The position numbers and the translations under genes were made by a program. Positions 1 through 64,000 of a stretch of 64,000 nt of DNA are shown piece after piece. Under the pieces are notes generated by a model that saw only the letters and a program-made list of their open reading frames with translations, was not told the DNA's origin and did not search any database. The stretch comes from Myotis daubentonii (lineage: Eukaryota; Chordata; Mammalia; Chiroptera; Vespertilionidae): NCBI RefSeq assembly GCF_963259705.1, contig NC_081847.1, positions 67,353,754 through 67,417,753 on the forward strand. The letters run 5' to 3'. Within the stretch, counting starts at the first letter, position 1. Every line of letters starts with the position of its first letter.

Positions 1-126
1 TGCCTCCTGCACACCCCCTACTGGGGATGTGCCCGCAACCCAGGTACATGCCCTTGACCAGAATCAAACCCGGGACCCTTCGGTCTGCAGGCCGATGCTC
101 TATCCACTGAGCCAAACCGGTCTAGG
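1..126 (-). mobile_element. Ves SINE, cut by the window edge
   Basis: The antisense tRNA-derived head shows a B-box-like GAATCAAACCCGGGACC, then a GAGCCAAACCGG end. The A-rich tail side is missing because the element starts outside the window. Confidence 0.9.
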
Positions 127-1750
127 CAACCTGTTTCTTTTCATAATCCCTCTTAGGACTGCTTTCACTGGGCCCCACAGATTTTGTTTTTTTTTGTTTT
201 GTTTGCATTTTCATTTGTCTCAAGTTATCTTTTGATTTCTTCCTTTATGTCATTGTTAACCCATTCATTGTTAGTAACATGTTATTTAGCCTCCATGTGT
301 TTGTGTATTTTTTTACTGTACTTGTAATTGATTTCTAATTTTATACCATTGTGGTTGGAGAAGATGCTTGATATAATTTAAAACTTTTAAGTTTATTGAG
401 ACTTGTTTTGTGTCCTAACATGTGGTCTGTCCTGGAAAATGTTCCATGTGCACTTGAAAATAATGTATATTTTGTTGCTTTGTGGTAAAATGCTCTGAAA
501 GTATCAATTAAATCCATCTGGTATAGCTGTCATTTAAGGCCACTTTTTTCCTTGTTGATTTTCTGTTTGGAACATCTATCAATTAATGTCAATGGGGTGT
601 TAAGTCCCTTGTTATGACTGCATTACTGTTGCTCTCGCCTTTTATGTCCATCAAGATTTACTTTATATATTTAGGTGCTCCTGTGCTGGATACATGAATG
701 TTAACAAGGGTTATATTCTTTTGTTGGATTATTCCATTTATCATCATATAATGTCATTTTTTGTCTTTTATTATAGTCATTGTTTTAAACTCTATTTTGT
801 CTCATATAAGTATTGCTACCCAAGCTTTTATTTTGTTTCCATGTGCATGAAATATCTTTTTTCATCTCTTTACTTATAGTCTGTGTGTGTCTTGTTATGA
901 GGTAGGTCTCTTTTAGAAAGCATATGTTTTTGGTTTCCTATCCATTCAGTTACCTATGTGGATAGGAAAGTGTTTTTTTCATCTTTACTGAGATATTTAT
1001 TTATGTTCATTGACAAATGATTATGTAAATTTAAGACAAGGTGTTGATTATAAATATATTATAACATGATTACCACTATTGTGTTAGATAACACCTCCAT
1101 CATATCACATAATTACCATTTCTTTTTGTGGTGAGATCATTTAAAATTTACTGTCGTTACATGTAGATTTATTTGTTTTTTATTTTTAATCTCATCAAGG
1201 ATATGTGGTTTTTAAAATTGATTTTAGAGAGAGAAACATAGAAGTGAGAGAAAAACATTGATAGGTTGCTTCCCGTACACACTCTTGTATCCCTCCTTAA
1301 TGTTTTCTCAGGAGTGTTTAATATTAATAAAGATATTGTTAACAATTAACCTTTTACCTACCATTTTTACTACAGATAAGTCTTTAGCATTTATTGTATG
1401 TCTTTCCACTTTAGTTGCCTTTTTTTTTTTTGACATGCAGAAGCTTCTAATTTTTATGTAGTCAAACTTTTGATTGTTTTTCTCTGTGACTTATCTTTGA
1501 AAGCATTTAAAATTACTCTTGCATAAGCATTTATGAATGTTAACAGAAATCAAAATAGGAGATAAAAATGTACCCACAATCTTCCCAGCACATCAAATTA
1601 AAGTGTTTGTCCCTAGAATTCTTGTCAGTCTTTTCCACATGTACATAATTTGAGGTGGTTGTTATCACTACTTTGACACTGTTCTTGTGTTCTAGGCTTT
1701 CTTTCTTTATTTTCCACTAAATGTTATCATCTGACAATATCCTTGATGCA
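127..1750 (-). mobile_element. Old LINE-1 fragments, antisense
   Basis: The plus strand reads as the complement of LINE-1 ORF2. Segments around 150-950 match, with many substitutions, the ORF2 endonuclease stretch seen again at 15680-16840, for example the GTCAATGGGGTGTTAA segment. From about 1010 on the sequence resembles LINE-1 3'-region repeats. A decayed SINE piece sits near 1210-1275. Frames are broken throughout. Confidence 0.75.
1210..1275 (-). mobile_element. Decayed tRNA-SINE fragment
   Basis: A short GAGAGAGAAACATAGAAGTG ... ACATTGATAGGTTGC segment matches the middle of the older Ves-like SINEs at 32305 and 61229. Both ends are lost. Confidence 0.45.
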
Positions 1751-1939
1751 TCTGTCTTTCAGACTCCCTCTGCTCTTCCTCTTGCTTTTTAAACCTTTTC
1801 TGTTTCTTTATTTCTGTTTTAGGGACAAATGCTGAGAGCCCACTGGCGCTCTTTTGGCCCTTCCTCCTTCACTTGCAAAATCTCAAGTGATCTGGCTGCC
1901 GCCGGGGAGATTTTTATAAGGTGTGCACTCCATACTGGC

Positions 1940-2130
1940 TGTGTGTCTGACTAGCTGTTTGGCCTTGGACAATTTACTTCATCTCTCTGAGTTAATACTT
2001 CTTCTGTAAAATGGGAACTGATAAGTTCAGCCTCACAGTATTTATTATGAGGGGGTATTTGACATGGAGCCTGGTACATAGTAGGTACTTCATACTACTA
2101 TGTATAATAGAGGTAACATGTGGAGCAACT
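1940..2130 (+). repeat. MIR-like SINE
   Basis: It has the order typical of MIR: 'ggccttggacaatttacttc', 'tgtaaaatggg', then 'tggtacatagtaggtac'. Confidence 0.7.
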
Positions 2131-2798
2131 ACTGTGTGTTTGACACTGTACTAGGAATTTCCATGAAAATCAGTCAGATCAAGGGGTAGGTTTTGTGTCT
2201 GGCTTGACTGGTGAGTAAAATAAGGTATTAACAAATATTGGCTTTTTAAAATTCTATTCCAAACCTAAAATGTATACTGTTTATGTCATTTCTGTGATTT
2301 GACAAAGGTTAGCCTACATGCACATTCAGTATGTCTGGGCCTGGCTCACCCCATTATGTGCCAAGAGGAGTCTGGAGGACATGTGGGGCACTGGGAACAG
2401 GGGAAGCAGTTGAATGTGCTCCAGGTCAGCTCCTGCCTGCACACTCTGAGCTGTGGGTCTGGGCTCAGGGCTCTTCTTCAGATCTTGGGTTGGAGTCCTT
2501 TGTGCTTCTAGAACCCAGACATCAGTCTTGTTCTGAAACCCAAGGCAGGAGAGGCTTCTTGTATCCCAGGGGCTACTGAACTATCCTGCTGCTGCCAGAA
2601 GCCAGGGTGCCCCAGTATGTAGTATGTTCAGGAAATCAGCAAGGCCAGCTTATCCTGAGCCTGGAAAAGGGTCAGACACCCAACTCCACATGTTTCTATG
2701 TTTTGTTTCAGTACATTGTCATGCAACAGAAGATTCTTTCTGATATAATGGCAAATAAACCAAGTTGTGAAAGTGTATACGTACTATAACCACATCTA

Positions 2799-3070
2799 TC
2801 TATATTATAAAAGGCCAGTGGCTGTAATGCTAGAATGCCAGAAAGACCAAACGACCGGTCACCAGGAGGTGCATGGAGCACCTCTTGGTTCCTCCCCTGC
2901 AGCCCACTGGCTCCAATCCGGTGGGCGGGCGGGACGGCAGGTAGGTGGGCGTGGTGAGGCAGGTGCAGCAAGGCAGTGTGGGTGGGCGGGTGGGTGGGAC
3001 GTGAGCATGGCAGACAGATGGGTGTGCGCGGGTGGGCGGGGCTGTGCGATTTCACGAGCTGGGCCTCTAA
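2799..3070 (+). mobile_element. Short non-autonomous Helitron (HeliBat type), 272 bp
   Basis: The 5' end is TCTATATTATAAAAGG after a host A (2798). The 3' end is a decayed GTGC..CGAG stem followed by GGGCCTCTAA and a host T (3071). This fits Helitron insertion between A and T without target duplication. The body keeps the GACCAAACGACCGGTCACC stretch typical of bat Helitrons. A G-rich minisatellite fills 2920-3050. The final CTAG is mutated to CTAA. Confidence 0.75.
2980..2998 (+). other. Five-tract G-quadruplex motif inside the Helitron
   Basis: GGGTGGGCGGGTGGGTGGG has five GGG tracts with single-base loops, the most favourable pattern for a parallel quadruplex. It would lie in the EEFSEC sense RNA. 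Confidence 0.7.
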
Positions 3071-4394
3071 TATGAAAAATATAATCTCTTGGCAACGTGT
3101 TGAAAACCAAGGCTGGAAGAAAGCACACCACAATGATGGGTTATGGGTTGTATATTTTCCCTTTCCAATGGAAAAGATAAATAAATGTCATCTTAAAGAA
3201 AAGGGTCTCTCTGGGAAGGTCCTATGAGGACTGGCCTCTATTAGACTGTGATGGTGGAGGTGCACTCCCAAGTGCATCTTTAGGGACTTTTGGTCACCAG
3301 TATTTCCTGAGTCTCTGCAGGAGGCTAGCAGGTATTTATTGGTCTTCTTTAAGGGGTCTTTCAGTCAGAGGCCTGGGAGCCAGGATTTATTGCTTCTCAG
3401 GGAGGGTTCTGAAAATGGAAGTTAAAACCCAGGAGCACACTTTTATTTATTGATTTTTATATTGTTTTGTGTGTTGGGCCATTGTCCCAGCCTTGCCAGC
3501 CAGCCAGCCACCTGCCCAGATTATTAGGAAAGAGAGGGAATAGGGTCGATCTACTATGTGACCTCTAACCACAAGCATTTACCCCTGCACTGTAAATGTC
3601 ACCTCTGCCACAGCTGCTTCAACCGGGTGTCCCCACCATCAGGCCCAGTGGGTGGGGCCTAAGAGCAGAGGCTGAGAGGCCTCAGGGCCCAGCTGCCCAG
3701 GAAGCTGCACTGGGCAGCGGGGGGAGGGGAGGTCTAGGGCTTCCTGGAGGTCCCCCAGGAAGACCCCCCAGCAATATCTGAGTCTGGAGAAAGGGGGGCC
3801 AGAGCGTGAGGCTTCCTTGCTTCCAGTACTCCCCTCTAAGCACTATCCCTACACAAAAAGCTCCAGTGAGAAGGAACCAGACTCTTTTCCCCACAGCCCT
3901 ATCTCTAGGCCTCACCAATTATCTGGCACAATCAGTGTGAAATAAATAACATCAGGCCACCGGGCAGTCAAACCCAGGCTCCCTCCTTGTGCCAAAGAAA
4001 GCCCACTTTGGATGCCTTGGGCTTGGCATTGAGCAACTCTGTGGTCTGAAGCCAATCTCCTAACCCACGTGGCTGCAAACACAGCCACTAAACAATGGCC
4101 ACCTTAGTTCCCGCCCCCAGGGGCTGGCTGGAGAACAGGAGATGGTCCATGCAAGTATGGGACCTTGAGCTCGCCAAGCTGTGCCATGGCTTCCTGGGAC
4201 CAGCCCGTGGGCACCAGGGTTCCCATTTCTGAGGTTTGGGGGAAAGCTCATTGGCCATCACACACCCATGAGTAAGTGGTGCCCCACAGGCAGCTGAAAC
4301 CACTGTGTACTTCTCCATTGTGAATCCAGGAGCATACTTTTAAATTGTGTTGTTCAATGTAAGACATTTCCCGTTGGGGACTCCATTTCCTCAT

Positions 4395-4480
4395 CTGCCC
4401 ACTGTCTTCATGCCATCTATGTGTTCAGAAATGGAGTCGGAGCTAATTATCACTAAACAAATAAAAACTAAGACCACATG
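4395..4480 (-). repeat. Left arm of an inverted repeat around the 97-nt EEFSEC exon
   Basis: The reverse complement matches 6152-6236 at 77 of 85 positions. It ends 163 bp before the exon. The family is not recognised. Confidence 0.85.
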
Positions 4481-4643
4481 ATAAGGTGGGGTACGGTGGC
4501 ACTCTCTTTTTAGGTGCTTCTGAAAGGAGAGAATGAATACCCATAGGGCTTGATGGCCTGTTCTACCAGGTGCTTCACAGGTGTGTTCTGTGTCCATGCT
4601 GATGATCTCTGTAACTATGGTGGGACTTGTTTTTCTATTCCAG

Positions 4644-4740
4644 GTTCCGAGGTGCACCAATTATATCTGTGGCGGCCAAGCCTGGGGGACCAGAGGCCCC
4701 CGAAACAGAAGCTCCACAGGGCATCTCAGAGCTCATTGAG
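4644..4740 (+). CDS. EEFSEC: EEFSEC internal exon, end of GTPase domain (97 nt)
   Basis: EEFSEC is the eukaryotic SelB-like GTPase. It carries Sec-tRNA(Sec) to ribosomes paused at UGA codons and acts with SECISBP2 bound to the SECIS element. After the acceptor (pyrimidine tract then CAG at 4641-4643) the exon supplies the last base of one codon, then 32 full codons from TTC at 4645 to GAG at 4740, followed by a GTATTG donor. The peptide opens FRGAPIISVAAKPGG and ends GISELIE, which I recognise as EEFSEC at about human residues 155-187. Compared with the human sequence as I remember it, two prolines are serines here (API-S and GI-S-EL). Reading continues in frame into the exon at 7076. The length is not a multiple of three, so skipping it would shift the frame. 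No earlier exon is seen in the 4.6 kb upstream. The identity is firm; the residue numbers are from memory. Confidence 0.95.
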
Positions 4741-5419
4741 GTATTGTCAGCTTGAATCAGGTTGGTCTCTGTCCCCATTTCTGCTCAGGCAGGTTCCTTT
4801 GTGTCCTGCTCAGCCTGAGAGAGACAGAGAAGCATCACCCTCCGCCCCTGTCTCCTGTCCCCCAAAAGGATTCTGGGGTGGTTCCTTTAAACCCCCCCCC
4901 CCGCCCCATTAATCCCAAACAGAACTGAGAGCCTCCACCCTTCTAAGCCTTTCTTTTTCCTTTCTCTTGTCAAATACCTCCTCCACGCAGACAAAGCAGA
5001 TCCTCTCAGTCTAGAACTCTGGGGCTATACCGTCTGTTCCAGTCCTTCAGATTGTACCAGGTCCTCCACTATGTCTCACCTGGACTAGTGGGCTGGGGGC
5101 CAGTGAGCCAGGGAGAAGGAGATGGGCCCAGCAGCAAGGACAGTACAGCCTAGGTCCTGTGGCCTCTACTAGAACACTGGAGGCTTTAACTTCTGAAGCC
5201 CAGGGCCCAAGGCTCAGGCTGTTCCTCCAGGCTGCGTAGTAGTAGACAGAGGGAAGGAGCATAGCGATTCACAGCGTGGCCAGGGCAGCCACAGGCAGGG
5301 TGGAGGGGGTGAGGGAGGGTATGGTGATGCTTCTATGGAAATGACAATGAGACTAGGGACTGTAGTGTCCCTCTGCTGGGCACTTGGGGCAGCTCAGGGG
5401 GTTGCAGTGCTGGCCCCAC

Positions 5420-5770
5420 CACCTGCTCTCTGTGACCTTAGGCCCATGACCTGCTCTCTCTTGCCTCAGTTCCCTCACTTATAAAGTAGAGGAGATAATA
5501 GCACCACTTCCCTTGTGGAGTTGCTGTGAGGGTTAAACGAGTTAATGTGTATAATGTGCTCAGAACAGTGCTATATCAGTTTACTGTGATGGTGAGATAT
5601 GGTTATCACATACCAAACACTGTACTAAGATCTTTACATGCAAGCTCATTAACATTTACAGTGACCCTGGGAGGCTTAAATTATCCCCATATTACCTCAG
5701 AGAGGTTAAGTAACTTGCCCAAGGTCTCATAGCAGGTATGTGGTGGAGCTGGGATTCAAACTCAGGTCAG
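5420..5770 (+). repeat. Two MIR-like elements, tail to tail
   Basis: About 5420-5575 reads as forward MIR (CTCTGTGACCTTAGG, then GAGGGTTAAACGAGTTAATG). About 5600-5770 reads as reverse MIR (CAGAGAGGTTAAGTAACTTG, then GCTGGGATTCAAACTCAGG). Confidence 0.7.
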
Positions 5771-6151
5771 TTGTGGGGTGGGCTTTGGGGTCTGCCTGGG
5801 TCCACAGAGCCAAGATCAGGTGTGACTGTGTGCTACCACTGTTTCTGTGATTACACGGTGCTGATCTTGCTGAAGTAGCAAAACCAATATTTTCTGGGTA
5901 AGGCTTTTGTTACTTTTTCACCAGCTCTAGAGAGTACTGGTCTGGGAGCTTGGGACAGTTGTGTTTGTTAAAGCAAAATCCACAAAAATACTGTTTGTAT
6001 ATTCCTTTAAGAAGCCTCTGCATACATCTCAGGCCAAGCCTGTTTTGAAATCTCTAGTCTTTTTTCAAAAGAATTGTTATCACAGGATTAAGAGTTTAGA
6101 ACATTTACTACCAAATACTTTTTGATAGGAAGTAGCAAAATAAAAGGAATA

Positions 6152-6236
6152 ATGTGGTCTTAGTTTTTATTTGTTTAGTGGTAATTAGCTCTGACACCCT
6201 CTCTGAGCACATATATGGCATGAAGACAGAGGGCAG
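6152..6236 (+). repeat. Right arm of the inverted repeat
   Basis: It is the partner of 4395-4480, about 91% identical in opposite orientation, and starts 1.4 kb after the exon. The matching translated stretch VFICLV.ISSD on opposite strands is a by-product and not coding. Confidence 0.85.
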
Positions 6237-7075
6237 GTTAAGGTTGAAACTGTGGAAAGAGTCCACAGAGAGGGAAAAGCAGAACCACAAACTGAGGACA
6301 GCACTGGCCCTTTGCAGGGGGCGCTTGGAGAAGTGGCCTTCACCCCTCCTGTCCTAACAAACTCAGGCAATCGCCTCTGGGAACAGCCCTGCTCTCCCCC
6401 AATCTTTCCGTTTCCCTTATTCACTTGTCCTTCTCTCAGGTGAGAGGCCAGCTGCTGGTGACACTTGGAAGTACTCACAGCCCTGGGAGGGGAGACAAAT
6501 AAACAGATTCTCACAATAGCATTTAACTGGTGATGCGGAGGAAAAATGCAGTCAGACAAAAAGGGTAGCAAAGCCTTTCCAGAGATGGTGTTGCCCATTT
6601 GCCCTCCTAGAGAGTAAGGGTAAGGCTAAACAGGGTGGTGAACTTTGGGGCCTGCCACTGGCTGGTGTCTGTGAAAAGGGCAAGTGGTGGGAGCCTAGGC
6701 CTCAGCAATACCCAGGCCCTAGAGGATGACAAATCTTAAATTCTGCAGGCATTAGGTGGATGGAAAAGCATGTGAGGCCAGGGAGCAATGTGACCAAAGG
6801 TGTCCTGTGGCAGGCTCCCCCTGCTGCAGTGTGGGTGAGGGCCTGGGTGCCTGGCCTGTTAGGAGACTGTTGGAGTAATCCCAATGGGAGAGCATAGATG
6901 AGGCTTCTCCAAGTGCCCTTTGCCTTTGCACCGAGGGAAGGCACGGAGAGCATGGCAGAAGTTTGGAGTGCAGTCAGGAAGTTGCCCGTTTCTGATCTGG
7001 GCTGGCCTGCCCTCCTCTGCCCTGTCCCATCCAGTCCTCTCCCGACAGAGTGTGGCACAAGCATCTCTTTTCTAG

Positions 7076-7240
7076 CTCCTGACGTCCCAGATTTCCATCC
7101 CAACGAGAGATCCCTCGGGACCATTCCTCATGTCTGTGGACCACTGTTTCTCCATCAAAGGCCAGGGCACTGTGATGACAGGAACCATCCTCTCAGGCTC
7201 CATCAGCCTCGGCGACAGTGTGGAGATTCCTGCCCTCAAG
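7076..7240 (+). CDS. EEFSEC: EEFSEC internal exon, start of beta-barrel domain II (165 nt)
   Basis: The exon starts after a TTTCTAG acceptor and ends at a GTCAGT donor. It is exactly 55 codons, phase 0 at both ends, and joins directly to the GAG ending the previous exon. The peptide begins LLTSQISIPTRDPSGPF and ends SLGDSVEIPALK. It contains GQGTVMTGTI, the signature at the start of domain II in EF-Tu/SelB-type translational GTPases, where a beta-barrel packs on the G domain and contacts the aminoacyl end of the tRNA. It corresponds to about human residues 188-242 and looks almost unchanged from the human protein as I remember it. I looked for the next exon, whose product contains a distinctive MQMFHMPITSAMQGD stretch, and did not find it in the remaining 56.8 kb. 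The following intron therefore runs past the window end. Confidence 0.96.
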
Positions 7241-7419
7241 GTCAGTCTTACCTTGTCCTTTCTTTTGCCCTCATTCTCTAGTGGCAAAGGAGAGGAATGG
7301 TCCCTTTGTCCTCAGCTGGGTCTGCTTCCTGAGACTGGCCAGCGGGCGCTGCTCTGCTCTATCTCCTTTCATGCCTTGCCTGGATTCTAGAACTACCACT
7401 CCCCTATTTCTTATAACAG

Positions 7420-7580
7420 CACCCATTTATTGAGATCCATGATGTGCCGCGATGAGCCTCCCAAGGTTCTTCCTTTATTGCTATCCTTTATATCCGTTAT
7501 AGATAATGAAACTGAGGCTCCAGAAGGTGCATTAGGCTCAGGACCATGTGGTCAGCAAGTGAGGTGCTAGGTGTAAACCT
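7420..7580 (-). repeat. MIR-like SINE, reverse
   Basis: 'acccatttattgagatccatgatg' followed by 'aatgaaactgaggctcc' and 'gtcagcaagtgaggtgctagg' has the MIR order on the opposite strand. Confidence 0.55.
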
Positions 7581-7589
7581 CCTTTCTGT

Positions 7590-9326
7590 AAGCTTTCTGT
7601 GTCAGGGTGGCAAGACAAATTAAACACGATTAGAATCTTGTGTTGCTCAGTCGTACAGTCTGGAAGACATCCAGATGAGTTTCACACTCCCAGTGACCGC
7701 TGGCAGATGCCATGTCATCCCTCTGGAGACCTGTGAGAAGGATGGATAGCTCTGTGTCTTCCCAGCTCCCCCACCTCCTGGGAATTTCTGGCTGGCTCTC
7801 ATTTAAAAGATGTCCAGTGGCCTTGATGTTTCCCTTCTTCATTGGGCTTTTCTTATGGCTTTAGTTTAGAGGAAGAACTTTCAGCTTCCTTCACTGCCCT
7901 TTCCTTCCCTTCAGGGGGAATGAAGGTGGGAAACAAGGCTAGTTAGAACTAGGAAGACCATACCAGGAATTCAGGGTCCAGGGCAGTTCTCTGGTTCTAG
8001 AAGAATCCAGAGTACAGGAAAGTGATGCATGCACTTGGCCCTGTATGTACAACCAGGGACAATGCCAGCTGCTGATGTACTCACAGACCTAGGCAAATGA
8101 ATTCATTTTGCATGCTAACTGAGAATTCTCCCTGGAGGGCTGTGTTAATATGGCTCACTAGCTGTATTAGGGTCCACCAGAGAAACACAACCAAAAGTAT
8201 GTGTATGTATCTATGTACACAATTTTAAGGAATTGGCTCCCAAAATTGTGAGGCCTGGCAAGTCCAAAATCCATAGGGTGAACCAGTAAGATGGAGACCC
8301 AGGGAAGAGTTGCAATTTGAGTCTGAAGGCTGGCGGAATTTCCTCTTCTTCTAGGGGTGTCAGTCTTTTTCTATTCAGGCCTTCACCTGATTGGATTGGG
8401 TTCACCCTGACTGTGGAAGGTCTAGCCAATTAAATGTTAATCTCAACACAGAAACATCCTGGATAATACTTGACCAAATATCTGGGTACACTGACACAGC
8501 CGGTTGACATAAAATTCATTATCATACTGGGGCAAGGAGGGCCATGATTGCAGTATCTACCCTGAGCAAGGGGAGGGCAAGGGAACACATGTGCCTTATG
8601 TTGGCCATTCCTGATCTAGGGCAGCCAGGGAGATTATAGGAAAGGGGCATTTCAGGGGTGAGGGGAATGGCCAGGGCTTTTTCAGTAAAGGAAATTTCAG
8701 GTTTAAATCTCCCTGCTCTACTCATTTTATGGTGGTGTGACTGTTGCTTCCTCCTGCAGAAGCAGGGGTGGGTAACAAAGGAAGAGTTTCCTGATCAGGG
8801 AGGACCAACTAAAGAAGAGCTTTTATAGGCCTGAGGCTGGCCAGGGCTCCCTGGCATGTCAACAAGAGTTGGAGGGTGAGTCCCTGCCCTTCTGAATCCT
8901 GGGGCCTTCCCTGGCACTGTGGGTCATCATTCCCTCCTCCACTGGCTGTTGTGGATCCTCTTGTGAAGACCGTTAGCCTTTGATTAAATCAAATCCATGT
9001 TGTGCAGGCACTAAAAGTATAATTCTTAAAAAATAAAGCACAAAATTATGAAAATAAACTAAACTTAATATTTAACAAAGTTAAGATTATAATAGTAACT
9101 GTGTTAATTCTTAGCAGGAACAGAGAATAAATCAAATGCTAAATTTCTTTCCATTCCTTGTGCTCCCTTAGGCATACTCCTTTGGACCACCTTAATCTAA
9201 TATTCCTCTGCCCTGGGAGAAGACATTTCTGCAGCCTGGGAGGGCAGCTGAGAGTAGGAAGGAGGTGTCAGAAGATGGCTCTGTGAGAGACAGACTTTGA
9301 ATTGAGAGTACCTGAGGCTCTTAGAG
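7590..9326. other. Intron stretch without recognised gene
   Basis: Outside the old repeat at 8160-8530 I see nothing assignable. An A/T-rich segment lies at 8990-9140. Confidence 0.5.
8160..8530 (+). repeat. Old mammal-wide interspersed repeat, family not certain
   Basis: It begins ATTAGGGTCCACCAGAGAAA, continues GGCAAGTCCAAAATC and ends near TTGACATAAAATTCATTATCA. This run recurs across placental genomes. I do not assign the family; it may be LINE-1-related. Confidence 0.5.
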
Positions 9327-9785
9327 CAGGGGCGGGGAACATCCGGCCCACGGGCCATATAATGCCTGAGAAATCATTTGGTCTGGCTCTGCCAAGGCAA
9401 CCACAAGTGGGACTCAAAATTCAATAAATATAGGAGCTTTTTTCTTTCTTTCTTTTTTTAAAAAAATATATTTTATTGATTTTTTTACAGAGAGGAAGGG
9501 AGAGAGAAAGAGAGTTAGAAACATCGATGAGAGAGAAACATCGATCAGCTGCCTCCTGCACATCTCCTACTGGAGATGTGCCCGCAACCAAGGTACATGC
9601 CCTTGACCGGAATCGAACCCGGGACCCTCCAGTCTGCAGGCCGACGCTCTATCCACTGAGCCAAACCGGTTTTGGCAAGGAGCTTTTTTAATGCAACATA
9701 AATTTATATTAAGTGAATTATATTAAGCGAATGATGTTATAAATATCCAAATGGCCCTTGGCAGAAAAAAGGTTCCCCATCTGTG
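9327..9785. mobile_element. hAT-type non-autonomous DNA transposon, split by a Ves SINE
   Basis: The end CAGGGGCGGGGAAC is mirrored by GTTCCCCATCTGTG. Flanks TCTTAGAG and CTCTAGAG look like a diverged 8-bp target duplication. CGGCCCACGGGCC is typical of short mammalian hAT elements. The SINE at 9444-9677 lies inside. Confidence 0.75.
9444..9677 (-). mobile_element. Ves SINE nested in the hAT element
   Basis: A full antisense copy with the T-rich complement of its tail, the paired ACATCGATGAGAGAG motif, and a tRNA-like head ending CAAACCGGTTTTGGC. A perfect 12-bp target duplication AGGAGCTTTTTT is at 9432-9443 and 9678-9689. Confidence 0.95.
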
Positions 9786-11129
9786 CTCTAGAGGGAGGAA
9801 AAGGTTTCGATGACAGGATCAGGAGCTGTAATGCTAGGACTACGGGTATGGGGGAGGGCTGAGACAGAGTTAGTCGGCCATGTTAAGTAGACAGCAATGT
9901 TTGAGTGGGGACATGTTCTGAGGTCTTCGGCTACCCTTCTTGTCCTTATAAGGATGGAACTTGCCTATCGGGATGTGGAAGGTGCTTGGCAAACATAAAT
10001 TTAAAGCTCTCCTTGCTTTTGTGTACCTATTTTCCCACAGCCTACTTTCAACCCTCTTGGTATCAATGTCTGTATGATTTTCTGATTTACTAGTCAAAGA
10101 AAACAGGACTATAGCATTGAACTTGGATATCTGGCTGAGGAGTTTTCCAAGCAAAATATGGAGGTTGCAGCCTGTTTCTCTTTTGCTGCTTATAGTAAAT
10201 GTGAGAGGAAGGGAATGTTTTGAAGAAGGAACTGTTAGTAAAAAGGAACCAGCACTTATTTGGGAGGGTCTTGGCATGTCCAGATTGCAAAGGATGCTAC
10301 AGGTAGGAAATTCTCTTTGAGAAAGCTTGCTCTGGTGGAAGACCCAGGGCAAGGCTGGACAGCCTTTGCTGATGAGATGAGGTGTGCGACTCAAGGATCT
10401 AATCAATCATCTCACCAGAAGCAGGAAGAGAGGTGGGCTTACCCTAAAAGGATCTGCAGAGAACCCTTTGGTTTAATGGCATAGGTCCCCTTGATATACA
10501 TGAGAGACCCACAAGGTTTTTGAGAATGTTATTAGCAAAAACACTGCCAGCCTGGACTGAAAGGAACAGAGACCTGAAAAAATGAAAGGGAAAAAGCAGT
10601 TGGACTTTTGGTATTCTACATGAAGGAAATGGACTTATAGAACTACTCAGCTACAAACACATGTTATCCTTCAAGAAAAGGAAGAATGATTCCAAAGGCA
10701 GAGCTGTGGATGTAAAGTTAGAGGCCAGAGAGGCAGGCCTATAAGCAGGGGCCCATGGAGTCTCTGTGGGTCCAGAGAGCAGAGGAGCAAGCCGCAGAGG
10801 GCTGTTTTCAGACCTGGAAACGTAATGGGATCTGCCTTGCTGGATTTCAAATTTGCTTGGGGCCAGTGACCTCCCATTTTCTTCCTATGCCTGAATTTTA
10901 AAAGCAGATAATTCGTTTTCTAGTTTCACAGGTCCACAGATGATGGATCATATAGTATCATCCATGCCTAATTAGGTGACTTAGATGATGAGTTTTTTGA
11001 GCTAATGATTAGGATGAGATTTTGGATTTAGAGTTAATGCTATAATGGAGTGAGATTTTAGGGATGTTGGGATGGGATAAAAGTATTATGCACATGCGAT
11101 GGGTGTTAAGTTTTTGGGGACCAGAGGGT
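9786..11129. other. Intron stretch with one copy of a local direct repeat
   Basis: Apart from the repeat copy at 10041-10142 nothing is recognised. Open frames here are short and without homology. Confidence 0.5.
10041..10142 (+). repeat. Direct repeat copy 1
   Basis: It shares about 80% identity with 13037-13141, including exact runs such as TGTATGATTTTCTGATTTAC and GAACTTGGATAT. The family is not recognised. Confidence 0.75.
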
Positions 11130-11580
11130 GGACTACAATGGGCTGAGTTGTGGCCCACAAAAGATGTGTCCACTCAAAACCTAAGAATATGATCTTATTT
11201 GGAATAAGTCTTTGCAGATGTGATTAATGTAAGGATCTCAAAATGAGATCATGTTGATTAGGGTGGGCTCTTTATCCAACGATGAGTGTCTAATGACCCA
11301 GAGATTCAAAGAGATCATTGAAGTTGGAGGTCAAGACTGGACTTATGCAGCCCTAAGCCAAGGAACACCAGTGATTACCACGGCCACCAGAAGCTAGGAG
11401 AGAGGTATGTATGGAAGTCATTGTCTCTTAGAGACTCTACATACAAGGAACCAGCCCTGTTGACACATTAATGCTGGATTTCTAGCCATCAAAAGTGCAA
11501 GAGACTAAATTTCTGTTGTTTAAGCTACCAAGTTTATGGTAATTTGTTATGGCAGCCCTAGGAAACTAATACAGATTTTG
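11130..11580 (+). repeat. Old mammal-wide interspersed repeat, family not certain
   Basis: Landmarks are GATCTTATTTGGAATAAGTC, GATTAGGGTGGGCTC, ACCAGCCCTGTTGACAC and, at the end, TTTGTTATGGCAGCCCTAGG then AACTAATACA. This sequence recurs through mammalian genomes. I do not assign it firmly. Confidence 0.55.
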
Positions 11581-14500
11581 GATGGAAAGTACTGAAGTAA
11601 AAAAATAAATAAAAAGCCTTAAGTCCTTTATCTTGGGCAGGTCTCTGAATTCCTCTGCACTTCGACTTTCTGGTGAACAATCACAACCCCAGTTCACTGT
11701 TTAGGTTCGCTGTGAGGGTGACATGAGCTGAGTTCTCATTAGCATTAAAAGGCTTCACAAGTTACTAGTAGAGTCAGAACCTTTGCATACTGATGGCCAG
11801 CTCTGCTCATTTCTTCCTTTCCTGTGATTCCCATCCAACAGGAGAATATCTAGGCTCAGGAGGGTTAAGCAGCTAGACAGCAGAGCCAGTGTTTGAAGTT
11901 CTTTGTCCAGCTCCAAAGACCAGGCTCTGTCCACTTTACCTGCTGCTCCTGTAGCCCCAAGGAGACCATAGGGCCAGTGGTATTTTATCTCCTCTGGACA
12001 AGGACCCTCCAACCTCCTGAGCAGCTTTTTAAGTGACCCAGTGTGCCCTTCGGAGGCCTCTCCCTGGTCATGGAGCTCCTGAGGTTCTGAGGTCCTGACC
12101 TCTTTTCACCCCTGCCCTCCATGAACCAAATTGGTGACTAGTGCCTGTGTGCACTGGGGACATTTCAGGGTAGGGCTTTAAAGTGGATGGCCCTCCTCCC
12201 AAACCCAGTGACATCCCTGTCAGATTTCAGTAATTGACTTGGACACATCCGACCACTTGAACTCCCTCAGAGGCAGAGCACAGCCATTCCAAATAAATGG
12301 TTGCATTCCCCTCCTGGCCAGGGCTTTCCTGCCAGAGCTTGTCAGAGCCTGGCCCCTATTTCTGCTGCCCATGTTTGCTCCCAGCGGGGGCCCATTAGCT
12401 GACTGAGGGAACAGGGGAGGAAGGAGAAAAACCAGATTCCATTTGGACCTCAGAATGGTGTAAACCCCAGGCACCCTGAGATTCACCACCCTCTCGGGCT
12501 TTTTGGCTCCCTGGGTCCTCAGCCTGGGAAATCCCTCTGGTAAGATTTGTTGTTGGGATTTAGGCTAGTGATCTTTCCAGTGATAACTGGCTATCAGTGT
12601 TGTAACATCCAAAAGTCAGAGCCACCGACCATGAAGAAAGAGAGAGCAAGGAGAAATTGAGAGAGGTCTGGGAGCTCAGAGGGACCACAGGCAAGTTATT
12701 CAGCTTCTCTGTGTTTCACTAATTCCTCAGAACTTAGAGACCCCTGTGTGTTGGCCAATGTCTGGGGCCTCTGAAAGAGGGATGGAGGGGTGTGGTGCCC
12801 GCTTGGGATGATGGACAGCAAATCCCTAGCATATAGGAGGCTGATACTCTTGTCGTGTTGCCATTCAATATGACTTTCATGTGGAATTTCTATTTGGGGT
12901 TCCAGATGTAGTAAGGCAGGGTTCTTTCCTGGCTGTAAGGAAATAGTTCTTCTCAGGGTTCCTCAGTGAGTTATTGAAATGGAAACATGCTTCTGTATAG
13001 CCCTCTGGTCCACTGACTCCACCTGTTTTTTCTCAACCTACTCTTTGAACTTCTTGGTATCAATGGCTGTATGATTTTCTGATTTACTAGTCAGTGAAAG
13101 CAGAACTTGTAAGCAATGAACTTGGATATTTGGCTGAGGAGGGCCTTGCCATCAGGCTCTTTTCCTCCTATCCTGGGAGCACCGCTTGCATCCAGCCTCC
13201 CTTGGCTCACACTGGGACCACTCCAGATCCTGTTCCTTTCCCTGCCTTGTGCACCAGCCGCCCTAACCCAGCCTCAATTTGCTGATGGGTCACCTTCATC
13301 TACAGGATAAAATCGAAAGTGATTTGTGTGATTTGGTCTTGCTTTTGTCACCTCTCCAGCCTCTTTCTTAATTCCAAAGCCACACAAGATCACTCCTGCT
13401 CAGTGGATTAGTCAGGACTCTGGTCGCAAGTGATAGAACTCCAACTTAGACTGGCTTTAACATGATAGGGGGTGCACTGGCTCAGTTACTGAGAAACCAG
13501 GGTTGGGAGGGCACTGGTGCCTCCCTCCAGATGTTTTTAGTGCAGGCCGCTCTTTGTGGTCTTGTCCCCACAGCACTGGCTTCCCATTTCTTCCCCATCA
13601 AGTCCAGGGTATAGTGGGCTATATCCTAGTGGTTAGCTACCCAGAGGATTGACCCAATCAGTGGGGTTGCCCTTCCTCTGCTAATAACTGGTTACACAGT
13701 TCTGGCCAGCTTGAGAGGGAGGTGAGCAAAAAGAGGCCAGAGGAAAGGGGAAAATGACTCGAAAGCAGTGCCTGAGCTCTCATGGACTTGATTTTGGGAC
13801 AGAAGTTACGTTTCCTTACTGTTCAGTCAGGCTTGTCTACTCCTTGGGATAGAAGGAAAAGGCTTCTTTTCCCAGGGGTTATAAGCACAGTTATGGAATG
13901 GGATGTCCTTGGCCTGGTAGACCAGGAGCTCATCCCTGTGGCCAGGACAAGTGCCACACTCCTACTGGGCCAGACTGGTTACATGTCTTATCCTGGAGCT
14001 GGGGCCGGGGTTGGGAGGAAAGGTTCCCAGAGGAAGATGGGGTGCAATCACTAGAGAATAGATGTTGGGCAGGCAAAACTGAGCTATCCATGCACTTTGT
14101 GGTTTTGTGTGTCCATGTCTCAGTAGCCAGGGGCCCTGGTCACAGGGGCTGAGCTTAAGTCCCTCCCCATCACTTACTTGCTGGGGAAGTTTCTTCACCT
14201 CCGAGAGCCTGATTTTGGGTGAACTACTCATGAAGATTTGAGTACATTCCCATAATATGCTTGCAATGGGGCCTGCACATCAGCACTGCTGTCGTTATCG
14301 TTTTTATTACCACATGTCACTCTGAATCTTGTCTTGTCCCCATTTACTGTGCCTTTTTACTTGGCCCACAGAATGCAGTGAGTGAGGGGTGTGGTGTCCC
14401 AAGCCCAGGATGCCCTGCATCCCCGAGCACCAGGGCCTTGTGAGACCTTTGCCTCTCCCTTGCCACTCTGCTGGCTTAGGGATTTGAATTACCTCAACAG

Positions 14501-15151
14501 CCAAGCTGTAATATCCTGTTGTCTCCTTAACAAGGTCTAGCAAAGGAAGAACAGGTGATAAACAAGGAGAGAGATTGATGTCAGAGCAGGCAGGGAAGCC
14601 AGGATGATGTGCTGCTATCAAAGACATGAGTTTGGTATCCTGAAGATGTAGCAGGCTGCAGCAAGCTGCTTCTTATGCAGGCCTTTCCCTATGGAATTCC
14701 TCCACCTTGTCCTTAGCTCTCAATCCCAAATGAGTAGTGTGCCCTTTGACATCAGTCCCTAAGAATCTGCCGCAGTTTCCACTTCCAGAAGACCTGTTTC
14801 TCTTTTGTTCTTTGTGTGTGTGTGTGTCTTTATTTCTGAGAATGGTTTTTTATTCTGACATGCCTATCCACTGAGATTGTGTTGATATGCTGATACTCAC
14901 AGCCCAGGCTGAGTTGCTGTTGGCTGGATGAAGCAGGCTGCATGTCCAGCCTAGCTGGGGTCTAGTATTCTCTCAGTTTAGTGTCAGATGGCCTTTAGAA
15001 GTGTAAGCTTGGAAACGTAGAGGCCTATTGGCATTGCACACGGAAGGATGGCTTGTTGGATATGTGCCAAATAGTGCTGTGTGCTGGGCTCTAGTATTAG
15101 ACCTTCTCAGGTTCTCATCCTATGCCTTCAACAACTCTGTGGGAGCTCTGC
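11581..15151. other. Intron stretch, mostly unique
   Basis: It contains the direct repeat copy at 13037, a weak reverse MIR-like piece near 11830-11900, a weak MIR-like piece near 12690-12740 and a short TG run at about 14813-14827. No coding signal is supported. Confidence 0.5.
13037..13141 (+). repeat. Direct repeat copy 2
   Basis: Same orientation as 10041-10142, about 3.0 kb downstream. The matching short frames (MNLDIWL in both) follow from the DNA repeat and are not evidence of coding. Confidence 0.75.
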
Positions 15152-15851
15152 TGTCCCACATTTTTATCTTTATTCTATTTTTTCCTCATAACCATTTATC
15201 CCCCCCATACCCTCTACCATCTCCACTCACTGAACTCTGCCCCGCACCACTACACTGATGTCCGTGTCCATGAGTTCTATCTATTTTTTCTTCTTTTTTT
15301 GCTCAATCCCGCCAACACACCCACCCACCCAGAGTTGTCTGCCTATTCTCTATGATTCTGTCTATATTTTGCTTGTTAGTTCAGTTTGTTCATTAAATTC
15401 CACATATGAGTGAAATCATATGGTACTTGTCTTTCTCTGACTGGCTTATTTCACTTAATGTTCTCCAGATCCACCCATGCTGTTGCAAAGGGTGAATTTT
15501 TCTTCCTTTTTATGGCTGTGTAGTATTCCATTGTGTAAATATACCATAGCTGTTTTATCCCCTCATCTATTTATGGAAACATGGGCTTTGTTTGTTGTTC
15601 TTTGTTAAGTCCCTTTAAATGTAAAGTTAGATTGTTTATTTGAGCTTTTTCTTGTTTCTTGAGATAGTCGTGTAATGCTATGAATTTCCCTCTTAGGAGT
15701 GCCTTCCCTGTGTCCCACAGATTTTGGGTTGTTGTGTTCTCATTTTCATTAGTTTCAAGGTATCGTTTGATTTCTTTCTTCATCTCATTATTAAGGCATT
15801 CATTGTTTAGTAAAAGGTTGTTTAGCCTCCATGCCTTTGTGTGTTTTCCAG

Positions 15852-16082
15852 TTTTTTGTTTGTTTTTTTTTAATATATTTTATTGGTTTTTTACAGAGAG
15901 GAAGGGAGAGAGATAGAGAGTTAGAAACATCGATGAGAGAGAAACATCGATCAGCCGCCTCCTGCACATCCCCCACTGGGGAAGTGCCCGCAACCCAGGC
16001 ACATGCCCTTGACCGGAATCGAACCTGGGACCCTTCAGTCCGCAGGCCGACGCTCTATCCGCTGAGCCAAACCGGCTTTGGC
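15852..16082 (-). mobile_element. Ves SINE in the LINE-1
   Basis: Antisense full-length copy. A perfect 11-bp target duplication GTGTTTTCCAG is at 15841-15851 and 16083-16093. Confidence 0.95.
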
Positions 16083-16705
16083 GTGTTTTCCAGCTTTCTT
16101 CTTGTGATTGATTTCAAGTTTCATAGCATTATGGTCAAAAGAAGATGCTTGATGTGATTTCAGTCTTCCTAAATTTACTGAGTCTTGTTTTGGTCCTAGC
16201 ATGTGGTTTACCCTAGAAAATAGTCCACGTGCACTTGAAAAGAATGTATATTCTTCTGCTTTGTGGTGAAATGCTATGAAGATATCAATTAAATCCATTT
16301 GATTTATTGATTTATTATGTCATTTAAGGACGTCTTCTTATTGATTTTCTGTCTGGAAGATCTATCCATTGATGTCAATGGGGTGTTAAAATCCCCTACA
16401 AAGACTGTATTACTGACAGTCTCTCCCTTTATGTCCATCAAGATTTGCTTTACATATTTAGGTACTCCTGTGTTGGATTCACAAATATTTAAAAGGGTTA
16501 TATCCTCTTGTTGGATTGCTTCCTTTATTATTATGTGGTGTCTTTCTTTGTTTCTTACTAAAGCCTTAGTTTTAAAGTCTATTTTATCAGTTATAAATAT
16601 TGCTACACCAGCTTTCTTTTCCTTTCCTTTTGCATGAAATATCTTTGTCCGCTCCTTTTAGTCTGTGTGTAGTCTATGTCGTTCTAAGGTGGGTCTCTTG
16701 AAGAC

Positions 16706-16728
16706 TATATATATATATATATATATAT
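16706..16728. repeat. (AT)n microsatellite
   Basis: A run of about 11 AT units, followed directly by the 31-bp tandem duplication. Confidence 0.9.
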
Positions 16729-16788
16729 CTTCTTTTCTCATCCATTGAGCGACTGTAATCTTCTTTTCTTATCCATTGAGCTACTGTA
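16727..16788 (+). repeat. 31-bp tandem duplication in the LINE-1
   Basis: Two 31-bp units (16727-16757 and 16758-16788) differ at two positions. Each contains ATCTTCTTTTCT and ATCCATTGAG or TCCATTGAG. Confidence 0.85.
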
Positions 16789-16999
16789 TTTCTTTTAATT
16801 GGAGCATTTAACCATTTGCATTTAAAATGATTTATTGACAATTTATTTTTCCTTTGATTTTTTTCTTTTCCTTTTCTCCCTCCTCTTCCTCTTCCTCTTC
16901 TTCCTTCCCCTTTAATATTTCTTGTAATACTGGTTTGGTGGTAACAAACTCCTTTAGCTTTTTCTTGTCTGGGAAGCTCTTTATTTTTCCTTCAATTTT

Positions 17000-17985
17000 A
17001 AATGATAGCCTTGCTGGGAAAATAGCCTTGGTTGTTAGTCCTTGCTTTCATCACTTTGAATATTTTATGCCAATCTCTTCTGACCTGAAATGTTTCTGTT
17101 GAGAAATCAGCTGATAGTCTTATGGGAGCTCCCTTGTAGGTAACTGACTGCCTTTCTCTTGCAGGTTTTAAGATTCTTCTTTGTCTTTAACTTTTAATTG
17201 CCATTTTAATTATGAGGTGTCTTAGTGTAGGCCTCTTGGGTCCATCTTGTTTGATATTCTCTGCTTCCTGGGCTTGTATGTGTTTTTTTCTTCACCAGGT
17301 TAGGGAAGTTTTCGGACATTATTTCTTCAAATAGGTTCTTGATCTCTTGCTCTCTCTCTTCTTTTGGTAACCCTATAATGTGGATGTTATTATGCTTCAT
17401 GTTGTCCTAAAGGTTTCTTAAACTATCCTCATTTTTAAAAATTATTTTTTCAGCCAAAACCGGTTTGGCTCAGTGGATAGAGCGTCGGCCTGCGGACTGA
17501 AAGGTCCCAGGTTCAATTCCGGTCGAGGGCATGTACCTGGGTTGCAGGCACATCCCCAGTAGGAGATGTGCAGGAGGCAGCTGATCGATGTTTCTCTCCC
17601 ATCGATGTTTCTAACTCTCTATCTCTCTCCCTTCTTCTCTGTAAAAAATCAATAAAATATATTTTTTTAAAAAAATTATTTTTTCATTTTGCTGCTCTGA
17701 TTGATGTTTTTTTCTACCTTGTCTTCTAAGTCGCTGATTCAATCCTGCGCTTCATTGAGCCTATTGTATATTCCTTCAGTGTAGCCTTCAATTCAGTTTG
17801 GCATTTTTCATTTCTGACTTGTCATCTTTTATGGTTTCTATGTCATTTTTCATGCTATTGAGCATTCTTATAATTATTACTCTGAACTTTATATCTGATA
17901 AATTGCTTATCTCCATTTCAGTTAGCTCTTCTGGAAAATTTTGTTGTACTTTCATTTGGGGTCTGTTTCTTTGTCTCCCCATTTA
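17000..17985 (-). pseudogene. LINE-1 ORF1 remnant
   Basis: The minus strand gives the N-terminal part MEISNLSDIKFRVIIIRML (17982-17788) and the central IIGLPKEEREQEIKNLFEEI part (17400-17206). A Ves SINE at 17453 separates them. ORF1p is the RNA-binding chaperone of LINE-1. This copy is interrupted. Confidence 0.8.
17453..17670 (+). mobile_element. Ves SINE, sense copy in the LINE-1
   Basis: It reads in the transcription direction: TGGCTCAGTGGATAGAGC (A box), GGTTCAATTCC (B box), the GATCGATGTTTCTCTC repeats and an A-rich tail. A perfect 16-bp target duplication AAAAATTATTTTTTCA is at 17437-17452 and 17671-17686. Confidence 0.96.
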
Positions 17986-19098
17986 GGCTGCCTGTTTGTG
18001 TTTGTTTCTATGTGTTAGGTAGATGTGCTACAATTCCCATTCTTGATAAGGTGACCTTATGGAGTAGGTGACCTGTGACACCCAGTAGCTGTCTCCCTGA
18101 TCACCTGAGCTGGGTGCTCTAAGAATGTTCCTTGTGCGTGTTATGTGAGCTCTCCTGTTGTAATTGTGTTTTCATTGCTATTGGCCCATTCATGCATGGG
18201 TTCAATCCTCAGGCTGGTTGACAGTGAGGCTCAATCCCCAACACAGTGTACAGGCTGCTCTGCAGGTGATGATCACAAGAAGCGGAATTCACCTCAGCAG
18301 GGTTTGGTGCCTGCCAATATCACCCTGTGGATGTGCTGCTTGTGAAGCTTATTGGATTCTGCTTTGTTGTTGTCTGAAGCTGGCCACTGGGTGTTTTGGT
18401 TCTGGGCCTCTTTGGAGGAACTCTGGTGCAGGCCAGTGTCAGAAGCTGTCTGTGACTGATCCTGGACAACCTGTTTGGAGCTATCAGTGATCAACAGCTT
18501 GTGGCTTCCTCTGCTGCGAAAAGGACCAAGCTGCATACCAAAGTTTGGTTTTACTAGCACTGGTCCCAGGGGTAGGTCAGCAAAAATCTCAAAACATCCA
18601 GAGATCCACCTTTGCCTGCAGAAGGTCTGTTTGGCTCAATCACTTAAAGAGCCTCAGACTATACTCCTCAGTAGGGCATAAGCTCCAAAGGGTGGGGCTT
18701 GAGGGATTCCAATGGGTGGGGCCATTGCTTCCTCCCAGGCTGATGCTGCATGGAGGGGAATGAATGCTCTGCCTGAGAAAGGAGGCTTTTGCAATATGGG
18801 GGGATGACTCAGCACAGGGATCCTCGTGGCTGACCTCTCAGCTCTCTCCCCAGGACCACCAACTCCAGACTGTCCTCACACAGCTCTAGTCCTCAATGTC
18901 CTCCCTCTACAGGAGCCCAGGATAAGTGAGTGGGTGTGAACAAAATTTTGTGTGTTGGCCCTTTAAGAGGGTGTCTGCATTTCTAGCCATCTGTCCCTGT
19001 TGGACAGAAACCCCATTGCTCTTCACAGCCAGATGTTATGTGCGTGCCTTTCCTGGTCCTGGTGCTCTGATCTGGGGATCCTGGCTTTGGGTTTAGAC

Positions 19099-19329
19099 CA
19101 GCAATCTGTGGGTTCTCAATCTGTGGGTCGCGACCCCTTTGGGGGTCGAACGATCCTTTCACAGGGGTCTCCTAAGACCATCGGAAAACACATACATAAT
19201 TACATATAGTTTTTGTGATTAATCACTATGCTTTAATTATGTTCAATTTGTAACAATGAAATTGGGGGTCACCACAACATGAGGAACTGTATTAAAGGGT
19301 CGCCGCATTAGGAAGGTTGAGAACCACTG
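19099..19329. mobile_element. SPIN-like hAT transposon, non-autonomous (231 bp)
   Basis: The interior matches the SPIN (Space Invader) family as I know it: GGGTCGCGACCCCTTTGGGG, TGATTAATCACTATGC, and the end GGTTGAGAACCACTG. Flanks GTTTAGAC (19091-19098) and GTTTAAAC (19330-19337) are an 8-bp duplication with one mismatch. The first end carries a small internal duplication around ATCTGTGGG. It is inserted in the LINE-1 5' UTR. Confidence 0.88.
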
Positions 19330-19484
19330 GTTTAAACCCTGAACTTCTCAACTGATCTATCTCTCTGGAAATTTAGCTGCTGTCTGGGGGTGCCCAGCCA
19401 ACCCTCTCACGCCTCCGTATCTCATACCAGTCTTGATGTGGCCTCCTTTGTAAGACCTTGGTTATAAGACTTCTCTCCAGCTAG

Positions 19485-19632
19485 TCTTCAGTTGGCTATT
19501 CAGGATGATTTTTTTACATATTAGTTGTAATTCAGTTGGCTATTCAGGATGATTTCTCTATATATCAGTTGGCTATTCAAGATGATTTTTCTATATATTC
19601 AGTTGGCTTTTCGGATGATTTTTCTATATATT
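19485..19632 (+). repeat. Tandem repeat in the LINE-1 5' UTR
   Basis: Four diverged units of roughly 33-40 bp, each beginning TCAGTTGGCT and containing GATGATTT. Confidence 0.85.
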
Positions 19633-20639
19633 AGTTAGGTCCTGGCAGGAGGTAAGTGTAGCTTCCACCTAATCCACCAACATCTTATATCTCCTGTGCC
19701 ACATTTTACAGGACATAGAACAAACACAGGACAAAAATCTTCAAACTAATCAGCAGAGGACCCTGGATTCAAATTCTGGCAGCCAGAGGCAGAGATGTAT
19801 GCTCTTGACCCTGTCCCTAGCTCCCTGGGTCAGGAAGCCACTGAGCCTCTTGGCCCTGCTCCTCTGACATCAAATGAGGTCTTTGTGGAGATGATCCAGG
19901 GACCCTTGGACAAGAAGTCCCTGGAGCTGACTTTAGAGATACTGCTTCATTCTGCCTTATTCTTCTTCATGGCTTGGGAACTTCATTCAAGGAGATGGAA
20001 GTCCTGGGGCCCTTATGCGGGCAGTGGTCCCAGCAGAGGTCACAGCCAGCTTCTTGTGCCAATAGGTGCCTGGACCTAGGATGGTAGGTCTGTCTCCAAT
20101 CCAGAGGGGCCTTCACATAGTCCTCTGCAGAGATGACCTTGTCTCTCCTGGGCTAAGATTGGAGTGAGAGAGAAATGGCTACTACAATCCAAGAGATGTC
20201 TTCTGAGGAGAGGGTGACAGCAGGAGCAACTGTGGCCCCACTGCTGAGTAGAGCCATCATCTAAGGGTATAATTCAAATGGGTGTATGTGCTGGGTGTTT
20301 GTTTCAAGCCTTGTGTCCATCATCTTGTGGGTAGGTAGAGTCCCATTTTGGCCCAGATTGATCTATAGCACTCCCAGCCCTTTTATGGAACTCTAGTGCC
20401 TGACACCACAAATAAAACACTGCCCCAGCCTGACCAGCTGCTTTCCCTGAGGGCAGGACCAGGCACTGCTCTTCTGCAGCTGCCTGAAGTCCTTGGTAGG
20501 CTAGATAGACATCTTAGGATCTAGCCTCTCCCCTGCCCACTCTGACGCCTAAGTGAAGGCCCCCCTCAAACCCTCACTGCTCAGATGTTCCCTGCCCTTT
20601 ATAGTGAGGAGCAGTCTAGCATGGAGGTGAAGAACAGGG

Positions 20640-20850
20640 CTTTGAGAGTCACTCTGCCTGCGTTTGTACCCCACATACCAGCTCTGTGACCTTTAGCATG
20701 TTACTTAATCTCTGTATTTTAGCTTCCTCATCTGTAAAGTGGGGATACTAATACTACCTTCATTAGAGAGTTAGTGTGAGGATTAATGGGGTAAGCATCT
20801 TACAGTAGTGCCTAGGTCAGAGTTAGTGCTCAGTAATCATTCCGTCCTTA
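20640..20850 (+). repeat. MIR-like SINE
   Basis: AGCTCTGTGACCTTTAGC, CTCATCTGTAAAGTGGGG, GTGTGAGGATTAATGG and AGTGCTCAGTAATCATT appear in MIR order. Confidence 0.75.
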
Positions 20851-21897
20851 ACATGAAGCCTAGTGCCCTTGGTGCCCTCCTCAGCACCCATTCAGGAGGA
20901 GCCTGGGGGACAGGAGGTAAGCAGTCATGGAAGTGTGACCACATCTCCTAAGGAAAGTGTGGACCCTATAGCAACTGTGGTGGCACCTTCCCGTCTCCCT
21001 GCAAGTCATGTGGAAACCCCTCCAGCGAATAAAAGCTTCTGTGAGAAAATAAATCAGCTTGTTTTTAGGAAGAGTTAGTGATTTGATTAAAAATAACACA
21101 TATGAGTGCTTGGGCATGGCCTAGCAGTCCCTATGGTCTGGGGTCCCAAGTGTGAATGCCCAGCTTTGTGACTGGACACTGACTACCAGACCACCTTTAT
21201 GGAGAAATAAGAGCAGTTCTCGCATGGCAGCGGTTCTCCTGAGGGCCTTAGGCAGTAGCTGTTCACCCCACAGTAGTCAAATAAGTCACGGGGAAGCTCT
21301 TACTCAGCCCCAGTGCAATTGGCACAAAGTTTGGAGCAGTGGGCTGAGATGAGTGTGGGCTTACCAAGACTTCTGGGGACGCTGTATTTTTCTCCATTGT
21401 GGGTTATAGCCAGCCTGGGGAGCATGGCATTGAGGAGAGTGGGAAGCTAGACTGAGAACTACAGAACTTAGAATACTGTGGCGAGGTGGGGGTGGAGATG
21501 CATGTCTGTCAGGAAATGGGAGCCCAGCCAGGGTCAAAGTTCCAGCTGAAGCGGCCTTGCTGCAGAAAATCAGAATATGCTCCGTCAGCATATTCGGGTT
21601 GTGCCCAAAGTGAGCATGGGTGCCTATTGGCCCACAGAGTTATGTTTGGTCTTGGCCTGTCTGAGGTCCATTGCCTTCTTTCTGCTTGGAAGACAGTTCT
21701 GAAAGGGTGGAACACTGGCCCTGTGTGATCATGCAGGCTGCACCCCCTGCCCCCAAAGCCAGCCTTGCCTATAGCCTTTGCAGAGTGCTGTGGTGGGATC
21801 TGGGAAGAGGAGTGGTCAGAAAATCAACAAGAGGGCTGGCTTTGGGCAGTAGGAGAATGTTCTAAAGGCTGAGTCTAGAAGAGGAGTCTCCAGCTGG

Positions 21898-21932
21898 AGT
21901 CACATCCATGGTCACATCCATGGTCACATCCT
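21898..21932 (+). repeat. 12-bp tandem repeat, about three copies
   Basis: GTCACATCCATG is repeated in tandem; the last copy is partial. Confidence 0.85.
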
Positions 21933-22429
21933 GTGTGGCTTGGGAGCACTCCTTGTCCTATTTGGGAGACACTGCTGCACGAGGAAATAGGCTTGAGAGA
22001 GCTCTTCCAGGGGTTGCCACACCCTCTGTCACTCCCTCTTGCTAACTAGCTGTGTGTCTTGGAGCCCTGCTCATCTGCTCTGGGCCTGTAATCAGCTTGC
22101 CCCAGGTCCCTTCCTGGGCTCAGTTTCCAGGTTTGGTCCCTGCCTCTTGCCCATTGATTGGAATAAATCCCTCATATTTATTCCAAGCCTATGTTCCTGG
22201 ATTTCCTTTCCTTGATAGTGGAATTCAGGGCCTAGCAGGATCTAATCCATTATTGTTTATACTCAGGGTGAGGGCGAGCCATAGAGAATTATCTGGGATG
22301 CTCATTACAAATTCTTGGTCCCAGCCCATGTCCCTAAATCCCAGCCAGCAGGAACCAGGGAATTAATATTTGCACCAATTATTTTGAGGACATTCTTATT
22401 ATCAGGTAATTTGGGGAAACCCTGGGCTG

Positions 22430-22590
22430 GGGTTTGGGCTCTGGAGCTGGGGAGGCCTAGTTCACATCCCTGATTTGCCATGTGCTCTGTCGCCCTGCTG
22501 TCCCCTCCCTGGGCCTCAGCTCCTCACCTGCACAGTAGGAGGTGCTTTGGAGGGGATAGGAGGAGGTAAAGGCTTCACATAAAGTGGCCA
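22430..22590 (+). repeat. MIR-like SINE
   Basis: GGGCTCTGGAGCTGGGGAGG, then CCTGGGCCTCAGCTCCTCAC and CACAGTAGGAGGTGC, fit MIR order. Confidence 0.55.
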
Positions 22591-22906
22591 GCATATTCAT
22601 TCAGCCAGGTACTAGGTCAGATTGTAGGGTAAAGGTCACATTTCTGTCCTTCCAGAATTTGCCTTCTGACAGTAGGGGTATCAGCAAACAAATGACCTGA
22701 TTTCCCTTACGGTAAAGTGATTAAGAAAAACAGGGGCTTGGAGCTCTTTAGGTCAGGAAAACTCTCTTTGAGAAGTGATACTCCCTGGACAAGAAGGATC
22801 CATACTGCCAGAGCTGTAGAGGAGAGCATGGGAGCATGCTGGGCGTGTGCAGCTGTGAGGGAGGGGCCAGGAGGGAGGGATAGGCAACAGCTTGGAGTGT
22901 CTAGGG

Positions 22907-23120
22907 CAGCCGTGGGCAAACTACGGCCCGCGGGCCGGATCCAGCCCGTTTGAAATGAATAAAACTATTGAAAAAAAAGACCGTACCCTTTTATGTAATG
23001 ATGTTTACTTTGAATTTATATTAGTTCACACAAACACTCCATCCATGCTTTTGTTCCGGCCCTCCGGTCCAGTTTAAGAACCCATTGTGGCCCTCGAGTC
23101 AAAAAGTTTGCCCACCCCTG
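22907..23120. mobile_element. nhAT-type DNA transposon (214 bp)
   Basis: Terminal inverted repeats CAGCCGTGGGCAAACT and AGTTTGCCCACCCCTG (the latter preceded by AAAA). A perfect 8-bp target duplication GTCTAGGG is at 22899-22906 and 23121-23128. It has no coding capacity and needs a transposase in trans. Confidence 0.92.
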
Positions 23121-23128
23121 GTCTAGGG

Positions 23129-25979
23129 GCTTGGAGGCCATGGCTAGTGTCTGGGTTTTGAACACAGAGCTCAGCAAATGTGAGCTTCCTTTCCCTTCGC
23201 CTGAAGGATGCAGTGTGAGGCTGGCTGGGGTACCTCTTCCAGCCCCCGCCAGCTCCTCTGACTTGGCACCTGAGGGAGAGGCCAGCCAATCTTCAGCCTA
23301 TGGTGAGCACTTGTTGCCCTGACATCCTTCTGGAGCTCTGCTGTGACCTTTTTGTTTATATTTTTCTTGTTAAAAGAAAATTGAGTGTTTCCTGAGTGTT
23401 CATAAAGCCAATGCACCACTTAAACTGAATATTTATAATTCTTTCCTTTAAGAAATAAAACAATAATAAAAATACCATAAACATTGTTTTAATTGTTCAC
23501 AGGCTTCAACTTGTAATAATCATGGGGAAAGGGCAAGTGAGATGTCTTTTAAAATAAAGGCACTTGCCTGCTTTTGTTTGAAGTTTTGCTAAAATGCCTT
23601 ATTATAACATGTTCTTGTTTAAAAATAAATTCCAGCCATTCAAAGTTTTTTTGTGTGTGGTTTTTTTTTCTTTTCTAAAGTATTTAAATGAGATGGGGCA
23701 GGGGTAATTCAGAATCTAGCCAGCCCCTGTGGGACGGAGTTGTCTGTGACACAGTTGTAGGCTCTGCCTCCATCAGCCCTCACAGCCACCTCCCTGGCTT
23801 GCTGTTAGTGACCAGTGTTTGTGAAGACACAAACAGTGTAGATGAGGATGAGTCCCAGTCTACACAATTGCATCAGCCTGCCTGCCAGCCTCCCTGCCTG
23901 GCATCCTCTTCCCCTGCACACTTGCACATGTGGAGTTAAGCCCTTCCCGGGCCAGAGTAGAGTTCTCTGAGAGCAGATAACCAAGGAAATTACTTAGGCT
24001 GAGGGTCAGAGCAGGCTTCTGGGTTCTAAAGGAGGAGGTGAGCTGACATGTGGGTATAGAAAGTGTGTCAGGCAGAGAGAACAGCAAATACATAGGTCCT
24101 GTGCTGGGAGATAGCTTAGAGAATTTGAAGACCTAAAAGAAAGGCATTTTGGCTGGAGACCATAAATAGAGCTGGGGTGAGAGATGCTATGAGAGGTAGG
24201 TGGGAGACCACATAATTAATCCATTTTAATAATGCAGGTGGTTTGGAAGGATGCTATGGAATGGTGTATGTGGTCTGTGTGTGCATATGTATTTCTTTGT
24301 GTCTTGGGGAGGCAGATGGTATGGGGAATGGATTTGAGAGAGAGCAGAGTAACTTTCCAGGGCCCAGTTAAGAAGCTCAGGTAGTAGTCCTGGCAGATTG
24401 AGGTGCAATGCAGTGGGACTTGGGAGTCTTCAGGAGGTGGGGTTAACAAGGCTTGGTGATGGTGTTGACCTGGGGAAGGTGGAGGGGAGGCATGTCCAAC
24501 ATGTCTCCCAGATCTCTAGCTGGAGTAGCAGGCTGGAGGTGGGGCCATTACTGTGAGGGGGAGCTCTGAAAGGTCTGGGGGTGAGTGGAGGCAAAGGGAA
24601 GCATGGGTTGGATTTTAATAAGTTAGAGATATTTGAGAAGTATCCTGCTGGAGAGGAGCCCTAGATGGCAAACTGGTATTCGGGTTTGAAACTCAGAAGT
24701 TTGGGGGAAGACATGAGTTTTTGAGCTGTTGATGTATCCAGCCTTTGCAATTGGGGCCTCTGGCGAAGAAAGATAAGAGAACTTAAAAAGCAAACTTCAG
24801 CTGTTTCGTCTAAGGTTTACTTTTGATGCTTAAAGGCTCCCAAACCTCCTCTTGTTCTTGGCTTGGGAACCTTCCCAGTTCTGAAAGGTGAGGGTCCAAG
24901 TAGCTCAGACTCTGGCATTTTAGGAAAGGGGGGGGAGGATATTTCTGGGGATGTTTGTGTTCTTTAAGATCACAGACTCCTGGGCCGGCCTGGAGAGGAG
25001 CTGCCCTGCCTGCCCCCTGCCCATGCCCGCGCTGGTCTGTGAAGCCTCTGTGAAGCTGTCGCTGCTGGGATGCAAATGGGGCCACTGGGCGGAAGGTCAG
25101 GAGTTTAAGAGCTTATTTTATTCAAGACAGGGGTAAGAGACAAGAGGGGAGTGAGCGGGTTTTATATGTGGATCCTGGTATTTTCCTTTGAGTTGGGGCG
25201 GAGAGTAGTTGGGGCAGGGAGGGAAGGCAGCTTGCCAGAGGGAATGTTGCCAAGCAGAGCTCTGCTAATGTGAACCAGACGCAGGGCCCATCTCCTGGCC
25301 GCTTAATGTAGTCCTTGCAGGCAGGGCAGAAAGGCAGCCTGGTCAGTGTGCCGCTTAACTCTTTGGGTTCTGGGCGCCAGCAGGCCTCCAACCTCAGCAC
25401 ATTGACGTTTGGGCCCAATGATTCTCTGTCCTGTGCATTGTAAGAGGTTTAGCAGCATCCCTGGCCTCTACCCACTAGATGATAGAAGAACACTTACCAG
25501 TTGTGATGACCAAAACTGTCTCCAGGCATTCTAAATGTCCATGGTAGAGAACCAGGTGGCCTCACTAAGCTGCCTGGCCCTGTCCTAGGCTCTGCCTGGC
25601 CTGCACCCTTCAGGGGCTCTCCCTGAACTCACCACTTCTTCCGTGAGGCACTAAGCGGAGCTGAGTGTGTGGGAGACATTTTTCTCAGGAAGGAGGTGGC
25701 CATAGGGCCAGAGGGGAGGTGTTACTTGCCCAGGGTCGCATGACTAGTAGGAGACAGCGCTGGGGTGTAAATTCGAGTTCCTAGGTTCAGAACTCATTGA
25801 GCACTGCCCTCCCCCATCAGGTACAGCCTGCTGGGGGACAGGGTACCCTCTGCCAGCATCAGTGTCTGGTTGAGAGTTTGGGTGATGAAATGTGCGTCTT
25901 GCTTCCTGGAGGACTGATTACTGAGTCTGTTTTCTCTGCCTGTCCCAAGTGCAGTAACCCAAGGAGATGAGCATGAGGT
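23129..25979. other. Intron stretch without recognised gene
   Basis: An AT-rich, apparently non-repeat segment lies at 23430-23680. The remainder shows no assignable feature. Confidence 0.5.
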
Positions 25980-26490
25980 GTCTGCCGCAGTGTTGTTTAT
26001 GCTTGAACAAATGGAGACAAGCTCTATGTGCAGTGCCAGGGGCTGGCTATATAAATTATAGCACCATTCAGCTGTTGAAAAGGATGATGTAGATGGAGGT
26101 GGAAAGACTACCGCTAGGATCACCAGGTTGATGAGGGCAGAGATTCTTCTTGTCAATCTAGTTCCTAGGCCCTTAGTAAATATTTTGTGAATAAATGGGA
26201 TCCATACTAGTATATTGTTAAGTACAAAAGCAAGTCTCAGAATGACGTGCATAATTTGGTCACATTTATGTAGGAAAACTGTGTACATATATTGGTATAT
26301 AAATGTGTCAATAAAGATCTGAAAGGAGACACAGCAAACTGTGAATAGTGGTTCCATCTTGGGGAACTGAAGGAAAGTGGAACTTAGGGACTGAAACAGA
26401 GCTTTCATGTTTTAGTCTGTGTAATTGGTGTGCAGATCTTTCACAACAAGTTTGTATTCATCTGTTTCTTGTGTGGCTTGAAAAAATTAC
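25980..26490 (+). mobile_element. Old LINE-1 3'-end fragment, sense
   Basis: The order resembles old LINE-1 3' ends: TGTTGAAAAGGATGATGTAG, ATATTGTTAAGTACAAAAGC, CAAACTGTGAATAGTGGTT and a trailing TTTG-rich part. This explains the 204-codon minus-strand frame at 25794-26408 as chance. Confidence 0.6.
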
Positions 26491-27139
26491 GATGGAAAAA
26501 ATGCAAAGAACCAGAGAAAGAGCAACTTTTGTTTTACCCTTTCCTGCTTCTCTCTCACCTCCCTTGTGCCCTGGGAAGCTGTTCTCTGCTGGGGAGGCCT
26601 CTATGTGGGGAGTTTCAGATCTGGCCTGGCACTGTGGTGCTGCAAGGCCACCTCCTCTCCAGAAAGCTGGAGTGGGCCCTGTTCCCACCCTGCAGAGTAG
26701 CCCCTGGCACCCTTGCCCTTTGCCTATTGTCTCTGCGCAGCCCTTTCCTCTGGCTGCTGTGCATGCTCTTTGCCTTTCATTCTCTTAGCAGCCATTTTTA
26801 CTCATTTTTCTCAAGTTTCAACCCTCTTTCTCTCCCCTCACTCCTCTCTCCACACTTACCTCTCAGAGAAGCATTTGAGGCCTGTTGTTGGGGAATCTTT
26901 TCTTCCTGCTGCTCTTTTCTTCTTGCCTTCTGCATGTTAGCTTATGTAAGTACTCTTGTCCTTTTTATAGAGGCTGCCATCTTTCCTGTTAATATTCTGA
27001 GAAGACAGATACACTACTTTCATTCACCAACTCGGCCTCAGCCTTGACAAACTGGCCTTTGCATGGTGATAAGTAACAGTGATAGGCTTCTGTTTATCAA
27101 AAGCCTGCTCTCTCTTGGTATCATAGCAGGTTCTTTTCT

Positions 27140-27260
27140 GTCTCTTCTTCATGACCCATGAAAGATACACTTCCCCATTTAACAAGTGAGGAGAAACCAA
27201 GGCCCAGAGAAGTAAAGTTCTTTGTCCAGGTTCACATATTTTAGATGTAGATCTGGCTCC
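27140..27260 (-). repeat. MIR-like SINE, reverse
   Basis: CCATTTAACAAGTGAGGAGA, AAGGCCCAGAGAAGTAAAG and TTTGTCCAGGTTCACA match the conserved core of MIR in reverse. Confidence 0.65.
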
Positions 27261-30200
27261 AAAATGTGTATACGCTCCACCTGGCCTGTGTGCCTCTTGT
27301 GAGCCTGAAACAGTTTATTACGTCCTTGGAGCCATCCTCTGATTTGAGCCCTCCATGTCCTAGCTTTCTTCACTGCTGTGGGAGTCCCTAGGAGTTACCT
27401 TGTTCCTGCCAGCAGTGCTGGGACCCTGTAGACCTCCTAGATCATCCTTGACCTTAGCTGAACCTGTGAGGCCCTGAGAGAGGGAAGGGTTTGGTGTAAT
27501 GTGCCCTGGATTCTGTGGTAGACTCCAGCCCAGTTCTGGTAAGAACAGAGTCCCCAAAATGTACTTTGTGGACAGATGTGAATTGTGTGTGTTGGAGTGG
27601 GGAAGGGTGGCTGAGACAATGAAGGGCCCAGCCTCTTTGGAGGTTCCAGGCCTCAGGAAGCCAGGCACTGGCGTTTTGGACCAGACGGCTGGAAGCTCTC
27701 ACAGTGTGGGAATACCTGGATGGAGAGGAATGGGCAGGGGTGGGTCTGTGTCTTCCAGAATGGACTGGGAAGGGCAGAGCTGGTGGCTCAGAGTCTGACA
27801 CCAGCATGTTTCCTCTGGAGCCCCCTTCTGATTAGTGACGAGGCGCTCTTGGTGGCCTGGCTTGTGAAACTGTTTAGGGACAAGTAAGTAGCCTCCAGAA
27901 GAGGCAGTTGCGTATTCTGAGGGCCCAGTGCTGGGGCTTTGTGCCTTATCACTTGCAGTGGGGCCCCGGGGTGCAACTTCAGCTCTGCGATCTTCAGCAC
28001 TTTGTAGTTCAGAGTGGGATAGGAAGCACACGAGTTCCTTTGAGTTAGTGGTGGCAGTGGGTCCAAAGTAGGCAGGTGCAAATCTGGTTCTGTCTTGGCC
28101 CTTGGGCTCGAATGGGTCTTTGATAGGAATGTCTTGGAAACTTGGCTATTTCACTGAGCAGGGACTCTGAGACTCTCCCAAGACACAGAGCCCCATGCTG
28201 CCCACTTACCCTCACTGCCACCTGGCCAGCAGAGCCCATTGAAGGGAGCTTTCTGGAGCAAGAGCACCTGGCTGGAGGGAGAGAAGCCAGAGCCCTGCCT
28301 TCTCTTGCTGTGAGCACTTCTGGCCTCCTGGCCCTGACTGGTGGTTGATCCTATGACCTGAATGAAATGCCAGCAACTAATGGCGGGAAGTGGGTGGCCT
28401 GTCCCGTTTCAGGCCAGGAGTGCATCGGCTTCAACCTCCTCCCCGTTGCTGGCCTCGGTTCACAAGGAGCCCTCTAAAGGGCTTTTGATGTGCATAATGG
28501 ATGTTTGGCTGGACCCAGTTTGTTTGCTTAAGCATTTACTCTTGCCAGTTCATTCGGACCTTCTCTTTCTTTTAAAAATATGCTGCTTGCCAAAGGTTAT
28601 TTTGGATCTGTTTTTGTTTATCAGGTAGGATTGTTCCAGCACAATTGAAAGCAGACCCACAAGTTGACACGCGTTTGAGCTGCTTGCCAGGGCACGCGCA
28701 CACATGCACATGCAGAGTCTGTGGAGAATAGTCCAGAGCCCTAGAAAGCACATGGCTCATGAGTGGGGCCTGGGGAAACTGCCTCTTTCATTGGGGACTT
28801 GTAGCTTGATGATTTTCATCCCCTAGGTGTTAGCAGTGGTAGGATTTCAGGTAGGAAGAAACAAAGGGTTGTTACCTCTTGGGAGTGACAACCTGGTGGG
28901 TTTGATGTAGCTTTGGGATTAGGCTGGCTGGAGTGGAATCTTGGCTCTGCCATGGAGTCTATGGACCTGTTGCTCTGGGACAAGGCTCCCTATGCTGGGG
29001 TCGGCTCACCCCACCTCACAGGCTGCTGTGAGGGCTCCATGCCAGAAGTGGGTGATGGCTCTGGGAGGCAAGCCGTGCCATCTGCTGTTAGCACAGGACA
29101 AGGGAATAGAATGTGGGCCCCTCTACCTATGGTTCCTGTTTGAGTGAGTGGCCCTCTTTTATGGATGCACTTGGGTACTTTCTGCCAGAAGACCTGCAGT
29201 GAATTTCTTCTGAAAACGTAGCTCCGCTGCGTGTACACAGGGCTGCTCAGAAAGCCTTTCTGGAGTTGACTCTCGTAACTCTTTCCTGCCCCCTGGGCCC
29301 ATTGCAACTGGGAGCCACACAGAGGAGCAGTGGTTAAGATTACTCTCTTTTCTATCCCAGGCCAGCAGCGTGGAGGTACTGGTCTAGCTTAGCATTCCCT
29401 AAAGAGGACACTATATCCAGAGGGATAGGTATGTTAGCTCATTGATATTTGACCAACTCAGATAAAAGCATGTAACAAAAGGGAATTTATTTGCTTTACA
29501 TAAGTGCAGGTCAGGGTCCTACTGCTTTTAGCGTGATTGGTTGATTCTAGAGTTTGAAGGCTGTCAGGACAGTCTTCTTCCATTTCTTGACTTAGCTCTG
29601 CCCCAAGTGGCTTCACCCTCAGACAGTCTTTCTCCTTGTGGGGGCTGTGGGCAGCTCTGGGTTACCATCCTTTGAGCTTCTATCCAGTCCCTCTTTCCTG
29701 GCAATGCTACACAAAGTGTAGGGGTCCCAAGGACTCAGGTGCCACTGTAGAAACCTGGCCAGGGAAGCAAGCTGGGGCCCTATTCCACAGATAGTCTACC
29801 TTGGCAGAACTGGGTACTCTGGGCTGATGATCTATGTGATGCTGCCATCACCCCTGGCCTGCTGGAACCCCTATTCTATTTCTAGTCCTAGACCAACAGT
29901 GTCCATATTTGGGGATTTGGAGAAAGTGTCAGTCCTCCCCAGATGGGAGGGGGGGAGATTCACATTTTAACATTTTTTTCAGATTAAAAAAAATTCTTAT
30001 AATTAAAAATTCAATACTACTGAAAAGGATGTAAAAATGACCCCCAGTCCTGCCTCCTGGAGAGCAGCATTGATATGCTCTGTCACACGCTCCACAGACA
30101 GCTCTAGTGAGTGCACAGACAGACACATGCCGGTGACACTAGTGGCATCATATTGTGTATGCTGCGGTGTGTCCTCCACCTCCACTCCCACGCAGCCCAG

Positions 30201-31254
30201 ACACCATTCCTTTTCAATAAATAGAGATCATACAGTCAGGAAACTGACTGTAAAGCACAGAAGTAATTATGTTTTATCTGAGTTTGGGAATTATTCTAAA
30301 ACGTATTTTATACTCCTCTCTTTCTCTGAACTACACAATTCTTCCTAGAATACTGCATATAATTTCATCTTTTCTTGATGACTCAGCTCATTTTGATGAA
30401 CCATTTGATATTGTAGGATTGGAGCTGTCTGAGTGTATGGTTTGCTTGCTCCTCTAAATAGCTCCATGCCAGCAGGGCCTAGAGGGCTGTGGTAGCCTGC
30501 CCAGTGGGAGGATTCCCTGGCACTGTGCAGGCCACCAGGGCTCCTTCCCTAGTTACAGGAGCCTCACAGAGGCCAGGATGTGAGCAAAGGGCCCAAGTGG
30601 GCTCCTGGGCACTCTTAGTGTTGCCTAATGAAGGGGAAACCTCTTCCCATTTGCCTTTACTCCCAGGACAAGGGGAAGCACTGAAAGGTTTTAAACAAGG
30701 GTGGGGGATGAAGGGAAAGTAGGGGAGTAACCACCCTGGCCGGGTAGAGATCTGATTAGAGGGGGGCCAAAGTAAGTGCAGGAAGCTGACTGGGTCCAGG
30801 CAAGGGAGGTAATCGTTTGATCTAGGGTGGCATTGAGATAACCTAGCTATAATAATGGGCACGGGGAGAGAGGAAGGCGTAGGGGTGAGAGTGACTCCTG
30901 GATTTTGGGTTTGCATGACAGAAGGGTGGAGGATGCAAGAAGAACAGGTGCGCAGGGAAGAAGATGCACCTGGTCCAGGGGCTGTGATGCCTATGAAACT
31001 GGTGGAGAACACAGTGCTCCGTAGACAATGTCCAGGGTGGGACATCCTCTACTGATTGCTGGTTACTGAAATTGTGGAGCAGGATGATATCAGCTGGCAA
31101 ATTTAAAAAGAGGAAAAGGCCTTGCTTTTTTAAGAACTGTGACACATAATGATTGGGCAGAGGGGGACAAGCCTGTGAAAGAGGAGGACTGGCCAGAGAG
31201 GTGGGAGAGAGTGGGAGACCAAGGCCTTAGATGCTGGCTCTCGTGTCCTTTCCC

Positions 31255-31278
31255 TCCCCCTCCTCCTCCTCCTCCTCA
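31255..31278 (+). repeat. (TCC)n microsatellite
   Basis: A short pyrimidine run of about seven CCT/TCC units. Confidence 0.85.
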
Positions 31279-32304
31279 CTGTCCACTTCCCCTGTCCCGT
31301 TCTTTCCCCACCCTGTGTGCTCACCTATTCCTTCCCAATCTGCAGCCCATTCTAAAATGTTAGCATGATTTCCTCAACCATGTGGACACCATCCCAGCTA
31401 CCCCAGCACACACACACTGAGCCAGCTCCTGTCAGCCTCAGGGTCAGTTCACATTGTCCTGAAAAGTACCCTGTATTTGGCCATTCACTCATTCCTTTCA
31501 TAACCCCTCCCAAACTCGTGTAGTACCTCTTTCTGTCACCTGTACTATCCTGTAGTTCATGTTAGTTTAGCAACACACTTCAAAGTTAAAAAAAATTATT
31601 TAAAAAGAGAACTTGATAATATCCATGAACTCACCAGCTTGCTTTGCTAGTTTTTTCCTCTATCTGGAATTTGATATAAGATGGGTCTCCCACATCCGTT
31701 TGTATTCACAAATAATATATACCATTGTTTTACATGTTTGAAAGCTGTGTGTAAGTGTAACATCTATACATCCTACTCTAAGCTTGCTCTTTTCATTCAA
31801 CATTGTGATGTGAAGTTTACTTTTGCTGATGTGGGCAGTTTTCATTCATGAATTCTTACTGCAGTGTGGTTTCCATTAGGACTTGATTACAGTGCATTTA
31901 TCCTTTATTTTCATGATGGACATTCCCATAGCAATTTTACACCCTTGCCTTATGCTCTTGCACACATACTAGCTGTCTCCTTTGGGACAGACAAGGGGGG
32001 AGGGAGTGAAGCTACACCTCCTTGAGGGAGGAGTATTTACACAAATTATTTGGAATTCTTCCTTACTGGAGATTTCTCTCTTCTCCCTGTTGATTTATTC
32101 AGTCATTTATTTTTACAAGTGTGGACCATAGGTATGTATCTTATACTTTGGGTTATAATCCAGTACTGCTACTATTTTGTGACTCAAATTGTTCTAGCCT
32201 TAGCTACTGGGAGCTCTTTCAGGCTGGCTCCTATGTCCCCTTGGCATGCCCCATCCTTTTGCCTTTTGAGCTCTTTTCTACTTTCCTTTTTGTGTTTTGT
32301 TTTG

Positions 32305-32575
32305 TTAATCCTCACCTGAGGGTATTTTTTCCAGTGAAAGAGTAAGTGGAAGGGAGCAAGGGAGGGAGAGAGGGAAGGAGAGAGTGAGTGGGGAAGAGAA
32401 GAGAGAAACATGGATGTGAGGGAGACACATTGATCGGTTGCCTTCCCACATGCCTCCCAACTGGGTCCAGGGATCTAACCTGAAACCCAGGTATGTGCCC
32501 TTGACCAGCAATTGTGGGCTGATGCTCTAACCACTGAACACACTGGCAGGCTGATGCTCAAACTACTGGCCAGGG
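32305..32575 (-). mobile_element. Older Ves-like tRNA SINE
   Basis: The antisense copy runs from TTAATCCTCACCTGAGG (complement of its distinctive 3' tail) through a GAGAGAAACATGGATG middle to a decayed tRNA head ending TGGCCAGGG. It shares this tail with the copies at 37698 and 61229, so it belongs to an older subfamily than the Ves copies. Confidence 0.8.
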
Positions 32576-33199
32576 TTCTTTTTTACTTTCTGATACTACA
32601 GATGCTCTAGGGTTGTTTTTGACTGTGGTTGCCCACAAGTTGCTGAGCCCCTGATCTGTGGCAGCAGGAAGGTTGCTGTTCACACAGACATTTTGAGGAA
32701 TAAATCCTGAGAGCTAATTTAGTAGATAACCTGGTGAAATGGTGTCCCTTCTTGCCTGCCAGCTGAGGAGGTGAGGTTGGAAGGAAGGGTCCATAGAGAT
32801 GCAAATGAGAGGGGGCAGGTGCTGGCAGGAGCTGCAATGGAAAGGTTGCCCAGAGGCCTTGCACAGTGTAGGGAAGCAGTGAGATCAGGAATGGAGCTTG
32901 GGAGCCCTGGGAAACTTGGACAAGTCACATTAATTGGGAGAGATGAGGAGGCTGGGGAGCGGGTGGACACCATTTAACAGTTGCACCTCTCTTCATACTA
33001 GCTTTGGCTGCCTTAGGGCCTCAGCGTGCACTGGAGTTACTGCTGTGGAAAGCAAGGCTAGTTGTAGACAAAAAAAGAAGGGATAATGTGGAGAGATGTA
33101 GTTGGCAGGCACCCTGGGGTCAGGCCCCGACAGGTGCTCTCTGGGAAAGTCAGCTGATAAGCCATAGGCATCCAGGGGCCAGTGGGGATTCACTAACTA

Positions 33200-33560
33200 C
33201 AACATTTAACTTAATTTTTAATAGTCGAAAAAATTGGTGAAACATTCTCATGGTCAGAAAAAAAGTCCAAGCTATACAAAAGATGTAAAGAACGTTTCCC
33301 ACACTAATGCTATTTGTAGTATCTTTCCAGAAATAGTTTGTGCACATTTAAGCATAATATGGACACTCCCTACCCCCTATTTTTACTTTGTTATTGATAC
33401 TATAATATACACATTGTTTTATACTTAATTTCCCCCACAAAAGCTCTTTCTGTGTCATATGGTACTTCTATATGAGAACAGACAAATCTGCCCTTTTTCC
33501 TTTTACTGTTGCCATAGTGACAGTACAGATGCACCTTCATTCATTTTACAGCTCTTCTAG
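33200..33560 (-). repeat. Old LINE-1-like 3'-region sequence, antisense
   Basis: An A/T-rich segment with ACACATTGTTTTATACTTAA and similar runs common in old LINE-1 3' regions. The boundaries are approximate. Confidence 0.4.
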
Positions 33561-33639
33561 TGACAGACACTTCTGTTGCTACATTCTTCGGCTTGACTTT
33601 TCTGTTTCTTGTCTCAAAGTGTAAATTCATGACACAGTG

Positions 33640-33876
33640 ATTTTTTTTGTTTGTTTGTTTTTTAAATATATTTTTATTTATTTTAGAGAAGAAGGGAGAG
33701 AGAGAGAGAGATAGAAACATCAAAGATGAGAGAGAATCATCGACCAGCTGCCTCCTGCACATCCCCAATTGGGGATCGAGCCTGCAACCCAGGCATGTAC
33801 CCTTGACCGGAATCAAACCTGGGACCCTTCAGTCCACAGGCTGACACTCTATCCACTGAGCCAAACCAGCTAGGGC
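33640..33876 (-). mobile_element. Ves SINE, diverged
   Basis: Antisense copy with tail complement, an extended GA run, and a head ending GAGCCAAACCAGCTAGGG. A 7-bp target duplication CACAGTG is at 33633-33639 and 33877-33883. Confidence 0.9.
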
Positions 33877-34105
33877 CACAGTGTTTTTTCAATTACTTTG
33901 GGCAAGTGAATTTTGGTTTGTTAAACATTTTCACAGGATCCCTGGGAGATAGCTTTAGCAGATAGTTCAAAGACAAAAATCAAGGCTCTGGTAAATGATG
34001 TTTTGCTTAAGATCATAGAGGTGCTAAACAGGAACTTGAATCTGGGTCTCTTGACTACCCACCAGTACCCTTTTCATTATTTTCTAATCCTGGGAGACAT
34101 AAGTC

Positions 34106-34200
34106 ATATCTATATCTATATATCTATATATCTATATCTATATCTATATCTATATCTATATCTATATCTATATCTATATCTATATCTATATCTATATATT
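34106..34200 (+). repeat. (CTATAT)n hexanucleotide repeat
   Basis: About 15 units with a few interruptions. It is open in several frames (YLYLYL or RYRYRY) and not coding. Confidence 0.95.
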
Positions 34201-35299
34201 TCAGAGCAATAGACTGAGTTCCTGCCTCTATTTAACAGTGATCTGCACATCAGTGGGCTGTGGTTGGGTTTATCCCTGAGGTGACTCACCCCTGGGACCA
34301 CAGCATACGACCAGGCCCAGAGCAAGGATTAGGAACCCCTTGTTGAATAATATGCACCCCTGAGCCTCAGGATTTGGGGTACACTGTGGCCATTGGCTTC
34401 AGGAAGTACTCACGGGATATGGCAATCTGCTGGTGTATTGGGGTTGGAGTAGAAGGTCTTTATGTTATACTTCTCTGGTGCAGGTATTTATTTCACCAAC
34501 AGAAGTCTCCAGATGGAAGTGTTCTGCCCCATCATACAAAGAGTTTCTGTGAGAAGAGCAGCTTAGTTGTCAGATCCTAAGGTCTGTGCTTTTGGATTAG
34601 GTCATCACAGACAGCCCAGTCATTTCCCAGAGGTTTAAGAAGTTATTTGCAGTCAAAGGATTTCCTATTTGAAACATTTGCAGTTTTTCTTGGGTCCATT
34701 TGTACCTGAGTGCATGGGGCTATTCAGGGAAGGTGATTGTGATTGTCCTTGAAATAGTGGCTTGTTCAATTGTTGTAGCAACCTGCAGAGGTCAGAGGTC
34801 AGAGTTTGGTAATGGGAATGGGTGGCGGGAAGTGGCTAGCTTCCTTGCCAGTGCTCCTCAATATGTGCCAGCACATTTTCCCTCAAGGCAGCTGTGCTGT
34901 GACCATTTGGGCCCTCTGGCTGCCATTTTCTCTTGGCAACACCAATCAGCCTCTGGAATTTTTCCTGAATGGCCCAAATGCTAGCCCCTGAAGCAGTTCA
35001 AGTGTGGATGTTTTCCCTGTATTAAGAACTCCTTCACAAAGACCTAGAGGCCACCATCACATCCCCGCCTTTCTTTCTGCTTTCTGCACATTCTAAAGTG
35101 CCTTCCAGAGTCTTTCCTAGATACAGGTCTAGAGTTAGATCATACACTCACGTGCCTTTTGGAGGGACAGAGCATGTAGGAAGGATTATACTTCTGTGCC
35201 CTGTGTAAGTAATGGAGACCTGGACGTACCACAGAAGCACTTTGTTCACCTCAGCTATGTAGGGAGACGCGGAGCTGGCACAGCCAGATCTTGCCATTT
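34201..35299. other. Intron stretch, apparently unique
   Basis: No gene or repeat is recognised. Confidence 0.5.
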
Positions 35300-36860
35300 T
35301 TACCTTTTTGTCCTTGCCTTAATTCACTTACTAGGCCCTCCAGTACATTGTTCACTAGAAGTGAAGAGAACAGATACCATTCATTGTCTTGTTCCTGATG
35401 TTTCTGGGAAAGTGTTTACTATTCCATCATTAAATATTATCTTAGCCATGGGGTTTTTCGTGTATATCCTTTCAGATTGAGGACATTCCTTTCTATTCCA
35501 GTTTTGCTGAATGTGTTGTGTTTTTTAAAATCACAATTGAGTATTGATTTGCTAAAATGTTTTTTCTGCTTTTATTGAAATGATCATACAGGTTTTCTCC
35601 TTTATTCTGTTAAGGTAGTGCATTATATTTATTGATATTTGAATGTCAAATCCACCTTGCCATTCCTAGAATTAATCCTATTTGGTGAATATTGTCCGTT
35701 TTATATATTGCTGGGTTTGATTGGCTAACATTTTATTTAGCATTTTTGGTCTATGTTAATCAGATTCATTGCTCCATGATTGTCCTTTTTTATAATACCC
35801 ATGTCATGACATTTTAGTATTAACATTATTCTGGCCTCATAAAGAGTTGAGAAGTTTCTGCTTTCTTTTATTCTCTGGAAGAACTTATATAAAGTTGCTA
35901 TTATATATTGCTTAAGAGTTTGGAATAATTCATCAGTGCAGCTATGAAGGCCTGTAGTTATCTTTATGAGAAGGCTTTTAATTATCAATTTAATCACATG
36001 TATATGTGACTGTTTAGATTTTTATTTCTTTTTGTATCTGTTTTGTTACTTTTTTACAAGGAATTAACTGAGTTTTGTCTATTGGCATAAAATAATATCT
36101 TATTATATTTTAACATTTTTTTGAAATCTGTAGTGATATTCATTTATTTCTGAAATTGATAATTTTTATTTTTTTAATCTGTTTCTTGATCAGTTTTGCT
36201 CAGTGTTTATCAATTTCATTTTATTTTTATTAAAAATATATTTTATTGATTTTTTACAGAGAGGAAGGGAGAGAGATAGAGAGCTAGAAACATCAATGAG
36301 AGAGAAACATCAATCAGCTGCCGCAACCCAGGCACATGCCCTTGACCGGAATCGAACCCGGGACCCTTCAGTCCGCAGGCCGACGCTCTATCCACTGAGC
36401 CAAACCGGTTTTGGCTATCAATTTTATTAATCTTTTAAGATGACTCCCTTTGTTGATTTTCATTATTGTTCATTGCGTCTATTCCACTGATTTCTCCTCT
36501 TTGTTTTAAAAATAATAATTCTATTTCTTTGGGTTTACTCTGCTGTTCTTTATTTAGCTTCTTGAGATGAAAGCTTAGATCCTTAATTATCAACCCAATA
36601 GAACTACAAATTTTCCTTAAGTGCTACTTTAGCTTTATCTAATTATGTCATATATTTAAATTATCATTTGGTTAAAACTATTTAAGAAATTTTATTGTCG
36701 TTTCTTATTTGACATATGAGTTATTTGTAAAAGTGTTGCTTCATTTTTAAATATTTGAGAATTTTCTAATTAACTTTTTGTTGTTGACTTATGCTTTCAT
36801 TCTGCTGTGGTCAGAGAACAAGCCTTTTATGGTTTAGCCCTCCTAAATGTGTTGCTAATT
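35300..36860 (-). mobile_element. Old LINE-1 ORF2 fragment, antisense
   Basis: The plus strand follows the complement of the ORF2 reverse-transcriptase region, for example CCATTCCTAGAATTAATCC and ATTCTGGCCTCATAAAGAG. It is heavily diverged with broken frames, and interrupted by a Ves SINE at 36217. Confidence 0.75.
36217..36415 (-). mobile_element. Ves SINE with internal deletion
   Basis: Antisense copy lacking about 30 bp between CAGCTGCC and CGCAACCC compared with the other copies. Target duplication TATCAATTT is at 36208-36216 and 36416-36424. Confidence 0.92.
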
Positions 36861-36999
36861 ACTTTATGGCCTATGCAATGACAGGAATGTAGAGAGGCAA
36901 GGCAATGGACATCCTCTCCTTCCTTCTCTAGTTCTGTGTCTGTCTGCTTCTTGTAGGCATCTGTATTTGCTGCAGCCTTTTTAAACCTCTCTTATAGAA

Positions 37000-37180
37000 T
37001 CACAGGGTCTCAGAGTCAGAAAGTGGTGATTTAAAATGCCACCTCTGTCACTTCCTGGCTCTGTGACCTTGGGCAAGTGACCTCACTTTTCTGAGCCTTG
37101 GTTAACTTTTTAAAACAATGAATGGAATACCTTCCCCGTGGGGTTGTTGGAAGGGTTATTAAATGAGAAATGTATAAAAG
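37000..37180 (+). repeat. MIR-like SINE
   Basis: CTCTGTGACCTTGGGCAAGT, TTTTCTGAGCCTTGG and GGTTGTTGGAAGGGTTATTA in MIR order, well preserved. Confidence 0.8.
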
Positions 37181-37697
37181 GCCTTTCTTCATAGTCTTGG
37201 TTTTGTAAATGGTAGGTATTTTTAGTTGTAGCAGTACTCAGAGAATTTAGGAACACTTACATGCACAGGTAGCTGCTTCCATTTGGGCTATAGTCAGAAT
37301 GTGTGTTCTGCTACTGGTGAGAAGGCTGCTCCCTGCCCTTGGCCTCAGGATCAGTCCGTGCAGAGCCAGGACTCCTGTAGACTGGCTGTGCCGGTGCTCG
37401 CAGGAGATGCTGGGAATGGAGAGCCATCAGTGGTCCCTGCCCGGGTGCTTTAGCGGGATGCTTGCTAAACAGACAGTCCTTTCAGGAGGGTTCCCCCAGG
37501 CCCAGGCAGGAGGACATTCTCTCCCTTCTGCCCCTAAAAGTTGCCAGGAATAGTTTGCTGGCTTCACTGAGGCCTGACATTTGAAAAGCACAAAGGAAGA
37601 CCTGCATCTTCCTGAAAGTTTGTTGTAGGAAGAGGAACTTAAAGGGGAAAAGTGACTTCAGTCCAGTCATATCTGAACGTTAAAAAATGTCAGGTGC

Positions 37698-37937
37698 ACC
37701 CTGGCCGGGTGGTTCAGTTGATTGGAATGTTGTCCTATGCTCCAAAAGGTGGGTTTGATTCCCAGTCAGGGCACATACCGAGGTTGTGGGTTCGATCCCT
37801 GTCAGGTTGTGTATGGGAGGCAACTGTTCGATGTTTCTCTCTCACATTGATGTTTCTCTCTCTGTCTCTTTCTCTCCTCCTATCTTTCCCCTCCCCCCTT
37901 TCCTCTCTCTAAACATATTCTTGGATGAGGATTAAAA
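37698..37937 (+). mobile_element. Older Ves-like tRNA SINE, sense
   Basis: It begins CCCTGGCCGGGTGGTTCAGT (A-box-like), has GGTTCGATCCC (B box), then TGTTTCTCTCTCACATTGA, and ends GGATGAGGATTAAAA, the tail shared with 32305 and 61229. Flanks AAATGTCAGGTG and AAAGTCAAGTG may be a diverged target duplication. Confidence 0.85.
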
Positions 37938-40900
37938 GAAAGTCAAGTGTTAGGGCCTCTAGAAATGACAAGCCAATTCTCTGCTAGGCACAGAGTGTGA
38001 GTCTTTAACAGTTGCGCTGAGTGCCTCCCCTGGGCTGAATGGTAGGGGCCCAAACCTAAGTTAGACACTGGCTCTGTCACATGATCAGAGCACATGATCT
38101 GTGGGAGAGCGAGCACCTGGAAGGATAGCACCTGAACGTTGGAGCATACTCAGGAGAAGGGGGGCTGGGAAGAATGGACTGGTTGGCTTTCTTGGAGATG
38201 CGGAGGGCCCTGAGAGGAAAGGAACATATGACCTGCACCTAAAAGACAAACAGGAGTTTACTAGGTGGAAAAGTGAGGGAAGGGCATTCCCATCAGAGGC
38301 AACAGCATGTGCAAAGACCCAGAATAATGGAATAGCAAAGACTGTTCTGTGATAGTTGACCTTTTTGTTTGAATAACAATTATTATAAAACAAAAGCAAA
38401 AACAATCACTCCATTGCATATTGCTGCCATTTTGACCAAGAAATAGCCTCTCATGTGTTCCTCTAGGCCTCTTGTGCCCATCATGGAGAGCTGTCCCTGT
38501 GAGGCTTGGGAGGATGTCTGTGGTCGTGCCAGCAGAGGCCGATGCAGAGTGTTTGCTGGCTAGAGCCTGTGTGTGTTGTCCAGCACTGGAATGTTCTCAG
38601 TCAGGTGATTTGTTTTATTTGGTCATCCAGACTCAAGTGACACAAAAGGGGGCTGATTCATAAAGCTGCAACAGAGTCCAGGCCCCCAAGATGCTTTCTG
38701 CTTGGCACTAGCAGAAGTGAGCAGCCCCTCCGTGCTGCCTGTGGTGATGGCAAAGCACTTGCCAACTACAAGAGCTGGAGGGCCCCCAGGCTACCTCCTG
38801 GGATCTGGACTGCAAAGGAAGCAAATTTGAATCTGTCACCTGTTTGTAGTTTCCTTAATTTTTGATTTGGCATTTTGATCAGTCTGTTTTTGGTCAAGGA
38901 AATGCATCCGTATCTCATAACAGGAAACCCCTTTTGTGATCTTTACTTCAAGGCATTTTTCTCTCTCTCTATTTCCTCCTACCTTTTTTTTTTCTTTTTT
39001 GGCAAAAATGTAGACCTAATATGATGTGCATCTTATTAAAAGTTCAGCATAAATTATTGCCATTGGTTTGTTTACAAAGTAAACAATTCCAAACCACTCA
39101 ATATGGCCTTTCTAAAGTCACTAGTCTTTTTAAAAAGTATTTCTTGGGGCTGAGATTGGGGTGGGAAGATGAAGTCACATGGTCCCGGGCTGCTCCCTGT
39201 CAGTGTCCTGTGTTAATTAGTAGATCGAAGGCAACAATCCAGCAGGCATCCCAGGATGCAGCAGGAACCACCCTGCAGGGGGGCCTGCCTTCCCCATTGG
39301 TGCACAGTCTCAGTGGGGTGGTGGGAACCCAAGAAGTTCTCAGCTCTTTCTCAGCCCTGCCATTCTCCTGCCCACAGAGTCCCCATGGAAAGTGTGAAAG
39401 TGGGGAATAGGAGGAAAGCAAGCCTGAGCAGGCCCCAGCACTTACTTCTTAGCTCTTAGGTGTGCATTGGCCTATGGGGCAGGCTCTGCCTTTCCTGCCT
39501 AATGGAGCACCTCTGTCAGCCCAGGAGTGGAGGAAAGACAGACAGTGGAAGGTGAGGTGGCTCTGGTCCCTAGGGCTGAGCTATCCTAGCTGCCTCTGGA
39601 GGACAGGGCCCTGGCAGGGCATCAGATGGCTACGTCTCCTGTGAGGGGCAGGCCTTGTGGGCACATTGGGATGGCTGGCTCTGGAAACTTCCAAAGCCTC
39701 ACCCTTGGAAAGTGTAGTCCACATAGAATCTTGAAATATAACCAGCTGGATCAGGCCTCCCACCCCTTGGTAGGGAGAAAGGTAGGGCAGAGGCAAGGGG
39801 AGGGAGGGAGTCTGAGCTGACTGTCCCTTGTGGCCGACACTATAGAATGCCCCTCTGACCTTGTCCTGGGCATCCAGAAAACTCCCTGGTCTCCTCTGTA
39901 CAACCCCAAAGTCTAGCATTCAAGGCCATCCTGATGTGCCCTGCCTTACTCCACTGCCACAGCAAACGGAATTTTCATGTTTCCTTAGACACCTTTGCCT
40001 CCTGCTGGCCATACATGATCTGTGGGACCTGTACTCCCTCTTCTGTCAGGAGCATTTGTGTAGGCACTTCATCTTCTGCCTCTCCACCTATACACATCCA
40101 CCCCTTCCGCTGGCCTCTAACCACCAGTTGACACTGTTACCTTGCAGGCAGCACTCTGGAAGTGTGCATTGGCTAAAAGTCCCCTTCAATGCCTCTGGTC
40201 ACGAAAGCTGCACCTCATGTTGTGCATCGCCCAGGTGAGGGGATCTCCTAGAGCCCCAGAGATTTGTAAAAGCTTCTGCAGTCTTTTCTGTAAAAGAATT
40301 AAAGCAAGCATGCAGCCCAAGTGATGGTGACCCCTCGCTGAATTGGCAGCATGGTGCTGGCCTCTGTGCTCCAACCTCTGTGAGCTCATTCTTCCTGGGA
40401 GACCAGAGGTGAGCAGCAGGGAGGAGCAACACAGTGGAATAAGGACATGCAGCGTGGGCCTTACTGTGGGATCCAGGGTCTGGGAGGAGTGGTCAGGGAC
40501 TGGGGTAGGGGAGAAACACGTAGTGAAGGCACTTGATCCCCCAAGGGAGGGATAGCTTGGGATAAATTGGAAATCTAGCACATAGTAGCTGCTTAGGATA
40601 TATGCTTTCCCTTCTCTTGATTACCACTAGGTTTGATGATAACTTTCTGAGAATTATTTTAGGGGGAAAAAAACTCTTCCTGGAGCTACTTTCTGGAGAC
40701 TTGGTTTCACCAATGCCTCCATCTTTGTTTTTGGATTGAGGACTCCGCTCTGGTTTCATTCATGGGAAGAGAGGGTGGTAAAGAACCTTCCAAACTTCAG
40801 GTGGATGGAAGCTGTGTCAGGGAGGAAAACACCTGATGTTGGGAAGCTTGGAATGATAGCCGCCATGACCTCAAGGTAATCTTGAGTCCACAATTACTCG

Positions 40901-40940
40901 ATGTATCCCAGAGCTTCCTGCCTTTTTTTTATTCCTCCAA
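37938..40940. other. Intron stretch, mostly unique
   Basis: It contains the palindromic forkhead-type site at 39068-39086. About 38840-39150 is A/T-rich and shows no repeat signature. No coding signal is supported. Confidence 0.5.
39068..39086. promoter_or_regulatory. Candidate paired forkhead (FOX) site
   Basis: TTGTTTACAAAGTAAACAA is an inverted repeat of the forkhead core TGTTTAC with 8-bp arms and a 3-bp spacer. Function is inferred from the motif alone. Confidence 0.35.
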
Positions 40941-41233
40941 CTAGAGGCCCGCTGCACTAAGAGATTCATACAATAGGCCTTCCTTCCCCTGGCTGCTGGC
41001 ACCGGTTTTCCTCTGACACCTGGGACCCACCCGGCCGCAGCAGAGAAGCCAAGCCTCTTCAGTCTTCAGTCATCTTCAGTCTTCGCTCAGGTGGTGCCTT
41101 CAGTCTTCACTCCGTGCCTGCATATGCAAATCAACTGCCATCTTTGTTGGGTTAATTTGCATAGTCATCCTGATTGGCTGGTGGGCGTGGCAGAGTGACA
41201 CCAATTTGCATGTTTCTCTTTTATTAGTGTAGA
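40941..41233 (-). mobile_element. Helitron A of the head-to-tail array (293 bp)
   Basis: On the minus strand it starts TCTACACTAATAAAAGAG and ends GGGCCTCTAG before a host T. The 3' hairpin is decayed. The start abuts the CTAG of the next unit with no spacer. Confidence 0.85.
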
Positions 41234-41704
41234 CTAGAGGCCCGGTGCACAAAAATTTGTGCATTCGAGGGGGAGGGGGGGTCCCTCAGCCCAGCCTGTG
41301 CCCTCTCGCAGTCTGGGACCCTTCAGGGGATGACCACCTGCTGGCTTAGGCCCGCTCCTCGGGGGTTTGGGCCTAAGATGGCAATCAGACATCCCTCTGG
41401 CAGCCCGGCAGCCCTCGGGGGATGTCCACTTGCCAGCGGGGAGAGGGCCTAAACTGCAGTAGGACATCCTTAGCGCTGCTGAGGAGGCAAGAGAGGCTCC
41501 CACCACCACCGCTGTACTGGCAGCCATCAGCCTGGCTTGTGGCTGAGCAGAGTTCCTCCCATGTGAGAGCGACCTAACCACCAGAGGGCAGCTCCTGCAT
41601 TGGGAGTCTGCCGCCTGGTGGTCAGTGTGTGTCATAGTGACCAGTCATTCCCAGTCTTTCTGCTGTTAGGGTCAGTTTGCATATTACCCTTTTACTACAT
41701 AGGA
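41234..41704 (-). mobile_element. Helitron B, standard-type body (471 bp)
   Basis: The minus-strand end has a hairpin close to GTGCACAAAAATTTGTGCAC followed by CGGGCCTCTAG. The 5' side reads TCCTATGTAGTAAAAGGG. The body has the GACCACCAGGCGGCAGAC-type sequence common in bat Helitrons and lacks the minisatellite found in D. Its 5' end joins the decayed 3' end of C. Confidence 0.85.
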
Positions 41705-42369
41705 TAAGGCCTGGTGCACGGGTGGGGGCCAGCTGGTTTGCCCTGAAGGGTGTCCCAGGTAAGGGTGGGGGTCACGCTTGGGTGCCTGGCCAGCCTGGAT
41801 GAGGGGATGAGGGCTGTTTGCAGCTGGTCACACCCCCTTCAGGGTGGGGGTCCCCACTGGGGTGCCTGGCCAGTCTGGGTGAGGGGCTGAGGGCCGTTTT
41901 CAGGCTGGCGGGTGACTGAAGCTCCCAACCTCTCCTTTTTTTCTTTTTTCTTTTTATTCTGGGATTTATTTACCTTCTGTGGCTGTCACTGAAGCTAAGA
42001 GCCGGCTTTAGCTCTGAGGTTTGGCTCCTGCTCTGAAACCTTGGCTACTGAAAGCAGGTATCTGGGTTTGCTTGGCTTCTATAATTGAAACACTGTAGCA
42101 ACTCTAGCTCTGAAGCCCGTTTCTGGGGATTGTTTAGCTTGTATAATTGCAACATTGATTCTTAGAGTGCAGCTCAGAGGCCGGCAGTGGCAGGTGGGGA
42201 ACCTTGGTTTCCTCCATCACTAGAGCAAGCAAGCCTCCTGTTCGCTTCAGCTGCCTGGCTGCCGGCCGCCATCTTAGTTGGCAGTTAATTTGCATATCAC
42301 CCTGATTAGACAATGGGAAGGGTAGCGAAGTTACGGTTAATTACCATATTTCTCTATTATTAGCTAGGA
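41705..42369 (-). mobile_element. Helitron C, second half of a fused unit (665 bp)
   Basis: On the minus strand it begins TCCTAGCTAATAATAGAG and ends GCACCAGGCCTTA, where the usual CTAG terminator is lost, running straight into TCCTAT of B. It is homologous to E and G. Confidence 0.82.
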
Positions 42370-42534
42370 CTAGAGGCCCGGTGCACAAAAATTTGTGCAC
42401 TGGCAGGGGTGGGAGGTGTCCCTCAGCCCCACTTGTGCCCTCTCACAGTCTGGGACCCCTCGGGAGATAACGACCTGCTGGCTTAGGCCCGCTCCCGCTA
42501 GGGCAGGCCCAATCCCTAGGTGCAGTCCCTGGTC

Positions 42535-42958
42535 AGGCTCAGAGCAGGGCCGATTGGGGAGTTGGGGCGCCGCCCCCTGTCATGCACAGAGCAGGGCGGA
42601 TCTGGAGGTTGCGATGTCACCCCCAGTCACGCTCAGGGTGGGGCCAATTGGGGGGTTGGGGCACCGCCCCCTGTCACACTCAAGGCAGGATCGATGGGGA
42701 GGTTGTGGCGCCATTCCCTGTCATGCACAGAGCAGGGTGGATCAGGGGGTTGTGGTGCTACCCCTGTCACATACAGAGCCGGCTGATCAGGGGGTTGGGG
42801 CGCTGCCCCCTGTCACGCACAGAGCAGGGCCCATCAGGGGGTTGGGGCGCCTTCCCCTGTCACGCACAGAGCAGGGCGGGTAGCGAGGTTGTGGCCCCGC
42901 CCCCTGTCACACACAGAGCTGCAGGGTGATCAGGGGGTTTGGGCGCTGCCCCCTGTCA
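42535..42958. repeat. 47-bp minisatellite, about 9 copies
   Basis: Each unit has CAGAGCAGGG, a GATCAGGGGGTTGGGG-like run and CCCCCTGTCACGCA. The period is 47 bp where measured. The unit contains no stop codon in any forward frame. Confidence 0.92.
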
Positions 42959-42961
42959 CGC

Positions 42962-43340
42962 TGCTCCAGGGGCCAGGAGGCCTTGTGGCTCCGCTGATCC
43001 TAGTGCTGGGAGGCCTCACGGCTCCGCTTGACACTGGGGCAGTGAGGCCTCGAGGCTCTGCTGATCCTGGTGTGGGAGGCTCTGCTGATCCCATGCCAGG
43101 AGGCCTTGCGGCTCCACTGATCCTGGTGCCAGGAGGCCTTGCGGCTCCACTGATCCTGGTGCCAGGAGGCCTTGCGGCTCTGCTGATCCCAGTGCCGGGA
43201 AGCCTCGCGTCTCCGCTGATCCCGGGTTCGGGAGGCCTTGCGGCTCCGCTGATCCCGGGTTCGGGAGGCCTTGCGGCTCCGCTGATCCCAGGTTCGGGAG
43301 GCCTCGCAGCTCCGCTGATCCCGGTGCTGGGAGGCATATT
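42962..43340. repeat. 33-bp minisatellite, about 11 copies
   Basis: Units of about 33 bp contain GGAGGCCTTGCGGCTCC and CTGATCC. Because 33 is a multiple of 3, one frame yields an 11-residue peptide repeat (GGLAAPLILVP). This is a repeat artefact. Confidence 0.92.
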
Positions 43341-43359
43341 ACCCTTTTACTATATAGGA

Positions 43360-44052
43360 TAGAGGCCTGGTGCACGGGTGGGGGCCGGCTGGTTTGCCCT
43401 GAAGGGTGTCCTGGATCAGGGTGGGGGTCCTGCTTGGGTGCCTGGCCAGCCTGGATGAGGGGATGATGGCTGTTTGCAGCTGGTCACACCCCCTTCAGGG
43501 TGGGGGTCCCCACTGGGGTGCCTGGCCAGTCTGGGTGAGGGGCTGAGGGCCGTTTTTAGGCTGGCGGGTGACTGAAGCTCCCAACCTCTCCTTTTTTTCT
43601 TTTCTTTTCTTTTTTATTCTGGGATTTATTTACCTTCTATGGCTGTCACTGGAGCTGAGAGCAGGCTCCAGCTCTGAGGCTGCAGCTGGCTGAAAGCAGA
43701 TATCTGGGTTTGTTTACCTTCTATAATTGAAACATTGTTGCCATCACAGCCACTCTAAGCTCTGAGGCCGAAGCTGGCTGAAAGCAGGTTTCTGGAGCTT
43801 GTTTAGCTTCTATAATTGCAACATAGTTGCTTAGAGTGCAAGCTCAGAGGCCGGCAGCGGCAGGCGGGGAACGTTGGCTTCCTCCGTTGGTTTCTTCCGT
43901 CACTGGAGCAAGCAAACCTCCTGTTCGCTTCAGCTGCCTGGCTGCCGGTTGCCATCTTGGTTGGCAGTTAATTTGCATATCACCCTGATTAGCCAATGGG
44001 AAGGGTAGCGAAGTTACAGTTAATTACCATGTTTCTCTATTATTAGATAGGG
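43360..44052 (-). mobile_element. Helitron E, second half of a fused unit (693 bp)
   Basis: On the minus strand it starts at CCCTATCTAATAATAGAG (first T changed to C) after a host A. It ends GCACCAGGCCTCTA directly against TCCTAT of D. It keeps the ATGCAAATTAACTGCCAACC and AGATGGC-type 5' region. Confidence 0.83.
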
Positions 44053-44694
44053 TGGCCTCATAGGAGAATTTCATATGTATGACTACCCTATTTTCTGTGC
44101 TCAGATGGTAAGCCTCCTTCCCTATGACTCATTCATGTTGTAAAATTATGTATTTTTAAAGAATTGAAACTGTAAATCTATAAAACAACACATAACATAT
44201 AAAGTTATAAAATTGGTTGTTGTTTTTTCTAGCCAGCTCTGTGAAGCTAATCCTATCACATTCCCAGATCTTGGGTTTAAACCAAGTGCTTGCCTCACTT
44301 TGCTGAAAACACTTACCAATTAGCTCCTGGTCAACCCAGCTGACTTCTCCAAGTACTTGGTAGATGCTGGTGGGACATGTCTCATTGAAATCCAGTAGCT
44401 GGGATGGTCAGAAGAACCTGGGGCAGGAGAGAGGGTACATCCTGTGTCCTCTCATGCAGGGAGTGGGGATCCTGCAGTTTAGGGCAATGTTTGGCCAGAT
44501 GTGATGCAGGGTTCTAGAAATCATCTATTACCCTTGGGCCAGAGGGGGCATGTCCCTGGATCAGCTCCTCTTGCTCTCTTGTGCCAATCTGAGTCACCAC
44601 TGTTTTCTTGCACACTGAAAAGACAAAATGTTATGATATCCATGGACACATGACACACTGGCAGGCTTGGAAAAGGGCATTGGGAACCCAAGAG

Positions 44695-44870
44695 CACAGC
44701 CATGGTTCAAATCCAGGCCTGGCTGCTGCTTGCTGTGTGGTCATGGTCCTTTCACTTTTATGACCTTTACTTTCTTCATCTCTCAGATGGAGCAGAGATG
44801 ACTCGTCCTTTCTTCCTTTCATGGTGTCATTGTGAGGATTAAGTCAGAAATGACAAAAATATTGGGGTCC
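44695..44870 (+). repeat. MIR-like SINE
   Basis: GGTTCAAATCCAGGCCTGGC, TTTCTTCATCTCTCAGATGG and TTGTGAGGATTAAGTCAG in MIR order. Confidence 0.75.
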
Positions 44871-45294
44871 CCTGTGGAGATGAGATCTGAGCACCCTGTG
44901 GTTCCTGTTGGGGTGGGGCCTGGACCATGGCTCTGTGCCCTTTCCCACCATGCAAGTGCCGTCCATGGCTTTCTGTGGCTTCAGGGGTTGTCTTCCCCAA
45001 GTGACATTCACTGGTGGGGTTGGCTCCTCAGAAGAGCAGACCCAGCTCTTGTTATCGCCCTGAGTCTGGGTGTGCTAGAACTGGTCTAGAGACCCCTGGA
45101 TAGCTATTCTGGCCACTTACCAGCTGCCTTTCTTCCCGGTCAGGATTTCTCTCATTGTAATTTTTTCTTTTTTTAATCTCCTATTTTTGACTCCAATATT
45201 GTATACTGAAATATGGCCTTTTATCGCATTGCTGGATCTTGATAGGCTAGAATGATGGTAAGAAGCTAATGAAATAAACGATATTATTATGGCA

Positions 45295-45830
45295 ATTATA
45301 TTAATTTCCTATTCCTGTTCCTATTGATTGTATAACAAATTACCACTAAATTTGTGATGCTACTGACTTAGTAGCTTAAAGCAACATACATTTATTCTCT
45401 TACAGTTCTGGAGGTCAGAACTCTGAAATGAGTCTCACTGGGCTAAAATCAAGGGGTCCCAGGGCTAAGTTCCTCCTGGAGCTGTGAGGGAGAATCCCTT
45501 TTTTGCTTTTTCCAGATTCTAGAGGCTGCCTGCATTCTTTGGCAGGTGGCCCCTTCCTCCATCTTCAAGACCAGCAGTGGCTAATGAAGTCTTTATCTTG
45601 ATGATCTCTCTAATTCTGACTCTTCTGCTGCCTCTTCCCTATTTAAGGACCCTTGCAGTAACATTGGTCCCACACAGATAATCCAGAATATTTCCACTTT
45701 TAAGGTTAGCTGATCAGCAACTTTAATGCTGTCTACAACCTTATTTCCCCCTTGTGTATCATAACATACCACAGGTTCCAGGGGTGAGGACCTGTACACC
45801 TCTCAGGGACCATTGCTCTGCCTGCCACAG
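45295..45830 (+). repeat. Old mammal-wide interspersed repeat, family not certain
   Basis: TATAACAAATTACCAC, TACAGTTCTGGAGGTCAGAA, GGCCCCTTCCTCCATCTTCA and CATACCACAGGTTCCAGG are landmarks of a common ancient placental repeat. I do not give it a firm family name. Confidence 0.6.
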
Positions 45831-45859
45831 CAATAAAATTTACAGTCACAGAAACAGCT

Positions 45860-46040
45860 GTTATATCTGGAGTGCTTGCTATGTACTAGACAATTGCATA
45901 AATTTACACAAATCCACACAACTGCCCTGTAGGGAATGGACAGTACCTTGTTTTGGGAGATGAAATAGAGGGGTCACAGTGCTGGCCTGGAGCTTTCACT
46001 AGTAGATGATTGGGGCTGGGATTCCAAGCTGTGTGTGCCT
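45860..46040 (-). repeat. MIR-like SINE, reverse
   Basis: 'gagtgcttgctatgtactag', 'cacacaactgccctgtaggg' and 'attggggctgggattcc' in reverse MIR order. Confidence 0.65.
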
Positions 46041-46059
46041 TAGAGTGCTGCGAGTGTGT

Positions 46060-46410
46060 GTGTGTACATACGTACTGTGTGCGTTGAAGAAATAATCCTA
46101 GTGCTATACAAAAAGTAAAAGCCCCTTCAGTACCTTTTCCAAGAAGTTGGAAATTTTGCTCTTCCAGATATTTCCTATGTATATATAAACATAAATAGAT
46201 ATGTAACGGTTTTTAAACAACTAGGACTACATTATATTTATTGTTTGATGCTTAGGCATTTTTTTCCACATTAATGTTATCCCTCCTCCTTTCCTAAAAG
46301 CAGTGAAGTATATTGCATGCACTATAAATTATTTTTTCTTATTGGGTATTTAATCTGATTCCAAGTGTTTGCGCTTGTTAAAGTTAAATAGGGATAAATG
46401 CAAAATTCGG
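46060..46410 (-). repeat. Old LINE-1-like 3'-region sequence, antisense
   Basis: 'ttcctatgtatatataaaca', 'gactacattatatttattg' and 'tcttattgggtatttaatctg' follow the order in old LINE-1 3' regions. Confidence 0.45.
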
Positions 46411-47562
46411 TAGTTGGTTCTCCCAAACCACCTCCATGAATAGAGACACAATTTTCTGTCAGCATAGGTGGTGATGTGATTGCCTGCCCCAAGGAAGGAT
46501 TGCAGCAGATGTGCCAAAGAGCCTACCTGCTGGCTCCCAGGTTAGACCATGCCATGTGTGGTGTCTCATATTGGGGCCATAATTTAAAGGGGACTTTACC
46601 AAGTTGGAGCAGCAGAGGAAGCCTTGGAGACTTGGTAGCAATGATGAAAGGATATGTAGATGGGCAGTCTCCAATTCCCATCTCTGATAGTGCCCTGGCT
46701 TCCAGCTCGTGCCCACACACTGGCAGATTCTTAGGTATGCACACTTGTTCCTGCTCTCTCTTCTGCCCAGTGAGCTCCCACACCTCTGTGAGGGATTGAC
46801 TCACAGCTTGTGTCCTCTGTGAGTTTGGGCTCAGCATACAGGCAGGACTTGGGGTCATCTGCAGAACTGAAACGTAAGGTGGTGAATTGGTTGGACTTTA
46901 CAGTGCAGGGAAGCCCCCTCTGGCCCTTGGGAGATGCTTCCCAGGAGGTTGTTAAAATGAAAGGGAGGCAGGTGTTGATTCCAGACCTGTGAATTCAGAC
47001 TCCCTGCTCTTCTCCCTCCTTGTTACTCTGCCTGTCCAGTGTCTTCTGTGAGCCCCTTTCCCTTCTCTCCCTGTCCTTTATTCCCTGCATGGCAAGTTGT
47101 TTCTCATCTTTAGCTGTAACACTCCTGACAGGCTGGAGGGGAGAGGAGCTCTGTGGGGTGGGAGTGGGAGGAGGGCCTGGTGCCCAGAGAGAGTTTCAAA
47201 TGTTTCATGAGGTGGGCATGAGCAGAGAGGCTGTATGGTCCTGGGAGAAAGGCCCATGGGTAGAAGGGCATGAGATTTGACAGAGGATCCCACTGGGAAG
47301 GTGGGCCTGCGGGCCTGTGCGGAGTGGCCACTGAAGAGCCTGGGTGGCTGCTAGCATTTGTGTGGTAGGGTGAAGATGAATTTTTCTCATCTAAGTGGAA
47401 AAACAGCCCGATTTTTATCAGGGCAAGTTGGTTTGAGTGTTAGTTAAGTCATTTGTCAAAGCTCATTTAGTTGTCAAAATTAAATCATTCTCCTCCATTT
47501 CCTAGTGGATTGGTTATAATGATAACTTTCTTGGCATGACATTTATCATTCTAGTCCAAAAA

Positions 47563-47589
47563 GGGGACGGGGCGGGTGGGGGCGGGGGG
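47563..47589 (+). other. G-quadruplex motif
   Basis: Five G tracts of 4, 4, 3, 5 and 6 bases with loops of AC, C, T and C. It sits in otherwise ordinary intron about 300 bp before the solo LTR and is not part of a recognised repeat. Confidence 0.75.
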
Positions 47590-47884
47590 AGATATACACA
47601 GAGATATATGCTATTCCTTTTGTGGTAGAAAGATGCTATTTTAATAGTATTTAATTTTTATTCTCACTTATAATATTAGTGTTCATTTAGCTGTAACTGT
47701 GTGCCTGATTTCAAAGCAGAACACCACCAGTGGTCATATTCTCCCAGGAGGGAGACAGGATGAGATGGGCATTACCTCACCTGGCAATGCTGACAATAGC
47801 AGAGAGCAACCCTACAGATAGACTGACTCAATGCCCTCATTTCCAGCCATGAAATTAAAAAATAAAAATTCTAAAATAATTATT

Positions 47885-48628
47885 TGCCGGGAGCCAGTCC
47901 ATCCTTGCTGTTTCAAGGGACCTGGCATATATGGCATACAGTTCTTAATATGTTTGCTCACCTTCTTGGCGCTGTGTTTTAACCAAGGTCACCTCTCCGA
48001 GAAAGGTTGAATCCCCAGGTAGGGATTTTCCCCTGAAGTTAGGGAGGGAATAAAACCCCTTAACTAAGTGCCAGGCGGGTAATTAATCACTTTAACTACA
48101 AACAATCATGCTTAAGCTACATAATCTTTACTCCCTGGAATGGAGATAAGAAACGCCCTAACCTTTGGAATAGAGATTGATAGGATTGAATCAACTGGTA
48201 TAAATACAGTTGTAACAAGACAGAAAGAGACAGAACTTAGAACACAGAACTTAGAACACAGAACTTAGAAGAGAGCCAAGAAGACAGAACCTACACAGAA
48301 CCTACAGTCAGAAGAACTTCGCTGGAGAGAACATGGCAAAAGATCCTGGACTGAACCTGACTATAGAAATACGGCAAGAGAACCTGACTAGAACCTGGTG
48401 ACCGAACCTGGCTGGAGAATCTAGTGAGGGAACATGGCTACAGAACCTGGCTGGAGATCCTAAGCAGAACCTCTCTGGAGATCCAGACCAGAACTTGGCT
48501 GGAGATCCTGGCTAGAGATCCTGGCTAGGCTGCTGATCAACTGAACGCTATCTCCGTGTCATTCCTTCTTCGCCGACTCCATCCACACCTTTGGGGACCC
48601 ATGGACCTGCTGGGGTTGGACCCCGGCA
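47885..48628 (+). mobile_element. Solo LTR of an endogenous retrovirus (744 bp)
   Basis: It begins TGCCGGGAGCC and ends GACCCCGGCA, with the TG...CA form and an inverted TGCCGGG/CCCGGCA end. A perfect 6-bp target duplication ATTATT lies at 47879-47884 and 48629-48634; six bases is usual for class II (beta-like) elements. A TATAAAT box is at 48199-48205. Short direct repeats (CAGAACTTAGAACA; GAACCTGGCTGGAGA) fill the part after it. There is no internal viral gene. The intact ends suggest a fairly recent insertion followed by LTR-LTR recombination. Confidence 0.88.
48199..48205 (+). promoter_or_regulatory. TATA box of the solo LTR
   Basis: TATAAAT lies about 314 bp into the LTR, consistent with the U3/R border region and the same direction as EEFSEC. 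Activity is unknown. Confidence 0.5.
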
Positions 48629-48689
48629 ATTATTTAAAATGTTTGGCTTATAAGCAAAATATCTAAAAACACTTATTTCTTCTTTAATG

Positions 48690-48901
48690 TGGAAGAGAAA
48701 ATGGTTCAATATCTCATTTTTTCAGAAAACCCTTGATTTTTCATTTACATACAAGGTTAGAAACTTTAAAAAGCACAAAAGTTACAGGACAAAGGGTAAA
48801 AGCCTCTCTACTCCAACCCAGGCCTACTCCTATAACTAGTGTTAACAACTTTTCTAAATTTTTCCTAGAAAAAAATTTTTCCTTATACATAGCTGTTTAT
48901 A
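48690..48901 (-). repeat. Old LINE-1-like sequence hosting the Helitrons
   Basis: 'ctataactagtgttaacaac' and 'tttttccttatacatagctg' look like old LINE-1 3'-region sequence. The 5' end of Helitron H begins right after A48901. Confidence 0.4.
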
Positions 48902-48908
48902 TCCTATA
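48902..48908 (+). mobile_element. First 7 bp of Helitron H, cut off by a nested insertion
   Basis: TCCTATA follows a host A (48901). It continues at 50914 as TAATAAAGAGGTAATATGC. Together these give a standard bat Helitron 5' end, broken exactly between A and T. Confidence 0.8.
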
Positions 48909-50339
48909 CTGGAGGCCCGGTGCACAAAAATTTGTGCACTCGGGGGGGAGGGGGGGTACCTCAGCCCGGCCTGTGCCCTCTCACAGTCTGGGACCCCTCG
49001 GGAGATAACGACCTGCTGGCTTAGGCCTGCTCCCGGTGGCAGAGGGCAGGCCCAATCCCTAGGTGCAGCCCCTGGTCGGGCTCAGAGCAGGGCCGATTTG
49101 GGAGTTGGGGCGCCGCCCCCTGTCATGCACAGAGCAGGGCGGATTGGGAGGTTGCGATGCCACCCTCAGTCACGCTCAGGGTAGGGCCGATTGGGGGGTT
49201 GGGGCACTGCCCCCTGTCACACTCAAGGCAGGGTCGATGGGGAGGTTGTGGCGACACCCCCTGTCATGCACAGAGCAGGGCCAATCAGGGGGTTGGGGTG
49301 CTGCCCCCTGTCACGCACAGAGCAAGGCCGATCAGGGGGTTGGGGAGCTCCCCCCTGTTACGCACAGAGCAGGGTCAATCGGGGTTGGGGCGCTGCCCCC
49401 TGTCACGCACAGAGCAGGGCCGATCAGGAGGTTGGGGAGCTCCCCCCTGTCACGCACAGAGCAGGGTCGATCAGGGGGTTGGGGAGCTCCCCCCTGTCAC
49501 GCACAGAGCAGGGTCGATCAGGGGGTTGGGGAGCTCACCCCTGTCATGCACAGAGCAGGGCCCATCAGGGGGTTGGGGAGCTCCCCCGTGTCATGCACAG
49601 AGCAGGGCCGATCAGGGGGTTGGGGAGCTCCCCCCTGTCACGCACAGAGCAGGGCCCATCAGGGGGTTGAGGAGCTCCCCCCTGTCACTCACAGAGTAGG
49701 GCCGATACGGGAGTTGGCACACCACCCCCTGTCACACACAGAGCAGGGTGGATCAGGGGGTTGGGGCCCCGCCCTCTATCACCCACAGAGCAGGGCTGAT
49801 CAGGGGGTTGGGGCGCCGCCACTCTCACACTCAGGGCAGGGCCGATGGGGAGGTTATGGCTCTACCCCATCACACACAGAACAGGGCCCGTGGGGGGGCG
49901 GGGGGTTGGGGCGCCACCCTCCATCACCCACAGAGCAGGGCCGATCAGGGGGTTGGGGCGCCGCCACTCTCACACTCAGGGCAGGGCCGATGGGGAGGTT
50001 ATGGCTCTACCCCGTCACACACAGAGCAGGGCCCGTGGGGTGAGGGGGTTGGGTCGCCGCACCCTGTCACACACAGAGCCGCAGGGTGATCAGGGGGTTG
50101 GGGAGCTCCCCCCTATCAGGCACAGAGCAGGGCCGATCAGGGGTTGGGGCGCCTTCCCCTGTCAGGAACAGAGCAGGGCCGATAGGGAGGTTGTGGCCCC
50201 GCCCCCTGTCACACACAGAGCCGCAGGGCGATCAGGGGGTTTGGGCGCTGCCCCCTGTCACGCTGATCCGGGTGTCGGGAGGCCTCTCAGCTCCGCTGAT
50301 CCCGGTGCTGGGAGGCATATTACCCTTTTACTATATATA
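48909..50339 (-). mobile_element. Helitron F with expanded minisatellite
   Basis: It is homologous to D. Its minus-strand 3' end has the perfect hairpin (48920-48939) and a terminator CCAG in place of CTAG. The inner end reads CTATTATATATAG, where D has CTATCCTATATAG. It is inserted in Helitron H. Confidence 0.85.
49081..50262. repeat. 47-bp minisatellite, about 25 copies
   Basis: Same unit as at 42535. Most central units (49409-49785) are exactly 47 bp apart. A higher-order duplication of about three units is visible at 49785-49921 and 49929-50060. All three forward frames are open over long stretches (326, 180 and 159 codons). Confidence 0.93.
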
Positions 50340-50913
50340 ATAGAGGCCTGGATCAGGGTGGGGGTCCCCACTGGGGTGCCTGGCCAGCCTGGATGAGGGG
50401 ATGATGGCTGTTTGCAGCTGGTCACACCCCCTTCAGGGTGGAGGTCCCCACTGGGGTGCCTGGCCAGTCTGGGTGAGGGGCTGAGGGCTGAAGCTCCCAA
50501 CTGCTCCTTTTTTTCTTTTTTTTTTTTCTTTTTTATTCTGGGCCAGCTTTAGGTCTGAGGCTTGGCTCCAGCTGCTGAAAACAGGTATCTGGTTTGTTTC
50601 GGTTCTATAATCGAAACTCTGTATCAACTCCAGCTCTGAGATCCCAGCTCTCTGAAAGCTGGTTTCTGGGGTTTTGTTTAGCTTCTATATTTGTTACAAT
50701 GTTTTTTAAACTGCAAGCTCAGAGGCCAGCAAGGCAGGCGGGGAACGTTGCAGTCCTCTGTCACTGAAGCAAGCAAGCCTCATGTTCAGTTTAAGCTGCC
50801 TGGCTGCTGGCCGCCATCTTGGCTGGCAGTTAATTTGCATATCGCCCTGATTAGCCAATGGGAAGGGTAGCAGTTGTACTCCAATTACCATGTTTCTCTT
50901 TTATTAGATAGGA
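50340..50913 (-). mobile_element. Helitron G, second half of the fused unit
   Basis: It is homologous to E and C and shorter by internal deletion. On the minus strand it starts with an intact TCCTATCTAATAAAAGAG after host A. It runs into F without a terminator, as E runs into D. Confidence 0.85.
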
Positions 50914-51330
50914 TAATAAAGAGGTAATATGCAAATTAACCCTCAAGCCCTCACAAGATGGCTGCCTACGACCAGGCCGACAGGGGGGTTAGACCAAATG
51001 ACTGAACAAGCAGGCTGCGTGGGGCGACCAGGCCAGCAGGGGAGTTAATGAGGGACGACCAAATGACTGAACAGCAGGCTGCATGGGGTGACCAGGCCAG
51101 TGTGGGGGCCATGAGGGGTAACCAGGCCAGCGGTGGGGGGGCAGTTGGGGGCTACCAGTTGGTAGAGGGGGCCAGTTGGGGGTGACCAGGATGGCAGGGA
51201 GGGCAGTTGGGGGTGATTAGGCTGGTGGGGGGGCAGTTGGGGGCAACCAGGCTAGCAGAAGGGGGCAGTAAAGGGTGACTAGGCCGGCTGGGGGTGGGGG
51301 CAGTTAGGAGTGACCAGGCCGGCAGGGAGG
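50914..51330 (+). mobile_element. Helitron H, remainder
   Basis: From TAATAAAGAGGTAATATGC it continues with AAATTAACCCTCA and CACAAGATGGCTGCC, then tandem G-rich units with GACCAGGCCAGC and GGGGCAGTTGGGGG. No CTAG-terminated hairpin end is found; it is followed by a SINE fragment. Confidence 0.75.
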
Positions 51331-51391
51331 TGCCCTTGACTGGAATCAAACCAGGCTGATGCTCTATCCATTGAGCCAAACCAGCTAGGGT
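51331..51391 (-). mobile_element. Ves SINE head fragment
   Basis: Only the tRNA-like head is left (GTGCCCTTGACTGGAATCAA to GAGCCAAACCAGCTAGGG). It abuts Helitron H. Confidence 0.8.
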
Positions 51392-51399
51392 TTGTCTTA

Positions 51400-53850
51400 G
51401 TATCTTTGCAGCTATTGTTCATATTTATTTTTCAGATGAACTTTTTCAATTGCCAAAAAGTAATTCCTGATATTATAATTAGAATTTTGTTGAATATAGA
51501 TTAATTTAAAGAGAGTTTAGATCTTTATAATCTCTATTCTTCCTGAGAACACTATATGTTTTTCTATTTACTCAGAGTTTTTGCGCTTTCTTCAAATAGA
51601 TCCTACATATTTCTTCCAGTTTTACTAAGCATTTCATCTTTTGGGTTTGCTTATTATCAATTGCATTTTTTTCTTTCGTTGTAATTTTTAATTTGTCTTT
51701 GTATGGAAAAGCTATTGATTTTTAAAATATTAATGCTAAAATCCACCACTGAAACAGACTTCAATATTGTTTCTCTTATTTAAAAAAAATTGATTCTCTT
51801 GAGTTTTCTATTTATATAATTACATCCTTTGCAGATAGTGATAGTTTCCATACTTCCTTTTCAATGTTTAGATCTCCAATTTCCTTTACTTGTCTTCTTA
51901 CATTGTTCTGGAACTACTAAGTTCCATTCCAAATAGCAGACATCTTTTTGTTTGTAATTTTAATGAGAATGTGGTCTCATATATCTTTTTCCTCGTAGTA
52001 AGGAAATAGCCGTTTATTCCTATTTTTTAAAATCAAGAATTGCTATTAAGTTTAAAAACCGTTTTTAGACTCTTTTGGAGTGATTTATAGTTTTTGTCTT
52101 TTGACCTGTTTTATATAATAGATTTTCTAATATTATATTCCAGCATGTATCCTCCTTAGTTGTAGTATATTTTTCTCTTACTGTACTATTAAACTATATT
52201 TTCAGGTATTTTGGTTAAGATGCTTACATTAATATTCATAATTGAAATATCTGTTTGACTTTATCATGTTAAGTTTGGGTATCAGTCTGTTAGTTTCACA
52301 AAAGGCATTTGGGTGCTTTTCTTCTTTATTTTTTTGAACAGTTTAGTTATCAGTTCCTTAGAATATTGAAGGACTTTGTCTCTGAAACCATCTGAACTTA
52401 CTTTTGGAGGATAGCACTTTGATAACTTTAATTTTTTTCCCTTTGCATCTTTCTTACTCTCATCTCTTCTAGAGATAATTTTGATAATATATTTCCTAGC
52501 AAAGTATCTATTTAAGTTATATTTTCAAATTTATTTGCATTGAATTTTGCCAGTAAGTCTTTTCATTTTTTTATGAATATTAATTTCCTATTTTTTAACT
52601 TCTAATTTTGTGTATTTATGCTTTACCATTTTTAAAGAACTTGCTTTTGCATTTATCTATCAATTCTACTATTCTCTTTTCTTTTTTTAAATATATTTTA
52701 TTGATTTTTTTACAGAGAGAAAGGGAGAGGGATAGAGAGTTAGAAACATTGATGAGAGAGAAACATGGATCAGCTGCCTCCTGCACACCCCCTACCGGGG
52801 ATGTGCCTGCAACCAAGGTACATGCCCTTGACCAGAATCGAACCTGGGACCTTTCAGTCCGCAGGCCGACGCTCTATCCACTGAGCCAAACCGGTTAGGG
52901 CTACTATTCTCTTTTCTAATTAAATAACTTATGCTGTTCTCTTTGCTCCATACTTTTCCCCTTGGGTTAATTTTGGTTTTTCTCTAGCTTCCTGACTTAG
53001 AAGCTAGATGTGTTGATCTTATGTAGTTATCTAGGTGGTAAGGTTGTGAATGTCCTCTGAGCACTGTTTTAGATGTGTTCCACTACATATTTTACTGTTA
53101 CTTTCTAGATATTCTGCAACTTCCATTTTAAGTCCTCCTTTGACTCAAGAGTTGTTTAATGAGAAAATCTTCTTTATTTCCAAATTGGGGTTTTTCCTAT
53201 TAGTTTTGTTATGCATTTAGAGTTTTTATTGCACTGTGGGGGAGAATGTGGACTGTGTCATGTCAGCTGTTTGGAGTTTATTGAGTTTTTTTCTTCATGC
53301 CTAATATACAATTTTGTAAATGTTCCAGGAGCTTTTAAAAAGACTTATCTGTTATCAGAATATAAAGTTTTAGATATAAATACACACACACCTTATATTT
53401 CACATATATTTGGCTCTTAGTTTAAGCTAATCACTTATTTTGTTCAGATCCTCTAATAATTACTTTTTCTTTCTCACGGGTGAAAATTGGTTGTTTTTTG
53501 TTTTTCTTTCCTTGCCTGCAATTTATGCGTTACGTATTTTGTTGCTCTGCTTTTTGTTATGTGAATATTTATGATTCATATTCTCATTGCAAATTAAGAC
53601 TTTCATTAATCATTAGTAGCCCCTTTGACTCATTTAACCTTTTCAACCTAGAATTTAGGCTTGTTAGATTTAAATTATGTAATCTAGTTTTCATTTGTTA
53701 GCATAGTAATCTTTATCTTTTTTACTTTTTGTGTGAATCCTGTTATTTTAGATGTGATTCTTATTTACAATACATAGCAGCCTTTTAAAAAAACCAAAAT
53801 GAATTTTAAAAGTCCCACATAGCTCTTCGAACTTCACTTTCTCCATCTAT
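51400..53850 (-). mobile_element. Old LINE-1 fragment, antisense
   Basis: A/T-rich plus strand following the complement of ORF2, for example CTCTGAAACCATCTGAACTT and GACTCAAGAGTTGTTTAATG. It is highly diverged and split by the Ves SINE at 52683. The outer limits are approximate. Confidence 0.65.
52683..52900 (-). mobile_element. Ves SINE in old LINE-1
   Basis: Antisense full copy. A perfect 17-bp target duplication CTACTATTCTCTTTTCT is at 52666-52682 and 52901-52917, the longest in the window. Confidence 0.96.
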
Positions 53851-53879
53851 AAAGTGAGTAATTTTTAACTACAAAATGT

Positions 53880-54100
53880 TTGAATAAGACAAGGTTTGTG
53901 CTATTCACTCTATATACATTATCTCAATTTACCTAATGCTATCCTTTCCAGATACTTCTTATTTCCTTTGACAGAGGAGAAAAGTAAGACCCAGGAAGGC
54001 GACTTTTTCAAGGTAGCACAATTAATCAGTATTTGAGCTGTGATTCATCCCCAATCCAGGATTTTCTAATTCCAAAATCCGTACTTTCTACTCAGCCTAT
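53880..54100 (-). repeat. MIR-like SINE, reverse
   Basis: 'attcactctatatacattat', 'gaggagaaaagtaagaccca' and 'gtagcacaattaatcagtat' in reverse MIR order. Confidence 0.65.
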
Positions 54101-55404
54101 ATAGCAACTATAGCACCATGGATGAAACCCCAGGTCACCCTACGTGGAATGATTTCTGGCTTTTCAGACGAGTTGTGGCAAGTAGGGTAACCTAGTAACT
54201 AGACTCATTTTTGTACTTAATTAAAACCAGACTGCAGTGGGCTCAAGGGTCAAACAAACAGTAACTCTCTTCCCTACCCCATCCTCTGAGGATGAGGGCA
54301 GCTTTGCTGCTGGGTGTGGGGGTCTGGTCATACACTTGGGCCTTTCTTGCTCCTGCTCTGGTTCTCACCAAGCCTTCCTGAAACGTACAGTTACCCTCTT
54401 TACACTTTTTCCGGTGACATACAGAGACAGCAGATGGAGCCAGAGACTTGGAGAAAAATGACAGCCAGTTTAGAGGGCCAAGGCCATAGTGCTGAATGTA
54501 GAGGAAAGGGCTCGTTCGTTGGTGGTGAGGGGAGATTTTTCTAGATCCTCTCCGGGGTGTGATTTATGTTTCAGGCTATCAGCGAGGAGGAAGGACTTGG
54601 GGCCTGGCTTCCACAGCCCTTTTTGTGCCTGGAAGGTCTTTACAGAGTGTCCTGAGCTATGGATCACACTCGTTTTGTCTGTGTCCCTCCAGGGCCTGAT
54701 TCTAGTTGGTCTTCAGTGAATGTTGAATGTTGGCTGGGCGAACTAGGCAAGGAACTGATTAAGCTGCTTTATTGCAGAAGGACAAAGAGGTGTATTTAGA
54801 CAGAACCACGGAGCATGTGGCACTCACTCTAAGATGAGCACTAGGCCAGTGCTCACCACTTCCAGCTGCATGAATGTGGCCATCATTGAGTTTCTTAGGG
54901 CCTTCTCTGCAAAGCAGAGATGATGCTGTTTGCAGTGTTGGGCCCTTATCTTATTCCATTTTGGGGAATGATGAAGATGGTTTCAGTTGTGCTCTCTGCT
55001 TGAGAGAGAAGAGTGCCTATTTGTTGGCACTTTGTGAGACAAGCATTTCTCTTCAGTCTCTAAATTGTGATGCCCATCCAGTGTGTGGTCCCAGTGAGCT
55101 CACCATTAGTCTGTCTTGTCAGTTGGGCTGTGTGGTTCAGGGTGAATTGGCCAACAAGTTTGGACCGTCCTGCACACACAGATAAGTGCAGTTGGAAAAG
55201 TGGAGCTGTCAGCAGGGAGCTCAGGTCTCTGCTGTGCAAGCCCTGGAGCTGGCCTCAGGAGAATGGGGCTCCATGCCAGGCTCAGTCATGGCTCCGTGTT
55301 GGGCAGGGGCCACAGCTCTAACTTCAGTTCTTCCAGGACCAGATTCACTTTGGACTTAATGTGTGTTGGGCAGAAGGGACGGAGCATGAATTGGGAGAAG
55401 ACAT
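54101..55404. other. Intron stretch, apparently unique
   Basis: Nothing assignable; open frames are short and lack homology. Confidence 0.5.
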
Positions 55405-55560
55405 AGCTTTTACTGAGTTCCTACTGTGTGCCATCTGCTGAACTAGGCTTTCTACATACTAATCTTCAAAAGAATCTTCCCAAACTGGTATTCTTTCCCC
55501 CTTGTTGCAGGTTACTAAAAAACCCACAAAAAAACGGAAGCCAGTGCCACAGCATGTAAA
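55405..55560 (-). repeat. MIR-like SINE, reverse
   Basis: 'tactgagttcctactgtgtg', 'ctacatactaatcttcaaaa' and 'ccttgttgcaggttactaaa' in reverse MIR order. Confidence 0.6.
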
Positions 55561-55768
55561 ACCAATCTTCTCAAAACCCAAGCTTTTGCCCCCCATGCCA
55601 GTTCTGTCCTTCTGAGCAGGAAAGTTCTATTTCAATTAACACATATACTTTGTGCAGCTTAATGAAGTCCTAACAGAACCAAAGGCAGTGCAGTACCTGC
55701 ACTTCTCAGGAGGAGAAGCAGGTGTCACCATTATCATCTGCGTGTCCTTCGGCCACATGTGTCTAGAC

Positions 55769-55836
55769 CAGCGGTTGCCAACCTTTCGGACCTCACAGAC
55801 CACTAGTGGACGAGGACCACCAGTTGGCAACTGCTG
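55769..55836. mobile_element. Very short hAT element (68 bp)
   Basis: Ends CAGCGGTTGCCAAC and GTTGGCAACTGCTG are inverted repeats. Flanks GTCTAGAC (55761-55768) and GTTTAGAC (55837-55844) are an 8-bp target duplication with one mismatch. The interior CACTAGTGG is itself palindromic, so the whole element can fold on itself. Confidence 0.85.
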
Positions 55837-55844
55837 GTTTAGAC

Positions 55845-57400
55845 CATTTGAGGCACAGTTGAGAACGGCCCTGTGGCGTGTTTTACAAGGAGCCTTTTGG
55901 CAAGGTTAGGAATTAGGGCTCACCAGAGATGTGTATTTAATTAAAGCCAGGAGAAAGTCGCAGGATTTCCTATGTTTTTCCTTCTTTCCCCTGGTAAGGA
56001 AGGGGCCACGGAGAACCATTTCCTGCCGTCTATAGCTGAAGCCTCCGCCTGTGCTTGGAGGTGCAGGGCTGACCTGGAGGTCAACAGGGTGCTGCTGCCA
56101 CTCCCGCTGACCCCGGTGGGGTTGTGGCTCTCACCTCAACCTTGTAGTTAGACTCCTTGAGAATTCCTAACATTGTACAGGGTCAGAGCTGGTAGACTGC
56201 CTCTCAGCATGTCACCTCTGCCCCCAGTTCCCCTACAACATGTCTGCAATTGGGACTGAAGCCCAAGGGCCAAGGGACACTGCTGTTTTCTTTGTAAAAA
56301 CACAATAGCACTGTTTTCCCCCATAATCCACAGCAGAGACAGATTTTTACATCATGACCCAAATACACATACAGATAGAGAAAATGGAAGTTTTTACAAG
56401 GCAGCAAATACATTTACCTCTGGGTCCTTTGCATTGCACTTTACTCCATTTGTTCTGTTCCTTTTCACTGAAAACGAGAATATTTGGCTTTGACCCCCTG
56501 AATTGTCAACTCAGCTTTTGAAAACAGGTAGTTTGCTGCCTCAACCCATCCACATGGGGTCTTGGTCTGCCCTTGGCTTCAACAGCACCCTTTGACCTTG
56601 GCTGTCCGTGTGTCCTGGAATGGCATTGGCAGGGAAGCCTTCTTTAAAGCAACACTCTGTGGGGAAAAGCCCACTTGGTAAAGCCTTTTTTTTTTTTAAC
56701 GGAGTCTAGGTAAGGAAACAAATAGAATTGGAAAAATAAGTTAACAAAGATTGTTTATAATGCAGGATATATCCCTCTAAGAAAATTTTAAAAATTAAAA
56801 TTTGATTTTGACCCAGTCTCATGAGAGGATGGTATGTTTTAGAAAAGGATTAACCATGATATTTTCTTTAATTGCTTGGTCCCTTCATTCATTGAAAATA
56901 TAGTTAACTTTACAGAAATTTGATCTATCTGCAGTTTTCAAAAGAGGCCCCTGGGCAATGTTTAGTGGGTGGGAAGTGCAAGGAGTTCTCCTTCCCTGGT
57001 ATCCATACATTCAAGGTCATCTCTTTGGTAGTCCCAAGCCTAGTTCTAGGTCTGCCATTTTACTACAAAGAATCTGAAAGGTAGTCAGGAGAGGAGCCAG
57101 AATAGTTAAAGAGTGGGAAACCAGGCTCCTGCAGGAAAGGAAGGAAACTGTGCGCTAATGCAACGAACTCACAGTGGTCCCATGATCTTTCAGGACACGA
57201 ACTGAAGCCTCAGGTAGTACAGCTGCAGCCCTGCCCTGTGCATCCCCCTGTGAAGTTCCAGGCCCACAGCGCTAGTTTAGTTCCTCTGGGCTTTGACAGC
57301 ACTGTTCCTTTTGTGAGCTTGGGCCAGAGTGGTCCTGAGGAGACACTGATCATATGATGTGCAGAGAGGAGGCACTCAGAGTGTTACTTGTCATCATTGT
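55845..57400. other. Intron stretch, apparently unique
   Basis: An A/T-rich segment without repeat signature lies at about 56690-56960. No coding signal. Confidence 0.45.
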
Positions 57401-57660
57401 TGTTTTGCCTAGGATGCCCTTTCCAACCCGACCATCTGAAACACTCAGAGATCTTTCAGAGTTCACTTGTAACATTGGAACATCCCCTTTTCCTGGGGCT
57501 GTATCTGTATTAAGGCCGGAGCTCAGCCCAGGTCCTCTCAGCGCCAGCTCTCTTCTGCTTGGACTCTGTGCTTCCTGAGTGAAGGCTCCTAATCTCTCCA
57601 TCTTGGAACTGCTAGCACAGTACTTGGTCCCACTGAGAGCTCATCAATATCAGTCTACCC
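57400..57660 (+). repeat. Possible L2-like fragment
   Basis: 'aggatgccctttccaacc' and 'ctgtgcttcctgagtgaagg' resemble L2 3'-end text. Weak. Confidence 0.35.
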
Positions 57661-57789
57661 TCAGGGGATTCATAAAGGGCTTCAGAAAGGCTACACCCCA
57701 CTCCCACCTCTGATGGATTAGTTGTGGTGGTCAATGGACCTGTATTGGGGAGATTCTGAGACAGAACTTTAGTAAAAGGGAAAGAACCC

Positions 57790-57950
57790 CACTACATGAC
57801 AGATAAGGAGCTAAGCATTTTCTTCATGTCTTCCTTTCTAATTTAACCCTAGACAATCCTGTGAAGTGAAGTAAGTGCTGTTCTAATACTTTCCACTCTG
57901 ATATGAAGGAACCCAAGTGCAAAGGACTGAGCCCTGTGCCTGGATTACAT
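57790..57950 (-). repeat. MIR-like SINE, reverse
   Basis: 'aaggagctaagcattttctt', 'taaccctagacaatcctgtg' and 'ctgatatgaaggaacc' in reverse MIR order. Confidence 0.55.
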
Positions 57951-58559
57951 GGCATCTTGGGCTTCAGACAGGCAGCGTCCTCCCAGATGCCTCTGTGCTC
58001 CTGGACCTGTGTCAGCTCCTGGGCTTGGGGCCCCTTCTCGGGCCAGGCTCTTTTCTCTGGAGCTCTGGCCCTGTCCACCTGTTGGCTGCTCCCATGCATA
58101 GGGGATGGGCAGATGGACCTGTGCCTATGTGTCACCAGACTGTGCTGGGATAGGAGAGCTTTTGTTTGCTGTGTGCACTCACCAGGAAAATACCAGTGTT
58201 CAGAAGAGGGTCCACCCTTGCCCTCAAAGAGGGACAGAGATGTCCTTGGTTGCTGAAAAATGGAATGTTCCAGCTAATGAGGAATAGTTGAGAGATGGGT
58301 GGGCCACCATCCTTGGGGCTAGCCTTGCCTCAGATCTGGACTTGCTTCTTGAGGTACAGATCATGCCAGGGCTGCATCTCATAGCATCTTCTGGTTGCAT
58401 GACATGGCAAGGGTCCTGGGCTGACAGGGACGGGGAGGTCCTCTTAAATTTCTCTCTTTCCTTCCTTTCCCTCCTCTCCTAATCATTTAGCTAAATGTTT
58501 TTGTAAAAGAATACCCAGCAGAGAGAGATTCTGGGAAAATGGCCTCATTTGGGGTGAAC

Positions 58560-58900
58560 ATTAGTTTTGGACTTGTATAGCTCTGGGGTAAAATCTCAGG
58601 TTTACCATTTCTTGGCTGTGTGGGCTTGGTCAAGTCACAGAGGTCCTGCCAGTCGTGTCCTCTTGTCTGTACATCATGCCCTGTCATGGCATTGCTATGA
58701 GGATGACCACATTCAGCACCTGGCACATTGTGGCTTCTGGATAAAATGCTGCCACTTTGGATAGAACACTTGCCTCTTCTTGGACTCATTTGTCTCAGCT
58801 GAAAATGGGCATAATAGTAGCTATCTTATTGGTGTGGGGTTAATGTCTTTGTGCCTGTAGAGAGAGCATTTACTTATTAGCATTGTGCCAGGTGTGTGGT
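58560..58900 (+). repeat. Two MIR-like elements in tandem
   Basis: About 58560-58740 (TTGGCTGTGTGGGCTTGGTC) and about 58750-58900 (TTTGTCTCAGCTGAAAATGG) both follow forward MIR order. Confidence 0.6.
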
Positions 58901-59489
58901 ATATCTTCATGTCTGTCAGATAATTCATGGCTATTATCTACAGAAAAACAAACAAAATGATTGCTTTGCCTTATCTTTGAACTCATGGTTGCAGTTAGAT
59001 TTACTTACAGTCATGAGTAGTAGGGATATTCATTCCGTTTACATTCAGGAATGGAGAACCTTGCTCCATTTCAGGGTTGCAGGGCTGGTAGGTCATAGGG
59101 AGCAGAGCCAGGGAGAGGGCCAGACTGCTGTGATGTAGCCCTCTGCTTTCATTCATCCAGAAGGCATGGCTCGGCTCCGGCTCCGGAGGAGGGAAGAGAG
59201 CCAGAGTCTGCGATTGGTACCGTGTGTTGTAGCCAATTAATCATTTGGCAGAAGTACTCCCTGGCCCATGGTCTCTGCAGTGTTGGTGGTATGGAAGGTG
59301 AGGCCCTATTACCAGAAGCCTGCACACTTGCCAGGGGCCTGCTGAGTCACCCTGAACAGCCAGCACCCTACCTTTGGATCCCTGCCCTCTCCTCCACTGC
59401 CAGGGCAGCTGGGATTATGGGCCCTGGCATGGACACACTTTTTCAGTCTTTTCTCCTTCTTAGTGATGACATCTTTTTTTCCCCGTACT
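58901..59489. other. Intron stretch, apparently unique
   Basis: A short CpG-containing cluster lies at 59160-59215. Nothing else is recognised. Confidence 0.45.
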
Positions 59490-60370
59490 TATAAAAGCAA
59501 TATAGAAAAGTAAAAGTAAGGAAAAATTGATTATAATTCTAGTGGTCATTTTTATATGATTTTCCTTTAATTCACTTGCTTCTGATTATATGGTATATAT
59601 TTGCACAGTGGAAATCACTATATTTAATTTTTACTTAATATCATATCATTGTTTTTGATGCATCTTGGCACCACTGTTTCACAAATACAGCCTTATATAT
59701 TTGAAAACTCTTGGTTAATTGCCATTTTATTGCTTGCATAATATTATTCTTTCAGTTTTGTTGAGATATAGTTGAAATGTAGCACTGTATAAATTTAAGG
59801 TGCATAATATATGCATAATATTATTTTTATGTTAAATGTTTTCTTAAATTTTTAAAATTAATCTTAATTATGCAAGTAATATGTGAAGTACACTTTTATT
59901 GTGCTCTTCATGTGTTGCCAGAAGAAGCAAAGTCCTTTTTAATCACCTTCTTAGCTTTTGTCTCTGGCACAGGGGTACTGCTGCTTGTTTGTGTATTTAT
60001 TTTTTGAAGAATGATATTTATTTATTCATTGCTTTATTCAATTACTATAGAAATGCATGCTTACTGTGAAAAATTAACACACTATCCCCTAACATTGACA
60101 GTTAAAGTTCCCTAAAACTCTTCTCTCCAGAAAGAACCAATGTTAAGAACATGCTACATATCATTTTAGACTTTTTTAGTGCACATATATGCAACACATA
60201 CACATACATACTCATATGTGTGTGTGTGTGTATTTAATTAAAAAACAAAGTGGGCTTCTCTTATATACACTGTTGGTTATGTTAATTTTTTCATTTAATA
60301 GATAGTGGAATCTTCACACATCACTCATTTGTCTTCACATATTCTGATCCACAGAAGGGAGGTATCACAC
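59490..60370 (-). repeat. Old LINE-1-like 3'-region sequence, antisense
   Basis: 'ccagaaagaaccaatgtta', 'gcacatatatgcaacacata' and a (TG)n run near 60216-60232 follow the order in old LINE-1 3' regions. Limits are approximate. Confidence 0.45.
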
Positions 60371-61228
60371 TATTTCCCCTTCCCTCGCGATTGACAGGAG
60401 GACTGTTCCTGGCGTTTCTGGCTGTGGGGAAGGGTACTGCACAGCATCTCTGGGTGTGCAGCATTGTTGGACTATTTCTCACTTTCTGGATGGCTCTCAG
60501 CTTGGCTGGGTTTGCCTGTGCACCATGTCATGTGGACCTAGATCGAGGTCTAGGGACTAAGGGGATGCAGAAGATAAGGAGCAAGCACTGAGCCTGCCTG
60601 GAGCTTGGGTGCAGAGAAACCAGGGCTGGGAGCCAGAAAGCTGGGGCCCTCTGCCCTCCACACACCGCCCAGCTCGGTGCCGCCAGCATCCATGAACCAG
60701 GGCACAGCCCTCCCTCAGTGCTGCTCGGTGCCATCATTTTCCCCTTCCATGACATACGACAGCAGGGAGTTGAGTGGTTTGTTTCATCTCTTCTTAAGAA
60801 AAAGTTAAATTTATAATCCCAGCCCCGACCTTCCTTGTAACTCATGTGCTCATCCTGTTAACTGGTTTAATATATGGCACCACTATTTCATTAAACAACA
60901 TACAGGAATAATTAGTTCAGCAACGATGCCTCAGAACAAAAGCTCTTGATTTAGTTTAACTTTCTAAGTTGCTCTCTTTTGATGTGCAAGAACACATCTG
61001 GGGTCTTAAAGAAAGCAGAAAGAAAAATAGAAGACATTTAGTCAGGCTGGGGGTTAGGGTTTTCTGAGTGCAGCAAGTAACCCTTTGGTCTCAGGCCTCA
61101 CCAGCACAGTGTGGGCCCTGCAGACCCGGTGTGTGCTGCTAACTTAGGATACAAGGACCGGGCTGCCAGCAGTGGTTTCCAGCTGCCTGTTGCCAGGCTC
61201 AAGAAGCAGTGCTTCTTTTTTGTTTTTG
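60371..61228. other. Intron stretch, apparently unique
   Basis: No gene or repeat is recognised. Confidence 0.45.
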
Positions 61229-61523
61229 TTAACCCTCACCTGAGGATATTATTTTCCCATTGCTTTTTAGAGAGAGTAGCGGGGAAAGTGTCCTGTTGTG
61301 CCCAGAAAATGAAGGGAGGGAGGGAGAAAGGAAGGGGGAGAAAGTGAAAGAGAGAAACATTGATGTGAAAGAGACACATCGATTGGTTGCCTTGCACCAC
61401 ATGTGCCCTGCCCGGGGCCAGGGATCAAACCTGCAATCCAGGTACGTGCCCTTGACGGGACTTGAGCCTGTGCTCCTTCAATGTGCAGGCCGACGCTCTA
61501 ACAATTGAGCACACCGGCCAGGG
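61229..61523 (-). mobile_element. Older Ves-like tRNA SINE
   Basis: The antisense copy starts TTAACCCTCACCTGAGGATA and ends with the head CACACCGGCCAGGG. Flanks with GCAGTGCTTCTT and CCCATGCTTCTT may be a diverged target duplication. Confidence 0.85.
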
Positions 61524-61974
61524 CAAGAGCCCATGCTTCTTACTCATCCAGACACGTTGTCCAAGTGTCCTCTCATTCCCCAGACTGTGGCCCTTGCATT
61601 TTCTCATACATGCCTTTCTGAGTTCAGACTCTCATTCTGCTCTTTTGTTCACTCAACAAACATTTATTTGGTGCTTATTGTGTACCAGACAAATCACAGT
61701 ACTCTGTTGTTATTGTGAACAAGACAAAGGCCCAGCCTCTGGAGCCAGCATCCTGCCTGCCTGTTCCAGCTTCTCCTCTCTGCTTTGTCTTCAGTTTTTT
61801 CCCCATCAGCCCTTTTTTACATGGCCTACTGTGGGGGGTCTTTCTGACTTTTACCCTTCCTCACCCTCACCTCGTGCCACAATGTCTCTCCTGCCAGCAG
61901 GGAGAAGCTGCAGTGCCTTGTCCTGACCTCTGGGGCTTTGAGAACAGCCAACTCCAGCCTCAGCTGCAGCCATT

Positions 61975-62150
61975 TACACTCACATGCTAAGCTCTCACTG
62001 TCCCCTGACCCAGGTACATCCTTTCTATATCTTCTTTAGGCACCTGGGCCTTTACTCCTCTTCTGCCTGGGCTGCCCTCTCATCCTCAAGGCACAGCACA
62101 AACATCACTTCCCTTCTGGATTTCTGCCCCAAGTTTCCTGCATAGGAGCA
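61975..62150 (+). repeat. L2-like fragment
   Basis: 'ctgcctgggctgccctctca' then 'aaggcacagcacaaacatca' and 'cttcccttctgg' fit the L2 3'-end order. Confidence 0.5.
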
Positions 62151-63049
62151 GGTTGGCAGGTGGCTGGAAGCTCCTGATGTTTGGGGTAGTTATGTCTGAT
62201 CCATCTGTATCTTCTTAGACCTGGCATATAGTGCAGGGCATGCACCAAGGTCCTTGCACAGGAGGCCCCCTGGCCAGGTGTGCCCACCCTGGTCTCAGCA
62301 CTGTGTGGTTCTGTGACTAGCTACAAGAGTTCAGGAGCCTCAGACTCCTGAGCTGCAAAGCCTGCCTGGAAATCCTTCCCCAGACTGCTGTGGGTACCGA
62401 GCATTCTTAGGAAGGGCCTCATCTGATATCCGCAGCATCACAGGTGCTCATAAAGTTTGTAGTGCTGTCCTTGCAAAGGTTTGTTGGACTAAATTTCACA
62501 CAGATTTTTTCCTTAGTGTTTTAGAGCCCTGAGATTAGCTGAGGCAGATTAAGTGATCCTATCCTTCTCTGGCTTTTGGTTTCTAGGGAACCAGGTCTTG
62601 TGGTAGACAGACAGATCCTGAGTTTGTTGGAGGCCAGCAGTTTTCCTGGGCTGCCTGACATAGCACCCATCCCTACGCTGCCACTTGATTATCTTTTCTC
62701 TTTGCCCTTCTCACCCAGGAGAGCAAAGGGGCAGAGTGTGCTTTGTGCTTGCTCCCTTCTACCAGCAAGACCCAGCTGAAAATGTTGGTGTCTTTCTCAG
62801 CCTCACGACAGGCATTTAGTAAATCCATGTAGACTGCTGCCAGGTTGCTGGTTGGATACCATGCCAGGATTGCCGTGGGAAAAGGCTATGCTCAATGCAC
62901 AAGTCAGAGCTTCCTCATTGGCCAGCATCACTGCTTCTGCCATTCTGGTTTATGACCAAATTTCATGTCCCTTCCTGCATAGTGCATATGCCAACAGATA
63001 GCAGATGTGGGAGAGGTGGTCGATGTATTGCCAAACTGAATGAGTGTTC
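62151..63049. other. Intron stretch, apparently unique
   Basis: Nothing assignable. Confidence 0.45.
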
Positions 63050-63200
63050 TAGGCCAAGCACCTGGTGTGTATAGCATCTCCTTGATTCTCATACCAGCAA
63101 TTTTTATCTCCTGTTTACAGATGAAGAAACTGAGGCCCAGAGAGGTGAAATGGCATGCCCAGGTTCAAGATCAGAACAGGCTTTAAAACCAGGTCTATCT
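63050..63200 (-). repeat. MIR-like SINE, reverse
   Basis: TTTACAGATGAAGAAACTGA, GGCCCAGAGAGGTGAAATGG and CATGCCCAGGTTCAAGATCA are the MIR core in reverse, well preserved. Confidence 0.8.
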
Positions 63201-63824
63201 GGTTTTAAAGTGCCCACTTTTATGGCTACTGGGAAATTCTTCTCAGCCAGAATAGGGAGAAACCTTGGGCATTTTCACAGCTTTTCCACCGCGAACATTT
63301 TAGATGCCACTTTATTCCCACTCAGTGAACTTTCCAAAGTCCTGACCCCCCACCCCTTCCTGCATCCCGTTTTCTGTTGCTTCTGACCCTCAAGACAGAA
63401 GTACTAGGCCACTGGGAAGGAGCCAGCTTACCCTAACTGGCTCCCTGACCAGGGACAGCAGGCTTCAGGAGGCTCTTCTGTAATCTCTCTATCCACGCAG
63501 CCCTCATTTTAATTTGCAAAATTGAACTGAGATCGAGACCAGTAAAGCCAGAGATTGGTAAATATTCCTGGCTTGGTGAGGAAGGGTGGCTCTATTACTG
63601 CTGTGAGATTGGGAGATTTATCTTGGGGATTATGGATATTCATGGGCCGATTGTGATTTGCGATATAACATGACTCACATTGGCCTGTGAGTTACCCCAA
63701 ACAGACTTTGCACAAGCTTATGCCATTAAGCTTCCAAAAGTCATCTCAAGTGAATTGCCCTGTCCCTCTGCTTCCTAGGAGACCAGTGAGAATAACAATC
63801 ACTCCAGCCACCACCACGGCTTCT
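63201..63824. other. Intron stretch; candidate conserved non-coding segment at 63480-63760
   Basis: It carries no repeat signature and includes an AP-1 type TGACTCA at 63671-63677 close to ATTGG. Any regulatory role is speculative. Confidence 0.25.
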
Positions 63825-63910
63825 GAGCATTGTTCTCGTTCTGCTTCACAACATGTGGTATTATTCTATGTCCAGGTTACAGATGAGGAGACTGAACTGA
63901 ATGTCCCCAT
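63825..63910 (-). repeat. MIR-like SINE core, reverse
   Basis: 'gttacagatgaggagactga' preceded by 'cttcacaacatgtggtatta' fits reverse MIR. Confidence 0.6.
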
Positions 63911-64000
63911 CATGTCCATTTCCAGTGCTGCCTCCCCTCATGGGCCGCTGGTCCCTCAGTTGCAGGAACTGTGCCTTATTCTGCCTATTGTGCCCAGAAC

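Follow-up and report, generated by a model that had tools for sequence, protein, structure and literature searches.

Whether two Helitrons joined end to end, the first of them with a defective 3' terminator, have travelled through a bat genome as a single mobile unit is the question raised by three paired insertions in a 64,000-nt stretch of Myotis daubentonii DNA (assembly GCF_963259705.1, contig NC_081847.1, positions 67,353,754 to 67,417,753; hereafter the window). A first-pass annotation had proposed such a fusion from the letters alone. Following it up at the level of the window, of the whole genome and of individual sampled loci, we consider it highly probable (about 0.88) that each unit in the window is a composite non-autonomous Helibat-type Helitron, consisting of a type-1 5' half and a type-2 3' half, which moved as one piece via read-through to the type-2 end.

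Three units in the window and their inner junctions

All three units lie on the minus strand, and the limits assigned to them in the first-pass annotation proved accurate almost to the base. Their parts are as follows:

41234..42369, (-): composite Helitron BC, 1136 bp, TCCTAG...CTAG, adjoining the CTAG of DE and the TC of Helitron A
42370..44052, (-): composite Helitron DE, 1683 bp, first base C in place of the expected T
48909..50913, (-): composite Helitron FG, 2005 bp, splitting the 5' end of Helitron H between A and T
41705..42369, (-): C, hairpinless type-1 5' half of BC
41234..41704, (-): B, type-2 3' half of BC, 471 bp, a module also found free-standing
43360..44052, (-): E, hairpinless type-1 5' half of DE
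42370..43359, (-): D, type-2 3' half of DE, carrying 47-bp and 33-bp tandem arrays
50341..50913, (-): G, hairpinless type-1 5' half of FG
48909..50340, (-): F, type-2 3' half of FG, in which the 47-bp unit is repeated ~25 times
41694..41719, (-): inner junction of BC, CCAGGCCTTA|TCCTATGTAG, boundary 41705/41704
43349..43375, (-): inner junction of DE, CCAGGCCTCTA|TCCTATATAG, boundary 43360/43359
50330..50351, (-): inner junction of FG, CCAGGCCTCTA|TTATATATAG, boundary 50341/50340
41245..41264, (-): outer 3' hairpin of BC, 11 nt from the end, fold -7.4 kcal/mol
42381..42400, (-): outer 3' hairpin of DE, fold -10.3 kcal/mol
48920..48939, (-): outer 3' hairpin of FG, fold -12.4 kcal/mol

The outer 5' ends read TCCTATCTAATA (FG), TCCTAGCTAATA (BC), and CCCTATCTAATA (DE), and the outer 3' ends are CTAG (BC, DE) and CCAG (FG), each situated 11 nt past a palindrome around GTGCACAAATTTTTGTGCAC, the first base of which differs in BC. 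The units thus carry a 5' TC and a 3' CTRR end, except that DE starts with CC and FG stops with CCAG. Tandem arrays fill the D-type 3' module at 42527-43335 (DE) and 49083-50261 (FG), with nine copies of the 47-bp unit in DE and about 25 in FG, and about eleven copies of the 33-bp unit in DE. An Rfam search of 40000-52000 yielded no matches, and no Pfam match to a RepHel transposase was obtained in the six open reading frames checked, out of 13 of at least 100 aa in the region. Since non-autonomous members lack RepHel by definition, its absence does not exclude the units from the Helibat group, a family name that we assume here from the termini.

Within each unit, a second, dead Helitron junction without a hairpin is preserved, reading CTA|TCCTAT with TTA in place of CTA in BC, and with TTATAT as the second start in FG. 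The first-pass annotation had described a fossil junction in B+C and D+E, and this holds for both, given the hairpinless inner 3' end and the presence of the outer Helitron ends; its description of CTAG turned into TTA or CTA and running straight into TCCTAT applies to BC (TTA) and DE (CTA), but fails at the second start of FG. Folded as DNA, the last 40 nt reached -7.4 to -12.4 kcal/mol at the outer termini of BC, DE, and FG and -3.0 to -5.8 kcal/mol at the inner ones; Helitron A next door, at -3.1 kcal/mol, has an outer terminus as weak as these inner ones. C and E have retained the right hairpin arm (GTGCAC) alone, and G has lost this arm as well by a deletion between two CCAGG repeats. The earlier statement that the inner end had "lost its hairpin arm" is therefore correct as to the absence of the inner hairpin; the loss itself is what we infer, no hairpin-bearing ancestor of the 5' partner having been found. 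Chance likeness was rejected for the 18-mer spanning the junction, which matched the window twice at up to three mismatches against 0.07 matches expected, BC escaping this search because of a 1-nt gap. A damaged CTAG at the inner 3' end together with intact outer ends was found both in the window and in the sampled loci described below.

Under the reading that we prefer, a type-1 element with a 3' end devoid of hairpin and CTAG would have come to lie directly upstream of a complete type-2 element, the join between the two corresponding to the A|TC insertion boundary of the latter. Transposition would start at the type-1 5' TC, pass the dead inner 3' end, and stop at the type-2 hairpin and CTAG, so that both halves would move as one piece. 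The first composite would have arisen through read-through by a RepHel transposase, would have been made once and then amplified, and its 3' module would later have changed from B to D within the composite.

A different cause of the same structure is a possibility that we take seriously without favouring it: the type-2 element may have inserted between the A and the G of a working type-1 CTAG and thereby destroyed the terminator, or it may have inserted near that end, with the transposase using the first working 3' end. Insertion into CTAG would leave CTA|TC without any separate deletion, and a nested origin is proposed in studies on maize (PMC3288121) and on Fusarium (PMC5148889), the latter also proposing transposase use of the first working 3' end for its composites. 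Against this, the usual target is A^T and not A^G, and the absence of the left hairpin arm would have to be accounted for separately.

Abundance of the junction and descent of the fused form

The genome from which the window was taken (2.13 Gb, 121 contigs) was searched for exact pattern matches. The junction 18-mer CCAGGCCTCTATCCTATA was present in 13,417 exact copies and its reversed control in none, and the same ends joined with the G kept (intact CTAG|; CCAGGCCTCTAGTCCTATA) occurred at 589 places. A genome-wide search for the inner junction was the check suggested in the first-pass annotation, in which a junction limited to the local copies was to speak for duplication of the segment; the junction instead occurs thousands of times, with both outer ends located at 27 of 28 sampled loci. 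A 21-mer from the hairpinless core gave 16,030 copies. Among the first 100 listed of these, 45 had the exact junction within 60 bases, a number that rises to 52 when exact type-2 B starts up to 150 bases away are counted too, and the exact 21-mer was conversely present at 45 of 90 junction places. If about half of the true copies have lost either word by mutation, these figures fit a core that is nearly always fused, and they suggest roughly 25,000-30,000 fused copies in the genome, part of which would stem from later duplication. Scans of viral contigs for the junction and for the 3' end returned no matches, and a literature search by Helitron end sequence found nothing.

For a closer view, 28 of the first 29 junction places listed on contig C1 (4097498 being left out) were taken as a non-random sample (L001-L028). 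In every one of the 28, the type-2 5' end directly followed the junction. Both outer ends could be located in 27 loci, with uncertainty in L017 (5' end, start misplaced owing to a nested Helitron) and L027 (3' end, decayed). A 5' TC was present in 27/28 and an intact CTAG in 25/27 loci, preceded by A at the 5' end in 24/28 and followed by T at the 3' end in 26/27; these last two counts, together with the empty sites of FG and of the DE|BC|A array described below, are those of an A/T insertion that leaves the target unduplicated. Outer stems of 5 bp or more were found in 26/27 loci and an inner stem in 1/28, so that the palindrome 10-12 nt before the 3' end that marks Helibats, at 11 nt in the window, has its counterpart in the sample. 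The 3' half carried the B module in ten loci and the D module in 18, with D-type 3' halves ranging from 352 to 1730 bp, and the first element measured 435-792 bp in 26 of the 28 copies.

A tree of the 5' halves was calculated for 28 rows, i.e., 25 sampled loci plus BC, DE, and FG, after dropping L009 (no 3' end placed) as well as L010 and L017 (5' half >1000 bp). On this tree, a single change separates D-type copies on one side of a branch from B-type copies making up the rest, compared with a mean of 8.5 changes when types were shuffled at random (0/500 shuffles as low as 1). The branch setting D-type apart is weakly supported (61/29; 57% of 200 bootstrap trees), and DE is placed among B-type copies beside BC. 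When only the three window copies are compared, the 5' halves place C with E and the arrays in the 3' halves place D with F, a conflict that the 28-row tree, within the limits of this weak branch support, largely resolves. Distances between copies in the 5' half correlate with those over the last 130 bp at the 3' end, as expected of one inherited unit, both for the tree set minus L015 and L027 (Mantel r 0.44, 0/5000 permutations, n=26) and for D-type copies alone (r 0.31, 23/5000 permutations, n=18).

This correlation bears on the idea that the same two families were inserted side by side independently many times and that their inner ends decayed later. Helitrons do enter the A|TC boundary of older ones, as in DE|BC|A and at the junction of locus L048, but tandem insertions leave CTAG|TC, whereas the fused copies read CTA|TC with the same arm missing and stand at 13,417 against 589. 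Together with the Mantel result, this strongly disfavours repeated independent pairing, which we regard as very improbable.

Inheritance of the composite was, however, not wholly as one block. Outside CpG, FG differs from DE at 37/256 positions in the first 300 columns and at 9/167 near the junction (p 0.004), and L010, L015, and L027 combine the usual hairpinless core, junction, and B module with a 5' module of another kind, a form that is possibly the older composite. From the uneven divergence of FG and this other 5' module it follows that the 5' part was exchanged at least once. The simplest reading would be one ancestral fusion, followed by exchange of the 5' module and of the interior of the 3' module; the uneven divergence along FG fits a 5' module exchange of this kind.

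Insertion history and the two halves on their own

The surroundings of the units in the window contain two further Helitrons:

40941..41233, (-): Helitron A, 293 bp, heading the array and closing with a CTAG of its own; ends GCCTCTAG|T
48902..48908, (+): first 7 bases of Helitron H, severed by FG
50914..51320, (+): Helitron H beyond FG; over its 26-bp 5' end, H shares 81-88% identity with B/D/F and 62-73% with A/C/E/G

DE, BC, and A are arrayed head to tail, and the intact CTAG|TC junctions between them exemplify a junction that has not decayed; the sequences on either side of the array join as A^T. The first ~97 bp of Helitron A are 73-77% identical to C/E/G, by which A appears related to the type-1 5' half, if distantly. 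Rejoining the flanks of FG gives TCCTATA|TAATAAAGAGGTAATATGC, a clean A^T empty site. Similarity between units amounts to 90-93% inside versus 23-33% outside at the 5' end and to 97-100% inside versus 43% outside at the 3' end, DE and BC being 73% similar beyond the 3' end because another Helitron start comes after each. With its empty site and with similarity ending at the outer termini, FG (48909-50913) is the independent insertion that the first-pass annotation took it to be. Helitron H has no visible 3' end and runs into a tRNA-like SINE head on the minus strand (51323-51390), presumably Ves-like and with a gap of about 17 bp relative to other copies. Two other elements were noted nearby: a segment from TGCCGGGAG to CCCCGGCA with ATTATT on either side (47885-48628), which we take to resemble a solitary LTR, and a short element (55769-55836) with inverted ends CAGCGGTTGCCAACC / AGTTGGCAACTGCTG and flanks GTCTAGAC / GTTTAGAC, which in our assumption resembles a small hAT-type element.

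Flanks of 200 bp were compared across the 28 sampled loci (53 flanks; L017 was left out on its 5' side, L009 and L027 on their 3' side), and no pair of loci had a flank in common in register at the same end; such matches as were found were out of register, mostly repeat-like, or from two neighbouring stretches. The 28 loci are therefore separate insertions, which supports movement of the fused form as one element. That two elements became one mobile unit, as the first-pass annotation had it, is in agreement with this; the causal order that it added, fusion once the inner terminator had failed, is less secure, as it may have been the insertion of the second element that put the terminator out of action.

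A tandem pair that arose once by accident and was then multiplied by local or segmental duplication has in its favour that BC and DE are adjacent and that four loci (L048, L049, L052, L054) do have common flanks at about 97-99%. Such duplication is nevertheless refuted as the main cause, and hardly credible, in view of the 13,417 junction copies genome-wide, the flank comparison, the end of similarity at the outer termini in the window, and the clean empty site of FG. The four loci in question are copies of one segmental duplication on contig C1 (7.35-9.42 Mb), with about 97-99% identity along most of the duplicated stretch, as a result of which copy counts exceed insertion counts. L049 carries an extra Helitron in its 3' flank that is absent from L048, L052, and L054.

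The type-2 half was sampled by its B start at the first 16 of 6,132 listed places, chosen regardless of the preceding sequence. Twelve of these were plainly fused, one was fused but interrupted (L048), and three were free-standing, namely L043 (3' end not found) and L056 in unrelated flank and L050 after the CTAG of another Helitron. L050 is a place in L021, and L041, L045, and L053 are the same places as L003, L014, and L022. With L048, L049, L052, and L054 counted once as copies of one segmental duplication, 13 independent loci remain (10 fused, 3 free-standing); L039 holds a further free-standing type-2 element. L048, considered as a free-standing type-2 copy, was rejected as such and is actually a fused copy whose junction was later entered by another Helitron: a 1046-bp Helitron (L048:440-1486) sits exactly between the A and the T of the inner junction, with L049 as the empty site. 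The inner junction thus still serves as a Helitron target.

The hairpinless core, allowing up to two substitutions, was matched 47 times in the loci examined, at 43 distinct places, all of them fused, L048 in its interrupted form; all but three of the 43 (L009, L018, L024) had been chosen by a pattern lying on the junction or beside it. At the places examined, type-1 elements ending in this way, whether hairpin-bearing or hairpinless, were never found free-standing. The hairpinless-type 3' end with CTAG gave 276 places, and the 12 examined comprised three fused junctions in which the first base of the type-2 start had changed and nine places without the core. As to the separate existence of the halves, the 3' half is thus found free-standing, the 5' half has been seen only fused, and Helitron A is a distant relative. 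A single ordinary Helitron family with a junction-like interior by chance, though the fused form does now behave as one element, is refuted by the free-standing type-2 copies (L043, with its 3' end not found, L056, L050, L039), and with a similar 5' end also starting Helitron H in the window we give it next to no credence.

Significance and comparison with known systems

The composites illustrate a route of growth for mobile DNA that was earlier known on a small scale and is clear here at a large one. Read-through had been seen in cell culture and in one natural exemplar, and a composite of the read-through type here makes up a family whose copies run to many thousands; one of the two partners still occurs alone, and module changes can be read on both sides. 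Terminator loss, fusion, module exchange, and amplification thereby become datable across bat species and testable in the Helraiser assay. More speculatively, one read-through fusion might have founded a dominant Helitron lineage of this bat, the dead junction staying fixed while the 5' module and the 3' interior were swapped, so that the failure of a terminator would have given rise to a more successful element; composites born by bypass might even be a main source of new Helitron families, a thought that we offer tentatively.

Among sequenced mammals, Helitrons are confined to vespertilionid bats according to PMC4778049, and PMC4971623 describes two old, low-copy Helitrons common to vespertilionid and other bats. 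The Helibat-type ends and the Ves-like SINEs fit a vespertilionid host. The units resemble Helraiser/Helibat of Myotis lucifugus (PMC4778049) in the 5' TC, the 3' CTAG, and the A/T target, the Helraiser palindrome being 19 bp long and 11 nt from the end. In the Helraiser experiments reported there, deletion of the hairpin lowered transposition and raised read-through, with a 1.6-kb downstream marker carried in at least 36% of events without the hairpin and in about 11.7% with it; the same source reports natural insertions abutting other Helitrons and one exemplar bypassing a CTAG that lacked a palindrome. The composites described here are what read-through of the Helraiser type would be expected to leave. 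In Helraiser, however, 39/395 copies had new 3' ends (PMC4778049), whereas the fused form here constitutes a family with >13,000 exact-junction copies. No fused bat Helitron family of such size was found in the open-access papers surveyed.

Maize helitron_mc2 (PMC3288121) is likewise multi-copy and has inner 3' ends with a damaged CTAG, but this plant case was traced to nested Helitrons, whereas the bat case is an end-to-end junction in a mammal with >13,000 copies. FoHeli composites of Fusarium (PMC5148889) share more than one 5' end and a single working 3' terminus with the bat form; they differ in being non-canonical fungal elements with a duplicated 5' part of typically <200 bp, compared with the 435-792 bp of the bat first element. 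Adjacent head-to-tail Helitrons in maize (PMC2267711) show CTAG|TC junctions like those between DE, BC, and A, and the same paper cites Pritham and Feschotte for head-to-tail Helitrons in Myotis; the pairs of PMC2267711 are, however, separate neighbours, each with its own CTAG end, and not a fused unit as in the bat. The mechanism is not new (PMC4778049, PMC3288121, PMC5148889), and the bat composite adds a mammalian case of very high copy number to a kind already known, standing out by its scale and its legibility.
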